In this document: positions 1 through 64,000 of the stretch, in pieces
Layout: each line of letters starts with the position of its first letter
How positions within the stretch are numbered: position 1 is the stretch's first letter
Assembly (NCBI RefSeq): GCF_007747655.1
Contig: NZ_CP036274.1
Location: 4,712,001 to 4,776,000 of the forward strand
Direction of reading: 5' to 3'
Length of the DNA stretch: 64,000 bases
DNA from: Anatilimnocola aggregata
GTDB taxonomy: Bacteria; Planctomycetota; Planctomycetia; Pirellulales; Pirellulaceae
Position numbers and translations under genes: made by a program
The notes under the pieces: generated by a model
The model's database searches: none
Told to the model about the DNA's origin: nothing
Seen by the model: the letters and a program-made list of their open reading frames with translations, nothing else

Positions 1-1
1 G

Positions 2-301
2 AATGCATTGGTGCAAGACATTGAGCCGTTCTTGCTGACGGGGCGCAGTCCGCTGAGGCGGCTTGACACTTCGCAGCGCTGCAGTTGGTACTTCGAAGAG
101 TTGCGACGGCGCATCGACACAGCGGAGATACAGGTGGTTGTTAGCAGCCTCGAGCAATTCTGCGAGCGGCGGCGGCAAATGAACTTGCAGCAGTCGTTGC
201 ACTTTTGGCTGCATGGGTGGCTGAGTATTCATCTGCCCTTGGCAATGGCGCTCGTTATCTTGCTGGTCGGTCACATCTGGTTCGCCCTGCGTTACAGTTA
301 A
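2..301 (+). CDS. C-terminal part of a membrane protein, possibly cytochrome b-like (5' truncated)
   Basis: The reading frame is open to the left edge, so this is the last ~100 residues of a longer protein. The visible part is a soluble arginine-rich segment followed by one C-terminal hydrophobic helix (about residues 68-97). The helix carries two histidines in the pattern WLHGWLxIHLP, and a third histidine sits near its end. This resembles haem-ligating helices of cytochrome b-type quinone oxidoreductase subunits, but the domain that would identify the family lies outside the window. It ends 6 bp before a decahaem cytochrome and is probably the membrane partner of that operon. Function is inferred from context only. 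Confidence 0.55.
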   Translation, partial: NALVQDIEPFLLTGRSPLRRLDTSQRCSWYFEELRRRIDTAEIQVVVSSLEQFCERRRQMNLQQSLHFWLHGWLSIHLPLAMALVILLVGHIWFALRYS

Positions 302-307
302 TCACCG

Positions 308-1816
308 ATGAAGGCCAACAACATTCCATCGAACCGAGAATCGAGCAAGCAGCGGGCCCTGCGCATTGGGCTGAGCTATCTGGCTCGCAGCGATGCCTTC
401 GTCCGCAGTAAGTTCTTCTGGGCGGCCGTTTGTTCGTTTCTCGCCGTCGCTTATCTCGGCTGGATTGTTGTGGGCAGCGAACCGGCAGTCGCGCAGCTAT
501 CGCCCGCGCCACTGGCTGCGGTGCATGCCCGCTCGAACGGCCGATGCGCAGACTGCCATCTCGACTATGTTCCGCTCGGTGCCAACTCGCACGGGGTGAG
601 TCTGCTGACCTCCGCGTTCAACGGCTTTCAGCATTCGCAAACTATTGACGCAAATAAGATTTCGCAGGCCAGTTGCAGCAGTTGTCACGAGCGCCACGTC
701 GTCACGCCGCATAATCCCAACCAACGGCCCGACGATGTGGCAAGTTGTGCCTCGTGCCATGCAGAACATCGTGGACATGCGGCACAGCTGACTCGTCCCG
801 ACGACCAGTCCTGCACCATCTGCCATGCAGATATCGCCGCCCACCAACTTCGGACCGATCCAACAAATCCGCTGCCGAATGTCTCTCACTTTGCTTGCTC
901 GTCGGCGGCCAATCCACCGCATCCCAAGTTTCGTTCGCTACCGAAGACGGACGACAACCAGTTCAAGTTTAACCATCAACTTCACTTGCGACTGGGCCAG
1001 TGGCCGAACAACAGCAGCGAGTCGAAAGGGCCTTGGACCCTTGGTCGGATTGCTGCGGAGCTGCGGGAACAATACCAAACCTCACCGGGGCAACCAGACA
1101 CAACGGCCGTGCAGCTCGATTGTGCGTCGTGCCATCAGCCCGATCGTAACGGGCCTTCACCGCAAAGCGGCAAGTACATGCAGCCCGTTCGCTTCGAGCA
1201 GCATTGCCAGGCGTGTCATCCGCTGGACGTCGCTTCGGTGGCCAGTGGCAAACCGCTGAACTTGAACATTCGCCACGGGCTGAAGCAGGACGAGATTCGC
1301 GAAGCGCTTTTCGCTGGCTTAGTGAAACATCAGGCCGGAGAAACCGCTCAGAGTTTGCCTCACTTGTCACCGAACACCCCTATTCCCGGCAAGACGCCCG
1401 GCAACAACCTGGCCCAGAACCTGGCCGATCAATCGCAAACCATTGCGTTGCAGACCAAGCTGTACAACGACACCTGCTTGAAGTGCCACACCGAGCAAGA
1501 ATTTCCACCCAAGATCCTGCACGAGCCGATCGACTTCCCACCGCCGAAGTTTCCTGACCGCTGGTTGCTGCAGGCCCGCTTCGATCATGGCGCGCATCGC
1601 GACTGGGCGAAGTGCAGCGACTGCCATGCCGCTGCTGATGCGCAGCCTGGCGAGGGGAAGACGCAACTTGACGATTCTCAAGTGATGATTCCGAACATCG
1701 ATAACTGCGTGCAATGCCACGCTCCCACGAGCACACATAGTCATTTTCGAAGTTCGGCGCGCTTCGACTGTGCCGAGTGCCACCGCTATCACGACCACTC
1801 CGCGGGAAAGCAATAA
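308..1816 (+). CDS. Membrane-anchored decahaem c-type cytochrome
   Basis: A 502-residue protein with an uncleaved-looking N-terminal membrane helix (about residues 36-57) and a periplasmic part with ten CXXCH haem c motifs: CADCH, CSSCH, CASCH, CTICH, CASCH, CQACH, CLKCH, CSDCH, CVQCH and CAECH. The first four are clustered near the N-terminus, and additional histidines between motifs could serve as distal ligands. This matches cytochrome c3/doubled-CXXCH type proteins. Role: electron relay at the outer face of the cytoplasmic membrane. It is the second visible gene of an operon, 1 bp before the start of the next cytochrome and upstream of NADH-diaphorase-like genes, so it may take electrons from (or give them to) that module through the upstream membrane subunit. 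Confidence 0.85.
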   Translation: MKANNIPSNRESSKQRALRIGLSYLARSDAFVRSKFFWAAVCSFLAVAYLGWIVVGSEPAVAQLSPAPLAAVHARSNGRCADCHLDYVPLGANSHGVSLLTSAFNGFQHSQTIDANKISQASCSSCHERHVVTPHNPNQRPDDVASCASCHAEHRGHAAQLTRPDDQSCTICHADIAAHQLRTDPTNPLPNVSHFACSSAANPPHPKFRSLPKTDDNQFKFNHQLHLRLGQWPNNSSESKGPWTLGRIAAELREQYQTSPGQPDTTAVQLDCASCHQPDRNGPSPQSGKYMQPVRFEQHCQACHPLDVASVASGKPLNLNIRHGLKQDEIREALFAGLVKHQAGETAQSLPHLSPNTPIPGKTPGNNLAQNLADQSQTIALQTKLYNDTCLKCHTEQEFPPKILHEPIDFPPPKFPDRWLLQARFDHGAHRDWAKCSDCHAAADAQPGEGKTQLDDSQVMIPNIDNCVQCHAPTSTHSHFRSSARFDCAECHRYHDHSAGKQ

Positions 1817-1817
1817 A

Positions 1818-3194
1818 ATGCAGCTTTCTCCGTGTTATAACGTTGTCTCCTTGCTCGCCTTTCTCGCTGCGCTCAGCGGTTGTCAAGAAGCGGTAGCCCC
1901 GCTGTCTGCTGTCGATAGTCGACTGGCCTCGGATGTTACCAATGAGGCAGTTGTCCGTCCTTCGTCGCCACCCAACTCGCCCCATCAGTTCGTTGGCCGC
2001 ATCTCGTGCTCGGCAACGGCCTGTCATGGCGCAACGGACCTAACGAAGGCCAGTTGGCACAACGCCTATCAACTGTGGTCTGCCACCGATCCGCACCGAC
2101 GCGCGTTTGATGTGCTGTATGCCGAGCGTTCGGTGCAGATGTATCGCAAGCTGAAGCAGGATCAGGCCGAGCACATCAACGAGCCGGTCTATTTAAAGTT
2201 TCTGGAAGAGACCTGCATCGGCTGCCATGCGACGCCCATTGCCGGTTCGCTCGCGAATACCTCATTCACCTTTCAAAACAGTCCCGCAGCCTATTGGCAA
2301 GGTGTTTCGTGCGAATCGTGCCACGGCGCTGCCAGCGACTGGATCGAACCACACGATGCAAAAGCCTGGCCTGAAAGTGGTCAACCCGAGCGTGCTCGCG
2401 TTGCTCAACATACGGGCTTTCAAGATCTGCGCTCGCTCAACGATCGCGGAGCAGCCTGCGTGAAGTGCCATGTGGGCCCGCAATCAATGGGCACTCGCCT
2501 GTACGACGTGAATCACGACTTAATCGCCGCAGGTCATCCGCGCCTGACTTTCGAGTTGCACGCGTATCTCGACAACCTTCCCAAACATTGGGATGAAGCC
2601 GCTGAGCAAGCTCGCCATGACAAACAGATCGCTACAAGTCCCAGTTCGTTTCATTTCGATACTTGGCTCGCTGGCCAACGACAACAGCGGCAGCAACTGG
2701 CGGCCCTCAAGCAAGCGCGAACTGAAACGAACGCGGCACTCCCCGCTGGCCCCTGGGCCGAATTTGCCAATCGCGACTGCCGCGAATGTCATCATCCTAT
2801 CGGTGAACCAACCTTCCGCTTGACGACTCTTCTTAAGCCAGCGCCGACCACTACGTTATTAGACAGAATCAACAGCCCCACGACCGTGCAGCAGCGGGCT
2901 GAAGTGATCGCGCGACTCATCAGCGATAATCGAAGCGCCCCCGGTTCAAACGTATTGCCAACGTGCGACGCGGCGGTGCAGATCTATCTCGCCGCCAAAG
3001 CGTTCGCAGCTGATTTGCCCGCAGGTGATGACTCTACAAGGCTTAACGCTGCGCTCACTCAACTACAGCATATCCTCGCGCAGCACGCCGGGGCCACGCA
3101 GTACGATTTCCCAGGCAAGTTCGACCCGCGCCAAACAGAACTTCAGCAGGCATTCACCGCGCTCGAAGCCACACTCCTTCAACTTTCGCGATAG
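1818..3194 (+). CDS. Pentahaem cytochrome c554-like lipoprotein
   Basis: I chose the ATG at 1818, one base after the upstream stop, because it gives a lipoprotein signal peptide with lipobox LSGC near residue 21; an earlier in-frame ATG at 1770 would overlap the upstream gene. The mature protein (about 437 residues) has an unusual CX4CH motif (CSATACHG) followed by CIGCH, CESCH, CVKCH and CRECH. The NHDLIAAGHPRL segment, with a likely distal haem histidine, is typical of cytochrome c554-like proteins. It resembles two - strand cytochromes at 16.9-20.1 kb in this window. It is probably anchored in a membrane facing the periplasm and exchanges electrons with the decahaem cytochrome encoded just upstream. 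Confidence 0.85.
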   Translation: MQLSPCYNVVSLLAFLAALSGCQEAVAPLSAVDSRLASDVTNEAVVRPSSPPNSPHQFVGRISCSATACHGATDLTKASWHNAYQLWSATDPHRRAFDVLYAERSVQMYRKLKQDQAEHINEPVYLKFLEETCIGCHATPIAGSLANTSFTFQNSPAAYWQGVSCESCHGAASDWIEPHDAKAWPESGQPERARVAQHTGFQDLRSLNDRGAACVKCHVGPQSMGTRLYDVNHDLIAAGHPRLTFELHAYLDNLPKHWDEAAEQARHDKQIATSPSSFHFDTWLAGQRQQRQQLAALKQARTETNAALPAGPWAEFANRDCRECHHPIGEPTFRLTTLLKPAPTTTLLDRINSPTTVQQRAEVIARLISDNRSAPGSNVLPTCDAAVQIYLAAKAFAADLPAGDDSTRLNAALTQLQHILAQHAGATQYDFPGKFDPRQTELQQAFTALEATLLQLSR

Positions 3195-3216
3195 TCTCCA
3201 GTCAGGCCCAGCCCGC

Positions 3217-5148
3217 ATGATTATTCAGGAACTGCAACGACTGCAAACGGAGCACGGCTATTTGCCGCGGCAAGCGCTGCGTCAATTGGCCGACCGCCTG
3301 GCAGTCCCGCACTATCGCATTCAAGAGGTCGCCAGCTTCTATCCTCACTTCCGCCTGTTTGCCGGCGAGGCGGAGGAAGCTGAGGGGCGAAAAGCTCTGC
3401 CGCAGATCGAAGTCGCCGTTTGCCGCGATATGGCTTGCCGACTCCGCGGCGCAGCCCAGATCACCGAACAACTGCAGGGCGTCGCCGAGAGGAATGCAAC
3501 AATCGCAATTCATGAAGTATCGTGCCTCGGCCGCTGCGATCGTGCGCCGGCCGTGCGCGTGCATACGAACAGCGGCGATCACTGCGTGCGCAATCTTCTC
3601 GGCCGCTCACCAGCTGAAGTGAGCGACATAGTTGCCCGCATGGCATCAGCCACTCCAGAAACTGCGGATACTCTGCCCGATGACAAAGATGGCTTGCTTC
3701 CCCACTCGGCCGAAACTTGGAAGATGAATGCCTACGCTGGGCAGTCTGCCGATCAGCGTTACGCCGCCCTTCGCCAGTGGCTCAGCGTGCTGCAGAATCC
3801 ACCGAGCACGCGTGCCAAACCAACCGACGCTCCGCCCAGCGCCGGGCGCGACGACAAACCGGCTCACCCGATCATCGCGGCCCTTTGGACAGCCAACCTG
3901 CTTGGCATGGGTGGAGCCGGTGGTCGTGCCTGGAAGAAGTGGGACGAAGTGCTGCGGGCCAAAGGGCATACCAAGTACGTCGTCTGCAATGGTGATGAGA
4001 GCGAGCCCGGTACTTTCAAAGATCGCGAGATTTTCCTTCGCACGCCGTATCTGGTCATTGAGGGGATGATTCTCGCCGGACTCTTGCTACGGGCGAAGAA
4101 GGGGTACATCTACATTCGTCACGAGTACGAAGAGCAAATCGCCGCCGTCCGCGCCGAGATTGAACGCGCCCGCAAGTTAGGCCTTTGTGGTAAGAGTATC
4201 CTTGGCACCGAACTGGGCTTCGAGCTCGAAGTATTCGTCAGCCCAGGTGGCTACATTTGTGGCGAACAAACGGCCCTCATTCAGGCTATTCAAGACGAAC
4301 GCGCGGAACCGCGCAATCGCCCGCCAGAATTGCAAACGAACGGCCTGTGGGACATGCCGACGCTCCTCAACAACGTCGAGACATTCGCCTGGGTTCCGGC
4401 GATTCTCACGCAAGGCAACAGCGACGGTGCCTGGTACTCGGCGCTCGGTCAGCCCAAGTCACTCCCCGTCAAAGAGAATGCCACGCCCCACTATCAAGGC
4501 GCGCGGTTCTTCTCCGTCTCCGGCGATGTTGCCCAGCCCGGCGTCTACGAAGTTCCCATCGGCATAACCCTCGGCGAGTTGATCGACCATTATTGCGGCG
4601 GTATCAAGGACGGGCTGCCACTTAAGGCGGTCGCCACTTCGGGACCATCGGCTGGTTTTTTACCTGCGACCATCCCGCTCGATGCTTTCAGCCCGCGCGT
4701 GCGGCAAAAACTGGCTGACCATTGCCTTGTTTCTGCCGGCGACAAAGAATTTCAACTCCGCCGCTTGCCGCTGGAACTGGGCGTGGTGCGCGATCTGAAC
4801 TTGATGCTCGGCGGCGGCATCGTCGTCTATGCCAGCGATGCCGACCTGGTCGATCAGGCCGTCGCTTGCCTCAGGTTCTATCAGTCCGAATCGTGCGGCA
4901 AGTGCGTTCCCTGCCGCATTGGTTCCACCAAACTGGTCGAAATTGGCGAGGACTTGCAAGCCGGACGGCTGACTGCTGCCGAGATCGAAAGCCTGCTCGC
5001 AAATCCGGGCGGGCGAGTGTTGGATTTGGCTCAGGCAATGGCCGAGACAGCGATCTGCGGGCTGGGCAACGTGGCCCCTAATCCCCTGCGTACTTTGTTG
5101 TCTTATTTTCCCAGCGATGTGCGACGTCACGTTCGCGCGGAGCAGTGA
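3217..5148 (+). CDS. NuoE-NuoF fusion, NADH-dehydrogenase/diaphorase subunit (HoxF-like)
   Basis: A 643-residue cytoplasmic protein. Residues 1-150 form a NuoE-like thioredoxin-fold domain with the [2Fe-2S] ligands CX4C (CRDMAC, about 68-73) and CX3C (CLGRC, about 103-107). The rest is NuoF-like: FMN/NADH-binding loop LGMGGAGG (about 229), the CNGDESEPGTFKDRE segment (about 257), the GGYICGEQTAL segment and the C-terminal [4Fe-4S] ligands CGKCVPC (about 560) plus CGLG (about 614). The fusion order matches HoxF of NAD-reducing hydrogenases and NAD-linked formate dehydrogenases. It should oxidise NADH (or reduce NAD+) and pass electrons to the next gene product. The start at 3217 avoids the overlap that longer in-frame starts would make with the upstream cytochrome gene. 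No hydrogenase or molybdopterin subunit is visible. Confidence 0.9.
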   Translation: MIIQELQRLQTEHGYLPRQALRQLADRLAVPHYRIQEVASFYPHFRLFAGEAEEAEGRKALPQIEVAVCRDMACRLRGAAQITEQLQGVAERNATIAIHEVSCLGRCDRAPAVRVHTNSGDHCVRNLLGRSPAEVSDIVARMASATPETADTLPDDKDGLLPHSAETWKMNAYAGQSADQRYAALRQWLSVLQNPPSTRAKPTDAPPSAGRDDKPAHPIIAALWTANLLGMGGAGGRAWKKWDEVLRAKGHTKYVVCNGDESEPGTFKDREIFLRTPYLVIEGMILAGLLLRAKKGYIYIRHEYEEQIAAVRAEIERARKLGLCGKSILGTELGFELEVFVSPGGYICGEQTALIQAIQDERAEPRNRPPELQTNGLWDMPTLLNNVETFAWVPAILTQGNSDGAWYSALGQPKSLPVKENATPHYQGARFFSVSGDVAQPGVYEVPIGITLGELIDHYCGGIKDGLPLKAVATSGPSAGFLPATIPLDAFSPRVRQKLADHCLVSAGDKEFQLRRLPLELGVVRDLNLMLGGGIVVYASDADLVDQAVACLRFYQSESCGKCVPCRIGSTKLVEIGEDLQAGRLTAAEIESLLANPGGRVLDLAQAMAETAICGLGNVAPNPLRTLLSYFPSDVRRHVRAEQ

Positions 5149-5154
5149 GTACTT

Positions 5155-7824
5155 ATGCCGGCTAAGATCTTTGTCGATGAAATCGCACGAGCCTGGGAAG
5201 AAGAAGGGCTCTTCGCGCGCGACTTGAACGGCCAGCTGATCCGGGCGGAAGATGCGACTGCCAAGCAATACGCGCAGTTCGTCACGATGACGATCGACGG
5301 CCAGTCAATTTCGGTTCCTCGCGCTACACCCGCGGTCGATTCGCAAGGAAACATCATTTTTCTCGATGCGGCCGGTCGCACGCAGCCGAGGCAAACAACC
5401 ATCCTCGATGCTCGCAATGCGCTCAAAAATCAAGAGCAGCAATCGGCAACTGCCAGCGACTGCGAACACTTCATTCCCACCGTCTGCCATCTTGCGCATC
5501 TCAATCCGGCAGGTGTCTGCCGCGTCTGCTCGGTTGCCGTGGCGAAGCAGGATGCCAACGGACGAATTTCGGTCCAGGACAAACTGGTCCCTGCCTGCCT
5601 GCAGCCGGTTCAGCCGGGAATGATGGTCTACACGCTCGACTGCCCGGCGGATGCTAGTACCACCGACGACTCCAAAGCCCGCGAAGTCGCATTGGCCGCG
5701 CGCAATCGAGTGCGCACGAATGTGAAAACGCTCGTCGAACTTCTCGCCGCCGATCACTTGCCAGGGCTTCGACCCGCTACTGCAACGGGCGAAGCGAGCG
5801 ACCTCGAACAACTCCTCGACAAGCTCCAGCAGAAAGGGCTCGGTATCGAGCGGACTCGACTCGCGCCGCGTCGCAGCCAGGGTTCGCCAAAAGTTAATGG
5901 GCACGCCCCGCTTGCCAACAACGCTTCGCAGCGTGATACCTCCTCGCCCCTGATCGTGGTCGATCATCAGGCCTGCATTCTGTGCGATCGCTGTGTCCGT
6001 TCCTGTAGCGACATCAAGCAGAACTTCGTGATCGGCCGCACCGGCAAGGGATATCTCACCGAGATTGGGTTCGACCTGAACGAACCGATGGGTGAATCGT
6101 CGTGCGTGGAGTGCGGCGAATGCGCGCTCGCTTGTCCCACGACTGCACTCACCATTGTGAAGCCACCGGAAGAACCAGCCTGGTGGCTGGAGCAAGTCGG
6201 CGGAACCAACAGTGCAACGGGCAAGCTATTTTCAGGACATCCCGGCAAGTCAGCTGCAACTCCCGCATCGCTGGCCAATCATCGCTATCTCGGCCACCTC
6301 TCTTATCGCCAGCGGCAATGGTTTCAGTATTCGGTTGTCCGCTGGGAACTCCAACCGGGCGACGAACTTTGTCGCAAGGGGGAATATGGTTTTACCGCGT
6401 TCCTGCTGGAAAGTGGCCAGTTTGAAGGGTGGCGTCAGGATCCGCGCGACGCGCAGTCAGACGCAACAGCGAATCCAAGTGCCAGCGGGGGAATTTGGAG
6501 CTACTTCGGACTCTCCTCAGCCACAACCAAGCGCACCGCCAGCGTGGAGCTTGGCCAGCCCGACTTTGAGTGCGGCACCGAGGCCATCATCTTGGGCGAG
6601 ATGACGCTCATCAGTCATCAGGCGCGTAGGGCGACCTTGCGCGCCAAGACGTCGTGCGTCGTGTACGAAATTCGCCGCAATGTGCTCTATGCACTGCAGC
6701 GCCACCCGCACGTTCGTGAAGAGTTAGATCAGGTCTATCGTGGCCGCGCGCTGCGCGACGTGCTGCAGTTCGTTCATCAGCGTGCGGGACGAAACTTAAG
6801 TCACCGCCTGTTTGGCGAACTGGGGCAAGAAGATCTCGAAGCGTGCCGGCGATTTCTGGATCAAGCGAGTCGGCAGCCCGTATCAGCGACGAATCCCAAG
6901 CGGCAGGTCGACCTGATTCGCGTCGAGCCCGGCCAGGTGATCTGCCGGCAGGACGAACTGGCGGAAGATTTTTACATCATTCGCATCGGCCACGTGAACG
7001 TGACGCAAACGATCGGGGGCGAAGAGCGCGTGATCGACTATTTCCGTCCCAATCACTCCTTCGGCGAAATTGCCTGTGTGGCCGATTGGGACGAACTGCA
7101 AACCGAACTCTCGCTGAAGCCCGATGCCAGTCGGCGAACGGCAACCTGCACCGCTCTGGACGACGTCGAACTGGTGCGGGTCGACAAGCAGATCTTTCGT
7201 CAGTTGCTCTTGCAGGTGCCTGCCCTGCGAAAGATTGTGCTCGCAAGGGCTAAACAGTTGAAGGGTTTCTCGCCGCCGGCAACCACACCAGGTGCCCGAC
7301 CAACCACCAACACGCCGATCCTGCGCGAGTTCACCGAACAAGGTCTTTACAATGCCCAGCGTTTGCTGGTGCTCGATCTGGAAGCATGTACGCGCTGCGA
7401 TGAATGTACGAAGGCTTGCTCCGATACGCACGACGGCGTCACGCGGCTGATTCGCGAAGGCCTGCGCTTCGATAAATGGCTCGTAGCCAGTTCGTGCCGC
7501 TCCTGCACCGACCCTTATTGCCTGGTAGGCTGCCCCGTCGATTCGATTCATCGCGATGGCGAGCGGCTAGAAATTCAAATCGAGGATCATTGCATCGGCT
7601 GCGGGCTGTGCGCGAAGAATTGCCCCTATGGCAACATCAACATGCACGAGCAGTCGCAAGGGAAGGCGACGATTTCGCACCGCGCAAGCACCTGCGATCT
7701 CTGTCATAAAATCGTGGGGCCCAATGAAGACGTCAGTTGCGTTTTCGCTTGTCCGCACAACGCCGCGTTCCGCATGAGCGGGACAGAGCTACTGGCGAAG
7801 ATCGAAGGTTATCGGCCGGTCTAG
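5155..7824 (+). CDS. NuoG/HoxU-like iron-sulfur protein with two cyclic-nucleotide-binding domains
   Basis: An 889-residue protein, 6 bp after the NuoEF fusion. In order: a [2Fe-2S] domain with cysteines spaced as in NuoG/HoxU (about 103-130); two CX2CX2CX3C ferredoxin motifs (CILCDRCVRSC about 273, CVECGECALAC about 317); two CRP-type cyclic-nucleotide-binding domains (about 379-535 and 549-699), each with recognisable phosphate-cassette remnants (GEMTL...RRAT and FGEIA...RRTAT); and a C-terminal ferredoxin region (about 745-876) with CTRCDECTKAC, CRSCTDPYCLVGC, CIGCGLCAKNC and CDLCH...CVFAC. There is no molybdopterin domain. It likely relays electrons between the diaphorase and a further acceptor, with ligand control through the inserted domains; ligand binding is inferred, not shown. 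Confidence 0.85.
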   Translation: MPAKIFVDEIARAWEEEGLFARDLNGQLIRAEDATAKQYAQFVTMTIDGQSISVPRATPAVDSQGNIIFLDAAGRTQPRQTTILDARNALKNQEQQSATASDCEHFIPTVCHLAHLNPAGVCRVCSVAVAKQDANGRISVQDKLVPACLQPVQPGMMVYTLDCPADASTTDDSKAREVALAARNRVRTNVKTLVELLAADHLPGLRPATATGEASDLEQLLDKLQQKGLGIERTRLAPRRSQGSPKVNGHAPLANNASQRDTSSPLIVVDHQACILCDRCVRSCSDIKQNFVIGRTGKGYLTEIGFDLNEPMGESSCVECGECALACPTTALTIVKPPEEPAWWLEQVGGTNSATGKLFSGHPGKSAATPASLANHRYLGHLSYRQRQWFQYSVVRWELQPGDELCRKGEYGFTAFLLESGQFEGWRQDPRDAQSDATANPSASGGIWSYFGLSSATTKRTASVELGQPDFECGTEAIILGEMTLISHQARRATLRAKTSCVVYEIRRNVLYALQRHPHVREELDQVYRGRALRDVLQFVHQRAGRNLSHRLFGELGQEDLEACRRFLDQASRQPVSATNPKRQVDLIRVEPGQVICRQDELAEDFYIIRIGHVNVTQTIGGEERVIDYFRPNHSFGEIACVADWDELQTELSLKPDASRRTATCTALDDVELVRVDKQIFRQLLLQVPALRKIVLARAKQLKGFSPPATTPGARPTTNTPILREFTEQGLYNAQRLLVLDLEACTRCDECTKACSDTHDGVTRLIREGLRFDKWLVASSCRSCTDPYCLVGCPVDSIHRDGERLEIQIEDHCIGCGLCAKNCPYGNINMHEQSQGKATISHRASTCDLCHKIVGPNEDVSCVFACPHNAAFRMSGTELLAKIEGYRPV

Positions 7825-7848
7825 AATAGCTGCCAAGAGCGCTGGTCA

Positions 7849-8262
7849 TTAATGGCCGTGCTTGAGCCCGTCCGTCTTATAGGTTCCCCCGCCCCCTTGC
7901 GCGCGGCGGCCGTGCGTCCAATTGAGCGCCACGCGCTTGGGAAAAAAGCCGAAATAATCCCAGCCGAAGGTTCCTTCGTCACTGTGGCGGCCTTCGCCCA
8001 AGAGGGGAACGCTGCCGCCGACATAATAGCCGCCGTAATAGCGCGTGTTCGCAGGAATCGCATGCGCTCGAACCGACTGCGCGAACCCGGCGCGGCAGTG
8101 ATCTCCTTGGCGATAATCGAAGCCGCCACCGCCATAGGCAAAGTTGATCGCCGCTGCTTGATCGGCCGACAGTTCATGAACCTCTTGCGCATCCGCGTTG
8201 TCGACTGCGCATAGAAAACACAGCGATAACACAATCATCAGCAGAATTAGTCGCAGTGTCAT
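7849..8262 (-). CDS. Small secreted planctomycete protein, unknown function
   Basis: A 137-residue protein starting at the ATG at 8262, which places a clear signal peptide (about 26 residues ending ADAQ) at the N-terminus; the longer frame upstream adds a non-hydrophobic leader. The mature part is rich in Gly, Tyr and His, with a GGYYVGG segment and a C-terminal YKTDG motif. From memory, small secreted proteins of this type are frequent and multicopy in Pirellulales, but I know of no assigned function. It converges on the iron-sulfur operon, with 24 bp between the stop codons. Confidence 0.7.
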   Translation of the reverse strand: MTLRLILLMIVLSLCFLCAVDNADAQEVHELSADQAAAINFAYGGGGFDYRQGDHCRAGFAQSVRAHAIPANTRYYGGYYVGGSVPLLGEGRHSDEGTFGWDYFGFFPKRVALNWTHGRRAQGGGGTYKTDGLKHGH

Positions 8263-8290
8263 CTCACATCCATGTTGAATCGGCCATGCC

Positions 8291-10555
8291 TTATCGCAAC
8301 GGCGGGTTACGGTTGAACTTCTGCGAAGGCAGACGAACACCGCGATAGAACACTTGATCGGCCTGCAAATTCACCGGCGGAACATAGCCGCGCTCGGCAG
8401 AGAACGTAACGACGTCGTCTTGATCGACACCGTCGCCACTGACTCCCAATCCCCCGTTCAATGTCGCCCCCACATACAGCGGCGTACTGCCGGGAAAAAA
8501 GACGACTCCATTTTGATTGGCGATGTTGTCTACGTCATGAAAGTTGCGGCCGGCGTGAAAAGAATCGAAGCCGAACACCGTTTGGAATTGCGACGCCAAC
8601 ATCGGCTGGCCAATATTCTCAGCAGTCTTGCGGTTGATTCGGGTCTTGCCGACACCAGTGGGGACTTCCACATCGTTTAAAATGCTGAAGATCGGCGGCA
8701 AACCGTCGATGCCTGCCGGATAACGCGGTGTGGCCAGAAAACGGAAGGTGCGATTCGTAAAAGCCAGACCTGTCGCCGGCACGAACAGATTCGTGCTCTT
8801 GGTGTTCGTGTAAAGATCGGGGCTGCCGACGACGCCGTTCGTCTTGGCCTTGTTTTTGGTCAGCTCGGCAACCGTGATCGAACCACGGGCCAGCAGCTGG
8901 TCATCATCGACGAGATCTTCGGGCTGAATGGCCGAAGCGTCGGCGTAATAGGCAGTATTGCGGGCCTTGGCGACCGCTACATCGATGGAGAATACCGTGG
9001 CATCCTTCATGCGGTACAAGCCCAGCACATTGCCATCACGATCGGCAATTGCAAAGACCATCGCCGTCGGCGCGCCGGGCTTGGCTGTGGCACCGGTGAG
9101 ATTCAGTCGAATCGCCGCGCGCGTTTTCTCCGCTTGGGCAATTCCCTGGGTGACAATTCGCTCGATGTCGGCCACCGTCAGCGAACTGGCCCCAGTTGGC
9201 GAGACGTGCGGCGTCACCAGCCAGCCGTCGGGCATGGTTTCTCCCGGCAGATATAGTTCGTTATCGGCAGGCGTAGCGGGGTTCATATCGGCCCCCGGAT
9301 CGACCACCTGATCCATGCCGCTGGTCCCATCACCGCCGACCATAACTTGCATGCCAATGCGCTGAATGGTTTCCACGCCCGGCAGTCGATTCTTGGCCGT
9401 TGGATTTGGCCCGACTAGTTCCAGTGTGACGCCAGCCAGGTCGATGCGACCTTGCTTGGCAAGTACGTCGTAACTGGGAAGCGCGGGGACACCGTTGATC
9501 GCGTTAATTTTTACCGACTGATTCTTGAGGGTCTTCAGTCCCGTTGCGCCACCAGCAGCGGCGAAGGCAATCCATTCTGCTTCGAGCACTTTGGGCGCGT
9601 TCAAGCGTTGTTCGTTGGTTTGTGGTTTCGCATTTTCGTTGGCGGCCTGCACAAAGCCCTGTTCAAACGTCGCATCGCCATTCATGCCGGGAAAAAAGAC
9701 GCCAATTCCCCCGACCACTACGGGCTTCCCGTTAATCACCTTCACCAGTGGAATTCCACCAGGCAACGTAGCGATGCCGCGCGACTGAGCATAATCCAAG
9801 CGATTCGACTGGAAACCGTAAGACTCGGGTGCTTCGAGTAATTTCCCGGCCGGCACAAAAGCAGGATCGACATTGAACCGGCTCATCAGGTTGATATCGT
9901 CGGCGCTCCCCTTCACGCCATCGAGTCCCGGGTGAACGATACTATCGCGACTCTGCCGTTCGATGCCGAACAAATCGACCGGCGGCGTATTCTTTACACC
10001 TTGCGGAAAGTGACCGCCGACACCAATGGGCGCGACAAACCCCGGACCAAAGGTGCGGGCGGTGGGGTCGGCATCGTCAAACGGATTGTTCACCAGCGGA
10101 TCTGGGACGTTGGGATTCGACTGCACTTCCCGCTGTGTGACGGTCGACTGGCTCAGATTGCGAACGGTCCGCGAAGTAAGCGGCGCTTGATCGTTGGCAA
10201 AGAAGGCCGCCGTGCGGGCTTTGGCCACTGCACCATCGATGGCGAAGATTTGCAGCGCTTCGTCGGTAATGTTGTCGAGAACATCTTGTTCGAGACGAAC
10301 ACCCAAAATGTGGCCACCCCGGTCAACGACTGCGATGATTGCATCTTCCGAGTTCGATGCTGCCGCTGCTCGCGCCAGCAATACCTGCACTTCGGTTTCG
10401 GTAATGGTGTCGAGCGTCTTGTCGAGTTGCAGCTGAGCTAGCACTGCAGGCGAATCGGGCAGCGGCATTCCCGCCATCAATTCGCGCCGTTCGAGGCACT
10501 CCAAACCAAGCCGTCGCCCCGCACGCTTCGAACCGTAAACCTCACTCGCCAACAT
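8291..10555 (-). CDS. LEPR-XLL protein with two GlcG/HbpS-like haem-binding domains
   Basis: A 754-residue protein. Residues 18-28 (LECLERRELMA) match the planctomycete LEPR-XLL N-terminal motif of exported proteins. Two GlcG/HbpS-type (DUF336) domains follow, one at about 45-150 (AIIAVVDRGGHILG...AVAKARTAAFFA) and one at about 490-600 (AMVFAIADRDGNVLG...AVAKARNTAYYA), separated by a long Gly/Pro-rich linker. HbpS family members bind haem or sense redox state, while others have unknown substrates. The gene lies between two multihaem cytochrome clusters, which makes a haem-related or redox-related role plausible but unproven. A GAAGGGA stretch precedes the start codon. Its 5' end is divergent from the porin-like gene. 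Confidence 0.75.
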   Translation of the reverse strand: MLASEVYGSKRAGRRLGLECLERRELMAGMPLPDSPAVLAQLQLDKTLDTITETEVQVLLARAAAASNSEDAIIAVVDRGGHILGVRLEQDVLDNITDEALQIFAIDGAVAKARTAAFFANDQAPLTSRTVRNLSQSTVTQREVQSNPNVPDPLVNNPFDDADPTARTFGPGFVAPIGVGGHFPQGVKNTPPVDLFGIERQSRDSIVHPGLDGVKGSADDINLMSRFNVDPAFVPAGKLLEAPESYGFQSNRLDYAQSRGIATLPGGIPLVKVINGKPVVVGGIGVFFPGMNGDATFEQGFVQAANENAKPQTNEQRLNAPKVLEAEWIAFAAAGGATGLKTLKNQSVKINAINGVPALPSYDVLAKQGRIDLAGVTLELVGPNPTAKNRLPGVETIQRIGMQVMVGGDGTSGMDQVVDPGADMNPATPADNELYLPGETMPDGWLVTPHVSPTGASSLTVADIERIVTQGIAQAEKTRAAIRLNLTGATAKPGAPTAMVFAIADRDGNVLGLYRMKDATVFSIDVAVAKARNTAYYADASAIQPEDLVDDDQLLARGSITVAELTKNKAKTNGVVGSPDLYTNTKSTNLFVPATGLAFTNRTFRFLATPRYPAGIDGLPPIFSILNDVEVPTGVGKTRINRKTAENIGQPMLASQFQTVFGFDSFHAGRNFHDVDNIANQNGVVFFPGSTPLYVGATLNGGLGVSGDGVDQDDVVTFSAERGYVPPVNLQADQVFYRGVRLPSQKFNRNPPLR

Positions 10556-10774
10556 CTTTACAAGTTCCCTTCACTGCAGGCTCAGCCGAATCTGGTCATC
10601 GTAGTTCTGGAGTGCTGGCAACGCGAGCGTTTGGTCAGTGAGCGCATGGGCTATGGCCGACTTCGGCCGAGCTTGACTCAAACTAACTATCGGCCCCGCA
10701 ATCTCTTTAATTGATCTTATCGGGGGACATTACAGTCGATATAACCGCTACGTTTTACCACCGTCTTTACTGGT

Positions 10775-12769
10775 TTGAGTATCAGCACTTACGCTTCGGG
10801 CTGCCGCTCCGCTGGTGTTACCTTGAACCATCTTCATGGAGCCACCTCGCTGTCAGGGCTTCGTCGCGGGCTCTACAGCTCGCGCTGGTTCCTAGCACTG
10901 CGCGCGGTCGCCGTGCTGGCTTTCTTCCTTGGTGGAATTGCGGCGAAGCAAACCCATGCGCAGGAAGTTCTTCCTCCCACGCCGCCCATGCTGATTCGTC
11001 CGCCCGTTCTCAGCGGGCCGCAGTTGACTCAGCCGACCACGCCCGACTTTGTTCCGCTGCCTCACTTCATCGAAGAGCCCGACCTGCTGTTGCAGTGGCC
11101 CGTCGATCCGCCCCTCGGCTATACCGGCCCTTCGGGCATTCGTCCCGAAGAGCCGCAACTCGATAGCCATTTTGTTCCGCTGGCCGATCGCTGGCGCAGC
11201 GGCTTTCCCGAGTGGGATCGCTACGACAAGGGTCATCCCGCGCAAGACGAGTATCCGTTTGTCGAAGGGAGCAAGTGGGATCCTTATCACCAGAACTTCC
11301 TCAAGGGTGACTATCCCATTCTTGGTCAGCACAACTTTTTCATCCTCACTGCGACCGAAAATCTGCTGCTCGAAGCGCGCCAGGTTCCCACTCCGAACAC
11401 TCCCTTCGAAAGTACGCCCGATCCCGGCAGCGAAGAGTTTTTCGGCGATCCCGACCAGTACTTCATGAACAATAACCTGTTGATCTCCACCGAGTGGAAT
11501 CACGGCGATGCGGGTTTCAAGCCAGCCGACTGGCGCGTGAAGCTAACGAACATTTTCAACATCAACCACCTGGTCGCCGATGAATACGGCGTTGTCAGTC
11601 CCGATGTGCGCAAAGGTACCGGACGATTTCGCGAACGATACGCACTGGAGGAATGGATATTCGAAACGAAGCTCGCCGACTTCGGTCCCGATTACGACTT
11701 CGTATCCGCCCGCGCCGGTTCGCAGTTCTTTGCCAGCGATTTCCGCGGCTTCATCTTCGCCGACGTCAACCGCGCCTTTCGCCTGTTCGGCACGCGTTTC
11801 TCGAATCGCGATCAGTTCAACCTGATCTATTTCGATCAGACCGAAAAAGACACCAATAGCCTGCTGAACACGTTTGACGACCGCCATCAAAACACGCTTA
11901 TCGCCAATTACTATCGCCAGGATTTCATCTGGCCCGGTTACACGGTCTCGTGCAGTTACCACTACAACCGCGACCAGGCCAGCGTCGAGTTCGATAAGAA
12001 CGGCTTCCTCGTGCGGCCCGATCCGGTAGGAGTTTTCGCCGAACACGAAGTGAACTCGCACTACTTGGGCTTTGCCGGCGATGGGCACATCAATCGCGTC
12101 AACATCTCGCACGCGTTCTATTGGGCGCTCGGCAAAGACGAGCTAAATCCGCTGGCCGGCAGACCGGTGAATATTAACGCTCAAATGGCAGCGCTCGAGC
12201 TCTCGTACGACCGCGATTGGATTCGCTTTCGCACGTCCTACTTCTTCGCCTCGGGCGACGACAACATCTTCGATGGCGAAGGGACCGGTTTCGACACCAT
12301 CTTCGACAATCCGAACTTTGCCGGTGGTCAGTTCAGCTATTGGCAACGGCAAACGATCAAGCTCTTCGGCGTGAACCTGACCAACCGCATGAGTCTGGTC
12401 CCCGATTTACGCTCGAGCAAGTTCCAAGGGCAAACCAACTTTGTGAACCCGGGCCTACATCTTTTTAACATGGGTTACGACGCGGAACTGACACCCAAGC
12501 TGCGGTCGATCAACAACGTGAACTTCCTCTGGTTTGATCAGACCGAAGTCCTCGAGCAGTTTGTCTTTCAGCCCAACATCAACGCGTTCATTGGTGCCGA
12601 CGTGAGCACCGGCGTCGAATATCGCCCACTGCTGAACAATAACATCATCTTTGTGGGCGGAATCTCGATGCTCATTCCGGGACCGGGCTTCGACGATTTG
12701 TACGCACCCCTCGATGGCCAGGCCAACACGCTGGTGGCCGGCTTCGCCAACTTAGCTTTGACCTATTAA
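10775..12769 (+). CDS. Probable outer-membrane beta-barrel (porin-like) protein
   Basis: About 664 residues. No ATG is available: an in-frame stop lies at 10742, and the first candidate is TTG at 10775 (a second TTG would start at NHLHG). The N-terminus has a signal-peptide-like hydrophobic stretch ending near THAQ. The rest has alternating hydrophobic/polar strands rich in Tyr, Phe, Asn and Asp, no cysteine-haem motifs, and ends in LALTY, a terminal aromatic residue as in BAM-recognised barrels. It resembles large planctomycete DUF1302-like porins in character; no exact family is assigned. Its stop is 5 bp before the decahaem LVIVD cytochrome gene, so the two are almost certainly co-transcribed and may form a porin-cytochrome unit. 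Confidence 0.65.
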   Translation: MSISTYASGCRSAGVTLNHLHGATSLSGLRRGLYSSRWFLALRAVAVLAFFLGGIAAKQTHAQEVLPPTPPMLIRPPVLSGPQLTQPTTPDFVPLPHFIEEPDLLLQWPVDPPLGYTGPSGIRPEEPQLDSHFVPLADRWRSGFPEWDRYDKGHPAQDEYPFVEGSKWDPYHQNFLKGDYPILGQHNFFILTATENLLLEARQVPTPNTPFESTPDPGSEEFFGDPDQYFMNNNLLISTEWNHGDAGFKPADWRVKLTNIFNINHLVADEYGVVSPDVRKGTGRFRERYALEEWIFETKLADFGPDYDFVSARAGSQFFASDFRGFIFADVNRAFRLFGTRFSNRDQFNLIYFDQTEKDTNSLLNTFDDRHQNTLIANYYRQDFIWPGYTVSCSYHYNRDQASVEFDKNGFLVRPDPVGVFAEHEVNSHYLGFAGDGHINRVNISHAFYWALGKDELNPLAGRPVNINAQMAALELSYDRDWIRFRTSYFFASGDDNIFDGEGTGFDTIFDNPNFAGGQFSYWQRQTIKLFGVNLTNRMSLVPDLRSSKFQGQTNFVNPGLHLFNMGYDAELTPKLRSINNVNFLWFDQTEVLEQFVFQPNINAFIGADVSTGVEYRPLLNNNIIFVGGISMLIPGPGFDDLYAPLDGQANTLVAGFANLALTY

Positions 12770-12774
12770 CAAAT

Positions 12775-15700
12775 ATGCGTATGCCTTGCTGGAACACAAC
12801 TCGCATCGCCGCACCTTGGCTAGGCCTTGCCTGCTGCCTGCTGACAGCCAACGTTCAGGCCCAAGTGTCGCCCCCCGGTGGTGAGGATCTATATCGTCAA
12901 ACGGCCGACGACGCCCACCGCAAAAGTGCCAGCTGCGTGAAGTGCCACACCGGCGTACACGACATGCATGCCAAGCCGACCGTCAAGCTGGGCTGCATCG
13001 ATTGCCATGGCGGCGATGCCAACTGCGACAACAAAGAAGGTGCCCACGTTCGGCCGAAGTTTCCCGAAATGTGGCCCACTTCGGCGAACCCCGTCCGCTC
13101 GTACACGCTGTTGAATCATGAGAGCCCAGAGTTCGTGCGGTTTGTGAATCCCGGCGACCTGCGCGTCGCCCACATCAGCTGCGGCAGTTGCCATCCGCAG
13201 GAAGTGCTGCAAGTGCGCAAGAGCATGATGACCCACGGCTGCATGCTGTGGGGCGCTGCTCTCTACAACAACGGGGCGGTTCCCCACAAAGCGTCGCGCT
13301 ATGGCGAAAGCTATACCATGCATGGCACGCCTCAGCGCATGCAGAACGTCTGGAAGCCCGAAGAAGTGCCGCAGATCGCCCGCGACTTGCGCGAAAAGGC
13401 GATGGTCCTCTATCTTGATCCGCTCCCACGGTTCGAGATCAGTCAGCCGGGCAATATCCTCCGCGTGTTCGAGCAAGGAGGCCGCTTTCGCCCCGAGGTC
13501 GGCATTCCCGAACTGGGCGAAGAACCGGGCCGCCCGCGCACGCGCCTCAGTACGCGTGGTTTGGGAACCGAGAACCGGACCGATCCCGTGTTCATTGGCC
13601 TGCAGAAGACTCGACTCCTCGACCCGACGCTCAACTTTCTCGGCACCAACGATCACTCTGGCGACTACCGCAGCAGTGGTTGCAGCGGCTGCCACGTGGT
13701 CTACGCCAACGATCGCTCGCCGGTTCATTCCGGCCCCTATGCCCGCTTTGGCAAAAGTGCATTTGCCGCTCCCGAGCCCGACCTCAACGGGCCGAATCAA
13801 TTCGTCACCAACGTCGATCCCACCATTCCCAAGGATGAGCGCGGCCACCCGATCGCGCATCGCTTTACCACGGCAGTTGCCACCAGCCAGTGCATCGTCT
13901 GCCACATTCATCCCGGCACGAACGTACTGAACACCTACATCGGCTTCATGTGGTGGGATAACGAATCCGATGGCGAACTGATGTACCCGCGCGAGCAAAA
14001 GAATCCAACGAGCGAAGAGCTCGCGCAATCGCAAATGTCGAATCCCGACGAGACCGCCGCGCGCGGCAATTGGTCCGATCCGAACTTCCTGGAGCGCGTC
14101 GCCGAGCTCAATCAAATCGCACGGCATAACCAGTTCGCCGATTTCAATGGTCACGGTTGGGTCTTTCGCGCCGTCTTTAAGAAAGACCGCCAAGGGCGGC
14201 TGCTCGATCCTTTCGGCAAGCCGGTTGAAAACCTTACTACCGAGAAACTGCGGGCCGCCGTGGTACAGCCCGAAGAGCAATACGTCCCACCGATCATCAC
14301 TCCGGAACCGCAACAAGTCTGGCCCGATCCGGCTCGTCAGCAAACACTAGCCAGCAGCAAGAGCTGTGCGGACATGCCCGTACACCTGATGGACATTCAT
14401 CAAGAAAAAGGGATGCATTGCGTCGATTGCCACTTTGTGCAAGACGCTCACGGCAACACCAAGTTGTATGGCGAAGTGCGCGCTGCCATTGAAATCACTT
14501 GCATCGACTGTCACGGCCCCGCCGACAAAACCGTGATGCAGCGGCTGCACGAAGGAAAAGGAATGCGCACCAGCGGTCCCGCAGCGGAGCCCGCTTCCGC
14601 CAAGAATCCGCGCGGCGGTCGCGACCTGATGGCGCTGCGCACCCCCGATGGCCGGCCGCGGTTCGAAGTCCGCCCCGTTACCCGTCCCGATGGCCGCCGC
14701 GAACTAGCGCTCATTCAGCGGGCAATGGTGGAAGCAGGCCGCGAGTGGGAAGTGAAACAAACGGCCGATACGACAAACCCGACCAGCTACAACTACAACC
14801 AAAAGTCGCACATGGCCAAGACCGTGCGCTGGAGTGAACTCGACGGCAAACTCACCTGGGGGGGCGTGGTCCAGGAACTGGTCGATGCGAACGGCAAGAA
14901 GGTCGAAGTCGTCGATCAAAAGCCCTGCGCGCATCAAAGTGGCAATATGAGCTGCATGACGTGCCATTCGTCGTGGAATCCCAGTTGCTTCGGCTGCCAT
15001 CTGCCGCAAAAGGCGAACAAGAAGGCACCTGCGTTGCACAACGAAGGAGACGTCTCGCGCAACCTGGTCGCTTACAATTTTCAAACTCTTCGCGACGATG
15101 TCTATATGCTCGCCCGCGACGGCCTGGCGACTGGCAACAAGATCAACCCTGCGCGCTCTTCGTGCGCGATCCACGTCACTTCGTACAACGGCAATCGCGA
15201 ATCGATCTATCACCAGCAGCAGACCATCTCGGGGAGCGGCATGAGTGGGATCGCCTTCAGCACGAATGTGCCCCACACGGTGCGCGGTGCTCATCCCAAT
15301 CTGCGCGGCGTTGTTCCTGCCGGCGCTTCAGAAACCAAGATGTGCACTGACTGTCACGTCTCGGTGAACAACGACAACAACGCGATTATGGCCCAGCTGT
15401 TGATGCAGGGGACCAATTACACCAACTTCATGGGGCGCTATTGCTGGATTGCCGCGGGCGAACATGGCCTGGAAGCAGCGGTCGTCACCGAGCAGAACGA
15501 ACCCCAAGCCGTGATCGGCAGTTCGTTGCATCGCATTGCCTTTCCCGACCATTTCAAAAAGCATGTCGAGCACGACTTGGAACTGGAACACGCTCACGAG
15601 CATCCCGGGCTCGATGTGCTCGAGCAACTCAGGCGGCCCATGCGTAAGCCGGAAGTGTTGATGGTTCAGCCGCGCGGCGAATATCTGTATGCCGCTTGCG

Positions 15701-16884
15701 GACCCGATGGCTTCCGCGCGTTCGATATCGCATTTATCGACGACAAGGCGTTTTCGGAGCGAATTACTACGGCACCGGTTTCGCCGCTGGGGCAGCGCCT
15801 GCATGTGCCCACCAAGTATGCCACCGCAATCGCCGCACCGAGTACGCTCGCGCCCGATCCGACACGCGTGCAGCCGCCAGAGAATCACGAACAGCCGGTT
15901 CATCCGCTCTATGCCTACATTTATGTCACCGACAAGTACGAAGGACTGATTCTCGTCGGCGCGGGCACGCTGCTTGACGGCAATCCGCTCAACAATTTTC
16001 TAGAGCGGGCCGTTACGTTCAATCCCGATGGCATTCTGTGCGGCGCGCGAAACATCACGATCGTCGGGCACTACGCCTACATCTGCTGCGATGCCGGGCT
16101 GGTCGTGGTTACGCTTGAAGATCCCAAGACTCCCAAAGTCACGGCCGTCATTGGGCACGAAACGCTGGAGCATCCGGTCGCCGTGCAGGTGCAGTTTCGC
16201 TATGCCTTCGTGTGCGATGAACATAAGGGGCTGCACATCTTCGATGTGACCAACCTTCATACGCCGGTACACAAGGGTCTGCTGCACATGGAAGAATGCA
16301 AGAACGTCTATGTTGCCCGCACCTATGCCTACGTGGCCGCGGGCAAGCATGGCTTGCACGTTGTCGATGTCACGCGTCCCGAACAGCCCGTGCTCGACCA
16401 GGTGTTCGATGCCGGCGGCTGCTTGAATGAAGTCCACGACGTGAAGCTCGGCATCACTTACACCAGTGAGTTTGCCTACTTAGCCGACGGTCAGAACGGT
16501 CTGCGCGTGGTGCAACTTACTTCGCCCGATACGCCCGGCAATGCCGGCTTCAGCCCGCGACCGACGCCGCAGCTTGTCGCCACTTATAAGCTGCCGAAAG
16601 GTGGCCACGCCCTGGCCATTGGCGAGGCGCTCGACCGCGATCGAGCGGTTGATGAATCGGGAAGTCAGATCGCCGTCTTCGGGCGCGTTGGCGCGCGGCC
16701 ACTCAACTGGGAAGAGCAGACTCGCATGCATCGTCGCCTTGGCCCGTTGCATCCCACGCGCGCCGGGGAAGTCTGGCAAGTCAGCGACGATCCGCTCGAT
16801 ACGCGGATTTACAACTTTCCACCGGCGCTGGGCCAGGTGCGAATGGCGATGCCCTTACTGGGGCCGTGGCCGCAGCGGCGGTAG
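12775..16884 (+). CDS. Decahaem cytochrome c with C-terminal LVIVD beta-propeller
   Basis: A 1369-residue exported protein with a Sec signal peptide (cleavage near VQAQ, about residue 30). Ten CXXCH motifs lie between about 54 and 857 (CVKCH, CIDCH, CGSCH, CSGCH, CIVCH, CVDCH, CIDCH, CMTCH, CFGCH, CTDCH). From about 959 to 1249 there are at least five LVIVD-type repeats (for example YAYVAAGKHGLHVVDV and FAYLADGQNGLRVVQL), a fold that forms propellers on cell-surface proteins. The size and the upstream porin-like gene suggest a periplasmic or surface electron carrier. Its last 30 bp overlap the 3' end of the convergent cytochrome gene. The substrate is unknown; surface electron transfer is inference. 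Confidence 0.88.
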   Translation: MRMPCWNTTRIAAPWLGLACCLLTANVQAQVSPPGGEDLYRQTADDAHRKSASCVKCHTGVHDMHAKPTVKLGCIDCHGGDANCDNKEGAHVRPKFPEMWPTSANPVRSYTLLNHESPEFVRFVNPGDLRVAHISCGSCHPQEVLQVRKSMMTHGCMLWGAALYNNGAVPHKASRYGESYTMHGTPQRMQNVWKPEEVPQIARDLREKAMVLYLDPLPRFEISQPGNILRVFEQGGRFRPEVGIPELGEEPGRPRTRLSTRGLGTENRTDPVFIGLQKTRLLDPTLNFLGTNDHSGDYRSSGCSGCHVVYANDRSPVHSGPYARFGKSAFAAPEPDLNGPNQFVTNVDPTIPKDERGHPIAHRFTTAVATSQCIVCHIHPGTNVLNTYIGFMWWDNESDGELMYPREQKNPTSEELAQSQMSNPDETAARGNWSDPNFLERVAELNQIARHNQFADFNGHGWVFRAVFKKDRQGRLLDPFGKPVENLTTEKLRAAVVQPEEQYVPPIITPEPQQVWPDPARQQTLASSKSCADMPVHLMDIHQEKGMHCVDCHFVQDAHGNTKLYGEVRAAIEITCIDCHGPADKTVMQRLHEGKGMRTSGPAAEPASAKNPRGGRDLMALRTPDGRPRFEVRPVTRPDGRRELALIQRAMVEAGREWEVKQTADTTNPTSYNYNQKSHMAKTVRWSELDGKLTWGGVVQELVDANGKKVEVVDQKPCAHQSGNMSCMTCHSSWNPSCFGCHLPQKANKKAPALHNEGDVSRNLVAYNFQTLRDDVYMLARDGLATGNKINPARSSCAIHVTSYNGNRESIYHQQQTISGSGMSGIAFSTNVPHTVRGAHPNLRGVVPAGASETKMCTDCHVSVNNDNNAIMAQLLMQGTNYTNFMGRYCWIAAGEHGLEAAVVTEQNEPQAVIGSSLHRIAFPDHFKKHVEHDLELEHAHEHPGLDVLEQLRRPMRKPEVLMVQPRGEYLYAACGPDGFRAFDIAFIDDKAFSERITTAPVSPLGQRLHVPTKYATAIAAPSTLAPDPTRVQPPENHEQPVHPLYAYIYVTDKYEGLILVGAGTLLDGNPLNNFLERAVTFNPDGILCGARNITIVGHYAYICCDAGLVVVTLEDPKTPKVTAVIGHETLEHPVAVQVQFRYAFVCDEHKGLHIFDVTNLHTPVHKGLLHMEECKNVYVARTYAYVAAGKHGLHVVDVTRPEQPVLDQVFDAGGCLNEVHDVKLGITYTSEFAYLADGQNGLRVVQLTSPDTPGNAGFSPRPTPQLVATYKLPKGGHALAIGEALDRDRAVDESGSQIAVFGRVGARPLNWEEQTRMHRRLGPLHPTRAGEVWQVSDDPLDTRIYNFPPALGQVRMAMPLLGPWPQRR

Positions 16885-18672
16885 GCTCGGCGATGCCATT
16901 TGGTATTGCGAATTCAACTCCGCCAGACGCCGAGCAAAGGCGACGGAATCGAAATGGCTAATCGCCGGCAACGTGATCTGTAATTGGTCGACGATGCTCT
17001 GCTGCCGAGTCGCCGGCAATTTTAGCGCCAGCACATCCACGGCTGGCTGACCGGGTTCCTTGGCCACATCGAACAGCTGCTCGATGGCTAACAACTGTTC
17101 GATCAACTGCGCCGCTGGCTCGGCTGCACCGCGGGAATAAGGAAGGCGGGCATAGTCTTTGTTGATTTGCCGCACCGCCCAGGCAATTTGCCGCGCACTG
17201 TGATAGTCGCGCGTTTCGACTTGGGCCTTGTCCGTCAACAGCAGCAACGCATGGCGTGCCGAAGCATCGTCATAGCGGCTGTACTTTAGGCGCTCGATTA
17301 GCTTGGTTAGTTCGACCTGCAGCGCATCGGCTGATATGCGAATTTTCTCGGGGTCGCCAAAGACGGTCGCGGTAATGGCCCGTTCGAAATCTTGTTGCGC
17401 TTGTTCCAAACTTTTTAGCGGTTCCGCAGCTGCCTGCGGATCGTACTGAACCGAATGCAGAACTCCCAGTTTGGCGAGCGCCATGGGCCAAACTTGGGCC
17501 GGTGGCCGACCGAGTGGATTCTTCCCCAGCGGTCGCTCGGGAAAGACCGAGCCGCTCTTTAGTTCATGATGGCACGAAGCGCAGTCATACAAGGCGAACT
17601 CTGGCCAGGCGGGGCGCGCTGCTTGATCTGCTCCACCAGTCGGTGCTTGCGCGGCGAGCGTATATTCCTTGACGAGTTTCGCGTAGGCCTCAAGCACGAC
17701 AGCACCCGAGACTACAGCTTCTTTTAAGCGCGGCAGATCGGTGAACGGATCGTGCTGACCAAACTGTGCCGCAGGAAAATTCGCTTCGCGATAGCTGACG
17801 CGCACCTGATCTTCAGGTACATCGGTGTTGAGCACCGCACGCAACCGCGCCCGTTGATCGACTCCCAGATCGGCCAGCGGGTTGTTTGCTTCTCGCCCGG
17901 CGAAGTTCGCCTTATCGGCCAGCGAACGCCAATGCACCGGCATCTGTGTCGCAAAGGTGGAGTACTCGAAACTCGGCAGCGGTGGATGCCCACCGGCGTA
18001 CCACGCATGAGTGACGAATTTTCCTTCGGCATAATTGCCCACATGGCAGGAGGCGCAAACGCGGGCGCGCTCGGCTGGATCGCGCACGTCTTTGAAACCG
18101 AGCGATTCTTTCCCCTGGGGTGTGACGAGTCGCCACCAAGGGTACGCATGCGGATCGGTCCACTGCAGTCCTGGCCCATGACAGGCCTGGCACGAAACAC
18201 CGAGGTCGAGCGGCACCGGCGGATGAGCTGTTTGACTCTCTTGTGGCCAGGTCGCGTGACAATTGAGGCACTGCCGCACTGTTGCAACTTTCGCTTGCAA
18301 CGCGGGCTTCTGGCTAAGCATGGTCAGTTTCGCATCTTCAAACGCATCAGCCAGATCGAAGCCGAGAATCCGGCTGACGAGGGCCTGCTTTGCCTTAGCC
18401 CCAGCCACATCGTTTTCGTCGCGGCCCATGTAAAGGAGGCGGAAGGCATCGCGGTGCTTGTCGTACTTTTGCCAGACGGTCTCGGCATTCTCGCCAAGAA
18501 AGTCTGAGCCATACACGCCTCGCTCGTGACAATGCACGCACTTGCCGTTGTCCTGAAAGGCATGCGCGAGCGGCAGCTTCTTCTCGGCCGGCACTTGCCC
18601 CCAACTGGCGCTGGCGACAAACAGCCACGCGAGCAGGCAGTAGGGCGCGATGGTGTAATTGCGGAAGATCAT
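16855..18672 (-). CDS. Pentahaem cytochrome c554-like protein
   Basis: A 605-residue exported protein. The ATG at 18672 overlaps the upstream stop as ATGA and gives a proper signal peptide (cleavage after SWGQ); a longer frame starting at 18810 lies inside the upstream gene and is rejected. Five CXXCH motifs: CVHCH, CLNCH, CQACH, CASCH, CASCH. A GGHPP segment resembles the distal-histidine region of c554-like cytochromes. The C-terminal ~200 residues are helical without haem motifs and resemble the helical tail of the upstream paralogue. Translational coupling suggests the two products work together. Its 3' end overlaps the convergent decahaem gene by 30 bp. Confidence 0.85.
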   Translation of the reverse strand: MIFRNYTIAPYCLLAWLFVASASWGQVPAEKKLPLAHAFQDNGKCVHCHERGVYGSDFLGENAETVWQKYDKHRDAFRLLYMGRDENDVAGAKAKQALVSRILGFDLADAFEDAKLTMLSQKPALQAKVATVRQCLNCHATWPQESQTAHPPVPLDLGVSCQACHGPGLQWTDPHAYPWWRLVTPQGKESLGFKDVRDPAERARVCASCHVGNYAEGKFVTHAWYAGGHPPLPSFEYSTFATQMPVHWRSLADKANFAGREANNPLADLGVDQRARLRAVLNTDVPEDQVRVSYREANFPAAQFGQHDPFTDLPRLKEAVVSGAVVLEAYAKLVKEYTLAAQAPTGGADQAARPAWPEFALYDCASCHHELKSGSVFPERPLGKNPLGRPPAQVWPMALAKLGVLHSVQYDPQAAAEPLKSLEQAQQDFERAITATVFGDPEKIRISADALQVELTKLIERLKYSRYDDASARHALLLLTDKAQVETRDYHSARQIAWAVRQINKDYARLPYSRGAAEPAAQLIEQLLAIEQLFDVAKEPGQPAVDVLALKLPATRQQSIVDQLQITLPAISHFDSVAFARRLAELNSQYQMASPSLPPLRPRPQ

Positions 18673-20120
18673 TTGAGTAGTAACATCCGCCCGTGCATTT
18701 TGTCGGCGATCGTCTTTAACTGAGGGCCCAGTTCCTGCCGATGTTCGTGAAACTGCTGTGGTTCGTCGCTGAGTACCGACTTGGCAGAGCCCCCTTCGAA
18801 CTGCAACCACGTACGGACAAGCGTCAAGTCAGCAACCACCGACTCGTGCTCGGTCAGTCGGCGATTGTACTCTTCGCTGCCGAGGCGTGCGAAGAACTGC
18901 GCTTTGGCTAACTCATCGCGATAGGTTCGTTCCGCAGCCACGAGAGCCAGAAACTGCTGCGAGCGAGTTTCCCAGTCGGACTCGCCGGTAGGATTGCTTA
19001 GCGAAGTCGACAACGTGAGCAACAATTTCTCAGCGCTGAACGATTCATCTGGCGTCAGATTATTGAACCGTCGCCGTGCAGCAGCGCTGGCCGCGAGCAC
19101 TTGGGATTGCTTCGGCGGAAAAGTTTCGCTGAAGATGGTGCGCAAGGTTTGCAGCGACGAGTCGTTATCGGCGCTGCGATCTGCGGCTTGAAGCGATTCG
19201 ACAAACGTCAAATGCCAGCGGCTCCAGTCGGGACGACCAGGATCGCGCTTGGCAACCAGCAGGCTACTGGAAACGCGAAATCGCTGATGGCAGGCGAAGC
19301 AGTTGTACTCGGCAAATTCTGGCCAACGTTCCGGCACGCTTCCACAGCGAGCTTCCAATAATTCCAGACTGGCCTGCGCACCGGCGACTTGCCCTGCTGC
19401 CCACAGCTGCACCTGAAAGTCGCGTGTTTGTAACCGCTCGGGCGAATCGTCCCAATGTTTGTGGCGAATCAAGTCGTGAAACGCAGTCAGTTCGTAGCGT
19501 AGCGGTGGATGCCCCGCGGCAATCATGTCGTGATTCATATCTTGGTCGGCGGAACCAACATGACAGCTCGCGCAGGCTTTACCACGAGTGTGCAGATTCT
19601 TCGTATCGAGCATGCCAAGTGAAAGTAACTCAGCGCGATTGACATCACGCTCGTAGTGCCTGGTGATCCACTTCTCGGCATTGCCGTGGCACGATTCGCA
19701 GCTGATACCGTGCCCCAGGTTGTGATTTGCCGTCAATTCAGCTGCCATGCCAACCGGATCGTGACACTGGTTGCAGCGAGCCTGCATCTTGGGGTCGGGC
19801 TTACCATCGGCTCGCTGACTGGCGCGCGAAAGAATCGTTTGGAACCGATCGCTCTGCAGCGTGGCCCGCGCTTGCGCATGCGGATCGTCTTGCAACCAGC
19901 GGACATACTCCTCGCGCGGCCGTGGTCGGGCGATGTTGTCGATCTGTCCACCATGACACGACACGCTGCTGCAACTGAGCGACCCCATCATCTTGGGCGC
20001 ATCAGTTTCTTCTCCAACGGCCGCTGTCATCGCAGTGGTAGCCAAAGCCAGCGCAATACTCACCAATGGCCCGGGCAACCACTGCCTACTCCACCGGCGG
20101 TTATTGAAGGAAGTACGCAT
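18669..20120 (-). CDS. Pentahaem cytochrome c554-like protein
   Basis: A 483-residue exported protein with an N-terminal signal/anchor (about 15-35). Haem motifs: an unusual CX4CH (CSSVSCHGG), then CNQCH, CESCH, CASCH and CFACH. The segment DMNHDMIAAGHPPL closely matches the lipoprotein cytochrome at 1818-3194 (DVNHDLIAAGHPRL), so the two are paralogues that share the CX4CH site. The remaining C-terminal ~200 residues are helical without haem sites. It is the first gene of a two-gene operon with the cytochrome at 16855-18672 (4-bp overlap). Confidence 0.85.
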   Translation of the reverse strand: MRTSFNNRRWSRQWLPGPLVSIALALATTAMTAAVGEETDAPKMMGSLSCSSVSCHGGQIDNIARPRPREEYVRWLQDDPHAQARATLQSDRFQTILSRASQRADGKPDPKMQARCNQCHDPVGMAAELTANHNLGHGISCESCHGNAEKWITRHYERDVNRAELLSLGMLDTKNLHTRGKACASCHVGSADQDMNHDMIAAGHPPLRYELTAFHDLIRHKHWDDSPERLQTRDFQVQLWAAGQVAGAQASLELLEARCGSVPERWPEFAEYNCFACHQRFRVSSSLLVAKRDPGRPDWSRWHLTFVESLQAADRSADNDSSLQTLRTIFSETFPPKQSQVLAASAAARRRFNNLTPDESFSAEKLLLTLSTSLSNPTGESDWETRSQQFLALVAAERTYRDELAKAQFFARLGSEEYNRRLTEHESVVADLTLVRTWLQFEGGSAKSVLSDEPQQFHEHRQELGPQLKTIADKMHGRMLLLK

Positions 20121-20418
20121 TTCACTTGCTATCAGCTGGCCACTTACTCGTGCTCATCCCCGCTGGTCTGCAATTAGCGCCTTTCGACCCGATGGCACCC
20201 TTGCCCGGAAACAAGATGGGAAAGTGCTGTGCATTCCGGTTACGAAAGATTTAACTGCTCAGCCAGAGCTGAGGAATAATTTGCCCAGGCCGAATAGTTC
20301 ACGCAGTATGCAAGCCAGCGTGGAATCGACGACTAATGCTGAAGCGACAGCAGAAGTGAATGCAGCACGCCGTACGACGGCTCAGGAGTTCACTTCAGCA
20401 AATTCGCAACCTGCTCTG
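20121..20418. other. Intergenic gap with a possible weak terminator
   Basis: This gap separates two - strand genes. A short perfect hairpin (CTCAGC, loop of 4, GCTGAG on the - strand) lies at 20258-20273, followed on that strand by a poor T run. It lies downstream of the hydrolase gene (20419-21321) and may be its terminator. Long antisense frames cross the gap but have no coding support. I see no RNA gene or repeat. Confidence 0.3.
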
Positions 20419-21321
20419 TTACCGAATGCCGACCTTCTGCAGCCATTTGAGAGCATCTTCCGGCCAGATGCGGGCATCCTTCGTCGAATGCAGCCCGTAA
20501 CCATGACCGCCGGTGGGATAGAGCTTGAATTCATGCGCTACTTTGGCTTCGTCGAGCGCCGCATGATAGACCTTGCTACCGATAACGTGGTTCTTGTCGT
20601 CGTCGCTATGAACGATCAGCGTCGGCGGAATGTTCGCTTTCAGGTTGAGATCTGCAGCGACGTCCCCTTTCCCGTCATCCAGATAGGCTGGATAAACAAG
20701 CACCGCAAAGTCTGGTCGGCAACTCTGCTTATCAACCGCATCAAGTTCGCGATACGTTCGCTCACCAAATTGCGTGCTGGCTTTCGCCGCGAGATTTCCC
20801 CCTGCCGAGAAGCCGATGACTCCCAATCGTTTCGGGTCGACGTTCCATTCCGCCGCGTGGGCGCGGGTAAGGCTCAAGGCTCGCTGAACGTCCTGCAGCG
20901 CGCCCTCGCGGTTATTCGGGTTGCGATATTTTAAGACGAGGGCCGTGATACCCTGAGAATTTAACCACGCCGCAATCGCCGTCCCTTCTTTATCGATGAC
21001 GACATAGCTATACCCGCCGCCGGGACAAACGATCATCGCTGGTGCGGGTGAACCTTGCTTCGGCGCGGGAAACAGGGTCAATGTGGGGCGGCTGACATTG
21101 GTGATGCGATGGAAGGTATCTTTCGAAGGCCTTTCAGCCTCGGGTTGGTCGGCACCGCGACCAGGCATTTTGTCTGCTGGCCAGACATCAACAGCAACTG
21201 CAGGAGCAGCGACCGGAGGTGAGACTGGGCTGGCAGGTTGTGCGTAACTGGAGCGCCCGACTACCAAACAAATGAGGAGGCTGCTGCCGAAACGTGACAT
21301 CGTATGGTTTAGGTTGGTCAT
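20419..21321 (-). CDS. Secreted alpha/beta hydrolase (BD-FAE/acetyl xylan esterase-like)
   Basis: A 300-residue exported esterase-like protein. A signal peptide ends near SYAQ (about residue 28). The nucleophile elbow is GFSAGG, an acid candidate lies in HSDDDK, and the catalytic histidine is in GGHGYG. An oxyanion-type segment CPGGGYSYV precedes the elbow. This layout matches the BD-FAE/dienelactone-hydrolase type carbohydrate esterases common in planctomycete polysaccharide loci. An AAGGAA stretch lies 8 nt before the start. The substrate is probably an acylated polysaccharide or sugar ester, inferred from family only. Single gene with a long intergenic region upstream. Confidence 0.8.
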   Translation of the reverse strand: MTNLNHTMSRFGSSLLICLVVGRSSYAQPASPVSPPVAAPAVAVDVWPADKMPGRGADQPEAERPSKDTFHRITNVSRPTLTLFPAPKQGSPAPAMIVCPGGGYSYVVIDKEGTAIAAWLNSQGITALVLKYRNPNNREGALQDVQRALSLTRAHAAEWNVDPKRLGVIGFSAGGNLAAKASTQFGERTYRELDAVDKQSCRPDFAVLVYPAYLDDGKGDVAADLNLKANIPPTLIVHSDDDKNHVIGSKVYHAALDEAKVAHEFKLYPTGGHGYGLHSTKDARIWPEDALKWLQKVGIR

Positions 21322-22015
21322 CAGTTCATTCCTTTGGCAGCCTGAGTGGAATTCAAGACAAGTGGAAGTTCTGCAGCCATTCGCAGCGCTAACCTACGCT
21401 GCAGCCAGTGTACGTAGCAACAGACGAGAAAGGCAGACCCTCGTTGGTCGGCACGCTCGATTCTGCCAACCGACCTTCTCGACCCCGCGCGGCGAAGTTC
21501 TTGGAGCTTGGAGTTAACTTTCCGAAACAGTTGCGAGCCTGAGGATGAAGTTGCCGAGTAACGATTCACCGATTGACCGGAATCGCCCCAGCCAGAATAG
21601 CCAGGCAATTTTTATATAGATGTACTTGACAACCGATTACTAGTTATTAATAATCTGATTGGCTGTTTGGCAACTTGGTGGCGGTGCGTACCTGCGCTGC
21701 AGGAACAGTTCTCGCTGCGCGGTACTGTTCTTGATCATGCCGGCAAGAACCGATCGAGGCGTGGCGCGCCGCTGAGGTTAATCAACAAAGAGGATGATTT
21801 CAAAGCTGGAGAAATGGCCGCAATTCGTTGCCACAGAACGCCTTAAAGGCGACGACCGCAAAAGGGGGGTGTTGATAAACCTCAGGCCGCTGGCTCAGAC
21901 CACGATGCACACCGTCTAGTCGCGAAGCACTCAGCAACGAACTAGAATCGTCCGGTGAACTCCCCGTTCGCACTCGTGGCTAGATTCCCATCGGTCCATT
22001 GTTACGTTCACCAGC
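21322..22015. other. Divergent intergenic region
   Basis: About 690 bp between a - strand hydrolase and a + strand operon. Apart from the promoter-like pair noted separately at 21626-21654, I see no RNA gene, repeat or credible coding frame. The region just after 21600 is notably AT-rich relative to its neighbours. Short frames here have no start signal or recognisable protein content. Confidence 0.5.
21626..21654 (+). promoter_or_regulatory. Candidate sigma70-type promoter
   Basis: TTGACA at 21626-21631 is followed after 16 nt by TAATAAT at 21648-21654, inside an AT-rich patch. If used, it would transcribe the + strand operon starting at 22016 with a leader of about 350 nt. The match is by eye only, and planctomycete promoters often deviate from this consensus. 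Confidence 0.3.
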
Positions 22016-22642
22016 ATGACATACTCGCTCACTGCCATCTCCACATTGCTGCTCATGCTGATGTCGCTGGCGGCTCTCCAGGCTGAGGAAAATGTTACAC
22101 CGGCCTTACCCTTTGCTCCGCAGGTAATTAGTCGGCTGAGCTTGGATGGCAAGCCGCGGTCTCTGTCGATTAAACAGGGGACCGATCTGTGGTTGGGCTA
22201 CGACTTGGAACGGGCCACGGTCCTTAAAGCGTGGCAGGCTCCGACGGGCAAACCCGGATTGCTCAAGTCTGGCTTTGTGACTCGATCGGCAGGTACGACC
22301 GCCTTCGAGGATAAGGCGGATTCGGCTTGGGAACTTCAACGCGGCGACAAAACAGTACCCCTGTCAATTCGCTATCTCGGCTGCTCTCACCGAAAAGACC
22401 ACATTGAATTGAGATGGGAATTGCTGCACAACGCAGGCAAGCTGAATCTGTACGAACGGGTTCCTCTGGTCGCCCCAAAGGACGAACGCTTCTCGCGGGA
22501 ATTGCGAGTGGAAACACTCGCGGTTGGTGAAGCGTTGCTGCTTCCCTCCGCTGCTCGAAAAGCCTGGAAATTGACCTCTAACCCAGACGCCACCGTGGCT
22601 ACCCTGAAGGGTACCGAATGGCAGCGACTAACACTGCCATGA
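22016..22642 (+). CDS. Secreted protein of unknown function, co-transcribed with a dihaem dehydrogenase
   Basis: A 208-residue protein with a signal peptide (cleavage near LQAEE, about residue 24). No haem motif, metal site or recognised domain. The composition suggests a beta-sandwich. Its stop codon overlaps the ATG of the next gene (ATGA), indicating translational coupling to the dihaem propeller protein, so it may be an accessory or substrate-binding subunit. I do not recognise the family. Confidence 0.65.
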   Translation: MTYSLTAISTLLLMLMSLAALQAEENVTPALPFAPQVISRLSLDGKPRSLSIKQGTDLWLGYDLERATVLKAWQAPTGKPGLLKSGFVTRSAGTTAFEDKADSAWELQRGDKTVPLSIRYLGCSHRKDHIELRWELLHNAGKLNLYERVPLVAPKDERFSRELRVETLAVGEALLLPSAARKAWKLTSNPDATVATLKGTEWQRLTLP

Positions 22643-25449
22643 AACAAGCTCCTTTTACTTTCGTTCTACTTCTGTTCTGCATGACCGGAGCACTGCTCCC
22701 GGCCGTGGAACCGTCGCGCGAGCTTGATCTGCCCGCGAAGCAAATATTTTCCAAAGGCCCCAATGCCTATGCCGGCGAAGTGCTGGAAATTACCAAGGGG
22801 CGCGGGGCAATCATCGGCTGGTATGTGCAGGCGAAGCAGGCAGAACAAATCACGGTTTCGATTGAATACGCTTGCGAGCGGCCGCTCGATCAGGATTATC
22901 AGCTTTCGTTCGATGGCATGGATCGTTTCTGGAAAGTGCCTGTCACACAAAAAGATGAGTGGGGGCAAGTCAAGCTGGGGACTTTTCGAGTGCGGGCCGG
23001 GCTGCCTGTTTTGGTGCTGCTCGTACCGCCGTCCAATCGCAAATACGATCATCCGCTCCGCTTTCGAAAGTTAGTTCTCGCAGGTGAGACAGCTGGCAAT
23101 TTGTCGCTTGCTAACCCGCCGAAGGAACCCGATTCGCCCGATGCAACGCCAGGCTTCGGTCAAAAGCTTACCTCCTTGCATCCAGCACTAGCTGTGCATG
23201 ACCTGCGCGACGAGGCTCTTACGTTGCGGATTAGTGGTATGGCGCTTCGTGGGCCGCGCGAACTGATCTTTACGACTTGGGACGGTGACCTTTATTCGTT
23301 CGACTTGACGGCAATTCCGGAAAGTGGGCCGCCGCCGTTTCGCCGCATCGCGCAGGGGCTTTCAGAACCGATGGGGCTGGCCGTCTCCAACGGCCGCATC
23401 TTTGTCACCGAAAAAAACGAAGCAACCGAACTGCTCGATGAAGACGGCGATGGCACGTTCGAGACTTATCGTTGCCTGTCTCATGACTGGCCATGCACGA
23501 CGGATTATCACGAGTACCTCTTCGGTGCTGTGGTGAAGGACTCTCAGTTGTTTTTCTCTTCCAGCGTCGGTATGACGATGCGCGATAAAGACAACCGTCA
23601 GGCTCCGCTGCGCGGCAGTGTCATTCAGGTGCACGTCGATACGGGCAAAACGGACATTGTTGCAGGTGGATTGCGCACGCCGGATGGCATTGGCGAGGGA
23701 CCGCGCGGTTCGCTGCTGGTGACCGATAATCAAGGCGAATGGCTACCCGCCAACAAACTCATCTCGGTACAAAAAGGTGCCTTTTATCAGTTCCGCAGCC
23801 GCGAGCCCTGGCATCCGCTGGATCGTCCCCAGGCTACGCCCCCGGCCGTGTGGCTGCCCCAAGGTGAAATTGCCAACTCACCAACCGAGCCAATTCTGTT
23901 GCCAGCGAACTGGGGACCGTACGCGGGCCAAGTCGTGTTCGGCGATGCGACCTTCGGCGGCTTGCAGCGGTCGTTCTTAGAAGAGGTAGACGGCATCACG
24001 CAGGGGGCTGTGTTTCCCTTTTCGCAGGGCTTTCGGCACCTGTTTCATCGCTTCGAGTTCAATGAGGCCGGTGACCTCTTCGCCGGAGGTATCGCCCGCG
24101 GTGCTGACAAAGAGTTTATCCATCGCGTGAGTGGTCTCTCGCGCATTCGCTACACGGGTAAGGAAGTGTTCGAACCGTTGGCCGCCCGCCTGCGATCCAA
24201 CGGTTTAGAAGTCGAGTTTACGCTGCCCTTAGCTGAAGGGAGCGGTTGGGATCCGGCCGGCTACTATGTAACTCGCTGGACCTATCAAGGAACACAGACT
24301 TACGGCGGTGCCAAAGTTTTGCATCGTCGTGCTGAGGTGCGTTCAGCCACCGTCTCCGACGACCGTCGACGTGTGTTCCTGGAGATTCCCGATCTCAGCG
24401 AGGGCGAAGTTCTTTATGTCCGCATTCCTGAATCGCTCCCATCGGCCAGTGGGCTTTCGCTCTGGACGGGCGAGTTTTGGTTCACAGTCAATCGCATTCC
24501 CCAAGATCATCCCGGCGTCATCAGCGCCGCGCCGGCTAACATGCTGACAACCTCAACTCCCTACTTCCGCTTCTCGGAAGGGAACGCGGGGCGCGTTCTT
24601 TATCGGAACTATTGTGCTTCATGCCATAGCCTCGATGGACTCAAGTTAGTCGGGCCGACATTCATCGGCCTCGTTGGTTCCACTCGCAAAGTACGTGATC
24701 CGGACTCGGGCAAAATGTACGAGGTGCGTGCAGATGCCAAATATCTGAAGCAGTCCATTCTCGAACCGAACGCCCAACTCTTGGAGGGCTATCCCGCGAA
24801 TCTGATGCCCCCCGTCGGTGCAACGCTGACCGAAAAGCAACTCGGCACGCTGATTAGCTATGTTACGAAGGCCTCGGATGCGGAGTTCGCGCGCAAGGAG
24901 GCGACCTACGCACGAGCGATGAACCTCGCGTGGACTTCGAGTGATTTTCCGGAAGTGGGCGCTCGCTTGACCCAAACCAAGGTCGAGCCGCTGACGCTTG
25001 CCCAAGGGATGCAAGCGTTCATGAAGGCGCAGTGCCTGCAATGCCACGCGGTTTCGGGTGTCGGCGCAACTGTCGGTCCCGATCTGGTCGAGTCGGTGAA
25101 GAAGTACCAAGGCCAAAAGCTGTTGCAGCAGATCATCGAACCGTCGAGCGAAATTCATCCGAAGTACCAGACGCAGCAGTTTCTGCTCGATAACGGTCAG
25201 GTCGTGATCGGCGTTGTCCTGAAGGAAGACGAACACGCTGTTTTCGTCGCGAAAAACCTGCTCACGCCCCATGAGTTGACCAGGATCGAGAAATCGTCGA
25301 TCGAAGAACAAGGCGTCTCCAAGGTATCGGCCATGCCCAACGGCCTGTTAAATGGACTGACGAAGACCGAGATTCTTGAAATGCTCAAGTTTCTCGAAGC
25401 TGGGCCTGAGCCGATTATCCAACCCATCACACCCACCAAAACCAAGTGA
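22639..25449 (+). CDS. Dihaem PVC-type propeller dehydrogenase
   Basis: A 936-residue exported protein. I prefer the ATG at 22639 (ATGA overlap, MKQAPFTF signal peptide) over the one at 22618. After the signal come a beta-sandwich region (about 25-150), a long propeller/DUF6797-like region (about 180-640), a cytochrome c domain with CASCH (about 659) and a second haem domain with CLQCH (about 799) that ends in the helical PVC 'putative heme-binding' segment (EPSSEIHPKYQT...). Such proteins are abundant in planctomycetes and are thought to oxidise sugars or alcohols in the periplasm and pass electrons to cytochrome c. The substrate is unknown. The DUF1080 gene follows 6 bp later. Confidence 0.82.
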   Translation: MKQAPFTFVLLLFCMTGALLPAVEPSRELDLPAKQIFSKGPNAYAGEVLEITKGRGAIIGWYVQAKQAEQITVSIEYACERPLDQDYQLSFDGMDRFWKVPVTQKDEWGQVKLGTFRVRAGLPVLVLLVPPSNRKYDHPLRFRKLVLAGETAGNLSLANPPKEPDSPDATPGFGQKLTSLHPALAVHDLRDEALTLRISGMALRGPRELIFTTWDGDLYSFDLTAIPESGPPPFRRIAQGLSEPMGLAVSNGRIFVTEKNEATELLDEDGDGTFETYRCLSHDWPCTTDYHEYLFGAVVKDSQLFFSSSVGMTMRDKDNRQAPLRGSVIQVHVDTGKTDIVAGGLRTPDGIGEGPRGSLLVTDNQGEWLPANKLISVQKGAFYQFRSREPWHPLDRPQATPPAVWLPQGEIANSPTEPILLPANWGPYAGQVVFGDATFGGLQRSFLEEVDGITQGAVFPFSQGFRHLFHRFEFNEAGDLFAGGIARGADKEFIHRVSGLSRIRYTGKEVFEPLAARLRSNGLEVEFTLPLAEGSGWDPAGYYVTRWTYQGTQTYGGAKVLHRRAEVRSATVSDDRRRVFLEIPDLSEGEVLYVRIPESLPSASGLSLWTGEFWFTVNRIPQDHPGVISAAPANMLTTSTPYFRFSEGNAGRVLYRNYCASCHSLDGLKLVGPTFIGLVGSTRKVRDPDSGKMYEVRADAKYLKQSILEPNAQLLEGYPANLMPPVGATLTEKQLGTLISYVTKASDAEFARKEATYARAMNLAWTSSDFPEVGARLTQTKVEPLTLAQGMQAFMKAQCLQCHAVSGVGATVGPDLVESVKKYQGQKLLQQIIEPSSEIHPKYQTQQFLLDNGQVVIGVVLKEDEHAVFVAKNLLTPHELTRIEKSSIEEQGVSKVSAMPNGLLNGLTKTEILEMLKFLEAGPEPIIQPITPTKTK

Positions 25450-25455
25450 GCTACC

Positions 25456-26235
25456 ATGCACCGCTTATCTCCATCCATCGCTCTCGCCTGTCTATTCGCA
25501 GCCTTTCAAATGTCAGCCCTCGCGCTCGATCCTGAAGAGGAAAAGCTGGGGTTTGTGGCGCTCTCGGATGGTAAGACCTTCGAGGGCTGGAAGCAGAGCG
25601 GCAACTGGGTGATTGAAGACGGGGCCTTCGCACGGGTTCGCCCCAGCGGGCAGTTAACGTATGAGAAGCAACTCATTCCCGATGACTTCGAACTCCGTTT
25701 CGACTGGAAGGCTTCCAAGGGATGCAACAGCGGGGTCTATTACCGACCAGGTCAGGTTGAGTATCAGGTACTCGATGATGAGAACAGTCCCTACGGCGAA
25801 AACCCGCGCCAGTCAGCCGCCTCGATTTTCTTTTGCATGGCACCAAGCAAACGCGTCGCCCGTCCGCACGGCGAATGGAACACCGCCCGAATCTTGTGCA
25901 AAGGGAGCATCATCGAACATTGGCTGAACGACCAGCGCGTGCTCTCGTTCGACTACAAGGATCCGAAATGGTCGAAAGAGGTGGAGTTGCTGCGGATTCG
26001 CGGCGGTGACCTAACCAAGCGCGGCGGCAAGTTGCTGTTGCAAGACCACGGTCAAGACGTGGCATTTCGCAATCTGCGACTCCGCACGATTCCAGCCGAC
26101 GAGAAGCTTACTCCCGATCCCACTTTTCAGCCCCTGCCGGTGACCGGCGTCGCACTACAAAAAGAGGAGGCCCGAGTGCGCGGCATGCTGGAGAAGGCGA
26201 AGCCAAAGAGCCCAGCGGCCAAAGGCGCGAAATAG
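25456..26235 (+). CDS. DUF1080 family protein (3-keto-disaccharide hydrolase-like)
   Basis: A 259-residue exported protein with a signal peptide ending near SALALD. The DUF1080 jelly-roll follows (about 30-215): DGKTFEGW near the start, CNSGVYYRPG in the middle, and the HGEWNTARI/HWLNDQRV segments typical of the family. DUF1080 proteins are linked to hydrolysis of 3-keto-glycosides or act as carbohydrate-binding lectin-like domains. A partnership with the upstream dehydrogenase, which could produce keto-sugars, is attractive but inferred. Last gene of the three-gene operon; a hairpin terminator follows. Confidence 0.82.
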   Translation: MHRLSPSIALACLFAAFQMSALALDPEEEKLGFVALSDGKTFEGWKQSGNWVIEDGAFARVRPSGQLTYEKQLIPDDFELRFDWKASKGCNSGVYYRPGQVEYQVLDDENSPYGENPRQSAASIFFCMAPSKRVARPHGEWNTARILCKGSIIEHWLNDQRVLSFDYKDPKWSKEVELLRIRGGDLTKRGGKLLLQDHGQDVAFRNLRLRTIPADEKLTPDPTFQPLPVTGVALQKEEARVRGMLEKAKPKSPAAKGAK

Positions 26236-26264
26236 CGTGTCGCCGAACAACAACCAGAAAGGTG

Positions 26265-26293
26265 CCCCGCAATCCCTGCGGGGACTTCTTTCT
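26265..26293 (+). terminator. Rho-independent terminator
   Basis: A perfect 7-bp stem (CCCCGCA/TGCGGGG) with a 5-nt loop at 26265-26283 is followed by a pyrimidine tract (ACTTCTTTCT). It lies 30 bp after the DUF1080 stop and should end the 22016-26235 operon. Confidence 0.6.
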
Positions 26294-26390
26294 AAGGGTC
26301 GACTGCAACGGGCCTATTGCGCCAAGTCGGCGCGATATTGTGGTGGAGATCAGGAGACTTCAATCTGGCCCCTGATCAACTCGTGGCCGC

Positions 26391-26903
26391 TTAGCGATAT
26401 CGACGGCAGCAGTACCACATTCCATTCGCGCCTTGAGCGTAGCCGACATCGACTGTCGCCATTCCGCTGTTGCCATAGCAGCAGATGCTATAAGCGGCTT
26501 GCGCAGTGGCCCCCATTCCGCAGCCTTCATAGCCGGGGTTGCCGCCGAAATGTCCGACCACGCCGCGCGAAGCCATAATATTGGCTACACCCTGAGCAGT
26601 AGCCGTGCTATACGACGCGGTGACAGCTTTCGCCGACTGAGGTGCGGGTGAACTGTGTGCGGCCGCAACGACCTTCACTGGTTGGCCCGTGGTGCTGTGA
26701 GATGCCTGGGCGACTTTCACGGGCTGGGCGCTGCTATTGGACGCCGCGACAACTTTCGGCGGTGCCGAAGTAGTGTTGTGAAAGGCAGGGGCAACGCTCA
26801 CCGGCTGGGGGTAATAACTGCCGCCACCACGTGACCGTCGTGCCTCCGCAGTATTCGCAACCAGCAGCAACATTCCGCAAACAAATAAAGCAATCCGTTT
26901 CAT
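26391..26903 (-). CDS. Small secreted planctomycete protein with low-complexity repeats
   Basis: A 170-residue protein. The ATG at 26903 is preceded by GGAG at 9 nt and gives a signal peptide ending TAEARR; an ATG 15 nt upstream is possible. The N-terminal half has four imperfect repeats of the type QPVKVVAAxHS. The C-terminal half has a conserved-looking core (HFGGNPGYEGCGMG, then CCYG and ANGMWYCCRRY), a pattern I associate with small secreted Pirellulales proteins. Function unknown. Confidence 0.65.
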   Translation of the reverse strand: MKRIALFVCGMLLLVANTAEARRSRGGGSYYPQPVSVAPAFHNTTSAPPKVVAASNSSAQPVKVAQASHSTTGQPVKVVAAAHSSPAPQSAKAVTASYSTATAQGVANIMASRGVVGHFGGNPGYEGCGMGATAQAAYSICCYGNSGMATVDVGYAQGANGMWYCCRRYR

Positions 26904-26993
26904 TCGATCAAACTCCATCGTGAGAACAAATCAAAAAACCAACGTTGATCGCGGTTACATCACATCTCTCCTTCTGTGTGTGGAATCCTGCCT

Positions 26994-27025
26994 GGGGCTT
27001 GCCATCACTTCGTGAGACAAGCCCC
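26994..27025. repeat. Nested hairpin
   Basis: GGGGCTTG (26994-27001) pairs perfectly with CAAGCCCC (27018-27025). Between them TCAC (27005-27008) pairs with GTGA (27012-27015) around a TTC loop, leaving a small internal loop. There is no T run on either side, so it is not an obvious terminator. It lies about 90 bp upstream of the secreted-protein start on the - strand. Confidence 0.5.
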
Positions 27026-27214
27026 TGTTGTGCGACTAAGCGCGGCGTCGCCTGCTACGACGAGGCTGTTGCTTCATCGCATTGCGACCGCGGTGCAGTG
27101 CAGCGTTAGACGTTAGGAATGCACGATCCGACCATGGACCGCAAAGGTAGGTTGGTGATGGGCTGGCAGGCAGCTTGTCGACTTGCGACCATTCCGCGTC
27201 CCGTCAACAGACAG

Positions 27215-27350
27215 TGGGACTTGTCCCATGCGGAATTGCCTCGCATCTTGCGAGGGCTTTCAAGGGGCCACCTTGCCCCACAAAGCTAGCAGCCGTTGTT
27301 CCTTTGGAACAACAAGCAGGCCAACTGTGGGTCTCAATGTAGCGTGAGAC
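27215..27350. ncRNA. Candidate structured RNA: five consecutive small perfect hairpins
   Basis: Five perfect stems follow one another: TGGGAC/GTCCCA (27215-27228, loop 2), CCTCGCA/TGCGAGG (27239-27255, loop 3), GGGGC/GCCCC (27264-27279, loop 6), GTTGTTCC/GGAACAAC (27295-27313, loop 3) and GTCTCA/TGAGAC (27331-27350, loop 8), with linkers of 8-17 nt. The strand is unknown because perfect stems read the same on both. I recognise no Rfam class. Confidence 0.35.
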
Positions 27351-27576
27351 GAATGCCGGGAAAGGCCGCCTTGACAAGTCGTGAACTGGTGGTTCGCAGG
27401 ATTCCAAAATATTGCCGTACTCTAAACTAATACCGCAGTGTGTATGGCCACGTCAGCGCGCATGCACAAGACCGCGGATCACGTTGTCAGGCCCAATCGT
27501 TACACCGCAGCTTGAATTGCCTGCTTCTCGTGCGCCTTTGGATTCGGCGATCGTACCGTGCCGGAATATCTTAAAT

Positions 27577-27600
27577 TGCGAGGGCCGGATTTGAACCGAC
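27577..27600 (-). other. tRNA 3'-end-like fragment
   Basis: On the - strand the sequence reads as a T-arm (GTCGG, loop TTCAAAT, CCGGC) followed by a 7-nt acceptor-like strand CCTCGCA. I could not find the matching 5' acceptor strand or a convincing anticodon arm in the adjacent ~90 nt, so it is not a complete tRNA. It may be a tRNA remnant or attachment site. A GAGG/CCTC alternative hairpin also covers it. Confidence 0.3.
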
Positions 27601-27741
27601 GGCCTCGAGATGCTTAGCCAGTTTTTTTGAGACACCCAAACCCAGTAGTGTTTCGCTGACGCATCGGGGTAGACTGCCGGGCGTGCGAATACAATGCGGA
27701 AGCGCTCACTTTGCCAGTTGCTTTCCTTCGAGAGGTGTGAC

Positions 27742-30375
27742 ATGGGTTCACGCGCGGAATCAATTCTGCTTGCCGTGGTTGTATTGCTTTCTTCCGCAAC
27801 AGCTTCCGCTCAGCCGTCGCTGCAGTGGGTTAATGGCCCGCAACTAGTATTCGAGCGGGAGAGTCAATCAAGCTGGGTGACGTTCGAATTAAACCGACTC
27901 ACCGATGTGGAAGTAGCGCTCGTCGATCCGGCCAGTTCGCTCGTGGTCCGTCATCTGGCGGCCGGCGTGCTCGGCGACAATCCGCCGCCGCCACTGGTCG
28001 CCAAGTCGCGATCGCAGAAGATCGCCTGGGATGGAAAAGACGACTATGGCCTACCCGTCGCCGATCCTGCAAAGTTGACGGTGCGCGTCCGAGCGGGGAT
28101 GAGCGTGAAGCTCGACCGCATCGTAGGCGGAGACCCTTACGCTTTTTGGTCGGAATTGAGCGGCCAAGGGGATCATGCTCAATGGATGGTGACTGGATTG
28201 GAGGCCAAATCCGATGGCAGCGTGTACGTGCTGGGAAACTCCACGTTCTACGGAGCGCCGACCATCCGCCAGTACGATGCCAGGGGCGCTTATCGCCGTA
28301 CGGTTTTTCCTCCGCCCGCGGGAAAGCCTGTTGACGATGTGCAGGGCTGGGGCATCAACGTCCGAGACGACGGAACGTACACACTGCAGAGCCGCAGTGG
28401 TTGGGGCCAAGCTTCTCCAAGCAAGACCCTCTTGAGCCGAGGAGGCCAGGCGCTCTGCGCCACGCTCGTACCAACTTCCGCAAGCGACAATTTGTGCCTG
28501 ACGAGCGTGGCTGGCCGCGATTTCGGCAATCAACAAATGACCATCGGCTGCGATGGCACACTTCGCGAGAATCAGGTCAACGTGATGCTGGGGGGCGAGC
28601 CTCTACCTACCCGAGGATTCTCGGGCAATTTGTTCTCGGCGCTTTCCTCCGACGGCAAGTCGCTGTACGTCAGCGGCCTGTTTGCCAACGACAATGCTCA
28701 AGGCATCTCCACGACCGGCTTTTGGCGCGATGGGCAGGTCTGGAAAGTGGATCTGGCTACACGGAAGACTCAAGTCTTTTTTTCGTTAGACGAGAAGGAC
28801 GTGATTGCCACAATGAAAGCTCGCACCGCTTCTTCGATCGGGCATACCAGCGCTAACCCCTACGCAGCGCTGCAGGGTGTTGCCACCGATGCCGAGGGGC
28901 GAGTGTTTATCTGCGACCGCCAGAACAAGCGCATTGTAGTTCTGGACGACGAAGGAAAGTTAATCCGTGAAATTCCTGTCGCCTATCCCGATGCCATCGC
29001 CGTGAATCCGAAATCTCAGGCGCTCTACGTGACCACCCGTTTCGGCGACTACGGCGGCAATGGAGAAATGGCGCTGCTCAAGTTCGGCGATTGGACAAAG
29101 GACGATGCACCGGAGGTTTCTCTGCCGCTGCGCAGCGGCATCGGCAAGTTCAGGGAGAATTCACACCTAGCGGTGGTCGAGGACAAGGGTGAGATGTTTG
29201 TCTGGGTTGCCTACACCACGCTGCCTGTGCGCGTTTATCAGGATTCGGGTACGAGCCTGGAGTTAGTCAAAGATTTCTATGAAGCTGGTCCGCAGCGTGC
29301 CCTGGATTTGCAGCACATGGAGGTCGACCAAAAGACCGGTGATGTCTACATCGCCGATGCGCAGGGTTTCTGCTTCCGGATTACCGACTGGAAAGATCCG
29401 CAGTTCGTGCTCTGTAAGCAAGACGCCAAGACGCCGCTCCGAGCATCCAGTATCGCTATCGATGCGCGCAGCCGGCATCTTTATACGCACTATCACTGGG
29501 GCACGCCGGTATATCGCTGGTCAATGGATGGCGATTTCTTCACTCCTGCACCGGCGGGTGTCTTGCAAAAAGAAAGCGTTGTTACGATTCCGGGCCGACC
29601 TGTGCCGACTGTCGGATCAGCCCATGCAATCACCCCGCCGATCGCCTGCTCATGGATCTTCACTGGTCTCGGTGAGCGAGGCATCGCGGTCGCTCCCAGC
29701 GGCGGGCTGGCGACTTTGGGAGTGTTGCCCGATAAGAACAATCGTGCGGATGACTACAGCGGCCCGCTGCATTACTTCAAGCCCGAATCGGCCCGAGTAC
29801 CTTGGCAACCGCTCCGCTTTAGTGGATTCGGAGGCCAGAAGCCTCGCTCCGGTGGCATTCGCTTCGATCCTCGCGGCAATCTGTACGTTGGCCTGCACAA
29901 TGGCAACGTCAACAATATGCCGCAGGGGTTCGACAGAGACCCCGACTTCAAAGCGACCACGGGACGCATCTACAAATACGCACCCACTGGCTCTGTCGAA
30001 GGCGGCACGCTATTTCCCAAGGAGCCAGCGGCGCCGGACAAAGTTTACGACATTCATTACGGTCCGCTTGGGCCGCAATCGCGCACCCCGCGCTTCGGTG
30101 TCGACGGCTATGGCCGGGTCTATTATCCGACCGGTCAGTTGCCGCGGGTGTCGGTGATCGATAACGAAGGCAACCCGATAGTCACCTTCGGCACTTATGG
30201 AAACCGCGACTCGATGGGCGGGTTACCCGGCGACCTCGTGCCGACCAAGGATCTGCCCATGGCGTGGCCCAACAGTGTGGACGCGACGGACGACCACATC
30301 TACGTTTCGGACATCGTGAACGTTCGCCTGCTGCGGATCGAGAAGCAGTTCGCACTCAGCATGAATTCCGAGTAG
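27742..30375 (+). CDS. Secreted NHL-type beta-propeller protein
   Basis: An 877-residue protein. I chose the ATG at 27742 (preceded by GAGAGGTG) over a start at 27694; it gives a signal peptide ending TASAQ. Residues about 30-115 look like a FlgD-type Ig fold (KIAWDGKDDYG). The rest is repeated propeller blades with NHL-like signatures (GVATDAEGRVFICDRQNKRIVVLD; VDQKTGDVYIADAQGF; GIRFDPRGNLYVGL). There are no haem or catalytic motifs. Such proteins act as extracellular binding or enzymatic propellers; the ligand is unknown. Single gene, followed after 96 bp by a secreted hydrolase in the same direction. Confidence 0.72.
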   Translation: MGSRAESILLAVVVLLSSATASAQPSLQWVNGPQLVFERESQSSWVTFELNRLTDVEVALVDPASSLVVRHLAAGVLGDNPPPPLVAKSRSQKIAWDGKDDYGLPVADPAKLTVRVRAGMSVKLDRIVGGDPYAFWSELSGQGDHAQWMVTGLEAKSDGSVYVLGNSTFYGAPTIRQYDARGAYRRTVFPPPAGKPVDDVQGWGINVRDDGTYTLQSRSGWGQASPSKTLLSRGGQALCATLVPTSASDNLCLTSVAGRDFGNQQMTIGCDGTLRENQVNVMLGGEPLPTRGFSGNLFSALSSDGKSLYVSGLFANDNAQGISTTGFWRDGQVWKVDLATRKTQVFFSLDEKDVIATMKARTASSIGHTSANPYAALQGVATDAEGRVFICDRQNKRIVVLDDEGKLIREIPVAYPDAIAVNPKSQALYVTTRFGDYGGNGEMALLKFGDWTKDDAPEVSLPLRSGIGKFRENSHLAVVEDKGEMFVWVAYTTLPVRVYQDSGTSLELVKDFYEAGPQRALDLQHMEVDQKTGDVYIADAQGFCFRITDWKDPQFVLCKQDAKTPLRASSIAIDARSRHLYTHYHWGTPVYRWSMDGDFFTPAPAGVLQKESVVTIPGRPVPTVGSAHAITPPIACSWIFTGLGERGIAVAPSGGLATLGVLPDKNNRADDYSGPLHYFKPESARVPWQPLRFSGFGGQKPRSGGIRFDPRGNLYVGLHNGNVNNMPQGFDRDPDFKATTGRIYKYAPTGSVEGGTLFPKEPAAPDKVYDIHYGPLGPQSRTPRFGVDGYGRVYYPTGQLPRVSVIDNEGNPIVTFGTYGNRDSMGGLPGDLVPTKDLPMAWPNSVDATDDHIYVSDIVNVRLLRIEKQFALSMNSE

Positions 30376-30471
30376 ATGGCGCTTGAGATCGCTCCGCCGT
30401 TTCCCTTTCACTCGCGGTAAGATAGAAGCCCGCCTTTTCACGAATAGTTTCCTCATTCAATTGGAACTTCG

Positions 30472-31857
30472 ATGTTTTCTGACCAACGCTTTCTCTGGTG
30501 CCAACGAGTGGCGAGTTGTGTGGGATTGCTGCTGATCGGAATTCCAGCAATTGCGCAGCTACCGCCCTACGATGTTTTCCCGCCAGCGAATCCGCCTTAC
30601 TACCGCGTGCGGTACGAGGCCTCGAAAGAGCCGGGCGAATTGATTTTTCCGGTGAACTATACGGTCTGGATTCCTCCTGGCGTTAAGCATTTACGCGGTG
30701 TGATCGTGCATCAGCACGGTTGCGGCGAAGGTTCGTGCAAGTCGGGGCTGACGGGTGCCTACGATCTGCATTGGCAAGCTCTAGCGAAGAAACACGACTG
30801 CGCCTTGCTCGCCGCGGCATATGAGCAGCCGGAAAAAGCTGACTGTCAGATGTGGTGTGATCCCCGTAACGGATCTGGCAAAGCGTTCGAGAGGTGCCTC
30901 GCCGAGCTCGGTGCAAAGTCGGGGCATCCAGAATTGGCCAAGGTTCCCTGGACGCTCTGGGGGCACAGCGGCGGCGGTCACTGGGCCGGGGGCATGGTGC
31001 TATTGCATCCAGATCGCGTCGCGGCCGCCTGGTTGCGCTCTGGCGTTCCGCTGCTGAAAGTTGATCCGGCAAGGCCCGGAATCAAGGCCCACTCGCTCGA
31101 CGCTGCCGCCTTAAGAGTCCCTTTGATGTGCAATCTGGGAACCAAAGAAGGAGTGACGGTCAAAGATGGTCGCTTTGCGGGCGTATGGCGAGCTAACGAG
31201 GCGTTCTTTGGGGAAGTACGTTCCCAAGGGGGGCTAATCGGCGTCGCAGTCGATCCACTTTCAAGTCACGACTGCGGCAATCAGCGGTACCTGGCGATTC
31301 CCTGGCTCGATGCGTGCCTGAGTGCGCGATTGCCAAAGTCCGGCAGCGAGTCGCTCCACGACATGCCAATCGAGCATGTGTATCTCGCCGAGCCCACTAG
31401 TCTGGAAGCCGTCGCCGCCGCAAAGTTCAATGGCGATGCGCGGAAGGCGGCCTGGCTTCCAAATGAATCCATAGCGCAGGCTTGGATGCAGTACGTCAAA
31501 GACACTGCAGTGGTGGACACGACTCCGCCTCCCGCGCCGACCAACGTGCGTTTCAGCGGCAACGAATTGAGTTGGGAAACTGAAGCCGATTTGGAGAGCG
31601 GACTCGCAAGTTTCATCATCGAACGCGACGGCATGCCACTCACGAGCATCCCCGAAAAGAGCAGCAACCCCTTCGGTCGCCCGATCTTTCAGAATCTTCA
31701 ATACAGCGACACACCCACTCAGCCATTGGTGCCGCTCCGCTTTTCCGACTCGACCGCCAAGCCTGGCAACAAACACACCTACCGAGTCATTGCGGTGAAC
31801 ACGCTGGGCCTGAAGTCCTCGCCAAGTGCCGATGCCACCTCGGAGCGGCCGCAATAA
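30472..31857 (+). CDS. Secreted alpha/beta hydrolase with C-terminal Fn3-like domain
   Basis: A 461-residue exported protein with a signal peptide ending near AIAQ (about residue 28). The alpha/beta-hydrolase core has the nucleophile elbow GHSGGG, an oxyanion-side HQHGCGEG segment and several cysteines (GSCKSG, CQMWCDP) that may form disulfides. After a WLP...AW segment comes an Fn3-like domain (about 350-455, starting [11 protein letters not shown]). The WLP/AW linker also occurs in the hydrolase at 56544-57788, so the two are likely homologues. The substrate is unknown, probably an ester of plant or algal polymers. It converges with the sulfatase gene (11 bp between stops). Confidence 0.7.
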
Positions 31858-31868
31858 GGCTGACGATA

Positions 31869-33386
31869 TCACTGCCTGGCGATTGCTGTCTCGAACGCGT
31901 TCAATTGCGGGTCGTTAGTCTGCTTCATATGCGCGAGCAACTTCTGGCTCAACTGCGCGACATCGCTTGCATACTTCGGTTCATGAATAAGATTCCTCCG
32001 CTCGGTCGGGTCCACTGAAATGTCGAAGAGCATCAAGGTTTCGCCTTCGACTAATTGCTTTACGCGAGATTGAATCGTCGCGTCGGTCGAAGCGCTCATC
32101 GCGGCAAAGCTCAGGCCGCTCATGGCCTCGACGCGGAACTTATTGGGACCGCCGACCCATGCATGAAACATCAACGCACGGTCTTTCGTGCGAACGCACC
32201 GCTGAGCGAACGACTTCCCGCTGCTCACGGTGTTGACATGCGTAATAACAAAGTCGCGATCGGGCTGCGACTCACCTTTCAGGAGTGGCACCCACGAGCG
32301 CCCATCGATTCCCTCCGGCGCTTTCACGTCGACCAACTCCAGCAAAGACGGCATCACGTCCACGCTGCTAACGAATTCGGTGTGCACTTGCGACTCCATT
32401 CTGTCGGGGACGCGTATCAGCACGGGGGACCAGGTGCCGCTGAGATACACGGTCGCCTTTGAGAAGGGAAACGACATCCCGTGGTCGGACATGAACACCA
32501 CAATTGTGTCTGCATCGCGTCCTGCATTCGTGAGTTCTTTCATCAACAGGCCAAACGCAACATCGAACCGACTTACGCTTGAGTAGTACTGGGCGACTTC
32601 TTCGCGGACGCGCGGGATGTCTTCGAGGAACGCAGGAACTGTTACCTCGTTTGGTTTGAAAAGTCTTGCTTCATCGAGCGGTGCGGCCGCTCTCGCTTGC
32701 TTGCCGGCACCGTCAATGAATGGCCGGTGCGGGTCGCAGATATTGGCGTTGATGAAAAATGGCTTCTTCTCCTGTGCAGCGGCGGCCAGCATTTCACCGA
32801 ACTTCTCCGCGAACTTCGTCGGCTGCTTGCCGAGTGCTTGGTCGCCAACAGCGTGCCAAGGGAACTTCTCGGCAGGTGCCATGTGCGCTGCCTTGGCAAT
32901 GCAACCGGTGTAATAACCATGGACTCGGAGCACTTCGACGAGTGTTGGCACGTCGCGGCGAATCGGGTCGAACCCGAGTGCGCCGTTGCGATGCGGAACT
33001 CGTCCCGTCATCAATGCCGATCGCCCTGGCTGGCAGATCGGCACCGTGACATGACTGTTGACGAAACGATGTGCACTCTTCGCAAACGCGTCGAGGTGAG
33101 GCGTAGCACCCAGCCTGTTGCCGATCCAACCACTGGAGTCGGCATTCATGTCGTCAGCCGTGATAACAAGCAGATTCAAGCTTTTGGCCGCATCTGCAGC
33201 CAGCACGCCACTCGCGGAAAGTAGCAGTATGAAACTGACGAAGATGAACTTCCTGCACAATTCTGCTGTGCGGCTCAGGCTGAAATCGGATTGAGGCAGG
33301 CAATCATCAATTGAAGCAATCATCTCCATCCTCTTCATTTTTGGTCTTGCGGTATGCTTTTGAGCGAGCGGCGATCGCATATCCAA
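31869..33386 (-). CDS. Sulfatase (family S1, N-sulfoglucosamine sulfohydrolase-like)
   Basis: A 505-residue exported sulfatase. Metal-binding ADDM lies near residue 77, the formylglycine site CQPGR (Cys near 118) sits in the CXPXR-...-TGR context needed for maturation by an anaerobic or FGE-type enzyme, and a second metal site is MSDHG (about 297). The hydrophobic signal is at about 47-64, so the true start may be one of the ATGs at 33338, 33329 or 33323 rather than 33386. Overall motifs resemble the heparan N-sulfatase branch. Planctomycetes use such enzymes to strip sulfate from algal polysaccharides or glycans. It lies next to hydrolases but not in an operon with them. Confidence 0.85.
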   Translation of the reverse strand: MDMRSPLAQKHTARPKMKRMEMIASIDDCLPQSDFSLSRTAELCRKFIFVSFILLLSASGVLAADAAKSLNLLVITADDMNADSSGWIGNRLGATPHLDAFAKSAHRFVNSHVTVPICQPGRSALMTGRVPHRNGALGFDPIRRDVPTLVEVLRVHGYYTGCIAKAAHMAPAEKFPWHAVGDQALGKQPTKFAEKFGEMLAAAAQEKKPFFINANICDPHRPFIDGAGKQARAAAPLDEARLFKPNEVTVPAFLEDIPRVREEVAQYYSSVSRFDVAFGLLMKELTNAGRDADTIVVFMSDHGMSFPFSKATVYLSGTWSPVLIRVPDRMESQVHTEFVSSVDVMPSLLELVDVKAPEGIDGRSWVPLLKGESQPDRDFVITHVNTVSSGKSFAQRCVRTKDRALMFHAWVGGPNKFRVEAMSGLSFAAMSASTDATIQSRVKQLVEGETLMLFDISVDPTERRNLIHEPKYASDVAQLSQKLLAHMKQTNDPQLNAFETAIARQ

Positions 33387-33537
33387 GTCGGCATATTGCC
33401 GCGTTTAATTCAGCGTCGTCAGCTTCTCACGCTCCCGTGCAGGGCTGCGCAGCAGAAGCACGAGGACCAGATTCATGAATCACCTGGTCGCGGCTGATTT
33501 TAATGCGGAAGCTCCGCGTTTGGTACTGAAAACAACT

Positions 33538-33570
33538 CGGCCCGCGTGAGGAGTTAATTCACGCGGGCCG
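33538..33570 (-). terminator. Hairpin terminator of the giant gene
   Basis: A perfect 12-bp GC-rich stem (CGGCCCGCGTGA / TCACGCGGGCCG) with a 9-nt loop lies about 70 bp beyond the stop of the 12-kb gene. On the - strand it is followed by TTGTTTT, consistent with intrinsic termination. It would also insulate the sulfatase promoter downstream. Confidence 0.7.
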
Positions 33571-33636
33571 TCGTTGTTTGGCACTAGTCGGGAGATTGGT
33601 CTCGCCCGGTACCTGGGTGCCGATGAGGTTCAGAAA

Positions 33637-36600
33637 TTACGCATTGTCGTTGCTGATTTCGGTGGTCGGCTTGTTGAGATCCGTAAGCTTATCCTTGACC
33701 GATGTGGTCCCGGTGAGATTCGCGAAGAACAGGTCGAGCGCCGTCAGGCCACCGGCCAGAGTGTCGACTTTGTTATCGGGAAGCAGTGCGCCAAACAGGT
33801 CACTAGCAATCTGCGCCGAGCGATCAGCATAAAGTCCAGGAGCGGTCCAGTTGGCCAGCAAGGCTGCGAGTGCCAGGGCGTCATCGTCGATGGAGGTCGC
33901 ACTATCGATGAGCACATCTTGGCCAGTGCCACCGGTGAGTTTATCGACATCTGCTCCGCCGATCAAAATGGCATGTCCCGTCGCCCCTGGGGCGGGTGCT
34001 GTGCCGACCTTGAGTGTGTCGTTTCCGTCACCACCCACTAGCACTGCTGCTCCCTTCCCACTGGTGAGCGTGTCGTTACCGGCGCCACCGAATAAGTAGG
34101 AAACCCCCAGTCCACTCGTGAGCTTGTCGTTGCCGATGCCGCCGATGAGGGTCGTCGGGCCACTGCCACCGGTCAGCGTGTCGTTGCCGGCGTCCCCATC
34201 GATAATCAAGTTCCCACTGAAGGCTGAGGCGTTGATCGTGTTCGCGCTGGTGCCACCCTTGAGTTCAGCAGCCTCGAAGCCGCTGTGCTTGATCGTGCCG
34301 CGGCCAGTCCGCGTGAGCGTCGTACTGCTCAACGTCATTGACGAGGCGTTGTCTGTCACTTTCAGCGTATCGACACCACCGTCTGCCTTTAGTTCGGCAG
34401 TACCAGCCCAGTTGTCGATCGTGAAGGTGCTATCCACTGCGCCTGTAACCGAAGTGAGTACTGCATTCTCAATGGTGCCTATGGTCACGTTCGGCTTGGC
34501 AGGACGCTGCAGCAAAGTCGGAGTCAGCACAAAGCCCGTGCTTCCCGCCGATTCAATCGTATCGGTACCGCCAGCGCCGATAACGTTGAGGGGCTTGGTC
34601 CAATCGGTCACGGTGAACTTGTTGGTCGATGAACCACCGGTGAGCGTCGCCGAGACGATGCCATTCATATTCACCGTCGCCGTCGTCGTGCCCGACGTGC
34701 GCGTGAGGAGTGCATCAGTCAGCACGAAATTGCCGTCACCCGTATAAGACACCGTGTCGCCGCCACCTTGACCATCGATCGTCACGCTGGCCGTCACTCC
34801 GCTGAAGACGAAGCTTTCGAGGCCAGTGGTCCCCTTCAATTCGATCCGTTCGATCTGGCTATACGAATCGGCCGATAAGCCCACCCGAATGCTCGTCGCC
34901 GAGACAATTGCGGAGCCGGTCATTTCGACAATCTTATCGATGCCCGCGCCACCCACGATCTTGTCGTTACCCAGGCCACTAACGAACGTATCGTCACCCG
35001 CGTTGCCGGCCATGGTGTCGACCCCATCACCACCAATGATGATGTCGGGCCCGCTACCGCCGGAAATCGAATCATTTCCTTCCTCGCCATAGATAGTCGA
35101 TGGTTTGCTGATTGGGTTCACCGTGGTCGATTCAATCACAATCGAATCGTTGCCACTTCGACCGAAGATCACAATACGACCGAACGAGGACAGCGGGAAA
35201 GAACCAATCGATACGGTCGGAGCGATGTAAACTGTTGCGATAGAATTCTTCGCACGGACGACGATCGCGTCGTTGCCGTTGCCCGGTGTGCCGCTGCCGA
35301 CGGGCGTACCAGTAATCACCAGCACAAATTGTCCAGGGTTCTCCGGGTCAGGCAGCACTTCTGCGCCGGGCGTTCCCGGTGTTTCCAGGGTAATGGCATA
35401 GTCCTCGACTTCGCCGTCGAGGGCCAAACCATCCGGTGTACTGATGCCAGCCGTGCTGATGCGAAAGCGAGCATACGTGGTTCCTTCGCCGACACCATCC
35501 GGAACACTAACCGCGAGGGAATTGTTGGTAGACGCCAGCACGAGACCAGTGGCAACTCGCTCGTTAGCGTCATTGAAGTCGCCGTCCAGATTGAAATCGA
35601 TCCAAGCATCGAGTTTCTTCCCAATCGCGGAAGTGTTCACCACGAAGTTCGCCGACATACCCCGGATCAAGTTGGATGGCAAAGTCACGCCGTTGTCATC
35701 TGCACCATCTCCCACAGCACCAGTCGAGAATTGGCTCGAATTCTCCGCATCAACGCTGGCACCCAAGCGGAGACCGGTAATCTGGTGACCAGCGACTCCA
35801 TAGCCGGCTGGAGCATCGCCATAATCGATCGCGCTGATCGATGTCGCTTCGGTATCCGAATCGTCACCTGTCACTACGCGAACTTCGGTCGAAGCGGTGA
35901 CCGTTGCCGTATTCGAAATCAAGTCGCCGCTAAAGAGTGCCGTCGAATCGACGTGGACAACCACGGTCAATGTCGCCGAGTCACCGACAGCCAGGCTGCC
36001 GACCGTCCAAACATAGTTAGTCGTAGCTGGCGCTGCTGGCGGTGAGGTTGAACCTGTTAGCGTGGAGACAGAGACCACACTCACGCCCGTCGGCAGAGTG
36101 AGGACATCACTGAGCACGATTCCATTGGCATCGGTAAGGCCATTGTTCGTCACGGTCACAGTATAGGTCACATCGCCGGGTGCACTCACGGTCGCCACCG
36201 AACCGACCTTCGTTACGGTCAGGTCGATATCGTTGTCAACGATGTTCAACGTGGCTGTGCTTTGCGAACCGATTTGAGCATTCGCCACCACCGCCAGAGC
36301 AAGGTCGGCCGTTTCCGTTCCTTCGGAAACCAAATCGTTCACGATGGTCATCGTCACCACTTGGCTAGCGGTAGTCATCGTGACGTCAATCGTCGTCGAA
36401 GCATAGTCATCCACTGGCGTTGCCGTACCCGTTCCTGGGAACGTGACTTGAACACCAGAGCTTCCTTCGGCGGTATCGCGTGTCAATGTGACCGCGGCAG
36501 TGATCGTGCCATTCTCGTTGATGGTGTAGGTCGGCTGCGAGAATTGAATCGTCGGCGTGAAGAGCACCACATCGTTGCCATCTGTGCCGCGAATATACGA

Positions 36601-39600
36601 AATCTGCTTATTGAAGCCGTTCACATCCACCAGCGAACCGCCCGCTAGCGCCGCGAATGTTCCTGTCACGGGATCGACCAGGTTGTTATCGATCAGCGTG
36701 AATACATCAGCCGGCAGTGCGGTGTGTGTGCCGGCAATATCAAGTGCTGCAACACCCAGCGTCACCAGGCCGTTGACGATCAGTTGGTCATAGCTACCGG
36801 CGGTGTTGCCGTTAATCGTAAATGCCAAGGTGTCATTGCCATCTAAGAGGACATCACCATTCGACGTAACCGTCGCAACACCACTTCCCAATACCAGCGT
36901 CACGCTCTTGGACGAGGTATCGACATCGCCCGTGTAACTTCCTCCTTCGGTCACTACCGTTCCGCCAGTGGTGACCAGATTCACGCCTTCTTGAATCCGC
37001 GGCACAGTCCCAGTTTGCGCACCAGCCGTGTGAACGGTCAGGTTCGAGAAATCGCCTTGGAAGCCTGGCGCGGCGGGTGCGGTGTCTGTGCCAAAGGTAA
37101 GGTAGGGCGTGTAATCGACATTGGCGGCTGCTATTCCCAGAATGCCGGCAGAAATGGTTGCCAGCGTCGAAGTTCCGAACCAGTTGCCACTGGCATTGAT
37201 GATCTCCGCATTCGACTCACGATTGAAAATAAAGGAAGGGCCACTCAGGCTATTGTTTGTGATGACATTGGTGGACTGCGTACCGTTGAACTGATCGTCG
37301 ATGCGGATGTCGCCGTAGCCGTTCACCAAGTCAACAGTGGTGCCATTGTTCGTAAAGACGTTATTGCTGACCGTCGTGTTCTGCGCACCACGAGTGGAGT
37401 CGGCCGTATTGCCGAAGGCAGTCAGCCGTAGGCCGTACAGTGAGTTATTCGAGAACGTATTGCGAGCAATCGTGCTATCGAGCGGACCACCGGCAAAGCC
37501 GCCCGTATTTCCCGTAAACGTATTCTCCACGATTTGCGCATCATCGAACGACCGTTGCCCGGCATTGAAACCGAGGGCAAAGTTCTGAATCAGGTTGCCA
37601 CTCACGAGTGGTGCGCGCACACCGCCCGTTGTTCCCACATTTCGATTGCCGTCGACGAACACGCCAGTCCCGCCCAAAGTTCCCGCTTGTGTCACGTTGT
37701 TATTCGTGAAATGCAAACCGTAGAAGGCGTCTGGGCCGTCAAAGAATACGGCTTGCGATGAGCCACTCGCCGCGACGAAGACATTCTTGTCGAACGTTGC
37801 TTCCACGGCCGGACGGTTCATATAGATTGCGGATGCCGTGAAGCCAGTTGCGACGGCTACATGATTGTTGATGAACTGCAAGCTGGTGTTGGTGCCACTG
37901 CTGTTGCCAACAACGCCCGTAGCGCCACTCACACTTCCCACAAAAGCGATGCCATTAATGATCGCTGCATTCGAGCCATTCTGCAGGTCCAACGCCACTC
38001 CACTGGCGGGTGCAATAATCGTTTCCACCGCTGGATTCGGCGCACCGACCACGCGGCCGCGCGCATCAACTCCCGCCTGAGCGCCCAGCAGATTGATCTG
38101 CTTCGCAAGAGTCACGTTTTCGGCATAAGTTCCCGCTGCCACATTCACCGTCGCGCCAACGGCGGCCACAGCGATGCCGTCTTGAATCTGGCCGCTGGGT
38201 GCGTCGTTGACGTTCACCGTGGTGGCGGTGGAGCCGGTCACGGTGTTGGTCACGTTGGCGTTCAGGTTGATGGTCGGTGCATTCAATGTCGTTGTGCCAC
38301 TGAAGGTGGTGATACCGCTAACGGTAATTGCATCACCAACCTCAGTCCCCGTCGTGATGTTCAGGGACGTATTCAAGTGCGAATTGCTCGCGCTGACGAT
38401 TTCGATATCGTCGACGCCAGCAACGGTGTCCGTATCGATCACAATGGCAGCGCCACGGACGCGAGCATTCTCAAATGCCACGCCACCCGAGGAGCCGGAA
38501 ATCTTCAGGGCAGGGGTAACACCGTCGATGAGTGTGTCGTTGGCGATATCGACGCTGTCATTGGCATTGGGCAATAACAGCGTGAACGTACCACCGACAA
38601 AATCAAAGTCGATTGGCTCCAAACCGGTAAACACCACCGTCGAACCGCCAAAGTCGATGGTGCCATTTCCAGTGACGGCAGCGTCAGGCGTATAAGTCGC
38701 ATTCTGGGCTGTCGCCGTAATACGAAGTGCATCGCTGGTTCCGCCACCACCGTGGAACGTAACCGGCTTACCGATCGGACCAATCACCGTCAGCGTGTCG
38801 CTCCCCAGTCCGCCTTCAATAACCAAGCTGTCGATTGCGTCAAAGGTGTAAACCGTCGAATTCACCGTGACGATGTAGTTACTACCACTCACAGTGACCG
38901 AAATATCGTCGTCGGCGCCCGTACCGGAGACCAGTGTGCCGCCAGCGAGCGTGCTCAGAACTGCGGTGTTGGGCTGATAGCCGAATGCTCCCGAAGTATC
39001 ATCCCCCAGCGCGAGCCAAGGATCGCTATCAACAGGTCCCGTCTTGCCGGCAGCTACAACCGCAGCTGCATTGCTGCCCCACCAATTCTTCTCGGCATTG
39101 ACCGTTCCCACGGTGGAGTTGACGATGCCGGGGAAAGTACCATCCGTTAAGAAGTTCTCGGTGATGAGCATGTTGGTTGGCGTGATCGTCGGAGTCGAAC
39201 CCGTCTCACCAATCAAGATGGCTCGGCCAGGGGCAGGAATGTTCTGAAAAATATTGCCTTGCACCAGCACGTCGTCCAGCGTGGCGGGATTTGCGGCATA
39301 CGAGCCGATGTCCCGCGGCTTGATGGCCAGAGCGCCGCTGACGTCGTTCGGGCCGGCACCCGTGCGAACACCCGAGTTATCGAAAATGTTGTTCAGGATC
39401 TGAATATTGCTGAAGTCACCAAATTTCAAATTCAACTCGATGCCCGAGTTGCCGTTGCCGTTGCTGTTGCCAACTGCTGGCGCAGGTAGCCCCAGGCCGG
39501 TATCTTCAATCGTGTTGCGCTCGATCACGGCGTCGTTTAACTTCTCGAAATACAGCCCCTTCCAAGCATTGTTGAAGATGTAGTTATCCGCAATCAATAC

Positions 39601-42600
39601 GTTGGTGAAGTTGTTCTCGTTGGTTGTCGACGCAACGTCTGCGTAGTTGTGCAGACCAATCCGGTTATTGCTGAGTTCGCTGTTGATCAGCGTGAAGCCA
39701 TTTACCGGAGTGGGAGCATCGACATAAATGCCACCGTTATAGAAGCCGGACAACGTTAAGTTGTCCATCAGCAGGTCCGTAACCAGTCCCGTCCCGTGAA
39801 TCCAGACACCCCTGCGATAGTTGCCCGTCGTCGTCCCTTCGGTGCCATTCGCGCTGATGTTTTCCAAGGTGACAAACGACACCGCACTGCCGATGTCGAT
39901 GGCATTGGTCTGAATCCCCTGAATCGTCAGATCTTTGACAATCAGGCGACTAGCTGCCGATGCTCCACTGCCGGTGATCGTGATTGCCGATGAGGGAATG
40001 CCACCTACCGAACCATCGATGATCGTGGTTGGGCCGGCACCATCGAGCGTAAGACTTTTGTTGATGACGACGTTATCGCTATAAGTTCCCAGGAGCACAT
40101 TCACGGTGCCGCCAACGGTTACCAGGTTCACGCCTTCTTGCACGCGACCGACAGCCCCAGCTTGCGTGCCAGCCGTGTGAACGGTCAGGTTCGAGAAGTC
40201 GCCTTGGAAGCCTGGCGTGCCGGCATCGGTGTCTGTGCCGCTGTTAAGGTATGGCGTGTAGTCGACGGTGCCACTGGTGGCAGCAGTCACTCCCGCGAGT
40301 GTGCTGGTACCAAACCAGTTGCCCGATGCATCGAGAGTGCCCGTGCCATTGTTGCGCACAAGGAAACTGCCGCCGGAAGGTAAGGTGAGACTATTATTCG
40401 TGACCGATAGCAGCCCGGCAGGAATTGTTTCTGCAGTGGGAACCGAGATCGCGTTAAACGAACCACTAATAAAGTTATTCGAGACAATCACTGGCCCGGT
40501 GAACGACGTGGGGCGAAGGCGAATTGCGCCACGGTTGGCGTCGTTGCTGGTATTCGCATTCGTGATGGTGTTTTGCGACACGATCACGTTGCTCGCCGCT
40601 CCAGCAATCTGAATCGCCTGTTGGGCAGTCCCCGAAATCGAATTGCGGAGAATCGAACTGTTGGTTAGCGCATCGGTGCTGATGCCACCAAACACGGTCG
40701 TGGTAATAGAGTTGTCGGTAACTTCGGCAGTTGTGACACCGCCGGCACCAGCCGTCAATTGCATCGCATTGCTGGTGGAAGTGCTGAAGTTATTGTCAAC
40801 GATGGTGGCATTGAGAACTGCGCCAGCAAAGCCCGTCATCAGGGCTACTTGCCCGGAATTCTGAACCAGATTTCGTTCGAAGGTGACGTTGGTCGTGCCT
40901 ACGTTCACATTGTTGTTGGTACTCAGCGGGACCGACGAGCCACTGAACTGGAACCCACGAACCACGTAGTCTCCCAGCGAACCATTGGCAATGTTCAGAG
41001 TGCCGGAAATAAGCGATTCTGCCCCGCGCACACCCGTATTGGGACTGACCGCGGAATTCGCTCCCAACAGCGTGACTGACTGGTTGGCAACGATGCTCTC
41101 GGCATAAGAACCTGCTGCCACATTCACCGTTGCGCCAACGGCAGCCACTGCGATGCCGTCTTGAATCTGCCCGCTGGGCGCGTCGTCGACGTTCACCGTC
41201 GTGGCGGTGCCGCTCAGCACATTGGCGGTGATGTTGCGCGAGAGATTGGCGGTCTCGATGCCGGCGAGCGTGATGCTGCCGGTCGACGTCAGGTCAGCTG
41301 TATTGACGTTCAGAATGTCGGCATCCCCTTGGCCATCGATGGTGATGGCGGCGGACCAGGCAGCGGGCAAACTATCGAACTCGATGGTGTCGGCACCGGT
41401 GCCGGTGCGAATCGTCAAGCTCGCCAGGCCGGCGGGATTGATCGTCACTTCTTCGGCCACACCGGCGCGCGTCACCTTCAGGTTCGCACCATCGGCGGCC
41501 AGCGTCACTGCGGCGGCATCGGTCGTATATTCCAGCACCCAGTTGGCCCCGGGTGTGGTGACCAGAATCGGATCGAGCCCGGTATAGGTCAGCGTCTTGC
41601 CATCGAGCAACAGGCTGCCACTCGTGGCATCGGTGTGCGTCAGCGTGGCACTGGCGAGACCGGTACCAACGAACGACAGCGTATCGTTCCCCCCCGCACC
41701 ACCATTAAAGGTCAAACCACCAGCGGGCAACGGATTGCCACCGGTGAAATCAATCGTCACCGTGTCGTTCCCGGCCAGCGTCTCGAGCGTCACGTTGCCT
41801 GTGATGCTGGCGAAGGGAATCTTGACCGTATTCGCATCAATGGCGATGACTCCGGCACCCGCGGCCAACGCGTTGAGTGGATCATGAATGACCAGGAAGT
41901 CGTCTGTCAGATCGCCGGGGGTACCGTTGTTGTCTCGCGACAACGTCAACTGATCGTCGGTGTCGCCACCGGCGATATCGGTCAACAGCACATTCCCCGA
42001 ACCATCTAGTTCAACACTTGTGGATCCCTGCCCAATCAAATACCTCGCCAGAGCAAAGTCGCTTGTGTAACCCAAGTAGGGGTTGTACGAGCGACCGACC
42101 ACCACCACGTTGCCATCGGCTTGTACCACGGCACCATAGGCTTCGTCGTCCTGCCCCTGGAAGTCGGTGGTTTCTTGGCCATCGGTCGAAAAGGTGTTGT
42201 CCAGACTTCCATCGGTGTTGAAGATGGCAATCCCAAAGTCTTGTTGCAGCGGGCTTCCGACGTAGGAATAGCCCACAACCACGAGACGGCCATCCGCTAA
42301 CGCGACGAGTGATCGAGCATTATCCGAACTGCCGAAGTCAGCAGTCGCAATTCCGTCACCAGAGAAGGTGCTATCGAGCGTTCCAGTCGAAGTTAGCTGC
42401 GCCACGGCAAAATCGGAGTTTCCCATTCCAAGGACAATCGCGATTTTGCCACTGGGGGTGACGACCACGGCGCGAGCGTCCCGAGAGGACGTTGTGGAGG
42501 GCAAGATCTCGGCTTTGCCATCGCCGCTGAAGGTGGGATCGAGCGCGCCATCGGCCGTGTACTGAACAACCCCGGCAAAAAAGGTGTAGGTGTCGGTAGA

Positions 42601-45600
42601 GCCATCGTAGTCTTGGCCATAACCAACCGCGACCACCTTATCGCCCGGCAGGAGCGCGATCCCGTTGAGGACGTCATAGTGATCGCTACCACCTAAACCT
42701 ATGTCGGTGAGGACAGATCCGTCCCCGCCGCCAAAGGTCGTATCTAGCGAACCATCGGTGTTGAATCTGGCGAGGGCAAAGTCGTAGCTCGCACCTGCAT
42801 CGTAGTTGTACTGATAGCCACCTACGACAATCTTGCCGGTGCTCTGAATGACCAGCCCCTGACTATAAGCGAGATAGCTATTTGTAACTACCACTCCACC
42901 GGAGCCAAAGGAAGTATCCAGCGAACCGTCACCATTAAGTCGTAGTAGACGGTAGCCAGTCAGGAGCAATATCTTGCCATCCGGCTGAACCGCCACGGCT
43001 CGTGCATCGTCATAGCCCAGCTGCAGGGTACCGTCGGTGCCGAAGGATGAGTCCAACGAGCCGTCGGTGTTGTACCGGGCGATTCCCGTGCTGCCACCGA
43101 AGTAAGGGCTATAGCTATATCCGACTGCAATCAGTTTGCCGTCGGCCTGCTGCACCGCAACACTGCGCGCTTGATCGTCAGAGGTGTAACCGCCAGCTTC
43201 GAGGCCGAAGTTGATCAGCACCTTTCCATCGACGTCGAAGGTGGTATCGAGAAGGCCTGCTGCGGTGTAACGAGCAATACCAAAATTATTGCCGTACCCA
43301 CTAGAAACATTCGTGTAGGCGTGTCCGGCGACAACGATTTCGCCGGTGGGAGCAATGGCAACGCCATAGGCATAGTCTCCCTGGGCACTAAAGTCGGTCG
43401 TGAGGGTTCCATCGCCGGAGAAACTCGGATCGAGCGCACCATCGGGATTGAATCTCGCGACTGCGAAGTCGATGCTATTCGTGGCAACCTCGTAGGCATA
43501 GCCACTGGCCACGACCTTACCATCTGCCTGCAGGGCGAGTGCGAAAATCGAACCCGAGTAACCGTCGAATGCTGCCACCGCAATCCCGTCGGTGTCAAAG
43601 CCAGTATCGAGAAGGCCCGCATCGGTCAGACGGACGACTGCAAACGAATCAAATCCGGTATTGGCCGCGATCGTTATTTCGCCGGTCGAAGCGACAACGA
43701 CATCTCGCAGATCGGAAGAGGAAGATGTGGACGAAAACAATTCGGCCTTGCCATCGCTGCTGAACGATGTGTCGAGCGTGCCGTCGGGCAAGTAACGAGC
43801 GGCTGCACCAAAATAGGTATTGGAAGAACCGTCGTAATCGCGGCCATAACCCACGGCAATGAGTCGATCGCTGCTATCAACGGCCAGTCCCTGCAGGTAA
43901 TCATAGTCATTGGCATTTGCTGTAATGCCCATCTCGGTCGTTATATAGCCTGCCCCTCCTCCAAACGATGTATCTAGCGAACCATCGGGATTACGGCGTT
44001 CTAAGGCGAAGTCGTAATGAGTAGCAGAGTTGTAACGCCGTCCGCCAATCACAATTTTGCCATCGCTTTGCTGTACAAAATCGCGAGCAGAACCCGCGTA
44101 GGAGAGGCTTACGAAACCACCGGAGCCAAAGGTTCCATCGAGGCTGCCGTTGGCATTGAGCCGAATCAATTGGGAATTGCTGGTGAGCAGGAGAATCTTC
44201 CCGTCGGCCTGCAGTTGCACTCCCCGAACTTCACCCGAGTTCAACAATAACAGACCGCTTGTGGCAAAGGTCGTATCCAGGGAGCCATCGACGTTTAGCC
44301 TTGCAACTGCCGTACGGTCGCCATAGACGTAACCATCGTAACTGCGGCCGGCCACGATGACCTTGCCATCGGCCTGCTGGACCGTGACGGCCCACGCGTA
44401 GTCTTCGGTGTTGATGTTGAGCAGGTCACCAAAGTTGGTGGTAACCAGGCCGTCGCCATCGAAGCTGGTGTCGAGCGCACCTGCTACCGTGAGGCGGGCG
44501 ACGGCGAAGTCCCGTTGATAGGAAGTATTTACATCGAGCGAGGTATAACCAGAAATGGTGATCTCGTCAGTCGCTGACAAGGCTAACGCTAGTCCTACGT
44601 CCTCAGTACTGCCAAAATCAATTGTCACCTTGCCGTCGCTAGAAAAGCTCGTATCCAAGCTGCCATTGGCATTGAGGCGGGCGACAGCGAAGTCGTAGCC
44701 AGCGCCTGAGTAGGCATGTCCACCCAATACCAGTTTCCCATCCGCCTGGGCGCGAATTGTATTGGCTCGGTCGTCGCTGCCGGAAAAATCGATCGATACC
44801 CGGCCATCGGAATCAAAACTCGGATCGAGCGCGCCGGCACTGGTAAGTTGCACGACTTCAAAGTCGCTGGAGTAATTATATCCCGCGATGGCAATGGCAC
44901 CGCTGGGCGTGACTACGACTGAAGTGGCGCTGCCGTCACTCAGAACCTCGGCCTTGCCGTCACCGCTAAACGCCGGATCGAGCGCTCCATCGGCATCGTA
45001 CTGGGCAACTGCCCAAAAATAAGTATATGAACTGCCGTCGTAATCGTAGCCACGACCGACGGCGACCAGTTTGTCACCAGGGGCCAGTGCTAAGCCTTGC
45101 AAGTAATCGTAATCGTCGGAGCTTTCCGTGGTTCCCATGTCTGTAGTGACATAGCCAGCACCTGCGCCGAAGGTGGTATCAAGGGACCCGTCGATATCCA
45201 GTCGAGCGAGGGCAAAGTCGTAGCCTGTGGAATCGGAATAATCGTAGGCGCGGCCGCCCAGCACAATTTTCCCAGTGTTTTGAATGACGATCTCGTTAAT
45301 GGAAAAGATTGGTAAAGTAGCGATGCCATCCGTATCGAAGGAAGTGTCGAGCGAGCCATCGGAATTTAATCGGGCAACCTGGTCTCCACCACCGATCACA
45401 ATTTTGCCATCACTCTGCAGTTCGATGTCCTCGATAGTGCTCAAGTTGACTGGCAATACGAGGCGACCAAGATTGCCGAAGGAACTATCGAGCGAGCCAT
45501 CGACGTTGTAACGAGCGAGAGTCGAACCAGACGTAAACGGACTGTAGCTATAGCCAGCGGCAATTGTTTTGCCATCGGCCTGCTGCACAGTGACTGCGTA

Positions 45601-45807
45601 CGAGAAGTCGTCCGAAAGATCGGTGTCGTGACCGATATCGGTGAGCACGATGCCCCCATTGCCGAACGTGGGGTCGAGCGAGCCAGCCATCACCCGGCGT
45701 TCTTCGAGCGATTCGAGAAAGGCGCGGCGGCGGGCGGGTGCAGATTTGGCAGCAGAGGGTTTGCGGGCGAACAGACGATTCCAGAGAGTCTTGGTGCTGC
45801 GGAGCAT
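33637..45807 (-). CDS. Giant extracellular repeat protein (delta-60, beta-helix, Calx-beta, RTX)
   Basis: A 4056-residue protein. Residues 30-42 carry the LEPR-XLL motif (LESLEERRVMA). About 43-1253: 21 delta-60 repeats (GSLDTTFG... AxxDGK) in three units of seven. About 1540-3060: four segments of right-handed beta-helix type, alternating two related starts (DAPSGQIQDGI... and SNLTVHTAG...QEGVNLV). About 3085-3193: Calx-beta (DDYASTTIDV). About 3193-3306: DUF11 (VTNNGLTDANG). About 3320-3476: GEVED (DAWIDFNLDGDFND). About 3497-3620 and 3865-3966: RTX GGxGxD calcium-binding repeats. The C-terminus is short and acidic. It is probably a calcium-stabilised surface or matrix adhesin. No secretion system is encoded nearby, and no catalytic motif is visible. 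Confidence 0.85.
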   Translation of the reverse strand: MLRSTKTLWNRLFARKPSAAKSAPARRRAFLESLEERRVMAGSLDPTFGNGGIVLTDIGHDTDLSDDFSYAVTVQQADGKTIAAGYSYSPFTSGSTLARYNVDGSLDSSFGNLGRLVLPVNLSTIEDIELQSDGKIVIGGGDQVARLNSDGSLDTSFDTDGIATLPIFSINEIVIQNTGKIVLGGRAYDYSDSTGYDFALARLDIDGSLDTTFGAGAGYVTTDMGTTESSDDYDYLQGLALAPGDKLVAVGRGYDYDGSSYTYFWAVAQYDADGALDPAFSGDGKAEVLSDGSATSVVVTPSGAIAIAGYNYSSDFEVVQLTSAGALDPSFDSDGRVSIDFSGSDDRANTIRAQADGKLVLGGHAYSGAGYDFAVARLNANGSLDTSFSSDGKVTIDFGSTEDVGLALALSATDEITISGYTSLDVNTSYQRDFAVARLTVAGALDTSFDGDGLVTTNFGDLLNINTEDYAWAVTVQQADGKVIVAGRSYDGYVYGDRTAVARLNVDGSLDTTFATSGLLLLNSGEVRGVQLQADGKILLLTSNSQLIRLNANGSLDGTFGSGGFVSLSYAGSARDFVQQSDGKIVIGGRRYNSATHYDFALERRNPDGSLDTSFGGGAGYITTEMGITANANDYDYLQGLAVDSSDRLIAVGYGRDYDGSSNTYFGAAARYLPDGTLDTSFSSDGKAELFSSTSSSSDLRDVVVASTGEITIAANTGFDSFAVVRLTDAGLLDTGFDTDGIAVAAFDGYSGSIFALALQADGKVVASGYAYEVATNSIDFAVARFNPDGALDPSFSGDGTLTTDFSAQGDYAYGVAIAPTGEIVVAGHAYTNVSSGYGNNFGIARYTAAGLLDTTFDVDGKVLINFGLEAGGYTSDDQARSVAVQQADGKLIAVGYSYSPYFGGSTGIARYNTDGSLDSSFGTDGTLQLGYDDARAVAVQPDGKILLLTGYRLLRLNGDGSLDTSFGSGGVVVTNSYLAYSQGLVIQSTGKIVVGGYQYNYDAGASYDFALARFNTDGSLDTTFGGGDGSVLTDIGLGGSDHYDVLNGIALLPGDKVVAVGYGQDYDGSTDTYTFFAGVVQYTADGALDPTFSGDGKAEILPSTTSSRDARAVVVTPSGKIAIVLGMGNSDFAVAQLTSTGTLDSTFSGDGIATADFGSSDNARSLVALADGRLVVVGYSYVGSPLQQDFGIAIFNTDGSLDNTFSTDGQETTDFQGQDDEAYGAVVQADGNVVVVGRSYNPYLGYTSDFALARYLIGQGSTSVELDGSGNVLLTDIAGGDTDDQLTLSRDNNGTPGDLTDDFLVIHDPLNALAAGAGVIAIDANTVKIPFASITGNVTLETLAGNDTVTIDFTGGNPLPAGGLTFNGGAGGNDTLSFVGTGLASATLTHTDATSGSLLLDGKTLTYTGLDPILVTTPGANWVLEYTTDAAAVTLAADGANLKVTRAGVAEEVTINPAGLASLTIRTGTGADTIEFDSLPAAWSAAITIDGQGDADILNVNTADLTSTGSITLAGIETANLSRNITANVLSGTATTVNVDDAPSGQIQDGIAVAAVGATVNVAAGSYAESIVANQSVTLLGANSAVSPNTGVRGAESLISGTLNIANGSLGDYVVRGFQFSGSSVPLSTNNNVNVGTTNVTFERNLVQNSGQVALMTGFAGAVLNATIVDNNFSTSTSNAMQLTAGAGGVTTAEVTDNSITTTVFGGISTDALTNSSILRNSISGTAQQAIQIAGAASNVIVSQNTITNANTSNDANRGAIRLRPTSFTGPVIVSNNFISGSFNAISVPTAETIPAGLLSVTNNSLTLPSGGSFLVRNNGTGTLDASGNWFGTSTLAGVTAATSGTVDYTPYLNSGTDTDAGTPGFQGDFSNLTVHTAGTQAGAVGRVQEGVNLVTVGGTVNVLLGTYSDNVVINKSLTLDGAGPTTIIDGSVGGIPSSAITITGSGASAASRLIVKDLTIQGIQTNAIDIGSAVSFVTLENISANGTEGTTTGNYRRGVWIHGTGLVTDLLMDNLTLSGFYNGGIYVDAPTPVNGFTLINSELSNNRIGLHNYADVASTTNENNFTNVLIADNYIFNNAWKGLYFEKLNDAVIERNTIEDTGLGLPAPAVGNSNGNGNSGIELNLKFGDFSNIQILNNIFDNSGVRTGAGPNDVSGALAIKPRDIGSYAANPATLDDVLVQGNIFQNIPAPGRAILIGETGSTPTITPTNMLITENFLTDGTFPGIVNSTVGTVNAEKNWWGSNAAAVVAAGKTGPVDSDPWLALGDDTSGAFGYQPNTAVLSTLAGGTLVSGTGADDDISVTVSGSNYIVTVNSTVYTFDAIDSLVIEGGLGSDTLTVIGPIGKPVTFHGGGGTSDALRITATAQNATYTPDAAVTGNGTIDFGGSTVVFTGLEPIDFDFVGGTFTLLLPNANDSVDIANDTLIDGVTPALKISGSSGGVAFENARVRGAAIVIDTDTVAGVDDIEIVSASNSHLNTSLNITTGTEVGDAITVSGITTFSGTTTLNAPTINLNANVTNTVTGSTATTVNVNDAPSGQIQDGIAVAAVGATVNVAAGTYAENVTLAKQINLLGAQAGVDARGRVVGAPNPAVETIIAPASGVALDLQNGSNAAIINGIAFVGSVSGATGVVGNSSGTNTSLQFINNHVAVATGFTASAIYMNRPAVEATFDKNVFVAASGSSQAVFFDGPDAFYGLHFTNNNVTQAGTLGGTGVFVDGNRNVGTTGGVRAPLVSGNLIQNFALGFNAGQRSFDDAQIVENTFTGNTGGFAGGPLDSTIARNTFSNNSLYGLRLTAFGNTADSTRGAQNTTVSNNVFTNNGTTVDLVNGYGDIRIDDQFNGTQSTNVITNNSLSGPSFIFNRESNAEIINASGNWFGTSTLATISAGILGIAAANVDYTPYLTFGTDTAPAAPGFQGDFSNLTVHTAGAQTGTVPRIQEGVNLVTTGGTVVTEGGSYTGDVDTSSKSVTLVLGSGVATVTSNGDVLLDGNDTLAFTINGNTAGSYDQLIVNGLVTLGVAALDIAGTHTALPADVFTLIDNNLVDPVTGTFAALAGGSLVDVNGFNKQISYIRGTDGNDVVLFTPTIQFSQPTYTINENGTITAAVTLTRDTAEGSSGVQVTFPGTGTATPVDDYASTTIDVTMTTASQVVTMTIVNDLVSEGTETADLALAVVANAQIGSQSTATLNIVDNDIDLTVTKVGSVATVSAPGDVTYTVTVTNNGLTDANGIVLSDVLTLPTGVSVVSVSTLTGSTSPPAAPATTNYVWTVGSLAVGDSATLTVVVHVDSTALFSGDLISNTATVTASTEVRVVTGDDSDTEATSISAIDYGDAPAGYGVAGHQITGLRLGASVDAENSSQFSTGAVGDGADDNGVTLPSNLIRGMSANFVVNTSAIGKKLDAWIDFNLDGDFNDANERVATGLVLASTNNSLAVSVPDGVGEGTTYARFRISTAGISTPDGLALDGEVEDYAITLETPGTPGAEVLPDPENPGQFVLVITGTPVGSGTPGNGNDAIVVRAKNSIATVYIAPTVSIGSFPLSSFGRIVIFGRSGNDSIVIESTTVNPISKPSTIYGEEGNDSISGGSGPDIIIGGDGVDTMAGNAGDDTFVSGLGNDKIVGGAGIDKIVEMTGSAIVSATSIRVGLSADSYSQIERIELKGTTGLESFVFSGVTASVTIDGQGGGDTVSYTGDGNFVLTDALLTRTSGTTTATVNMNGIVSATLTGGSSTNKFTVTDWTKPLNVIGAGGTDTIESAGSTGFVLTPTLLQRPAKPNVTIGTIENAVLTSVTGAVDSTFTIDNWAGTAELKADGGVDTLKVTDNASSMTLSSTTLTRTGRGTIKHSGFEAAELKGGTSANTINASAFSGNLIIDGDAGNDTLTGGSGPTTLIGGIGNDKLTSGLGVSYLFGGAGNDTLTSGKGAAVLVGGDGNDTLKVGTAPAPGATGHAILIGGADVDKLTGGTGQDVLIDSATSIDDDALALAALLANWTAPGLYADRSAQIASDLFGALLPDNKVDTLAGGLTALDLFFANLTGTTSVKDKLTDLNKPTTEISNDNA
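36985..37105 (-). repeat. Intragenic DNA repeat B, copy 2
   Basis: Matches about 40128-40262 at nucleotide level (shared runs include CACGCCTTCTTG and CCGTGTGAACGGTCAGGTTC). It encodes the SNLTVHTAG...QEGVNLV start of another beta-helix segment. Spacing to its partner (about 3.1 kb) is close to that of repeat A, so one ~3-kb block may have been duplicated. Confidence 0.55.
38115..38230 (-). repeat. Intragenic DNA repeat A, copy 2
   Basis: This stretch matches about 41095-41208 at high nucleotide identity (shared runs include GCTGCCACATTCACCG and GCGATGCCGTCTTGAATCTG). It encodes the DAPSGQIQDGIAVAAVGATV start of a beta-helix segment. The preserved DNA identity suggests recent duplication or gene conversion inside the giant gene. 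Confidence 0.6.
40128..40262 (-). repeat. Intragenic DNA repeat B, copy 1
   Basis: Partner of the stretch at about 36985-37105, in the same orientation within the giant gene. Confidence 0.55.
41095..41208 (-). repeat. Intragenic DNA repeat A, copy 1
   Basis: Partner of the stretch at about 38115-38230. Same orientation, about 3 kb apart, both at the start of a beta-helix segment of the giant protein. Confidence 0.6.
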
Positions 45808-46129
45808 GGATGCGGATTCCCAAAGAAAGGGGGGTTATGACTGCACACGCGGTTTCGGAGGGGGGAGCCAACCGCTATCGGGGAGAATCACATCGTAAAT
45901 GGACATTCTATGCATTAAAACCACCTATTCGGGCTATCAGAGGCGTCATTTTGGGCATAGTTTATGACATAGGATGTCTCTCACTAATCGCCATAAGTTG
46001 CCTAGAGTTACGTGGTTACAGGGACCGAACGCGCATTTTTGGTTGAATTTTTCGCATATCGGGGCGAGCAAGAAATTCCTCCAGTGGCTGAGTTTTTCAA
46101 CCGAGCAAACGAAGGGGCCGGGTGAATTT

Positions 46130-46149
46130 CTCAACCGATGAGGGTTGAG
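46130..46149. repeat. Perfect hairpin
   Basis: CTCAACC (46130-46136) pairs with GGTTGAG (46143-46149) around a 6-nt loop. The motif TCAACC also occurs singly about 40 bp to the left. No T run marks it as a terminator. Confidence 0.4.
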
Positions 46150-46228
46150 GCCGAGTTGAGAAGAACGGCAGTGGCAGTGCTGAGCAACTTACGACGCAAG
46201 CTGGCAGCCCAGCTGGCAACAGGGGGGT

Positions 46229-46303
46229 GTTCAACAATCGGGGCCATTGTTGAACGCGCGCTAGCGCAACTCTCGCGTTAGCGAGCAATGTGTGTTCAAC
46301 AAT
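46229..46303. repeat. Cluster of GTTCAACAAT repeats and a hairpin
   Basis: GTTCAACAAT at 46229-46238 forms a perfect 10-bp inverted repeat with ATTGTTGAAC at 46246-46255 (7-nt loop). A third direct copy is at 46294-46303. Between them is a near-perfect hairpin CGCTAGCGC/GCGTTAGCG (about 46259-46283). On the - strand the 10-bp stem could help terminate the GH43-like gene, but the third copy suggests a binding-site or repeat element. Confidence 0.5.
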
Positions 46304-46554
46304 GCACGCGAAATTGAACACTTACGTGCGATTCAACGTGCCAACCGGGGGCCGGTAAAGCGACGTAAGTCTGTCGGCCACATTTTCGGAGCAAGACGAA
46401 CAGGCTCGACGTCCTCGTGCCTGGATTCGCGGCACTTCGCGCGGCGGGATGCGGCGCTAATCACCACCCGTGTGGCCCATGGTTTCGCCGAGCTTCTGGG
46501 TCCTGCCAGCGGCTTTTTCACTTTCCACAACATTCCATTCGTGAAAATTCTGGC

Positions 46555-47622
46555 TCACTTCAGCGGGATCTGCACGTTGAACGTGCCGTCGCGGTTCTTG
46601 TTGTCGCTGGCGGCGCCGAAGAGGACGATGGGCGTCTCGCCGTCGAACAGCATCGCCGGCCGCTCGATTGTGCTGAAACTCGTCGTGCCATCAGCCCATT
46701 GGTAGCGGGCGCCCAGGACCTTCGGGTGGCTTGCCGGCTTCCAGTTCAACCCATCCTCCGACTGGAACAGCGCGATGCCGCCGGAGGCGCTGGTGAACTT
46801 GCCCACCACGTCCCGCGCCACTGCGTAGTACCGGTTGCCATACTGTTTGCTGAACCAGAGGTATGGATCCTCGGCCAGCATCCAGTGCTTGCCGGCGTCG
46901 CCATCGTCCGATTCGAAGATGCGCCCGGGTTTCTTCATATATGGGCCGGCGGGTTTGTCGGCCATCGCAGCGCCGTAGCGAACCTTGCCGCCGCCGATCT
47001 TCCCTTCGACGTACTCGACAGCCTTATAGACCAGCAGCACCCCGCCATCGGCGTGCTCGCAGCCGGCGGGGTTGGTAACGCAGAGTGAATCGAACGCGGT
47101 CTTGTCGTCGCTAATGGTCACGATCGGCTGGTCAAACCGCTGCCATGGACCGTTGGAGGAATCGGCGATGGCGACGCCGATGCGCTGGTGATTGCGGTGC
47201 GTCCAGTTCAATCCTTTGCCCAACACGCCGTCGCCATAATTGCCCACATAGAATAGGCAATACTTGCCCCCGATCCGCGCGATGTTCGGGTTGTGCGTGC
47301 AGGATCCGTCCCAGAATTTGACACCGCGGGCCGCCAGCGCCACGTCATGATGTTTCCACGGACCCAGCGGCGAATCGCCCACGCCGTGAGCGATCTCGGA
47401 ATTTGTCACCCATGCCTGGTGCCCCAGCTTCCGCGGCCAGCGCGAATAGAACACGTGATACTTGCCGTCATCTCCCTTGATCGGCGCCCCGCACCAGATG
47501 TTGTAATCCGGATCGGAGAGCTTGGCCGTCACCGGCGCGGGATTCACCATCGCGCCCAGATCAAGCTCGCCGGCGCCGGCACCGGAAACGGCAAGCAGTA
47601 ACACGAGACTACATAAGATCAT
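46555..47622 (-). CDS. Secreted five-bladed-propeller glycosidase-like protein (GH43/GH117-like)
   Basis: A 355-residue exported protein with a signal peptide (about 1-18). The blades contain motifs typical of GH43/GH32-type propellers: DPDYNIWCGAPIKGDDGKYHVFYS near the N-terminus, GSCTHNPNIARIGGKYCLFYVG, and LAEDPYLWF. Catalytic residues cannot be assigned with certainty, though Asp and Glu occur at the expected blade positions (for example AEDPYLW). It probably acts on galactose- or arabinose-type glycans. It lies 68 bp downstream of the mosaic haem protein and on the same strand as the alpha-galactosidase, so the three may form one carbohydrate operon. Confidence 0.7.
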   Translation of the reverse strand: MILCSLVLLLAVSGAGAGELDLGAMVNPAPVTAKLSDPDYNIWCGAPIKGDDGKYHVFYSRWPRKLGHQAWVTNSEIAHGVGDSPLGPWKHHDVALAARGVKFWDGSCTHNPNIARIGGKYCLFYVGNYGDGVLGKGLNWTHRNHQRIGVAIADSSNGPWQRFDQPIVTISDDKTAFDSLCVTNPAGCEHADGGVLLVYKAVEYVEGKIGGGKVRYGAAMADKPAGPYMKKPGRIFESDDGDAGKHWMLAEDPYLWFSKQYGNRYYAVARDVVGKFTSASGGIALFQSEDGLNWKPASHPKVLGARYQWADGTTSFSTIERPAMLFDGETPIVLFGAASDNKNRDGTFNVQIPLK

Positions 47623-47690
47623 TGGGAATGCGACCCGAGGTAGTCAAGGAACTGAATCTGGCGATTAACTTCATCGAACGGACAACAAAG

Positions 47691-50600
47691 CTACTTCTTG
47701 AACGCGGCATGCTCGGGATCTCCTGTCGCCAGCAGAAACGCGAGCAAGTCCAGAATTTGTTCCTTGTCCAGAGTATTCAGCTGACCGGTGGGCATGATCG
47801 ACAGGGCTGATGGCAAGCGCGAATCGATCGACTCCTTGGCAATCTTGTGTTCCTTGGGCACCGGCGTTGTGGAATACAGCACAATCGTTTTCTGATCCTC
47901 GGAAACGACGTTGCCGGTCGCGATCGTGCCGTCATCGAGGGCCAGCGAAATTGTGCGGTACTTCTCTTCAATGTTGCGTGAAGGCTCCAGGATCTCGTGC
48001 AACACGGCTTTCGCATCCCCCTTGTACTTCTTGACGACGTCTTGAAGGTTGGGGCCAACCGTGCGTGTCGGCATCATGCCGTGATGACCATGATGATCGC
48101 CACCGGCGTGGCCAGCCGCGAGCGAGAAATCCTTATCGCCCAGTTTGTGGCACTGCACGCAGGCCAGTGAATTGAACAGCATCTTGCCCTGGGCATAGTT
48201 CCGCTGTTGCCCGACGCGTTTCAAGTCGGCTACCAAGTCGTCGATCTTCCACTCCGTGAGCTTCTTCACCGGTTGCGGATTTTTCGCCAGGAACTCCTGC
48301 AGATTGTTGGTGACGAACAGCGTTCCGCGCATGAGCTGGTGGTGTCCCGGAAACGAGCAGATATAAGGGTAGGCGCCTTCGGCCGTCGGCGCAGTAAATT
48401 CAATCGTCTCTTCCTGACCATAGTCCACCAACTTGATCGACCACAGAATGTCGTTGCTCTTGGGAACAAATCCCACTTCAAATCCACCAGCTCCCAGGGC
48501 GATCGCCTGCAACCCGACTTCATCGGCTTTGCCGGGATTCACGAGCATGATGTTGTGGGGCATGAAATCGGCATTGCCAAATGTGAGCCGGACTTTCTTG
48601 CCGGGCTTCACGGTCAGTTCCTTGACGTCGTACATCATCCGCTCGGGAATCGTGCCGATGCGGATGGTCGTAAGCTCGGGGGTATCGCTGAGGATCCCGG
48701 ACTTCTTCGCGACAGCTTCCAGGGAATCGGCGATCACGCCGCCGTGGATGGTCTTGTCCACGTTCTCCCAGAAGTGCTTCACCGTACCAGCCGCGATCCG
48801 CGCGTGAGGCACTGGCGACTGCAGCAGAACCTGGTTGAGGAGCCCCTGGTTCTTGACGTTGTGCTGCTGATGCAACCAGAGCGCTTCCAGCAGATGATGC
48901 GCATGTTCGGCCTTTGTCGGGTCGAATTGCCTGGTCCACTTCTTGGCGGCGGCGATCACTTCTTTAGTGTCCCGGCCGCTCAACTCGACGCGAGTCCGGT
49001 GGCGGATGCCGTCGACCGGAGACTTCAAGTTTTCCAGCAGAGTGGGTATTGGCTGACCATGAATCGCCACTGGCTGCTGCAAGGGGCGATCCTTGGCGGT
49101 CATTCGGTAGATGCGGCCGTGCGCGTGATCGCGATTGGGGTCGCGAATGTTGTGCTGCATGTGGCCGATGATCATGTTGTGCCAGTCGCTGACGTACAGC
49201 GAACCATCGGGGGCAAAGATTGCATCCGAGGGGCGGAAGTTCTTGTCGGCACTCATCAGCAGGCCGCGCGACTTTTCTTCCGTCTTGCTGCCATCGGGAT
49301 TCGTGCGGACGGCGATCAACTCGTCACCGGCCGGTTCACCCCAAACGTTGCCAGTTTCCGGATTGCGCTCGAGGTGATAGTGCTTGATCCCCAGGAAACC
49401 AATGACGTTGCAGATCAGAAAATCTCCCTGCATGGATTCGGGAAAATGCGCACTGCTGACGACTTCGCTGGCCGTCACCGGCCGGACTTCCTTTTTGAGC
49501 AGCTCTTGCATCTTGAAGCCGTTCTTATCGGGGCGGACCTGAAAGGCCCGGCCGCCCGTGCCGTCGGTGGCGTAGTGATAGCCCCAATTGTCGAACGCAA
49601 TGCCGTGCGGGTTCGGCGAATTGCCGGCATGCAGCGCAATGGTGAACCGGCGCGGATCGAAACGATACATCGCGCTGGCAGATGACTGCAACGATGGCCC
49701 CCAGGGATGCTCGTGGTTGTGCACCATGAAGACGCCGCTTTGCCAATAGATGCCGCCGTCCGGTCCATAGATTAGGTTGTTGGCGCCGTGGTGCGTGTCT
49801 GACGAATCGACGCCCTGTAGCATCACGATGCGGACATCGGCCACATCGTCGCCGTCGGTGTCTTTGAGAAACAAAATCTCTGGGGCGCTCGTGACGATTA
49901 CGCCGCCGTTCCAGAACTCGAAGCCCAGCGGGTTTTGAACCTTCGCAAACTCCGTCACGCGATCCGCGCGACCGTCGCTATTATCATCGTGCATGATGAT
50001 GAGCGCATCGGTCATGGGCTTGAGCGGCTCCCAGTTGGGATAGGTTGGCCACACCGCAACCCACAGCCGGCCCTTGGTGTCGAACTGCATTTGCACGGGA
50101 TTTGCTAGTTGGGGGAACATCGCCTCGTCGGCGAACAGACGCACCTCAAAGCCCTTGGCGATGCCCATGTACTTGATGGCTTCTTCGCCGCTGATATAGC
50201 TCAGTGTCCCTTCCTTCACGGCGCTCGAGCTTTTGCTCTTGCCACCGACATTGGAAATAACTTCGACGGGTTGCGGAACATTGCTGTCGTCGACGGGCAC
50301 ATCCTTGCCGCTGGCAACAGCCCACACTCGCACGTCGCGATTCGCAGCCATCACGTCGAGCATCGACAGTTCGTGCTGCAGCACCGCAGCGTTCGTTTGA
50401 TCATTGGTAAAGGCCAACTTGGAGCGGCCACCCCAGATGTCGTTGCCGTCCCGCGCGCGGTAGCGATTGTTCCAAATCAGATCCTTGTCCAATACAGCCT
50501 GCCTCAGCGGCTGCAGCGAGGCCGAAGCGTTCTCCGCTTTACCGAGTAAGGCCTGCGAGATGACTTCCGCCAGACGGCGATTCCCTTCGTCCGACAGATG

Positions 50601-52883
50601 CACGCCGTTGATCGTGAGCGGCAGGCTCGCGTCCGCGAACAATTTTTGCGTCGGATGAAACAGATCGACGTAGCCAACCCCAGCTTCCTTGGCGGCGGCT
50701 TCCGTCGCCTGCGCATAGGCTTCTAGTTGAGCGTTGTGAATTTTGCCATTCGGTACATTTGCATTACGCGTATCTTCGTGCGCGATAGGGCTGAACAGTA
50801 CGATGCGCGGCAGGCTCTTGCCATTGGGTTTTGCGCCGCGCGTTCGCTTGACGAATTCCAGTAGCTGGGCTTTGTACTCTTCAGGCTTCCCGTCGTACGA
50901 TTCGTTGTAACCGAAGAAAGCGAGCACGACGTCGGCTTTCACGTGCCGCAGATAGTCGGTCATGGAGGTCGCGCCGCTGCTCCGCGGATACGAATTCGGC
51001 CGATCGCCGCTCGCGCTCAGGTTGCGAAACCTGACTTGCTTCTCTGGCAAAGCGCTCTGCAGCAAAGTCTCCACCCAGCCATCGTGCTGCATGCGGTCCG
51101 CCAGGCCGTTACCCAAAATGGCGACGACATCACCTTGTTGAAACTGAAACGGTGTCGGGTCGCGATAGTCGGCCGGCACTTCCGCCAGCGAAGCTTCCGG
51201 CTTCGAGCCTTGGTCGCCACCAGCGGCCAATTGCACTTTTCCGCCGATTGGTTGGCCCGGCTTGCCATCATAGGAGAGGTACTGCAACTTGCTGTCCTTC
51301 TTGACGTCAATATCGAGCCCCTGCGGCGCTGCGACACCTTTCAGGGAAAAGACTACTTTGCGATCCGCGTCGAGCAGCGTGAGCGTGAAGCCTGCGAGGC
51401 GGCTCTCAAACCCACTCCGATTCCACACGCTGACCTTGTCGATGTCTTTCAGTTCCCCCAGATCAAGCTCCCACCAAGGATTCTTCTCACCCGAATTCGA
51501 AGTGTGCGTCTGCCCGTTCTTCTCCCAGTTGGGATGCTTGTTGCCGTCGATGGCCCGCGAAGCCCCCGCTCCCCCATTCGTGCTCGACTGAGTCGCTTTG
51601 CCGCCAGCAGCGATATTGCGGCCGGCGCTGAACACTTCTACTTCAGCCAGCGTCAAAATGCGTTTGTCGCCTGGCAATTCAATGCGGACGAAACGAGCTG
51701 GCTTGCCTGTGACGATTGCCGCAGCGGGTTGGGCCGAAACTGCACTCGCTTCCACTTTGGCAGTTGGAAGAGCTTTCGCTCCGGTTTTCTCGGGTGCATT
51801 TTTCTTGGCATTCGGAACAGTTGGGTTCTTTGTGTTGTTGTTTGCGGGAATTGGAGTTTCGAAACCCGCGTAAGCTTCTGGTTTGATGCCGCGGGCATAG
51901 GCTCCGCCGCCAAACGTGTTCGGCTTGAATGGCCCCACAAAGTCGATCTTCGCATCAGGTTTAATGGCGTCTTCCAACCCCAGCGCCCAGAAGCAGCCGT
52001 TGACCAATAGCCGACGATAGCCGTCGTTGAGCAAGTCTTCCGAAGTGCCGTATAGCGACGTGAAAACGCGGGCGGTTTTTCCCGCTGACGACTTGTAACT
52101 TCGAGTCCACTCCGAAGGCATCGGCGGCTTAGTCTCGTCGGCGGGCGACCCGGGAGTCATTCCGTTAAGCGGCTGAGCCATGGTCAAGATCTCGCCATCC
52201 ACCGGATTGCCCACATACCCACCGGCTTGCACCCAAACATCCTTGACGCCGCGCAGGATGGGATGGGCCTGCTTGTCGGCAACGAGCGTGATGCGAGTGC
52301 TTTGCTGATGGTTCCTGCCGTAGTGTCCGATCCACGTTTGACCGAGCACCTGGTGGCCGAAGCCGCGATCGTATTCGGGCCCCTTGTAACTGGACGAGTA
52401 CTTCGCGAACGGATCCTGTCCTTTGATCTGAAAGGCATGCGTCGCGGTGCGCAACCCGATGACAGGCCCGCCGCGGTTCAGATAGTCGTCCAAGTGCTTC
52501 ATCTGCTCCGGCGGAAAATGCTGAAACCGCAGGAAGACAACCGCCAGGTCGGCGGTGTCCAGGGCTTCCATCCCCGGCATGTTCGAATTGCCGGCAACGA
52601 TCTCGCCGGTTTCCTTGTCGATGTTGAACAGGACAGTGCATTTGAAGCCGTGATGTTTGGCAAGAATCCGCGCTAGCGCCGGCAACGACTCCTCGGAGCG
52701 ATATTCATGGTCGCCGGCCAGGAAGACGATGTGCTTCCCCTTGCCCAGACCTGCAGTCCCTTCGAACACCAGCGTGTCCGCGGCCGCGAAACTGCTCGGA
52801 GCGAGGAGAATTGCAAATACGCATGCTAACGCCTTTGCAAAAGCTGCGTGGCCGGCAATGAATTTGCGAAAACTGTTCATCAT
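47691..52883 (-). CDS. Mosaic PVC dehydrogenase: ThuA, F5/8C, SGNH, propeller, cupredoxin, cytochrome c
   Basis: A 1730-residue exported protein; I chose the tandem ATGs at 52883/52880 because they open a good signal peptide (ends SSFAAAD), whereas the longer frame from 52997 does not. Domains: ThuA-like (about 42-298), discoidin/F5-8C (about 398-538), SGNH hydrolase (about 585-782, with HLSDEGN-type catalytic end), PVC-type propeller of TIGR02604 type (about 902-1285), helical repeats (about 1292-1385), type-1 copper domain with His in MPHN and Cys-His-Met in CSFPGHHQLM (about 1398-1532), and cytochrome c with CVQCH (about 1568-1725). It likely oxidises a sugar in the periplasm and hands electrons through copper to haem. 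The substrate is unknown. Confidence 0.85.
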   Translation of the reverse strand: MMNSFRKFIAGHAAFAKALACVFAILLAPSSFAAADTLVFEGTAGLGKGKHIVFLAGDHEYRSEESLPALARILAKHHGFKCTVLFNIDKETGEIVAGNSNMPGMEALDTADLAVVFLRFQHFPPEQMKHLDDYLNRGGPVIGLRTATHAFQIKGQDPFAKYSSSYKGPEYDRGFGHQVLGQTWIGHYGRNHQQSTRITLVADKQAHPILRGVKDVWVQAGGYVGNPVDGEILTMAQPLNGMTPGSPADETKPPMPSEWTRSYKSSAGKTARVFTSLYGTSEDLLNDGYRRLLVNGCFWALGLEDAIKPDAKIDFVGPFKPNTFGGGAYARGIKPEAYAGFETPIPANNNTKNPTVPNAKKNAPEKTGAKALPTAKVEASAVSAQPAAAIVTGKPARFVRIELPGDKRILTLAEVEVFSAGRNIAAGGKATQSSTNGGAGASRAIDGNKHPNWEKNGQTHTSNSGEKNPWWELDLGELKDIDKVSVWNRSGFESRLAGFTLTLLDADRKVVFSLKGVAAPQGLDIDVKKDSKLQYLSYDGKPGQPIGGKVQLAAGGDQGSKPEASLAEVPADYRDPTPFQFQQGDVVAILGNGLADRMQHDGWVETLLQSALPEKQVRFRNLSASGDRPNSYPRSSGATSMTDYLRHVKADVVLAFFGYNESYDGKPEEYKAQLLEFVKRTRGAKPNGKSLPRIVLFSPIAHEDTRNANVPNGKIHNAQLEAYAQATEAAAKEAGVGYVDLFHPTQKLFADASLPLTINGVHLSDEGNRRLAEVISQALLGKAENASASLQPLRQAVLDKDLIWNNRYRARDGNDIWGGRSKLAFTNDQTNAAVLQHELSMLDVMAANRDVRVWAVASGKDVPVDDSNVPQPVEVISNVGGKSKSSSAVKEGTLSYISGEEAIKYMGIAKGFEVRLFADEAMFPQLANPVQMQFDTKGRLWVAVWPTYPNWEPLKPMTDALIIMHDDNSDGRADRVTEFAKVQNPLGFEFWNGGVIVTSAPEILFLKDTDGDDVADVRIVMLQGVDSSDTHHGANNLIYGPDGGIYWQSGVFMVHNHEHPWGPSLQSSASAMYRFDPRRFTIALHAGNSPNPHGIAFDNWGYHYATDGTGGRAFQVRPDKNGFKMQELLKKEVRPVTASEVVSSAHFPESMQGDFLICNVIGFLGIKHYHLERNPETGNVWGEPAGDELIAVRTNPDGSKTEEKSRGLLMSADKNFRPSDAIFAPDGSLYVSDWHNMIIGHMQHNIRDPNRDHAHGRIYRMTAKDRPLQQPVAIHGQPIPTLLENLKSPVDGIRHRTRVELSGRDTKEVIAAAKKWTRQFDPTKAEHAHHLLEALWLHQQHNVKNQGLLNQVLLQSPVPHARIAAGTVKHFWENVDKTIHGGVIADSLEAVAKKSGILSDTPELTTIRIGTIPERMMYDVKELTVKPGKKVRLTFGNADFMPHNIMLVNPGKADEVGLQAIALGAGGFEVGFVPKSNDILWSIKLVDYGQEETIEFTAPTAEGAYPYICSFPGHHQLMRGTLFVTNNLQEFLAKNPQPVKKLTEWKIDDLVADLKRVGQQRNYAQGKMLFNSLACVQCHKLGDKDFSLAAGHAGGDHHGHHGMMPTRTVGPNLQDVVKKYKGDAKAVLHEILEPSRNIEEKYRTISLALDDGTIATGNVVSEDQKTIVLYSTTPVPKEHKIAKESIDSRLPSALSIMPTGQLNTLDKEQILDLLAFLLATGDPEHAAFKK

Positions 52884-52988
52884 TTGTTCATCTCTGGAGA
52901 GGAAGATCGCCGCCTGCTGGCGTTCACTAGCGTTGCGCGTGATTTGCTTGCGGTGCGGCATGCAGTTTATAGGAGGGAAGTTTGCTCG

Positions 52989-53001
52989 AACTATCATAGT
53001 T
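52989..53001. promoter_or_regulatory. Small palindrome, possible operator
   Basis: AACTAT-C-ATAGTT is a perfect 13-nt inverted repeat about 105 bp upstream of the mosaic gene start, in the 150-bp gap after the alpha-galactosidase gene. It may be chance at this length. Confidence 0.2.
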
Positions 53002-53033
53002 GCTGGATTCCCCTCCAGGTACAGCCGAGGAAG

Positions 53034-55244
53034 TTACTGCTGAAAGTCCAGAATGATGACTTGCTGCGGTTGCACATTCAGCGTTACGGACTCGCCAAAC
53101 TTCCATTCCCTTTTCAATTCTTTCGCACTCTCGCCATGGATGACCGACAGTTGAAACGGGCCGCTATTCGGTAGCAGGCCAAAGCGACGATCAAGCGTGA
53201 ACGAGTATGGCTTTACCGTTTTACTTGGGTTGTGGATCGAAACATATCCCTGCGTTTGGGTCCAACCGGTGTAGCCATACACCTTGCCGTCGATGTCCGG
53301 TTGAAATCGCTTCAGGCTGAGTTGCCCTTCGTCGACCGTGGTCGCTCCGATCGGACTGTCGCCATGCATTCGCGCACGCTTGAAGGCCGGCGCGGTTCGA
53401 TGTACCCACTTGAGGCCGTCGGCCACAACGTCGAAATCCTGGGCATCGAGCGAGTTCACGACGAAGTACAGTTCGACGGTCAGTGTGCCACGCGAAAGGG
53501 CCAGGAAGAGATAATCCTTGAACGCTTCGGGACTGGCGTCATCGAAACGATTTCCATCCTTCGCAGGTTCATGATTGAAGAAGCTATTCAGCGGCACTTG
53601 ATTGCCATCGCGTCGCGTCAATTGGTAATACAAGCCATCGCGGTAACACATTTGCAACGTGCGGTCGCCAGGGGCCCCGTCATTGCAGTTCACCAGGCTC
53701 AAGACATCGAGGTGCATCAGCCACCAAGGGCTGATCGTCGCGCCGTTGTGGCACAGGATGCGAACCTGCGGGTTTTTCGCGTGCATCTTGTCAAAGATGG
53801 CAGCCAAACGCTGCGTCGCAACGGTGATGTAATAGCGTTTCATTTCGTCGAACTTGGCATCGTCGATCCGGGGATCATTCGCCGACATGCCATCCGACGG
53901 TAGCAGCGAAGTGGTGACCGGCGTGCCGCGATGTGGGATGGTTTCGAACAACCGGCTTTGCATATCTCCGAAGATGCCATCCAGCTTGAAGTAGACCGAA
54001 CCCATGTCCACCATCTCTAGCAGTCGCTTTTCGAGTAGCGACAGATACTTCGGTCCCGCCATCGACATCGCCTTCTTGGCGCGCCCGCTCTTGGGGTGCT
54101 TCTCGCCGACGAGTACTTCGAAGCCGCTTTGTTCCAAAACCTCAAGATTCGCGGTCGCTCCAAAGAGACATGCTGGACTTGCCCACAATCCCAGGTGCGA
54201 ACCTTTGGCTTCAATGGCCGCACGCGCCGACCTCAGATCGGCGTCGAAGTTCGCTTCGTTGACCGGAAAGATACCTTTGCTCCAATCCGCCAAAGGGGAC
54301 CGCGGCGGCCGCGAGTTTTGCCAGCCGTCGTCGATCACATAGACGTCCAGCGGACGGCAGCCTCGCTTTTCCACAAGCTCTTGATGCAGCGTGTCCAGCG
54401 ACTGCTGCAGTTTCTGCTGCGTGATTCCACCACCAAAGTCGAACCAGGAGTTGTACTGCACGCTTAACTTTGCCGGTGAAGCACGAATCTCGTCAATGTA
54501 GTCCAGAAAGGCGTCTTGGACAAACTCGGGATCGTCGCAAACACCAAAGACCGCGCGATGCGTCGTAAACCTCCGCCCCGGCTGCAACGTCACTCCGTCT
54601 TGAACGCCGCAGCGCAGGGTCTCACCTTCCAGACGATTCCAAGCTGCGGGAAATTCGACGCCCCAGAATGTCGCCGTCCCGTTCGTATAGAGTGGCTGAC
54701 CCAGCGCCGGCAGAAAGCGGCCATAGGCCCGCATCAAGTCTTTCGCCTTGTAAGGGGCGAATGCTTCGGCAATGACCAGTGACTCAATGTCGACCAATTC
54801 CAGAGTTCTTTCCTCGTCCGAGACGATCTCCAGGTGCTTGTGGCCATACCGCTTCCCAGGTCGTAGCGTGTAATACACCTCAACGCGCACGCCGTAAGTG
54901 GTGTTGCGCAATTCGATGCGAATTCGCTCCGCCGTTGCTTCGCTGGAAGTAACTTCAAAATCTGCCGCGGTCAGCATGACGTCGGGCTGTTTGGAGTTCA
55001 CATCAGCCGAGAGCCGCAGGCGAAATTCCTCCGCGCCGGTGGGTTTCAATTCCTTGCTGTCCAGCTTGTTGACGAGGCACGCAGTTCTTAGCCGTCCGTT
55101 CTCAACGACGACGGTTCTGGCCAGAAACTGATTTTCCAGCCGCAATTCTGCCGCAGATGAACTTGTGATTGCGCCGGCCAGACAAATGGCCAAGACCACG
55201 ATGAATCGTTGAGGAAAGGGCTCACTTACTAGCATTGTTTTCAC
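53034..55244 (-). CDS. Alpha-galactosidase-like glycoside hydrolase (GH36/GH-D clan)
   Basis: A 736-residue exported protein with a signal peptide (about 1-32). An N-terminal beta-sandwich (about 35-260) is followed by a (beta/alpha)8 barrel with VYVIDDGWQ (about 300) and the clan GH-D nucleophile region YFKLDG (Asp near 420), then a C-terminal beta domain. The layout matches GH36-like melibiases/raffinose-type enzymes. It probably releases terminal alpha-galactose from oligosaccharides in the periplasm. It is transcribed divergently from the PAS-AraC regulator and lies upstream of the mosaic dehydrogenase, so regulation by that AraC protein is likely. Confidence 0.8.
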   Translation of the reverse strand: MKTMLVSEPFPQRFIVVLAICLAGAITSSSAAELRLENQFLARTVVVENGRLRTACLVNKLDSKELKPTGAEEFRLRLSADVNSKQPDVMLTAADFEVTSSEATAERIRIELRNTTYGVRVEVYYTLRPGKRYGHKHLEIVSDEERTLELVDIESLVIAEAFAPYKAKDLMRAYGRFLPALGQPLYTNGTATFWGVEFPAAWNRLEGETLRCGVQDGVTLQPGRRFTTHRAVFGVCDDPEFVQDAFLDYIDEIRASPAKLSVQYNSWFDFGGGITQQKLQQSLDTLHQELVEKRGCRPLDVYVIDDGWQNSRPPRSPLADWSKGIFPVNEANFDADLRSARAAIEAKGSHLGLWASPACLFGATANLEVLEQSGFEVLVGEKHPKSGRAKKAMSMAGPKYLSLLEKRLLEMVDMGSVYFKLDGIFGDMQSRLFETIPHRGTPVTTSLLPSDGMSANDPRIDDAKFDEMKRYYITVATQRLAAIFDKMHAKNPQVRILCHNGATISPWWLMHLDVLSLVNCNDGAPGDRTLQMCYRDGLYYQLTRRDGNQVPLNSFFNHEPAKDGNRFDDASPEAFKDYLFLALSRGTLTVELYFVVNSLDAQDFDVVADGLKWVHRTAPAFKRARMHGDSPIGATTVDEGQLSLKRFQPDIDGKVYGYTGWTQTQGYVSIHNPSKTVKPYSFTLDRRFGLLPNSGPFQLSVIHGESAKELKREWKFGESVTLNVQPQQVIILDFQQ

Positions 55245-55381
55245 GCTGGCCTTCGGCAGTTTTCAGCAAGGGCTTCGAGGATCTGGTATCATTTGTTGCA
55301 GTTTATCGCTGTATTGTTAAACCTGCTCGCACGTAAACGACCGACGATTAGCACAATCCTTGCATCTCTGCAGGTTCAGCT
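55245..55381. promoter_or_regulatory. Divergent promoter region
   Basis: 137 bp separate the alpha-galactosidase (- strand) and the PAS-AraC regulator (+ strand). It should hold both promoters and any AraC operator. I see an AT-rich stretch around 55290-55325 but no confident -35/-10 pair and no clear direct repeats. Confidence 0.4.
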
Positions 55382-56158
55382 ATGACCCTTGTTTCGCCGG
55401 CCTTAGATCAGATTCGCCTGGATGTGTCGACGCGCCAGCTCTTCGAACTGCTTCCCGACGTCTCCTTTTTCATCAAGGACAAAGCCGGACGTCTAATCCA
55501 TTGCAACGAAGTCCACCGCCGCGGGATCTTTCGCTATGGAAACGCCGATGATCTCTACGGCAAAGCGAACCACGATTTCTTCCCGAACGCGCTCGCCAAT
55601 TCCTTTGCGGAAGATGATCAACGCGTGATTCGAGATGGCGAATCGATTGTGGAACAGTGCGAGCTGAACATCACTTCCGCAGGTTCACTAAGTTGGTTCT
55701 GCACCACCAAGGTGCCTGCCCGTGATTGCCACGGCAAGATCGTTGGGCTCGTAGGTATCAGTCGCCGCCTAGAGGCCGCTGACCATCGCATCGGAGATTT
55801 TGAACTGCTATCTGCAGCCCTCGACCACATTCAGAAGAACTTCTCGCAGCAAATCCGTGTTCAGACGCTCGCCGCAGCGTGCCAGCTTACCGAGGCAACA
55901 TTTCGACGTGAATTCGAGAAGCTCTTTCGGATGACGCCATTGCAGTTCATTCTCCGCCTACGACTCCATGAGGCGTGCCTGAGACTATCGGCCAACTCCG
56001 ATTCGATCGGCGACATTGCGTATCAGTGTGGCTTCGACGATCAGAACTATTTCGCCCGGTTTTTTAAGCGGACGATGAACATGACCCCTTCGGAATTTCG
56101 CGCGAGGCAAAATCCTCGGCAAGACAGCACTCGGCCTGAGAACCGATCCGAAAAGTGA
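55382..56158 (+). CDS. AraC-family regulator with N-terminal PAS domain
   Basis: A 258-residue cytoplasmic protein. Residues about 15-125 form a PAS domain (DVSFFIKDKAGRLIHCNE...; ending VGLVGISR). Residues about 145-245 hold two AraC-type HTH motifs (LAAACQLTEATFRREF and IAYQCGFDDQNYFARFFKR). Instead of the usual cupin sugar-binding domain it senses through PAS, so the signal may be redox state or a small ligand rather than a sugar. Divergent from the alpha-galactosidase, which it probably controls. The start ATG at 55382 follows a 137-bp intergenic region. Confidence 0.85.
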   Translation: MTLVSPALDQIRLDVSTRQLFELLPDVSFFIKDKAGRLIHCNEVHRRGIFRYGNADDLYGKANHDFFPNALANSFAEDDQRVIRDGESIVEQCELNITSAGSLSWFCTTKVPARDCHGKIVGLVGISRRLEAADHRIGDFELLSAALDHIQKNFSQQIRVQTLAAACQLTEATFRREFEKLFRMTPLQFILRLRLHEACLRLSANSDSIGDIAYQCGFDDQNYFARFFKRTMNMTPSEFRARQNPRQDSTRPENRSEK

Positions 56159-56543
56159 TTAATCTGCAAATCACGGTTTTCGCTGACAATTCGTGATTTC
56201 GTAGCGACGGCGTGCGAACATGTCGACGATCGGGCGGAAGGCGTCTGCCAGCGATTTGACGGACGAGAAATGGGAGTTGATTGAAGTCCTCATATTCCTC
56301 CGCCGCTACCAGGCGGGCGGCTGCAAGCCACCAACCTGCGCGAGGTGATTCGTATATTGCGCGGGCTGGTTGTCAGTGGGATATGCTACCGCGGTAAGAA
56401 CGTGTCTTAACGTCGCAGGGGCAACCCTTTGAATTCGCAGACCGGAAACGGACCGCGGCAGTTGTTCGAACAAGTCCTATTTGACAAGCCATGCGTCAAA
56501 TGGGGCACATCTGCAAGACTTCAACGCGTTTCTCGTGGCGACC
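56159..56543. other. Gap between convergent genes holding a transposase remnant
   Basis: The stretch between two convergent stop codons contains the IS5-type remnant at 56220-56400. Outside it I see no gene, RNA or terminal inverted repeats. The remaining sequence (56400-56543) looks non-coding. Confidence 0.5.
56220..56400 (+). pseudogene. Degenerate IS5-family transposase N-terminus
   Basis: From the ATG at 56220 the frame encodes SDLTDEKWELIE, the typical start of IS5-type transposases, and continues to a stop at about 56346. Shifting frame near 56330 restores the homology: TNLREVIRILRGLVVSGICYR, the next segment of the same transposase. The rest of the gene and both ends are missing. A small insertion/deletion between the two parts explains the frameshift. 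It is a decayed fragment. Confidence 0.65.
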
Positions 56544-57788
56544 TCAATTGGCATTGGGAGCTACCAGAACTGTGACAGGCCGAGACAACTCAAGCGATCC
56601 ATCCGTCAGAGCGACTCGCACGCTCAGGCAGTGAATTCCCAGCGCAAGCGGGCCGATTTCAAACACTGCTTTGCGGTCCTGCAACTCACCATCCACAAGC
56701 CAGTTTCCGCCATCGTAAAGACTGATCGTTCCATTGGGAATCGCGGCTTCGGCCTCGACTTTGATTGCCAACCTCTCTTGAGGATTGAATACGGGCAGGG
56801 GGCGCTTGTCCCCTTGTGGCAATGGTGAGGTGATTCTCAGCAAGGACTTGTCGACAACGAACGCTTGCCAGGCATGTGCCGACTGCGGACCAGGAAGCCA
56901 ACAGGCCTTGTTCTTCTCTCCCGAATACTTCGCCGCTGGACCGATGATTGCAGTGGATCCTTTCCAAGTCGATGGGGCCCCATACCAGGCGAGGCTGGGA
57001 TCGCATGAGCGGAGTTGTACTGGGCCGGTGAGTGGTGAGGCGTCGGCGGGAAGCCTTTGGCGAATCACCTCATCGAAAAACGGCCAAAGCAAATTGTTCG
57101 ACTGCCCCCATTCGTGTCTGCGGCCCCACTGCACAGCAATTGCCCAACTTGCATCGAACTCTGCTCGGCGTCGTGGAAGCAGTGCCTCGTGCTGTTCCAT
57201 TTGTTTGCCGTCACGTTCCCCAAAGATACTCATCATCGGTATGCGAGCGGTGCGATCTGTCTCTGGCCCCACTTCGAGACAAGCCAACCCACAAGCTATG
57301 AATCGGTCAGGCAGTTGCTCCGCCAGGGTGACGCACATGCCGACGCCCGCTGACATGCTCGCCGCAATCAGCGGTGCATGAGCAACTTCGGGGTGCTTGC
57401 TCTGGAGAGCGAGATCTTTGAGCCCCGCCAACAGCACCGGACCAAACTCTGCTTTCTCGACTCGCATGAAGTTGCTGCCGACGAGTGCGAACTTCCAATG
57501 TCGGCACATCGCCCGAGACTGCTCTTGCTCGACGCCCGTAATGTTGAAGGGCATCAGATAAATACCACGAATGCATGCTTCTTCTTCCGGCAGCCAGAGC
57601 GAGAAGACGACATGGTTTAGGCCGCCATCGATCCGATCAGCTGACTTCTTCGGTTTTGCCAGAGGGACGGCGGTTTGGTAGATCGTTTCGCCTGGTTTGC
57701 CCAAAGAAGAAAACGGCGGAGGATCCACAGCCGCAGCCAGAGACGGCAGCAGTAACAACAAAAGCCAGCAGGAAACCAGGCGCAACAC
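56544..57788 (-). CDS. Secreted alpha/beta-hydrolase-like protein
   Basis: A 414-residue exported protein with a signal peptide (cleavage near AAAVD, about residue 20). The putative nucleophile elbow is ASMSAGVG, with a histidine in GRRHEWGQ as a catalytic candidate. The WLP...AHAWQAFV segment matches the linker of the hydrolase at 30472-31857, and a C-terminal beta-sandwich (about 320-410) follows. Family not identified beyond alpha/beta hydrolase. Last gene of the four-gene - strand operon (25 bp after the DUF1552 gene), so it may process the same unknown substrate as the DUF1592/DUF1552 pair. Confidence 0.65.
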   Translation of the reverse strand: MLRLVSCWLLLLLLPSLAAAVDPPPFSSLGKPGETIYQTAVPLAKPKKSADRIDGGLNHVVFSLWLPEEEACIRGIYLMPFNITGVEQEQSRAMCRHWKFALVGSNFMRVEKAEFGPVLLAGLKDLALQSKHPEVAHAPLIAASMSAGVGMCVTLAEQLPDRFIACGLACLEVGPETDRTARIPMMSIFGERDGKQMEQHEALLPRRRAEFDASWAIAVQWGRRHEWGQSNNLLWPFFDEVIRQRLPADASPLTGPVQLRSCDPSLAWYGAPSTWKGSTAIIGPAAKYSGEKNKACWLPGPQSAHAWQAFVVDKSLLRITSPLPQGDKRPLPVFNPQERLAIKVEAEAAIPNGTISLYDGGNWLVDGELQDRKAVFEIGPLALGIHCLSVRVALTDGSLELSRPVTVLVAPNAN

Positions 57789-57813
57789 AGACTCACCTCA
57801 CAAAACAGAGAGC

Positions 57814-59196
57814 TTAAGCCAGCAGTTCAGAGATAACGCCAGTTTGATCCAGATCGCGTAATCCTGGATCGGGCACTCCGAACTTGTCGCGCGGTTTTCC
57901 CACCGCATGTAATAGGGTGCAAAACAGATTGGCGGTGGTCCGATGACGCTTAGTTCCGTAATTGGGAAACTGCAGATATCTCCCCTCGGTTTTGAGTTTG
58001 CCACCCAGATTGCCAATGAGCACAAGCGGCCACTCATACAAACTGGGATGATGTCCCTCGCCAGAATCACTGAGATAGACGATTAATGTGTTGTCGAGCA
58101 TCGTGCCCGTCCCTTCAGGAACGCTTTGCAATCTCGAAGCCAGTCCGGCGATCAACTTCGTGTGGAATTTGCGGAGTTCGACAAAGCAGTCTTCGGACGA
58201 TGCTCGTCCATAGGCGCCGCCATGCCCGATGCCATGCAGGTCGGGAATGCCGAACTCGGGAAACTTGCCAAATTGCTGGCCACCACCACCACTCGCCAGA
58301 GTAACGACATTGGTAAGCCCCGCAACGAGCGCTGCAGCCGCCGTTTCGAACTGCGCTTCAAGAATTAAGCTGGAGACGCTTGTTGTCGCCCTTTCACCAA
58401 GATTGGGCGCGTTCTTCTTTAGCTCTTCGGACATAGCAACGAGCTCTCGTTGCCGACTGTGCAACGTTTCAAAAGCTTCCAGATACCGATCGAATTTTTG
58501 CCGTTCGTCACCTCCAAGTTCCGCCCGCGAACGGCGCACGTCATCGGCCATGAAATCCAGCAAGTTGGTGCGCCGGTCGAACGCAGCCTTGCCTGAACCC
58601 TCAGCTACGCTGCCAAAGAGAGACTGAAACGCCAGTTCCGGCGAACATATGATGGGAATTTCTTTGCCCGTTCCGGCCGCCGAAATGCGGTAGTTCATTG
58701 GACCATCGCCCCCGTTTAGTCCCAGGGCAACGTGCGAAAATGTGCCGGGCAACGCTTCGCTGACCGCGGAGTCGATGGTCTGCTGCATCGCGCCGCGGTT
58801 GGCGGCATACGCCCCAAGGGCCCCGTGATTTGCCGAGTGGTCGCTGAGTGCAATCCGCCCCGACAATCCCTGAACGAAAGCCATGCGGTCGCGAAATGGG
58901 GTGAGTGGCTGCAATGCTGGATGAAGTTCTTGATTCTTGAGGCTGAGTTCTTCGAGTAGGTCGTTCGTAGGACGTTCGTTCCGCCCATCTGGCCGGCGTT
59001 TAATACCCACAGGCACCAGATGGCTTGGGTTCATACCGTTGCTTTGCACAACGAAGACAATTCGTTTGCGATTCGTCTGTTTTTCATCGCCGGCCGCTTG
59101 CGCTGCAATCTGTGCCAAGATTGGCGACAACAACGTGGTACCGGTCCCGAGTGCGATCCCTTTCAACAGACTGCGACGGGTCAATTCGGTGTTCAC
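57814..59196 (-). CDS. DUF1552 family exported protein
   Basis: A 460-residue protein with a twin-arginine signal (RRSLLKG, residues 7-13). The body matches DUF1552: VVQSNGMNPSHLVP near 50, DHSANHGALGAYAAN near 120, and a C-terminal alkaline-phosphatase-superfamily-like end (VYLSDSGEGHHPSLYEWP). DUF1552 proteins are almost always paired with DUF1592/1588 cytochromes in planctomycetes, as here (4-bp overlap with that gene). The reaction is unknown; the Tat signal suggests it folds with a cofactor or metal in the cytoplasm before export. Confidence 0.85.
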   Translation of the reverse strand: MNTELTRRSLLKGIALGTGTTLLSPILAQIAAQAAGDEKQTNRKRIVFVVQSNGMNPSHLVPVGIKRRPDGRNERPTNDLLEELSLKNQELHPALQPLTPFRDRMAFVQGLSGRIALSDHSANHGALGAYAANRGAMQQTIDSAVSEALPGTFSHVALGLNGGDGPMNYRISAAGTGKEIPIICSPELAFQSLFGSVAEGSGKAAFDRRTNLLDFMADDVRRSRAELGGDERQKFDRYLEAFETLHSRQRELVAMSEELKKNAPNLGERATTSVSSLILEAQFETAAAALVAGLTNVVTLASGGGGQQFGKFPEFGIPDLHGIGHGGAYGRASSEDCFVELRKFHTKLIAGLASRLQSVPEGTGTMLDNTLIVYLSDSGEGHHPSLYEWPLVLIGNLGGKLKTEGRYLQFPNYGTKRHRTTANLFCTLLHAVGKPRDKFGVPDPGLRDLDQTGVISELLA

Positions 59197-61385
59197 TCTT
59201 GGACTCCTGAAGTTGTCGACTGCACGGCCTTGGGGATTGGTTCAGTACTGTGAGGCAGATCGGAGCGGAATAAAAAAGAATCGGACGTCAGTAGCGAAAC
59301 TAGGAGAGCTTTGAAGCTCCCGCCGCTTTCTCGGTAAGCGCGGTCAGCCTCTTGCAGTGTGAACGCATCATCGAGAGTTTCGTTGCGTCCGAGGAAGTAG
59401 CGGAACACGTGACGCACAAACACCTGACGCACACGGTCGGAATCCGCTAGTCGGCGAAGCATTTCGCGCGGATCACCGACTTCTCCATCGAGCCGCTGAT
59501 CGCCGCTGTTCGCGATCGCTCCCGATGTATCGAGAGGCACTTCACGATTTACTGGTCCCAGTGGTTTTCCCTTCTTATCGACATTCTTCTCCGTGGCCTC
59601 CAAGTCACGCACTGTCTCGGTCGTGCGGTAGCGGCCGTAATGATCGAAGTTCTCAAACGGCAAGCCCAATTCGTCCATCTGCTGATGACACTTCCAGCAC
59701 TTGGCTTCTCGTGTCACCTTGAGGCGTTCCCGAAAAGTGAATTGCGGATCATCAGGAACCTGAGCCACAACGCCAATCGGCAGATCAGGCACAGTTCCGC
59801 CAAGCAGTCGTTCGCGGAGCCAACGCCCACGCCGAACCGGATCATTATCAAAATTCGTACTCCAGGCGATCAGCCAGCTCGGTTGCATGAGGATGCCGAT
59901 CCGCTGATCTTCTGGCAGCAGTGTGGGTTGTTCCTTAGGCCACTCGGCAAATCCATACACGGTATCCACGCCTCCCAGCCATTCCGGCTTATTTTTCGGA
60001 TTTTTGTCAGGCGGAGGGACTACGTCGAACGGGACTCCGACCAAGGGACGGTCCTGTTTTGACTTGTCAACTTTGGTGTTGTAATTGACGAACGAAAGTT
60101 GCGTGGTGAGCAACTCGCGCAAGACCTCGCGGTCTTGCTCCAGAATATGGAGCACCAGGCGATCCGTATCGCTGACCAAGATGTGAGGTACATGCTTGAT
60201 TTTGTCGCGAGGTTTATCTTTGAAGACATCTGGCGCGCGGTGATATTCGAAATACTCTCGAAAGAATCGGAGCAATCCGGGCTTTTTGATTTTGGGGTCA
60301 TCCAGAATACGCCGCACATGTGTGGCCGCTTCCTCCTTGGTAAGCAGTTGCCCCTTTTCAACAGCCTGCATCATGCCCCCTTCGCGCCGATCGCCTAACG
60401 CGAGGCTCACTGCCCGCGCCAATTCCAAGGGCGAGAGCATTCGCCGACTCGAACCATCTGCTCCCGCTGCTCCTCGCTCCAGGCGATACATCGCGTCAGC
60501 GCGGACGAGCACAGCTGCGAGCATGGTTTTCACCGCAGCGGGTCGATCGCCAGCGGTAGCGCACTTTTCATATAGCGCGAGGAAACGCTCGATCTCCTGC
60601 GCGTCTGCCTTGCGCCCAATCGCCAGGCGAAACTGAGTTTGCACGGCCGACTCCAGTTGGCTGCGAGCCGGCTCCCGTGTGGGATCCATCAGCTTCACGA
60701 ACTCTCCGATGGTGTCGTTCTTGCCTTGTAACTTGCCTTCTTTGATCTCATGCGCCGTTTGTCCCGCAACAATTAAGTCAGCATTTCGCAGCAAGACCTC
60801 GGTGCTGGGTTCATCAATAGCGTATAACTCCGCAAAGTCCTTAATGCCACGCTCGGGAATCACCGTGAACGGCTGCACAATGCCATCGGTGCGGCCACGA
60901 TGCACTTCGGTCACAAAGCCTTTGTAGCCGTCCGGGCTTAGCCTCCAGACGCGCGCCGGCGATGACGCCAGTGCAATCGCTGGCTTGCTAAAGAGCAGGT
61001 CATGGGGAATCAAATTCCCTTCGTTCGGCAACGAATATTTCTGCCGGCTGGTCTGCTGAGACAACCATTCCAGGATGGTCTGCCGCTTTTTGTCTTCGAT
61101 GGGGGGCTCTTTTTCGGGAGGCATTAGCCCATCGCGAAGCTGATCTCGTACCAAGATCCAACGCGAACGATCCTCAGCAATATTCGTGCGTAAGTCATCG
61201 AGGCGGATATCCCCTTCTTGCTTACTTGGGCCGTGGCACTTCACGCAGTGCGACTGGATGACTTCCTTGGTGAGCACCCACTCTGCGTCTGCTGCAGCCA
61301 CGATTGCGTTTGGCGTCAGTGCAGACAGAACCAGCACCGCGATGTGACGAAAACAATTCAAGTTCGCTGACTTGGGATGGTTCAT
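59193..61385 (-). CDS. PSCyt1/DUF1592-DUF1588 type exported cytochrome
   Basis: A 730-residue exported protein with a signal peptide. An N-terminal cytochrome c (PSCyt1) site HCVKCHG lies near residue 47. A long helical DUF1587/1595-DUF1592 region (DAMYRLERG, ARAVSLALGDR, FFREYFEYHR) follows, then DUF1588 with a second CXXCH (CWKCHQQMDELGLPFENFD, about 562) and a C-terminal DUF1585 segment (RHVFRYFLGRNE). Such proteins occur in large numbers in planctomycetes with DUF1552 partners and are presumed periplasmic redox enzymes of unknown substrate. Second gene of the operon, 9 bp after the GntR regulator. Confidence 0.87.
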   Translation of the reverse strand: MNHPKSANLNCFRHIAVLVLSALTPNAIVAAADAEWVLTKEVIQSHCVKCHGPSKQEGDIRLDDLRTNIAEDRSRWILVRDQLRDGLMPPEKEPPIEDKKRQTILEWLSQQTSRQKYSLPNEGNLIPHDLLFSKPAIALASSPARVWRLSPDGYKGFVTEVHRGRTDGIVQPFTVIPERGIKDFAELYAIDEPSTEVLLRNADLIVAGQTAHEIKEGKLQGKNDTIGEFVKLMDPTREPARSQLESAVQTQFRLAIGRKADAQEIERFLALYEKCATAGDRPAAVKTMLAAVLVRADAMYRLERGAAGADGSSRRMLSPLELARAVSLALGDRREGGMMQAVEKGQLLTKEEAATHVRRILDDPKIKKPGLLRFFREYFEYHRAPDVFKDKPRDKIKHVPHILVSDTDRLVLHILEQDREVLRELLTTQLSFVNYNTKVDKSKQDRPLVGVPFDVVPPPDKNPKNKPEWLGGVDTVYGFAEWPKEQPTLLPEDQRIGILMQPSWLIAWSTNFDNDPVRRGRWLRERLLGGTVPDLPIGVVAQVPDDPQFTFRERLKVTREAKCWKCHQQMDELGLPFENFDHYGRYRTTETVRDLEATEKNVDKKGKPLGPVNREVPLDTSGAIANSGDQRLDGEVGDPREMLRRLADSDRVRQVFVRHVFRYFLGRNETLDDAFTLQEADRAYRESGGSFKALLVSLLTSDSFLFRSDLPHSTEPIPKAVQSTTSGVQE

Positions 61386-61394
61386 AGAGAGTAC

Positions 61395-62105
61395 TTACTG
61401 GGCGCTGGAAATCGTGCGGATGAAATATTCCTGCCAGGCGGTGATGTGGCCCACCATCCGCTCCCGCGCCAGTCTTCCATCCTTCGCTTCCAGCGCTTCA
61501 AGAATGCTCAGATGCTCGTGCATGGCTTGCTGAAGTGAATCAGGCTCGGTTGCAGCTCGATTAAGTCCCTTATGCAGCAAACGGTAGCGACCGATGTCTT
61601 GAGCGAGGCGGCGGTTGCCGCTTGCCTGGGCAATTGTGGTGTGAAACAGGTCGTCGAATTGGGCCCATTGCGAAGTCCAACTCTTGAGCTTGGCCTTGCC
61701 CTGCAACGATCTAGCCGCTGCTTGAAGTGGTGCCATCTGCCGGGCATCGAGACGTCCAGCGGCCAACTCCGCAGCCGGACCTTCGAGAAACTTGCGCAAT
61801 TCAAATATCTCAAAGACGTCGTCGATCGTAATACCAGCAACCCGCGCGCGGCAATTTCGCTCGCGCTGCACAAGTCCGTCCTTGGCGAGTTGACGCAACG
61901 CGTCATGCACAGGCATTCGGCTCACACCGAATTCGCGCGCCACCCCTAACTCGCTGAGCACGGTACCCGGGGAGTACTGCCCAGCCAGAATTCCCTGCAG
62001 CAACCGGTGATAAACAGCTTCCGACAAAGGCTCTTCGTCGGTGAGTTCATCCGCCCGGACAGTTTCTGTCTGAGCCTTGGGTTTGTGTCTAACTTTTGTC
62101 GCCAC
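61395..62105 (-). CDS. GntR-family (FCD) transcriptional regulator
   Basis: A 236-residue cytoplasmic regulator. After a basic N-terminus, a winged HTH (about 28-95; GTVLSELGVAREFGVSRMPVHDALRQLAKDGLV) is followed by an FCD effector domain (about 105-225; LRKFLEGPAAELAA, and FHTTIAQASGNRRL with a likely metal-binding His). FCD regulators typically repress catabolic genes and respond to sugar acids or carboxylates. It is the first gene of the operon with the DUF1592 and DUF1552 proteins and is preceded by a perfect palindrome at 62137-62152, suggesting autoregulation of the whole operon. Confidence 0.88.
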   Translation of the reverse strand: MATKVRHKPKAQTETVRADELTDEEPLSEAVYHRLLQGILAGQYSPGTVLSELGVAREFGVSRMPVHDALRQLAKDGLVQRERNCRARVAGITIDDVFEIFELRKFLEGPAAELAAGRLDARQMAPLQAAARSLQGKAKLKSWTSQWAQFDDLFHTTIAQASGNRRLAQDIGRYRLLHKGLNRAATEPDSLQQAMHEHLSILEALEAKDGRLARERMVGHITAWQEYFIRTISSAQ

Positions 62106-62136
62106 GGAACACCAGCTAAATGAATCGACTTTCCAG

Positions 62137-62152
62137 GAACTGCATGCAGTTC
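62137..62152. promoter_or_regulatory. 16-bp perfect palindrome, likely GntR operator
   Basis: GAACTGCATGCAGTTC, centre at 62144/62145, lies 32 bp upstream of the GntR/FCD start codon. Its length, symmetry and position fit an autoregulatory operator of a FadR-subfamily dimer, although the core differs from the FadR consensus. Confidence 0.6.
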
Positions 62153-62373
62153 ACAAAAGCCTACTTCGAGTCTTGGGCCTTTGTCAACTATTCCGCAAGG
62201 AGGAACCGAAGAACTGCAAGTTCATGCGCAGTGGAGGATTGCTAGCCCGCGGGCCAGGCTCATCTGTAAAATGCCAAGGCCAAGATAAGAAAGACAAGAC
62301 CTCGCGCTATCAGCCGGGCAAGGGCCATCGGCCGGATATCAAGCGGTAGTCAATTTCGCAGAAGCCTTTAAAC

Positions 62374-62386
62374 CCCCGCCGCGGGG
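62374..62386 (-). terminator. Weak terminator candidate
   Basis: CCCCG-CGG-CGGGG (5-bp stem) about 36 bp beyond the CehA-like stop is followed on the - strand by GTTTAAA. Short stem and T run, so only tentative. Confidence 0.3.
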
Positions 62387-62421
62387 CAGGGGTGAGAGTA
62401 AGCTTGCGCGTGCTGATTTAC

Positions 62422-64000
62422 TTACGGCCGATCGTTGAACGATTCACGTAGGATCTTTTCGTAAGCCTGGGTGGCGGTTTGGTAGGCAGCCTCGGCCGCG
62501 GGGAGTTCGCTGGCGCGAATCTTGGGAGCTTTTTGCTTCCAGCACTGGGCGACGGAATCGATGCACCACTGGGCACTTCGCTGGCTCGCGCGGATAGGCT
62601 GCTTGTCGACTTCGACGAAGATGGGATTGGTGTGGCAACTGGGGAAGATTCGCAGGGCGATCCAGCTGGAACGTTCGGGAACATAGTCGAACTGGATATC
62701 GGTCACGTTGCCGTCGGCGACCATTTCCTTGGTCTCGACAACGTGGCCATTGACGATCAGTTCGACGGGGACCTTGTTCGAACTGCCAATGCGAGCCCGT
62801 TCGATATGCCAATAGGGTTTTTGCACGAGCGGCAAGCGGCGGATGTCCTCGCGGGGAGTCTCTTCGAGGAGACCACTTGCGCGGCAGGTGACTTTTAACT
62901 TCTCACCTTTGGCGGCAGCCAGAAAACTCTTCCGACCCTTGTCGCCAGGTTCGCCCACACCGAGCTTGTTGATTTTGAAGTCGAGTAAGTGACTGAGTCC
63001 ATCGCAGCAGTAAGAGCGGCCATCGCGGAGGCCATCAACCCAGCGATCGAAATCGATCTGGCCTTGAATGGCTGCCACGTTTTCACCGTCGGGCTTGGCG
63101 ACCGCCGCGGCGATTTTCCCCAACGCTTCCTTCACCGGCGGTTGTTGGTCCATCTTTACGTAGATGCGACCGAGACCGACGCGATCGCCATAGATGCAGG
63201 GAAAATCAGTCTCGCCGCTGATGCGGCAGGTGTAGCCGCAGTTGAGTGTGTGGTACCAAACGTTCAGTTCCCACACGATGGGCGTATCGACGGCAGAGAT
63301 AAAGTCGCAGACGTCGTGAACCACATCGACGACGTACTCATTCGCGCCGATGCTGTCGTACGGCGGCAAGTTGTAATTGGGAAGTTGATCTCCGGGGACC
63401 ATCAGCCCCCAGCCGCTGTGCGAGAAACCGACGACGCCACCTTGTTCTTTACCCCACTTCAGCACGGGCAAGTCCCAACTGGGCCATTCGTCGATTGTCT
63501 TGGTGCCGGGATAGTCGTCTTCCTTAAGCCGCAGCAGGCAGAGATGCCCGGCATGCGAACTGGGAAAACCGCTGACCTCGACGTCATAGCGCATCAAATA
63601 GTCTTTGGTCGATAGCTTGTTGATGGTCCCTTCGAAATATTGCTTCTGGTAGTACCAGCACGGGCCCCACGAAAGGACACACCCGACGTTCAAGTCTTCG
63701 CCCAAGATGTGCCGCATCATATCGGCGGGGGTGACCCCTTCGATCGGTGCTTCGTAGTGCTTGCAACCGGCCGCGTGAACGTGATGGTCGCCGGAGATCC
63801 AGCCGAGGTCAGCGACTTTGATCCAACGCTTGAGGCGGAACGATTCACGATGTTCGGCCGCGACCGGAACCTGAATGGTCCGTTTGAGGATTCGATACTC
63901 TGGGCCGCGGGTATAGAGCGCTTCGTAGGTGCCGGCGGGAAGCAAGACTTCTTCGCCATGATGGCGATAGACTTGATCGTGAAAGTAGAAGTCGGGAGCG
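62422..64000 (-). CDS. CehA/McbA-like metallohydrolase (PHP superfamily), 5' truncated
   Basis: At least 525 residues; the frame stays open to the right edge, so the N-terminus is outside the window. The visible part begins in a beta-sandwich (LPAGTYEALYTRG), then enters a PHP-like hydrolase core: GDHHVHAAGCKHY (metal-binding HxH), GVVGFSHSGWG (His), DFISAVDTPIVWELNVWYHTLNCGY and the late GLRDGRSYCCDGLS segment. A C-terminal beta domain follows. This matches CehA/McbA-type metallohydrolases common in planctomycetes; substrates are unknown (the named members cleave a carbamate). No neighbour on this side of the window indicates its pathway. Confidence 0.78.
   Translation of the reverse strand, partial: APDFYFHDQVYRHHGEEVLLPAGTYEALYTRGPEYRILKRTIQVPVAAEHRESFRLKRWIKVADLGWISGDHHVHAAGCKHYEAPIEGVTPADMMRHILGEDLNVGCVLSWGPCWYYQKQYFEGTINKLSTKDYLMRYDVEVSGFPSSHAGHLCLLRLKEDDYPGTKTIDEWPSWDLPVLKWGKEQGGVVGFSHSGWGLMVPGDQLPNYNLPPYDSIGANEYVVDVVHDVCDFISAVDTPIVWELNVWYHTLNCGYTCRISGETDFPCIYGDRVGLGRIYVKMDQQPPVKEALGKIAAAVAKPDGENVAAIQGQIDFDRWVDGLRDGRSYCCDGLSHLLDFKINKLGVGEPGDKGRKSFLAAAKGEKLKVTCRASGLLEETPREDIRRLPLVQKPYWHIERARIGSSNKVPVELIVNGHVVETKEMVADGNVTDIQFDYVPERSSWIALRIFPSCHTNPIFVEVDKQPIRASQRSAQWCIDSVAQCWKQKAPKIRASELPAAEAAYQTATQAYEKILRESFNDRP

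Follow-up and report, generated by a model that had tools for sequence, protein, structure and literature searches.

The NAD-reactive diaphorases of the HoxEFU or NuoEF–NuoG(N) type are shared by NAD-linked hydrogenases, formate dehydrogenases, and complex I. Among the Planctomycetota, the bc complexes of anammox bacteria, which are of the Rieske/cytochrome b type and have NAD(P) oxidoreductase subunits, also join NAD(P) chemistry to b- and c-type cytochromes. In extracellular electron transfer, multihaem c-type cytochromes receive their electrons from inner-membrane oxidoreductases such as CbcL, ImcH, and CymA (PMC6295460); these three are quinol oxidases.

Five consecutive genes at the start of the 64,000-nucleotide stretch of Anatilimnocola aggregata DNA analysed here (the window) combine elements of these systems. 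They encode, in this order, a membrane protein (MEM), a decahaem cytochrome (DECA), a c554-like lipoprotein, a NuoE–NuoF fusion, and an iron–sulfur protein (FS), and probably form an NAD(P)H:multihaem-cytochrome c oxidoreductase of the inner membrane, equipped with its own cyclic-nucleotide sensor that would gate electron flow. The composition of the module is well supported; the genes it contains, their cofactor motifs, the conservation of the pocket motifs, and the gene linkage were observed directly.

Organization of the operon

The five genes are separated by spacers of 6, 1, 22, and 6 bp, and the tight order noticed in the preliminary description (spacers of 1–22 bp) is confirmed by the gene coordinates. 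Matches to Pfam and NCBIfam support the domains NuoE, NuoF, SLBB, and NADH_4Fe-4S, haem domains of the c7 and c554 types, and an N-terminus that resembles HoxU/NuoG. The window covers only the C-terminal part of MEM (1..301, plus strand); the upstream extension that had been proposed for identifying the membrane subunit yielded the complete protein of about 326 aa, whose gene begins near L002:15321, 680 bp upstream of the window, and is preceded by a divergent gene for a Ser/Thr kinase. The genes of DECA (308..1816; 502 aa), the c554-like lipoprotein (1818..3194; 458 aa), and the NuoE–NuoF fusion (3217..5148; 643 aa) follow on the same strand; the fusion comprises a thioredoxin-like 2Fe-2S domain, an FMN/NAD(P)H site, an SLBB domain, and a 4Fe-4S domain.

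The last gene (5155..7824, plus strand) encodes FS, a protein of 889 aa. Its characterization as a HoxU-like Fe-S protein holds for a HoxU/NuoG-N-like part with one 2Fe-2S and two 4Fe-4S clusters (residues ~100–335) but missed two cNMP-binding domains (PF00027; residues ~390–535 and ~585–690) and a C-terminal DmsB/HydN-like ferredoxin with four 4Fe-4S clusters (residues ~735–876), so that the tandem cNMP domains are placed between two Fe-S halves. The HoxU part of the window protein has lost the ligands of the N3-like cluster. Among 79 FS sequences selected for possessing all three parts, 15 of the 16 cysteines of the ferredoxin are present in every sequence and the remaining one in 78; the FS alignment A1 (18 sequences) omits the proteins of three loci, namely L036, L046, and L042, in the last of which FS is split over ORFs. 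FS relatives that lack HoxU or NuoEF also exist, which implies that NAD(P)H is not the sole electron source of the FS family.

Occurrence of the module in other genomes

The module was mapped, with homology given priority, in the best 80 of at least 573 FS relatives, a sample that favours the NuoEF-bearing type. We sorted these loci by record title into 60 of the planctomycete type and 20 others; five of them (L055, L057, L063, L072, and L127) are duplicates of other genomes, and for two (L058 and L075) the map shows no FS ORF. In half of the sample (40/80), the module consists of four or five consecutive genes with gaps of at most 300 bp, arranged in one of three orders: MEM–DECA–C554–NuoEF–FS (12 loci), MEM–DECA–NuoEF–FS (16 loci), or NuoEF–FS–MEM–DECA (12 loci). 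The first of these is exactly the five-gene order for which a search in other planctomycetes had been suggested; it is present in Rhodopirellula sallentina SM41, Neorhodopirellula pilleata Pla100, and Roseiconus nitratireducens JC645, which, together with Tautonia sociabilis GM2012, a carrier with no DECA in its locus map, are named strains that make the module testable. Carriers belong to Planctomycetota, Verrucomicrobia, and Acidobacteria, with the genes rearranged outside the planctomycetes, and the recurrence of the module in so many genomes indicates that the association of its genes is more than chance. Where more than 7 kb were available on both sides of FS (37 loci), NuoF was present in 36, MEM in 32, DECA in 30, and C554 in 29; five of these 37 loci (L063, L073, L093, L099, and L127) showed FS with no MEM or DECA in view. 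Some relatives do not have the diaphorase.

At the level of whole genomes, 21 of 294 have strong matches to MEM (E < 1e-50, a cut-off chosen after a gap appeared among the 84 genomes with matches at E ≤ 1e-8), and each of these 21 is among the 23 that possess FS. Twelve of these 21 genomes contributed rows to alignment A2; the other nine contributed none, and all nine carry FS. Weaker matches were obtained in 63 further genomes, only one of which (G198) has FS, so MEM-like proteins also exist apart from FS. The co-occurrence of MEM and FS, the reappearance of these subunits across several phyla, arranged in three gene orders, and fusions of the two cytochromes (see below) lend support to the earlier proposal that the diaphorase is coupled to membrane and multihaem subunits.

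Diaphorase and electron donor

All three domains of a HoxEFU-type diaphorase (NuoE, NuoF, and HoxU) are present in the operon, and the top PDB matches of the NuoE–NuoF fusion include HydB- and HoxF-type subunits. It is nevertheless very improbable that the operon encodes a detached diaphorase for a hydrogenase or formate dehydrogenase located elsewhere. Although the genome does have a NiFe hydrogenase large subunit and two molybdopterin oxidoreductases (PF00384; at 1.01 and 6.61 Mb), the hydrogenase gene is located at 2.907 Mb, 1.8 Mb from the operon, and adjoins its own, different NAD-binding gene together with genes for an Fe-S protein and the small subunit. No FeFe hydrogenase was found in the genome, complex I has its own NuoF, and the conserved partners of the module are cytochromes. 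Upstream genes for a hydrogenase or formate dehydrogenase, which would have made the operon part of a known complex, were looked for in the extended flank and are not there: a Pfam scan of the neighbours, including eight further upstream and eight further downstream proteins, detected neither a hydrogenase nor a molybdopterin enzyme. On these results, a hydrogenase or formate dehydrogenase complex was rejected. A remnant of complex I was likewise rejected; NuoB, NuoD, and antiporter-like membrane subunits were not seen beside the operon, and the genome has another operon for nuo genes, including one for NuoF, at about 2.77–2.78 Mb.

The preliminary description took the electron donor to be NADH. 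It may instead be NADPH, since residue 351 of 643 in the operon NuoF, at the NADH site, is a glutamine, whereas the complex I NuoF of the same genome has a glutamate there. The glutamine is shared by 47 of 82 homologues (alignment column counts), and mutagenesis of NuoF reportedly bears on the specificity for NADH versus NADP.

Membrane subunit and cytochromes

Four histidines of MEM (H85, H99, H301, and H315 in the numbering of L065) are invariant in all 36 aligned sequences (alignment A3, comprising 36 of 50 sequences). They form two H-x13-H pairs, which are also present in the window copy, and when the L065 protein is modelled by AlphaFold (pLDDT 85.7), the pairs H85/H99 and H301/H315 sit in two helices. 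Such pairs are expected for a transmembrane wire of two b haems, and MEM is predicted from motif and model to be a five-helix di-haem b cytochrome of this kind. The loop at positions 62–77 contains on average 5.3 lysines and arginines and no acidic residues. Foldseek searches of the PDB with MEM retrieved no fold at E ≤ 0.001; profile matches to PDB entries had E values of at least 0.022, appeared to be coiled-coil noise, and were discarded.

The weak Pfam matches of the aligned MEM sequences were to DUF4405 (20/36), Ni_hydr_CYTB (10/36), and Ferric_reduct (5/36). Weak similarity to cytochrome b561-like families would agree with a MEM–DECA pair that acts as a quinol oxidase of the CbcL kind or as a quinone reductase, with NuoEF–FS linking NAD(P)H to or from the quinone pool, and homologues of such proteins are known from the same phyla; PMC6295460 tabulates CbcL and ImcH for Acidobacteria and Verrucomicrobia, and CbcL also for Planctomycetes. 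We consider a quinone-linked enzyme unlikely, since the window copy of MEM matches no Pfam family at E ≤ 0.05 and MEM possesses a cytoplasmic loop of ~124 residues ahead of its last helix that would suit the docking of a soluble partner.

DECA has a short basic N-terminal tail, a single transmembrane helix, and ten CXXCH motifs. In addition to the ten histidines of these motifs, ten further histidines are invariant in 38 of 38 aligned sequences (alignment A4, consisting of the window protein and 37 of 46 ten-haem sequences from 52 DECA matches, with rows picked for ten CXXCH). Foldseek again retrieved no PDB fold at E ≤ 0.001 (pLDDT of the DECA model, 68.8), and the PDB profile matches covered DECA only partially and lay in many unrelated multihaem cytochromes. 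The c554-like protein has an LSGC lipobox (judged by eye), and its four CXXCH motifs and c554-type domain agree with the preliminary description, which overlooked an additional CX4CH motif; the lipoprotein therefore probably carries five haems. The motif CX4CHG is kept in 43 of the 48 best c554-like matches among the 80 loci. In two of these loci, L053 and L072 (the latter on the same contig as L035), DECA and C554 are fused into a single 14-haem protein.

Cyclic-nucleotide-binding domains and nucleotide cyclases

Both cNMP domains of FS contain the phosphate-binding G-E...R motif of the cNMP fold. Among the 79 FS sequences, G481, E482, and R491 of the first domain are present in 79, 78, and 79, and G637, E638, and R661 of the second domain in 79, 77, and 78, respectively. 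The cNMP part matches six sequences of solved structure, all of them regulatory domains of PKA and PKG.

Genes for class III nucleotide cyclases accompany FS in 17 of the 80 loci and are adjacent in several of them; this is ~17-fold more often than expected (0.98 loci) from the density in 23 FS-bearing planctomycetes (114 matches in 157.8 Mb), which was applied to the other phyla too. Within ~5 kb of FS or MEM, cyclases were found in 5 of the 23 FS genomes (0.34 expected). The 20-kb span used for the counts was our choice, and the Poisson and Fisher values ignore shared ancestry.

The cNMP domains might instead be structural or sense another ligand, which would leave the enzyme ungated by cyclic nucleotides. 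Some pockets in tandem cNMP proteins do not bind ligand, no cyclase was seen in the sequence examined of 63 of the 80 loci, and the nearest cyclase in the genome of A. aggregata lies 10.5 kb upstream. Both the conservation of the G-E and R residues in the two pockets and the enrichment of cyclases near FS speak against an ungated enzyme, which we regard as the less probable interpretation, albeit a serious one.

Putative electron route and outer-membrane conduit

Complex formation, the direction of electron flow, cofactor, ligand, gating, and final acceptor are inferred. NuoEF would oxidize NAD(P)H at its FMN on the cytoplasmic side and pass the electrons to the HoxU-like clusters and then to the four-cluster ferredoxin of FS; from there, they would cross the membrane via the two b haems of MEM and exit via the ten c haems of DECA and the c554-like lipoprotein. 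This flow would be gated when the tandem domains of FS bind a cyclic nucleotide. Since the wire would bypass the proton-pumping complex I, such a gate would make sense in a redox-relief valve, perhaps one that feeds an outer-membrane conduit.

Alternatively, the same complex might operate in reverse, with electrons from low-potential periplasmic cytochromes moving via DECA and MEM to NAD(P)+. The HoxFU diaphorase catalyses both directions on an electrode (PMC3189943). The glutamine in NuoF could suit NADP+ and hence biosynthetic reduction. Reverse electron transport is nonetheless improbable here, because the reduction of NAD(P)+ from the usual potentials of multihaem cytochromes is uphill and opposed by the membrane potential, and the operon encodes no donor enzyme.

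If electrons leave the cell interior, the next carriers would likely be periplasmic cytochromes and, in many genomes, a pair of a barrel-like protein and an LVIVD decahaem cytochrome in the outer membrane. In the window, this linked set begins 3 kb downstream of the operon, with a probable outer-membrane beta-barrel (10775..12769, plus strand), which was judged by eye and has no match in Pfam, NCBIfam, or the PDB, and a decahaem cytochrome of 1369 aa with LVIVD repeats and a weak local match to ExtM (12775..16884, plus strand). Both genes occur in 11 of the 80 loci; in 10 of these, they are adjacent and share a strand. They are followed on the minus strand by two C554-family cytochromes, one with five CXXCH (16855..18810) and one with four CXXCH and one CX4CH (18669..20120), which match the 5-haem and the 4-haem member, respectively, of a C554 gene pair that is seen near the module in relatives.

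A more far-reaching and quite tentative reading is that of a respiratory complex of a hitherto unnamed class. In this reading, a cyclic-nucleotide-gated wire would carry electrons of NAD(P)H directly over the inner membrane, independently of the quinone pool, and on through the LVIVD–decahaem conduit of the outer membrane to extracellular acceptors. In Planctomycetota, Verrucomicrobia, and Acidobacteria, it would let electrons bypass complex I under the control of a signal, and the diaphorase-free core would be fed by other cytoplasmic donors. If the proposed complex is right, it would add a route that leads directly from NAD(P)H to cytochromes on the other side of the inner membrane, as well as an electron carrier under second-messenger rather than transcriptional control, and would bear on the disposal of reducing power in planctomycetes, verrucomicrobia, and acidobacteria.

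Comparison with known systems

The module has the NuoE–NuoF fusion and the HoxU-like clusters in common with the HoxEFU and NuoEF–NuoG(N) diaphorases. It differs from them in that its partner is neither a hydrogenase nor a formate dehydrogenase, that the HoxU part lacks the N3-like ligands and shares its polypeptide with two cNMP domains and a four-cluster ferredoxin, and that some of its relatives are devoid of NuoEF. To our knowledge, the NuoEF–HoxU–cNMP architecture does not occur in the bc complexes of anammox bacteria. FS shares the tandem cNMP fold and the G-E...R pocket with PKA, PKG, and the cAMP-regulated acetyltransferase Pat, but the effector is an Fe-S electron-transfer protein rather than a kinase (PKA and PKG) or an acetyltransferase (Pat).

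Unlike the quinol oxidases CbcL, ImcH, and CymA, the module encodes an input from NAD(P)H via flavin and Fe-S clusters. The barrel-like protein and the large multihaem cytochrome, together with a linked decahaem protein, resemble porin–cytochrome conduits (MtrCAB, Pcc, Geobacter Ext, and the verrucomicrobial porin–MHC clusters; PMC5615132, in part). The verrucomicrobial clusters are described with eight-haem periplasmic cytochromes, and the consulted part of that paper mentions neither LVIVD repeats nor an NAD(P)H complex.

Searches of the open-licence PMC literature yielded no named system of this kind, and to this extent the earlier impression that the operon matches no named system holds. 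Within the same limited literature basis, the conserved core of a protein with tandem cNMP domains and a four-cluster ferredoxin, an unassigned, predicted di-haem b protein, and a decahaem c protein fits no complex that we could name. Each single module is familiar, and the diaphorase is an optional addition to this conserved core.

Operon structure and genomic surroundings

The preliminary description had proposed a tight five-gene operon that unites a diaphorase with multihaem cytochromes, and this arrangement was borne out. A 16-kb upstream extension of the window (L002, whose position 16001 is window position 1) placed the start of the membrane subunit gene (MEM) at about L002:15321. MEM ends at window position 301 and is followed, also on the forward strand, by the genes of the decahaem cytochrome (DECA, 308–1816), the c554-like lipoprotein (C554, 1818–3194), the NuoE-NuoF fusion (NuoEF, 3217–5148), and the Fe-S protein (FS, 5155–7824), with spacers of 6, 1, 22, and 6 bp. 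As also claimed earlier, no hydrogenase accompanies the operon: a Pfam scan of eight upstream and eight downstream proteins found neither a hydrogenase nor a molybdopterin enzyme. The window spans G000:C1:4712001–4776000 of the genome (9.0 Mb; 99.98% complete), which is a single contig. The composition of the module is nearly certain, and its reading as an oxidoreductase is likely.

Upstream of the operon lies a divergent gene for a Ser/Thr kinase with TPR repeats. Downstream, on the opposite strand, are a small ORF and the gene of a 754-aa protein (8291–10555, reverse strand) with two stretches resembling HbpS, a haem-degrading protein family; the latter gene sits between the operon and the gene pair for a barrel-like protein and a large LVIVD cytochrome (LVIVD pair).

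Conservation and gene orders

FS is present in 23 of the 294 genomes of the phylum, the window's genome included (E ≤ 1e-40). MEM is matched strongly (E < 1e-50) in 21 genomes, every one among these 23; 12 of the 21 supplied the rows of the MEM profile, and the other nine were not used. Weaker MEM-like matches occur in 63 further genomes, and FS is present in just one of these.

The 80 best of at least 573 FS relatives (hereafter the 80 best loci) comprise, by record title, 60 planctomycete-type and 20 other loci. The order MEM-DECA-C554-NuoEF-FS recurs in 12 of them, MEM-DECA-NuoEF-FS in 16, and NuoEF-FS-MEM-DECA in another 12, all acidobacterial by title (Acidobacteria, Terriglobia, Bryobacterales), with each gap ≤300 bp. 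Among the loci that are verrucomicrobial by title, L098 has MEM-DECA-NuoEF-FS, and L093, L094, and L103 show NuoEF-FS only. Four planctomycete loci (L037, L042, L049, L050) encode MEM, DECA, C554, and an FS without the HoxU part, with no NuoEF in view; the diaphorase is thus an add-on to a core. In L053 and L072, DECA and C554 are fused into one 14-haem protein. In L032 (G044:C5), a 17-CXXCH ORF (6785–8827) lies upstream of NuoEF-FS and overlaps the called NuoEF ORF, and a DECA-like gene with 12 CXXCH adjoins MEM.

Predicted route of electrons across the membrane

The NuoF part retains the motifs of the FMN and NAD(P)H sites. Residue 351 of the 643-aa NuoEF (415 in the longer ORF) is Gln, and the complex I NuoF of the same genome has Glu at the matching position; across 82 sequences, the column holds Gln (47), Glu (32), Ala (2), and one gap. 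A change at the equivalent E. coli residue reportedly admits NADPH (work attributed to Morina, 2011), and the use of NADPH by the operon's NuoEF is a lead that this residue offers.

Pfam and NCBIfam divide FS into a HoxU/NuoG-N part (approximately 100–335), two cNMP-binding domains, and a DmsB/HydN-like ferredoxin (735–876). Among 79 sequences (the window's FS plus those from 78 loci picked for having all three parts), the two N-terminal 4Fe-4S sites keep all their eight Cys in 79/79, and the ferredoxin keeps 15 of its sixteen Cys in 79/79 and the remaining one in 78/79; N3-like ligands of HoxU are not present in the window's FS.

Pfam returned nothing for the window's MEM at E ≤ 0.05. Among 36 homologues, weak Pfam matches are to DUF4405 (20/36), Ni_hydr_CYTB (10/36; best E 0.001), and Ferric_reduct (5/36); all 36 share four invariant histidines, H85, H99, H301, and H315 (L065 numbering), that are found also in the window's MEM. 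The AlphaFold model of the Neorhodopirellula pilleata homologue (L065; 36 sequences; pLDDT 85.7, pTM 0.75), for which Foldseek returned zero matches at E ≤ 0.001, places the first pair in helix 78–100 and the second in helix 265–322. Loop 62–77 averages 5.3 K+R and no D+E, loop 101–106 averages 0.5 K+R and 0.1 D+E; the N-terminus is probably inside and the C-terminus outside, and the roughly 124 residues ahead of the last helix probably form a domain in the cytoplasm.

DECA begins with a basic tail and a single TM helix. Ten CXXCH motifs are present in 46 of its 52 matches at the 80 best loci, and in 38 rows picked for having ten, ten further His are invariant (38/38), which could give every haem bis-His ligation. 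Its structure model is moderate (pLDDT 68.8), and the fold search found no PDB fold. The fifth motif of C554, CX4CH, takes the form CX4CHG in 43 of the 48 best matches at the 80 best loci.

Electrons from NAD(P)H would enter at FMN, pass through the Fe-S clusters of NuoEF and FS to the cytoplasmic and then the periplasmic b haem of MEM, and proceed via the ten c haems of DECA to the c554-like lipoprotein and further cytochromes.

A putative cyclic-nucleotide gate

Electron movement from inside to outside spends membrane potential without building any, and such a route would bypass complex I. Left permanently open, the wire would waste energy, and a gate would make sense on this account. The cNMP-binding domains of FS (PF00027; E = 1.1e-25 for the whole protein) resemble regulatory domains of PKA and PKG: all six solved sequences that the middle part matches at E ≤ 1e-4 are of this kind. 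Pocket residues are almost invariant in the first (G481 79/79, E482 78/79, R491 79/79) and second domain (G637 79/79, E638 77/79, R661 78/79).

The window's genome encodes two class III cyclases, one of them 10.5 kb upstream of MEM. A BLAST scan detected a cyclase in 17 of the 80 best loci, namely in 10/60 planctomycete-type (0.72 expected) and 7/20 other loci (0.26 expected), and it neighbours a module gene in L067, L071, L073, L089, L112, L113, L115, and L124. In five of the 23 FS genomes (G003, G044, G058, G152, G216), a cyclase lies no more than about 5 kb from FS or MEM, versus 0.34 expected. Against linkage counts that 63 of the 80 best loci show no cyclase in the stretch covered, which is short at some of them. 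Gating of the module, as a putative function, is plausible.

Directly before the upstream cyclase gene lies a gene for a DUF3050/Haem_oxygenas_2-like, iron-containing redox enzyme (L002:2173–2949). A second FS copy in L034 (G058:C272) has no MEM, DECA, or NuoEF within the 19 kb covered, and a cyclase match lies some 500 bp upstream of it; in an FS relative (L048:7553–9748), the HoxU part is replaced by an FHA domain at the N-terminus. In the NiFe hydrogenase cluster of the window's genome (G000:C1, approximately 2902403–2908405; L146:3404–9406), the gene of a small protein with a cNMP-binding domain comes first, ahead of Fe-S, NAD-binding (PF00175), and small-subunit genes; this is a second redox enzyme adjoining a nucleotide-binding domain.

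Possible link to the outer membrane

The LVIVD pair encodes a putative barrel (10775–12769, forward strand) and a 1369-aa cytochrome with ten haems and LVIVD repeats (12775–16884, forward strand). It is faced by two C554-family genes on the reverse strand, 16855–18810 (five CXXCH) and 18669–20120 (four CXXCH, one CX4CH); such same-strand pairs occur 18 times among the 80 best loci, in addition to the window. The LVIVD cytochrome is present in 32 of 294 genomes, in 18/23 with FS versus 14/271 without, and its gene adjoins that of the barrel-like protein in 10 of the 11 loci having both (80 best loci). Its match to ExtM is weak (E = 2.5e-17; 62 bits, cut-off 800).

Where a genome lacks a strong FS, the neighbours of the LVIVD pair are other multihaem genes (L136) or a distant FS-like gene (L137), so that the pair may accept electrons from several inputs; these loci suggest that other input modules feed the same LVIVD-barrel conduit. 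The pairs in L136 (G013:C21) and L137 (G052:C59) are near 15- and 18-haem cytochromes, with a MEM-like protein in L136 and an FS-like protein in L137.

Comparison with known systems

The module had been described as matching no named system, and a search of open-licence PMC papers likewise encountered none like it. The nearest described neighbours found are the porin-MHC clusters of Verrucomicrobia (PMC5615132) and CbcL/ImcH/CymA (PMC6295460), both of which differ from the present module in input and parts.
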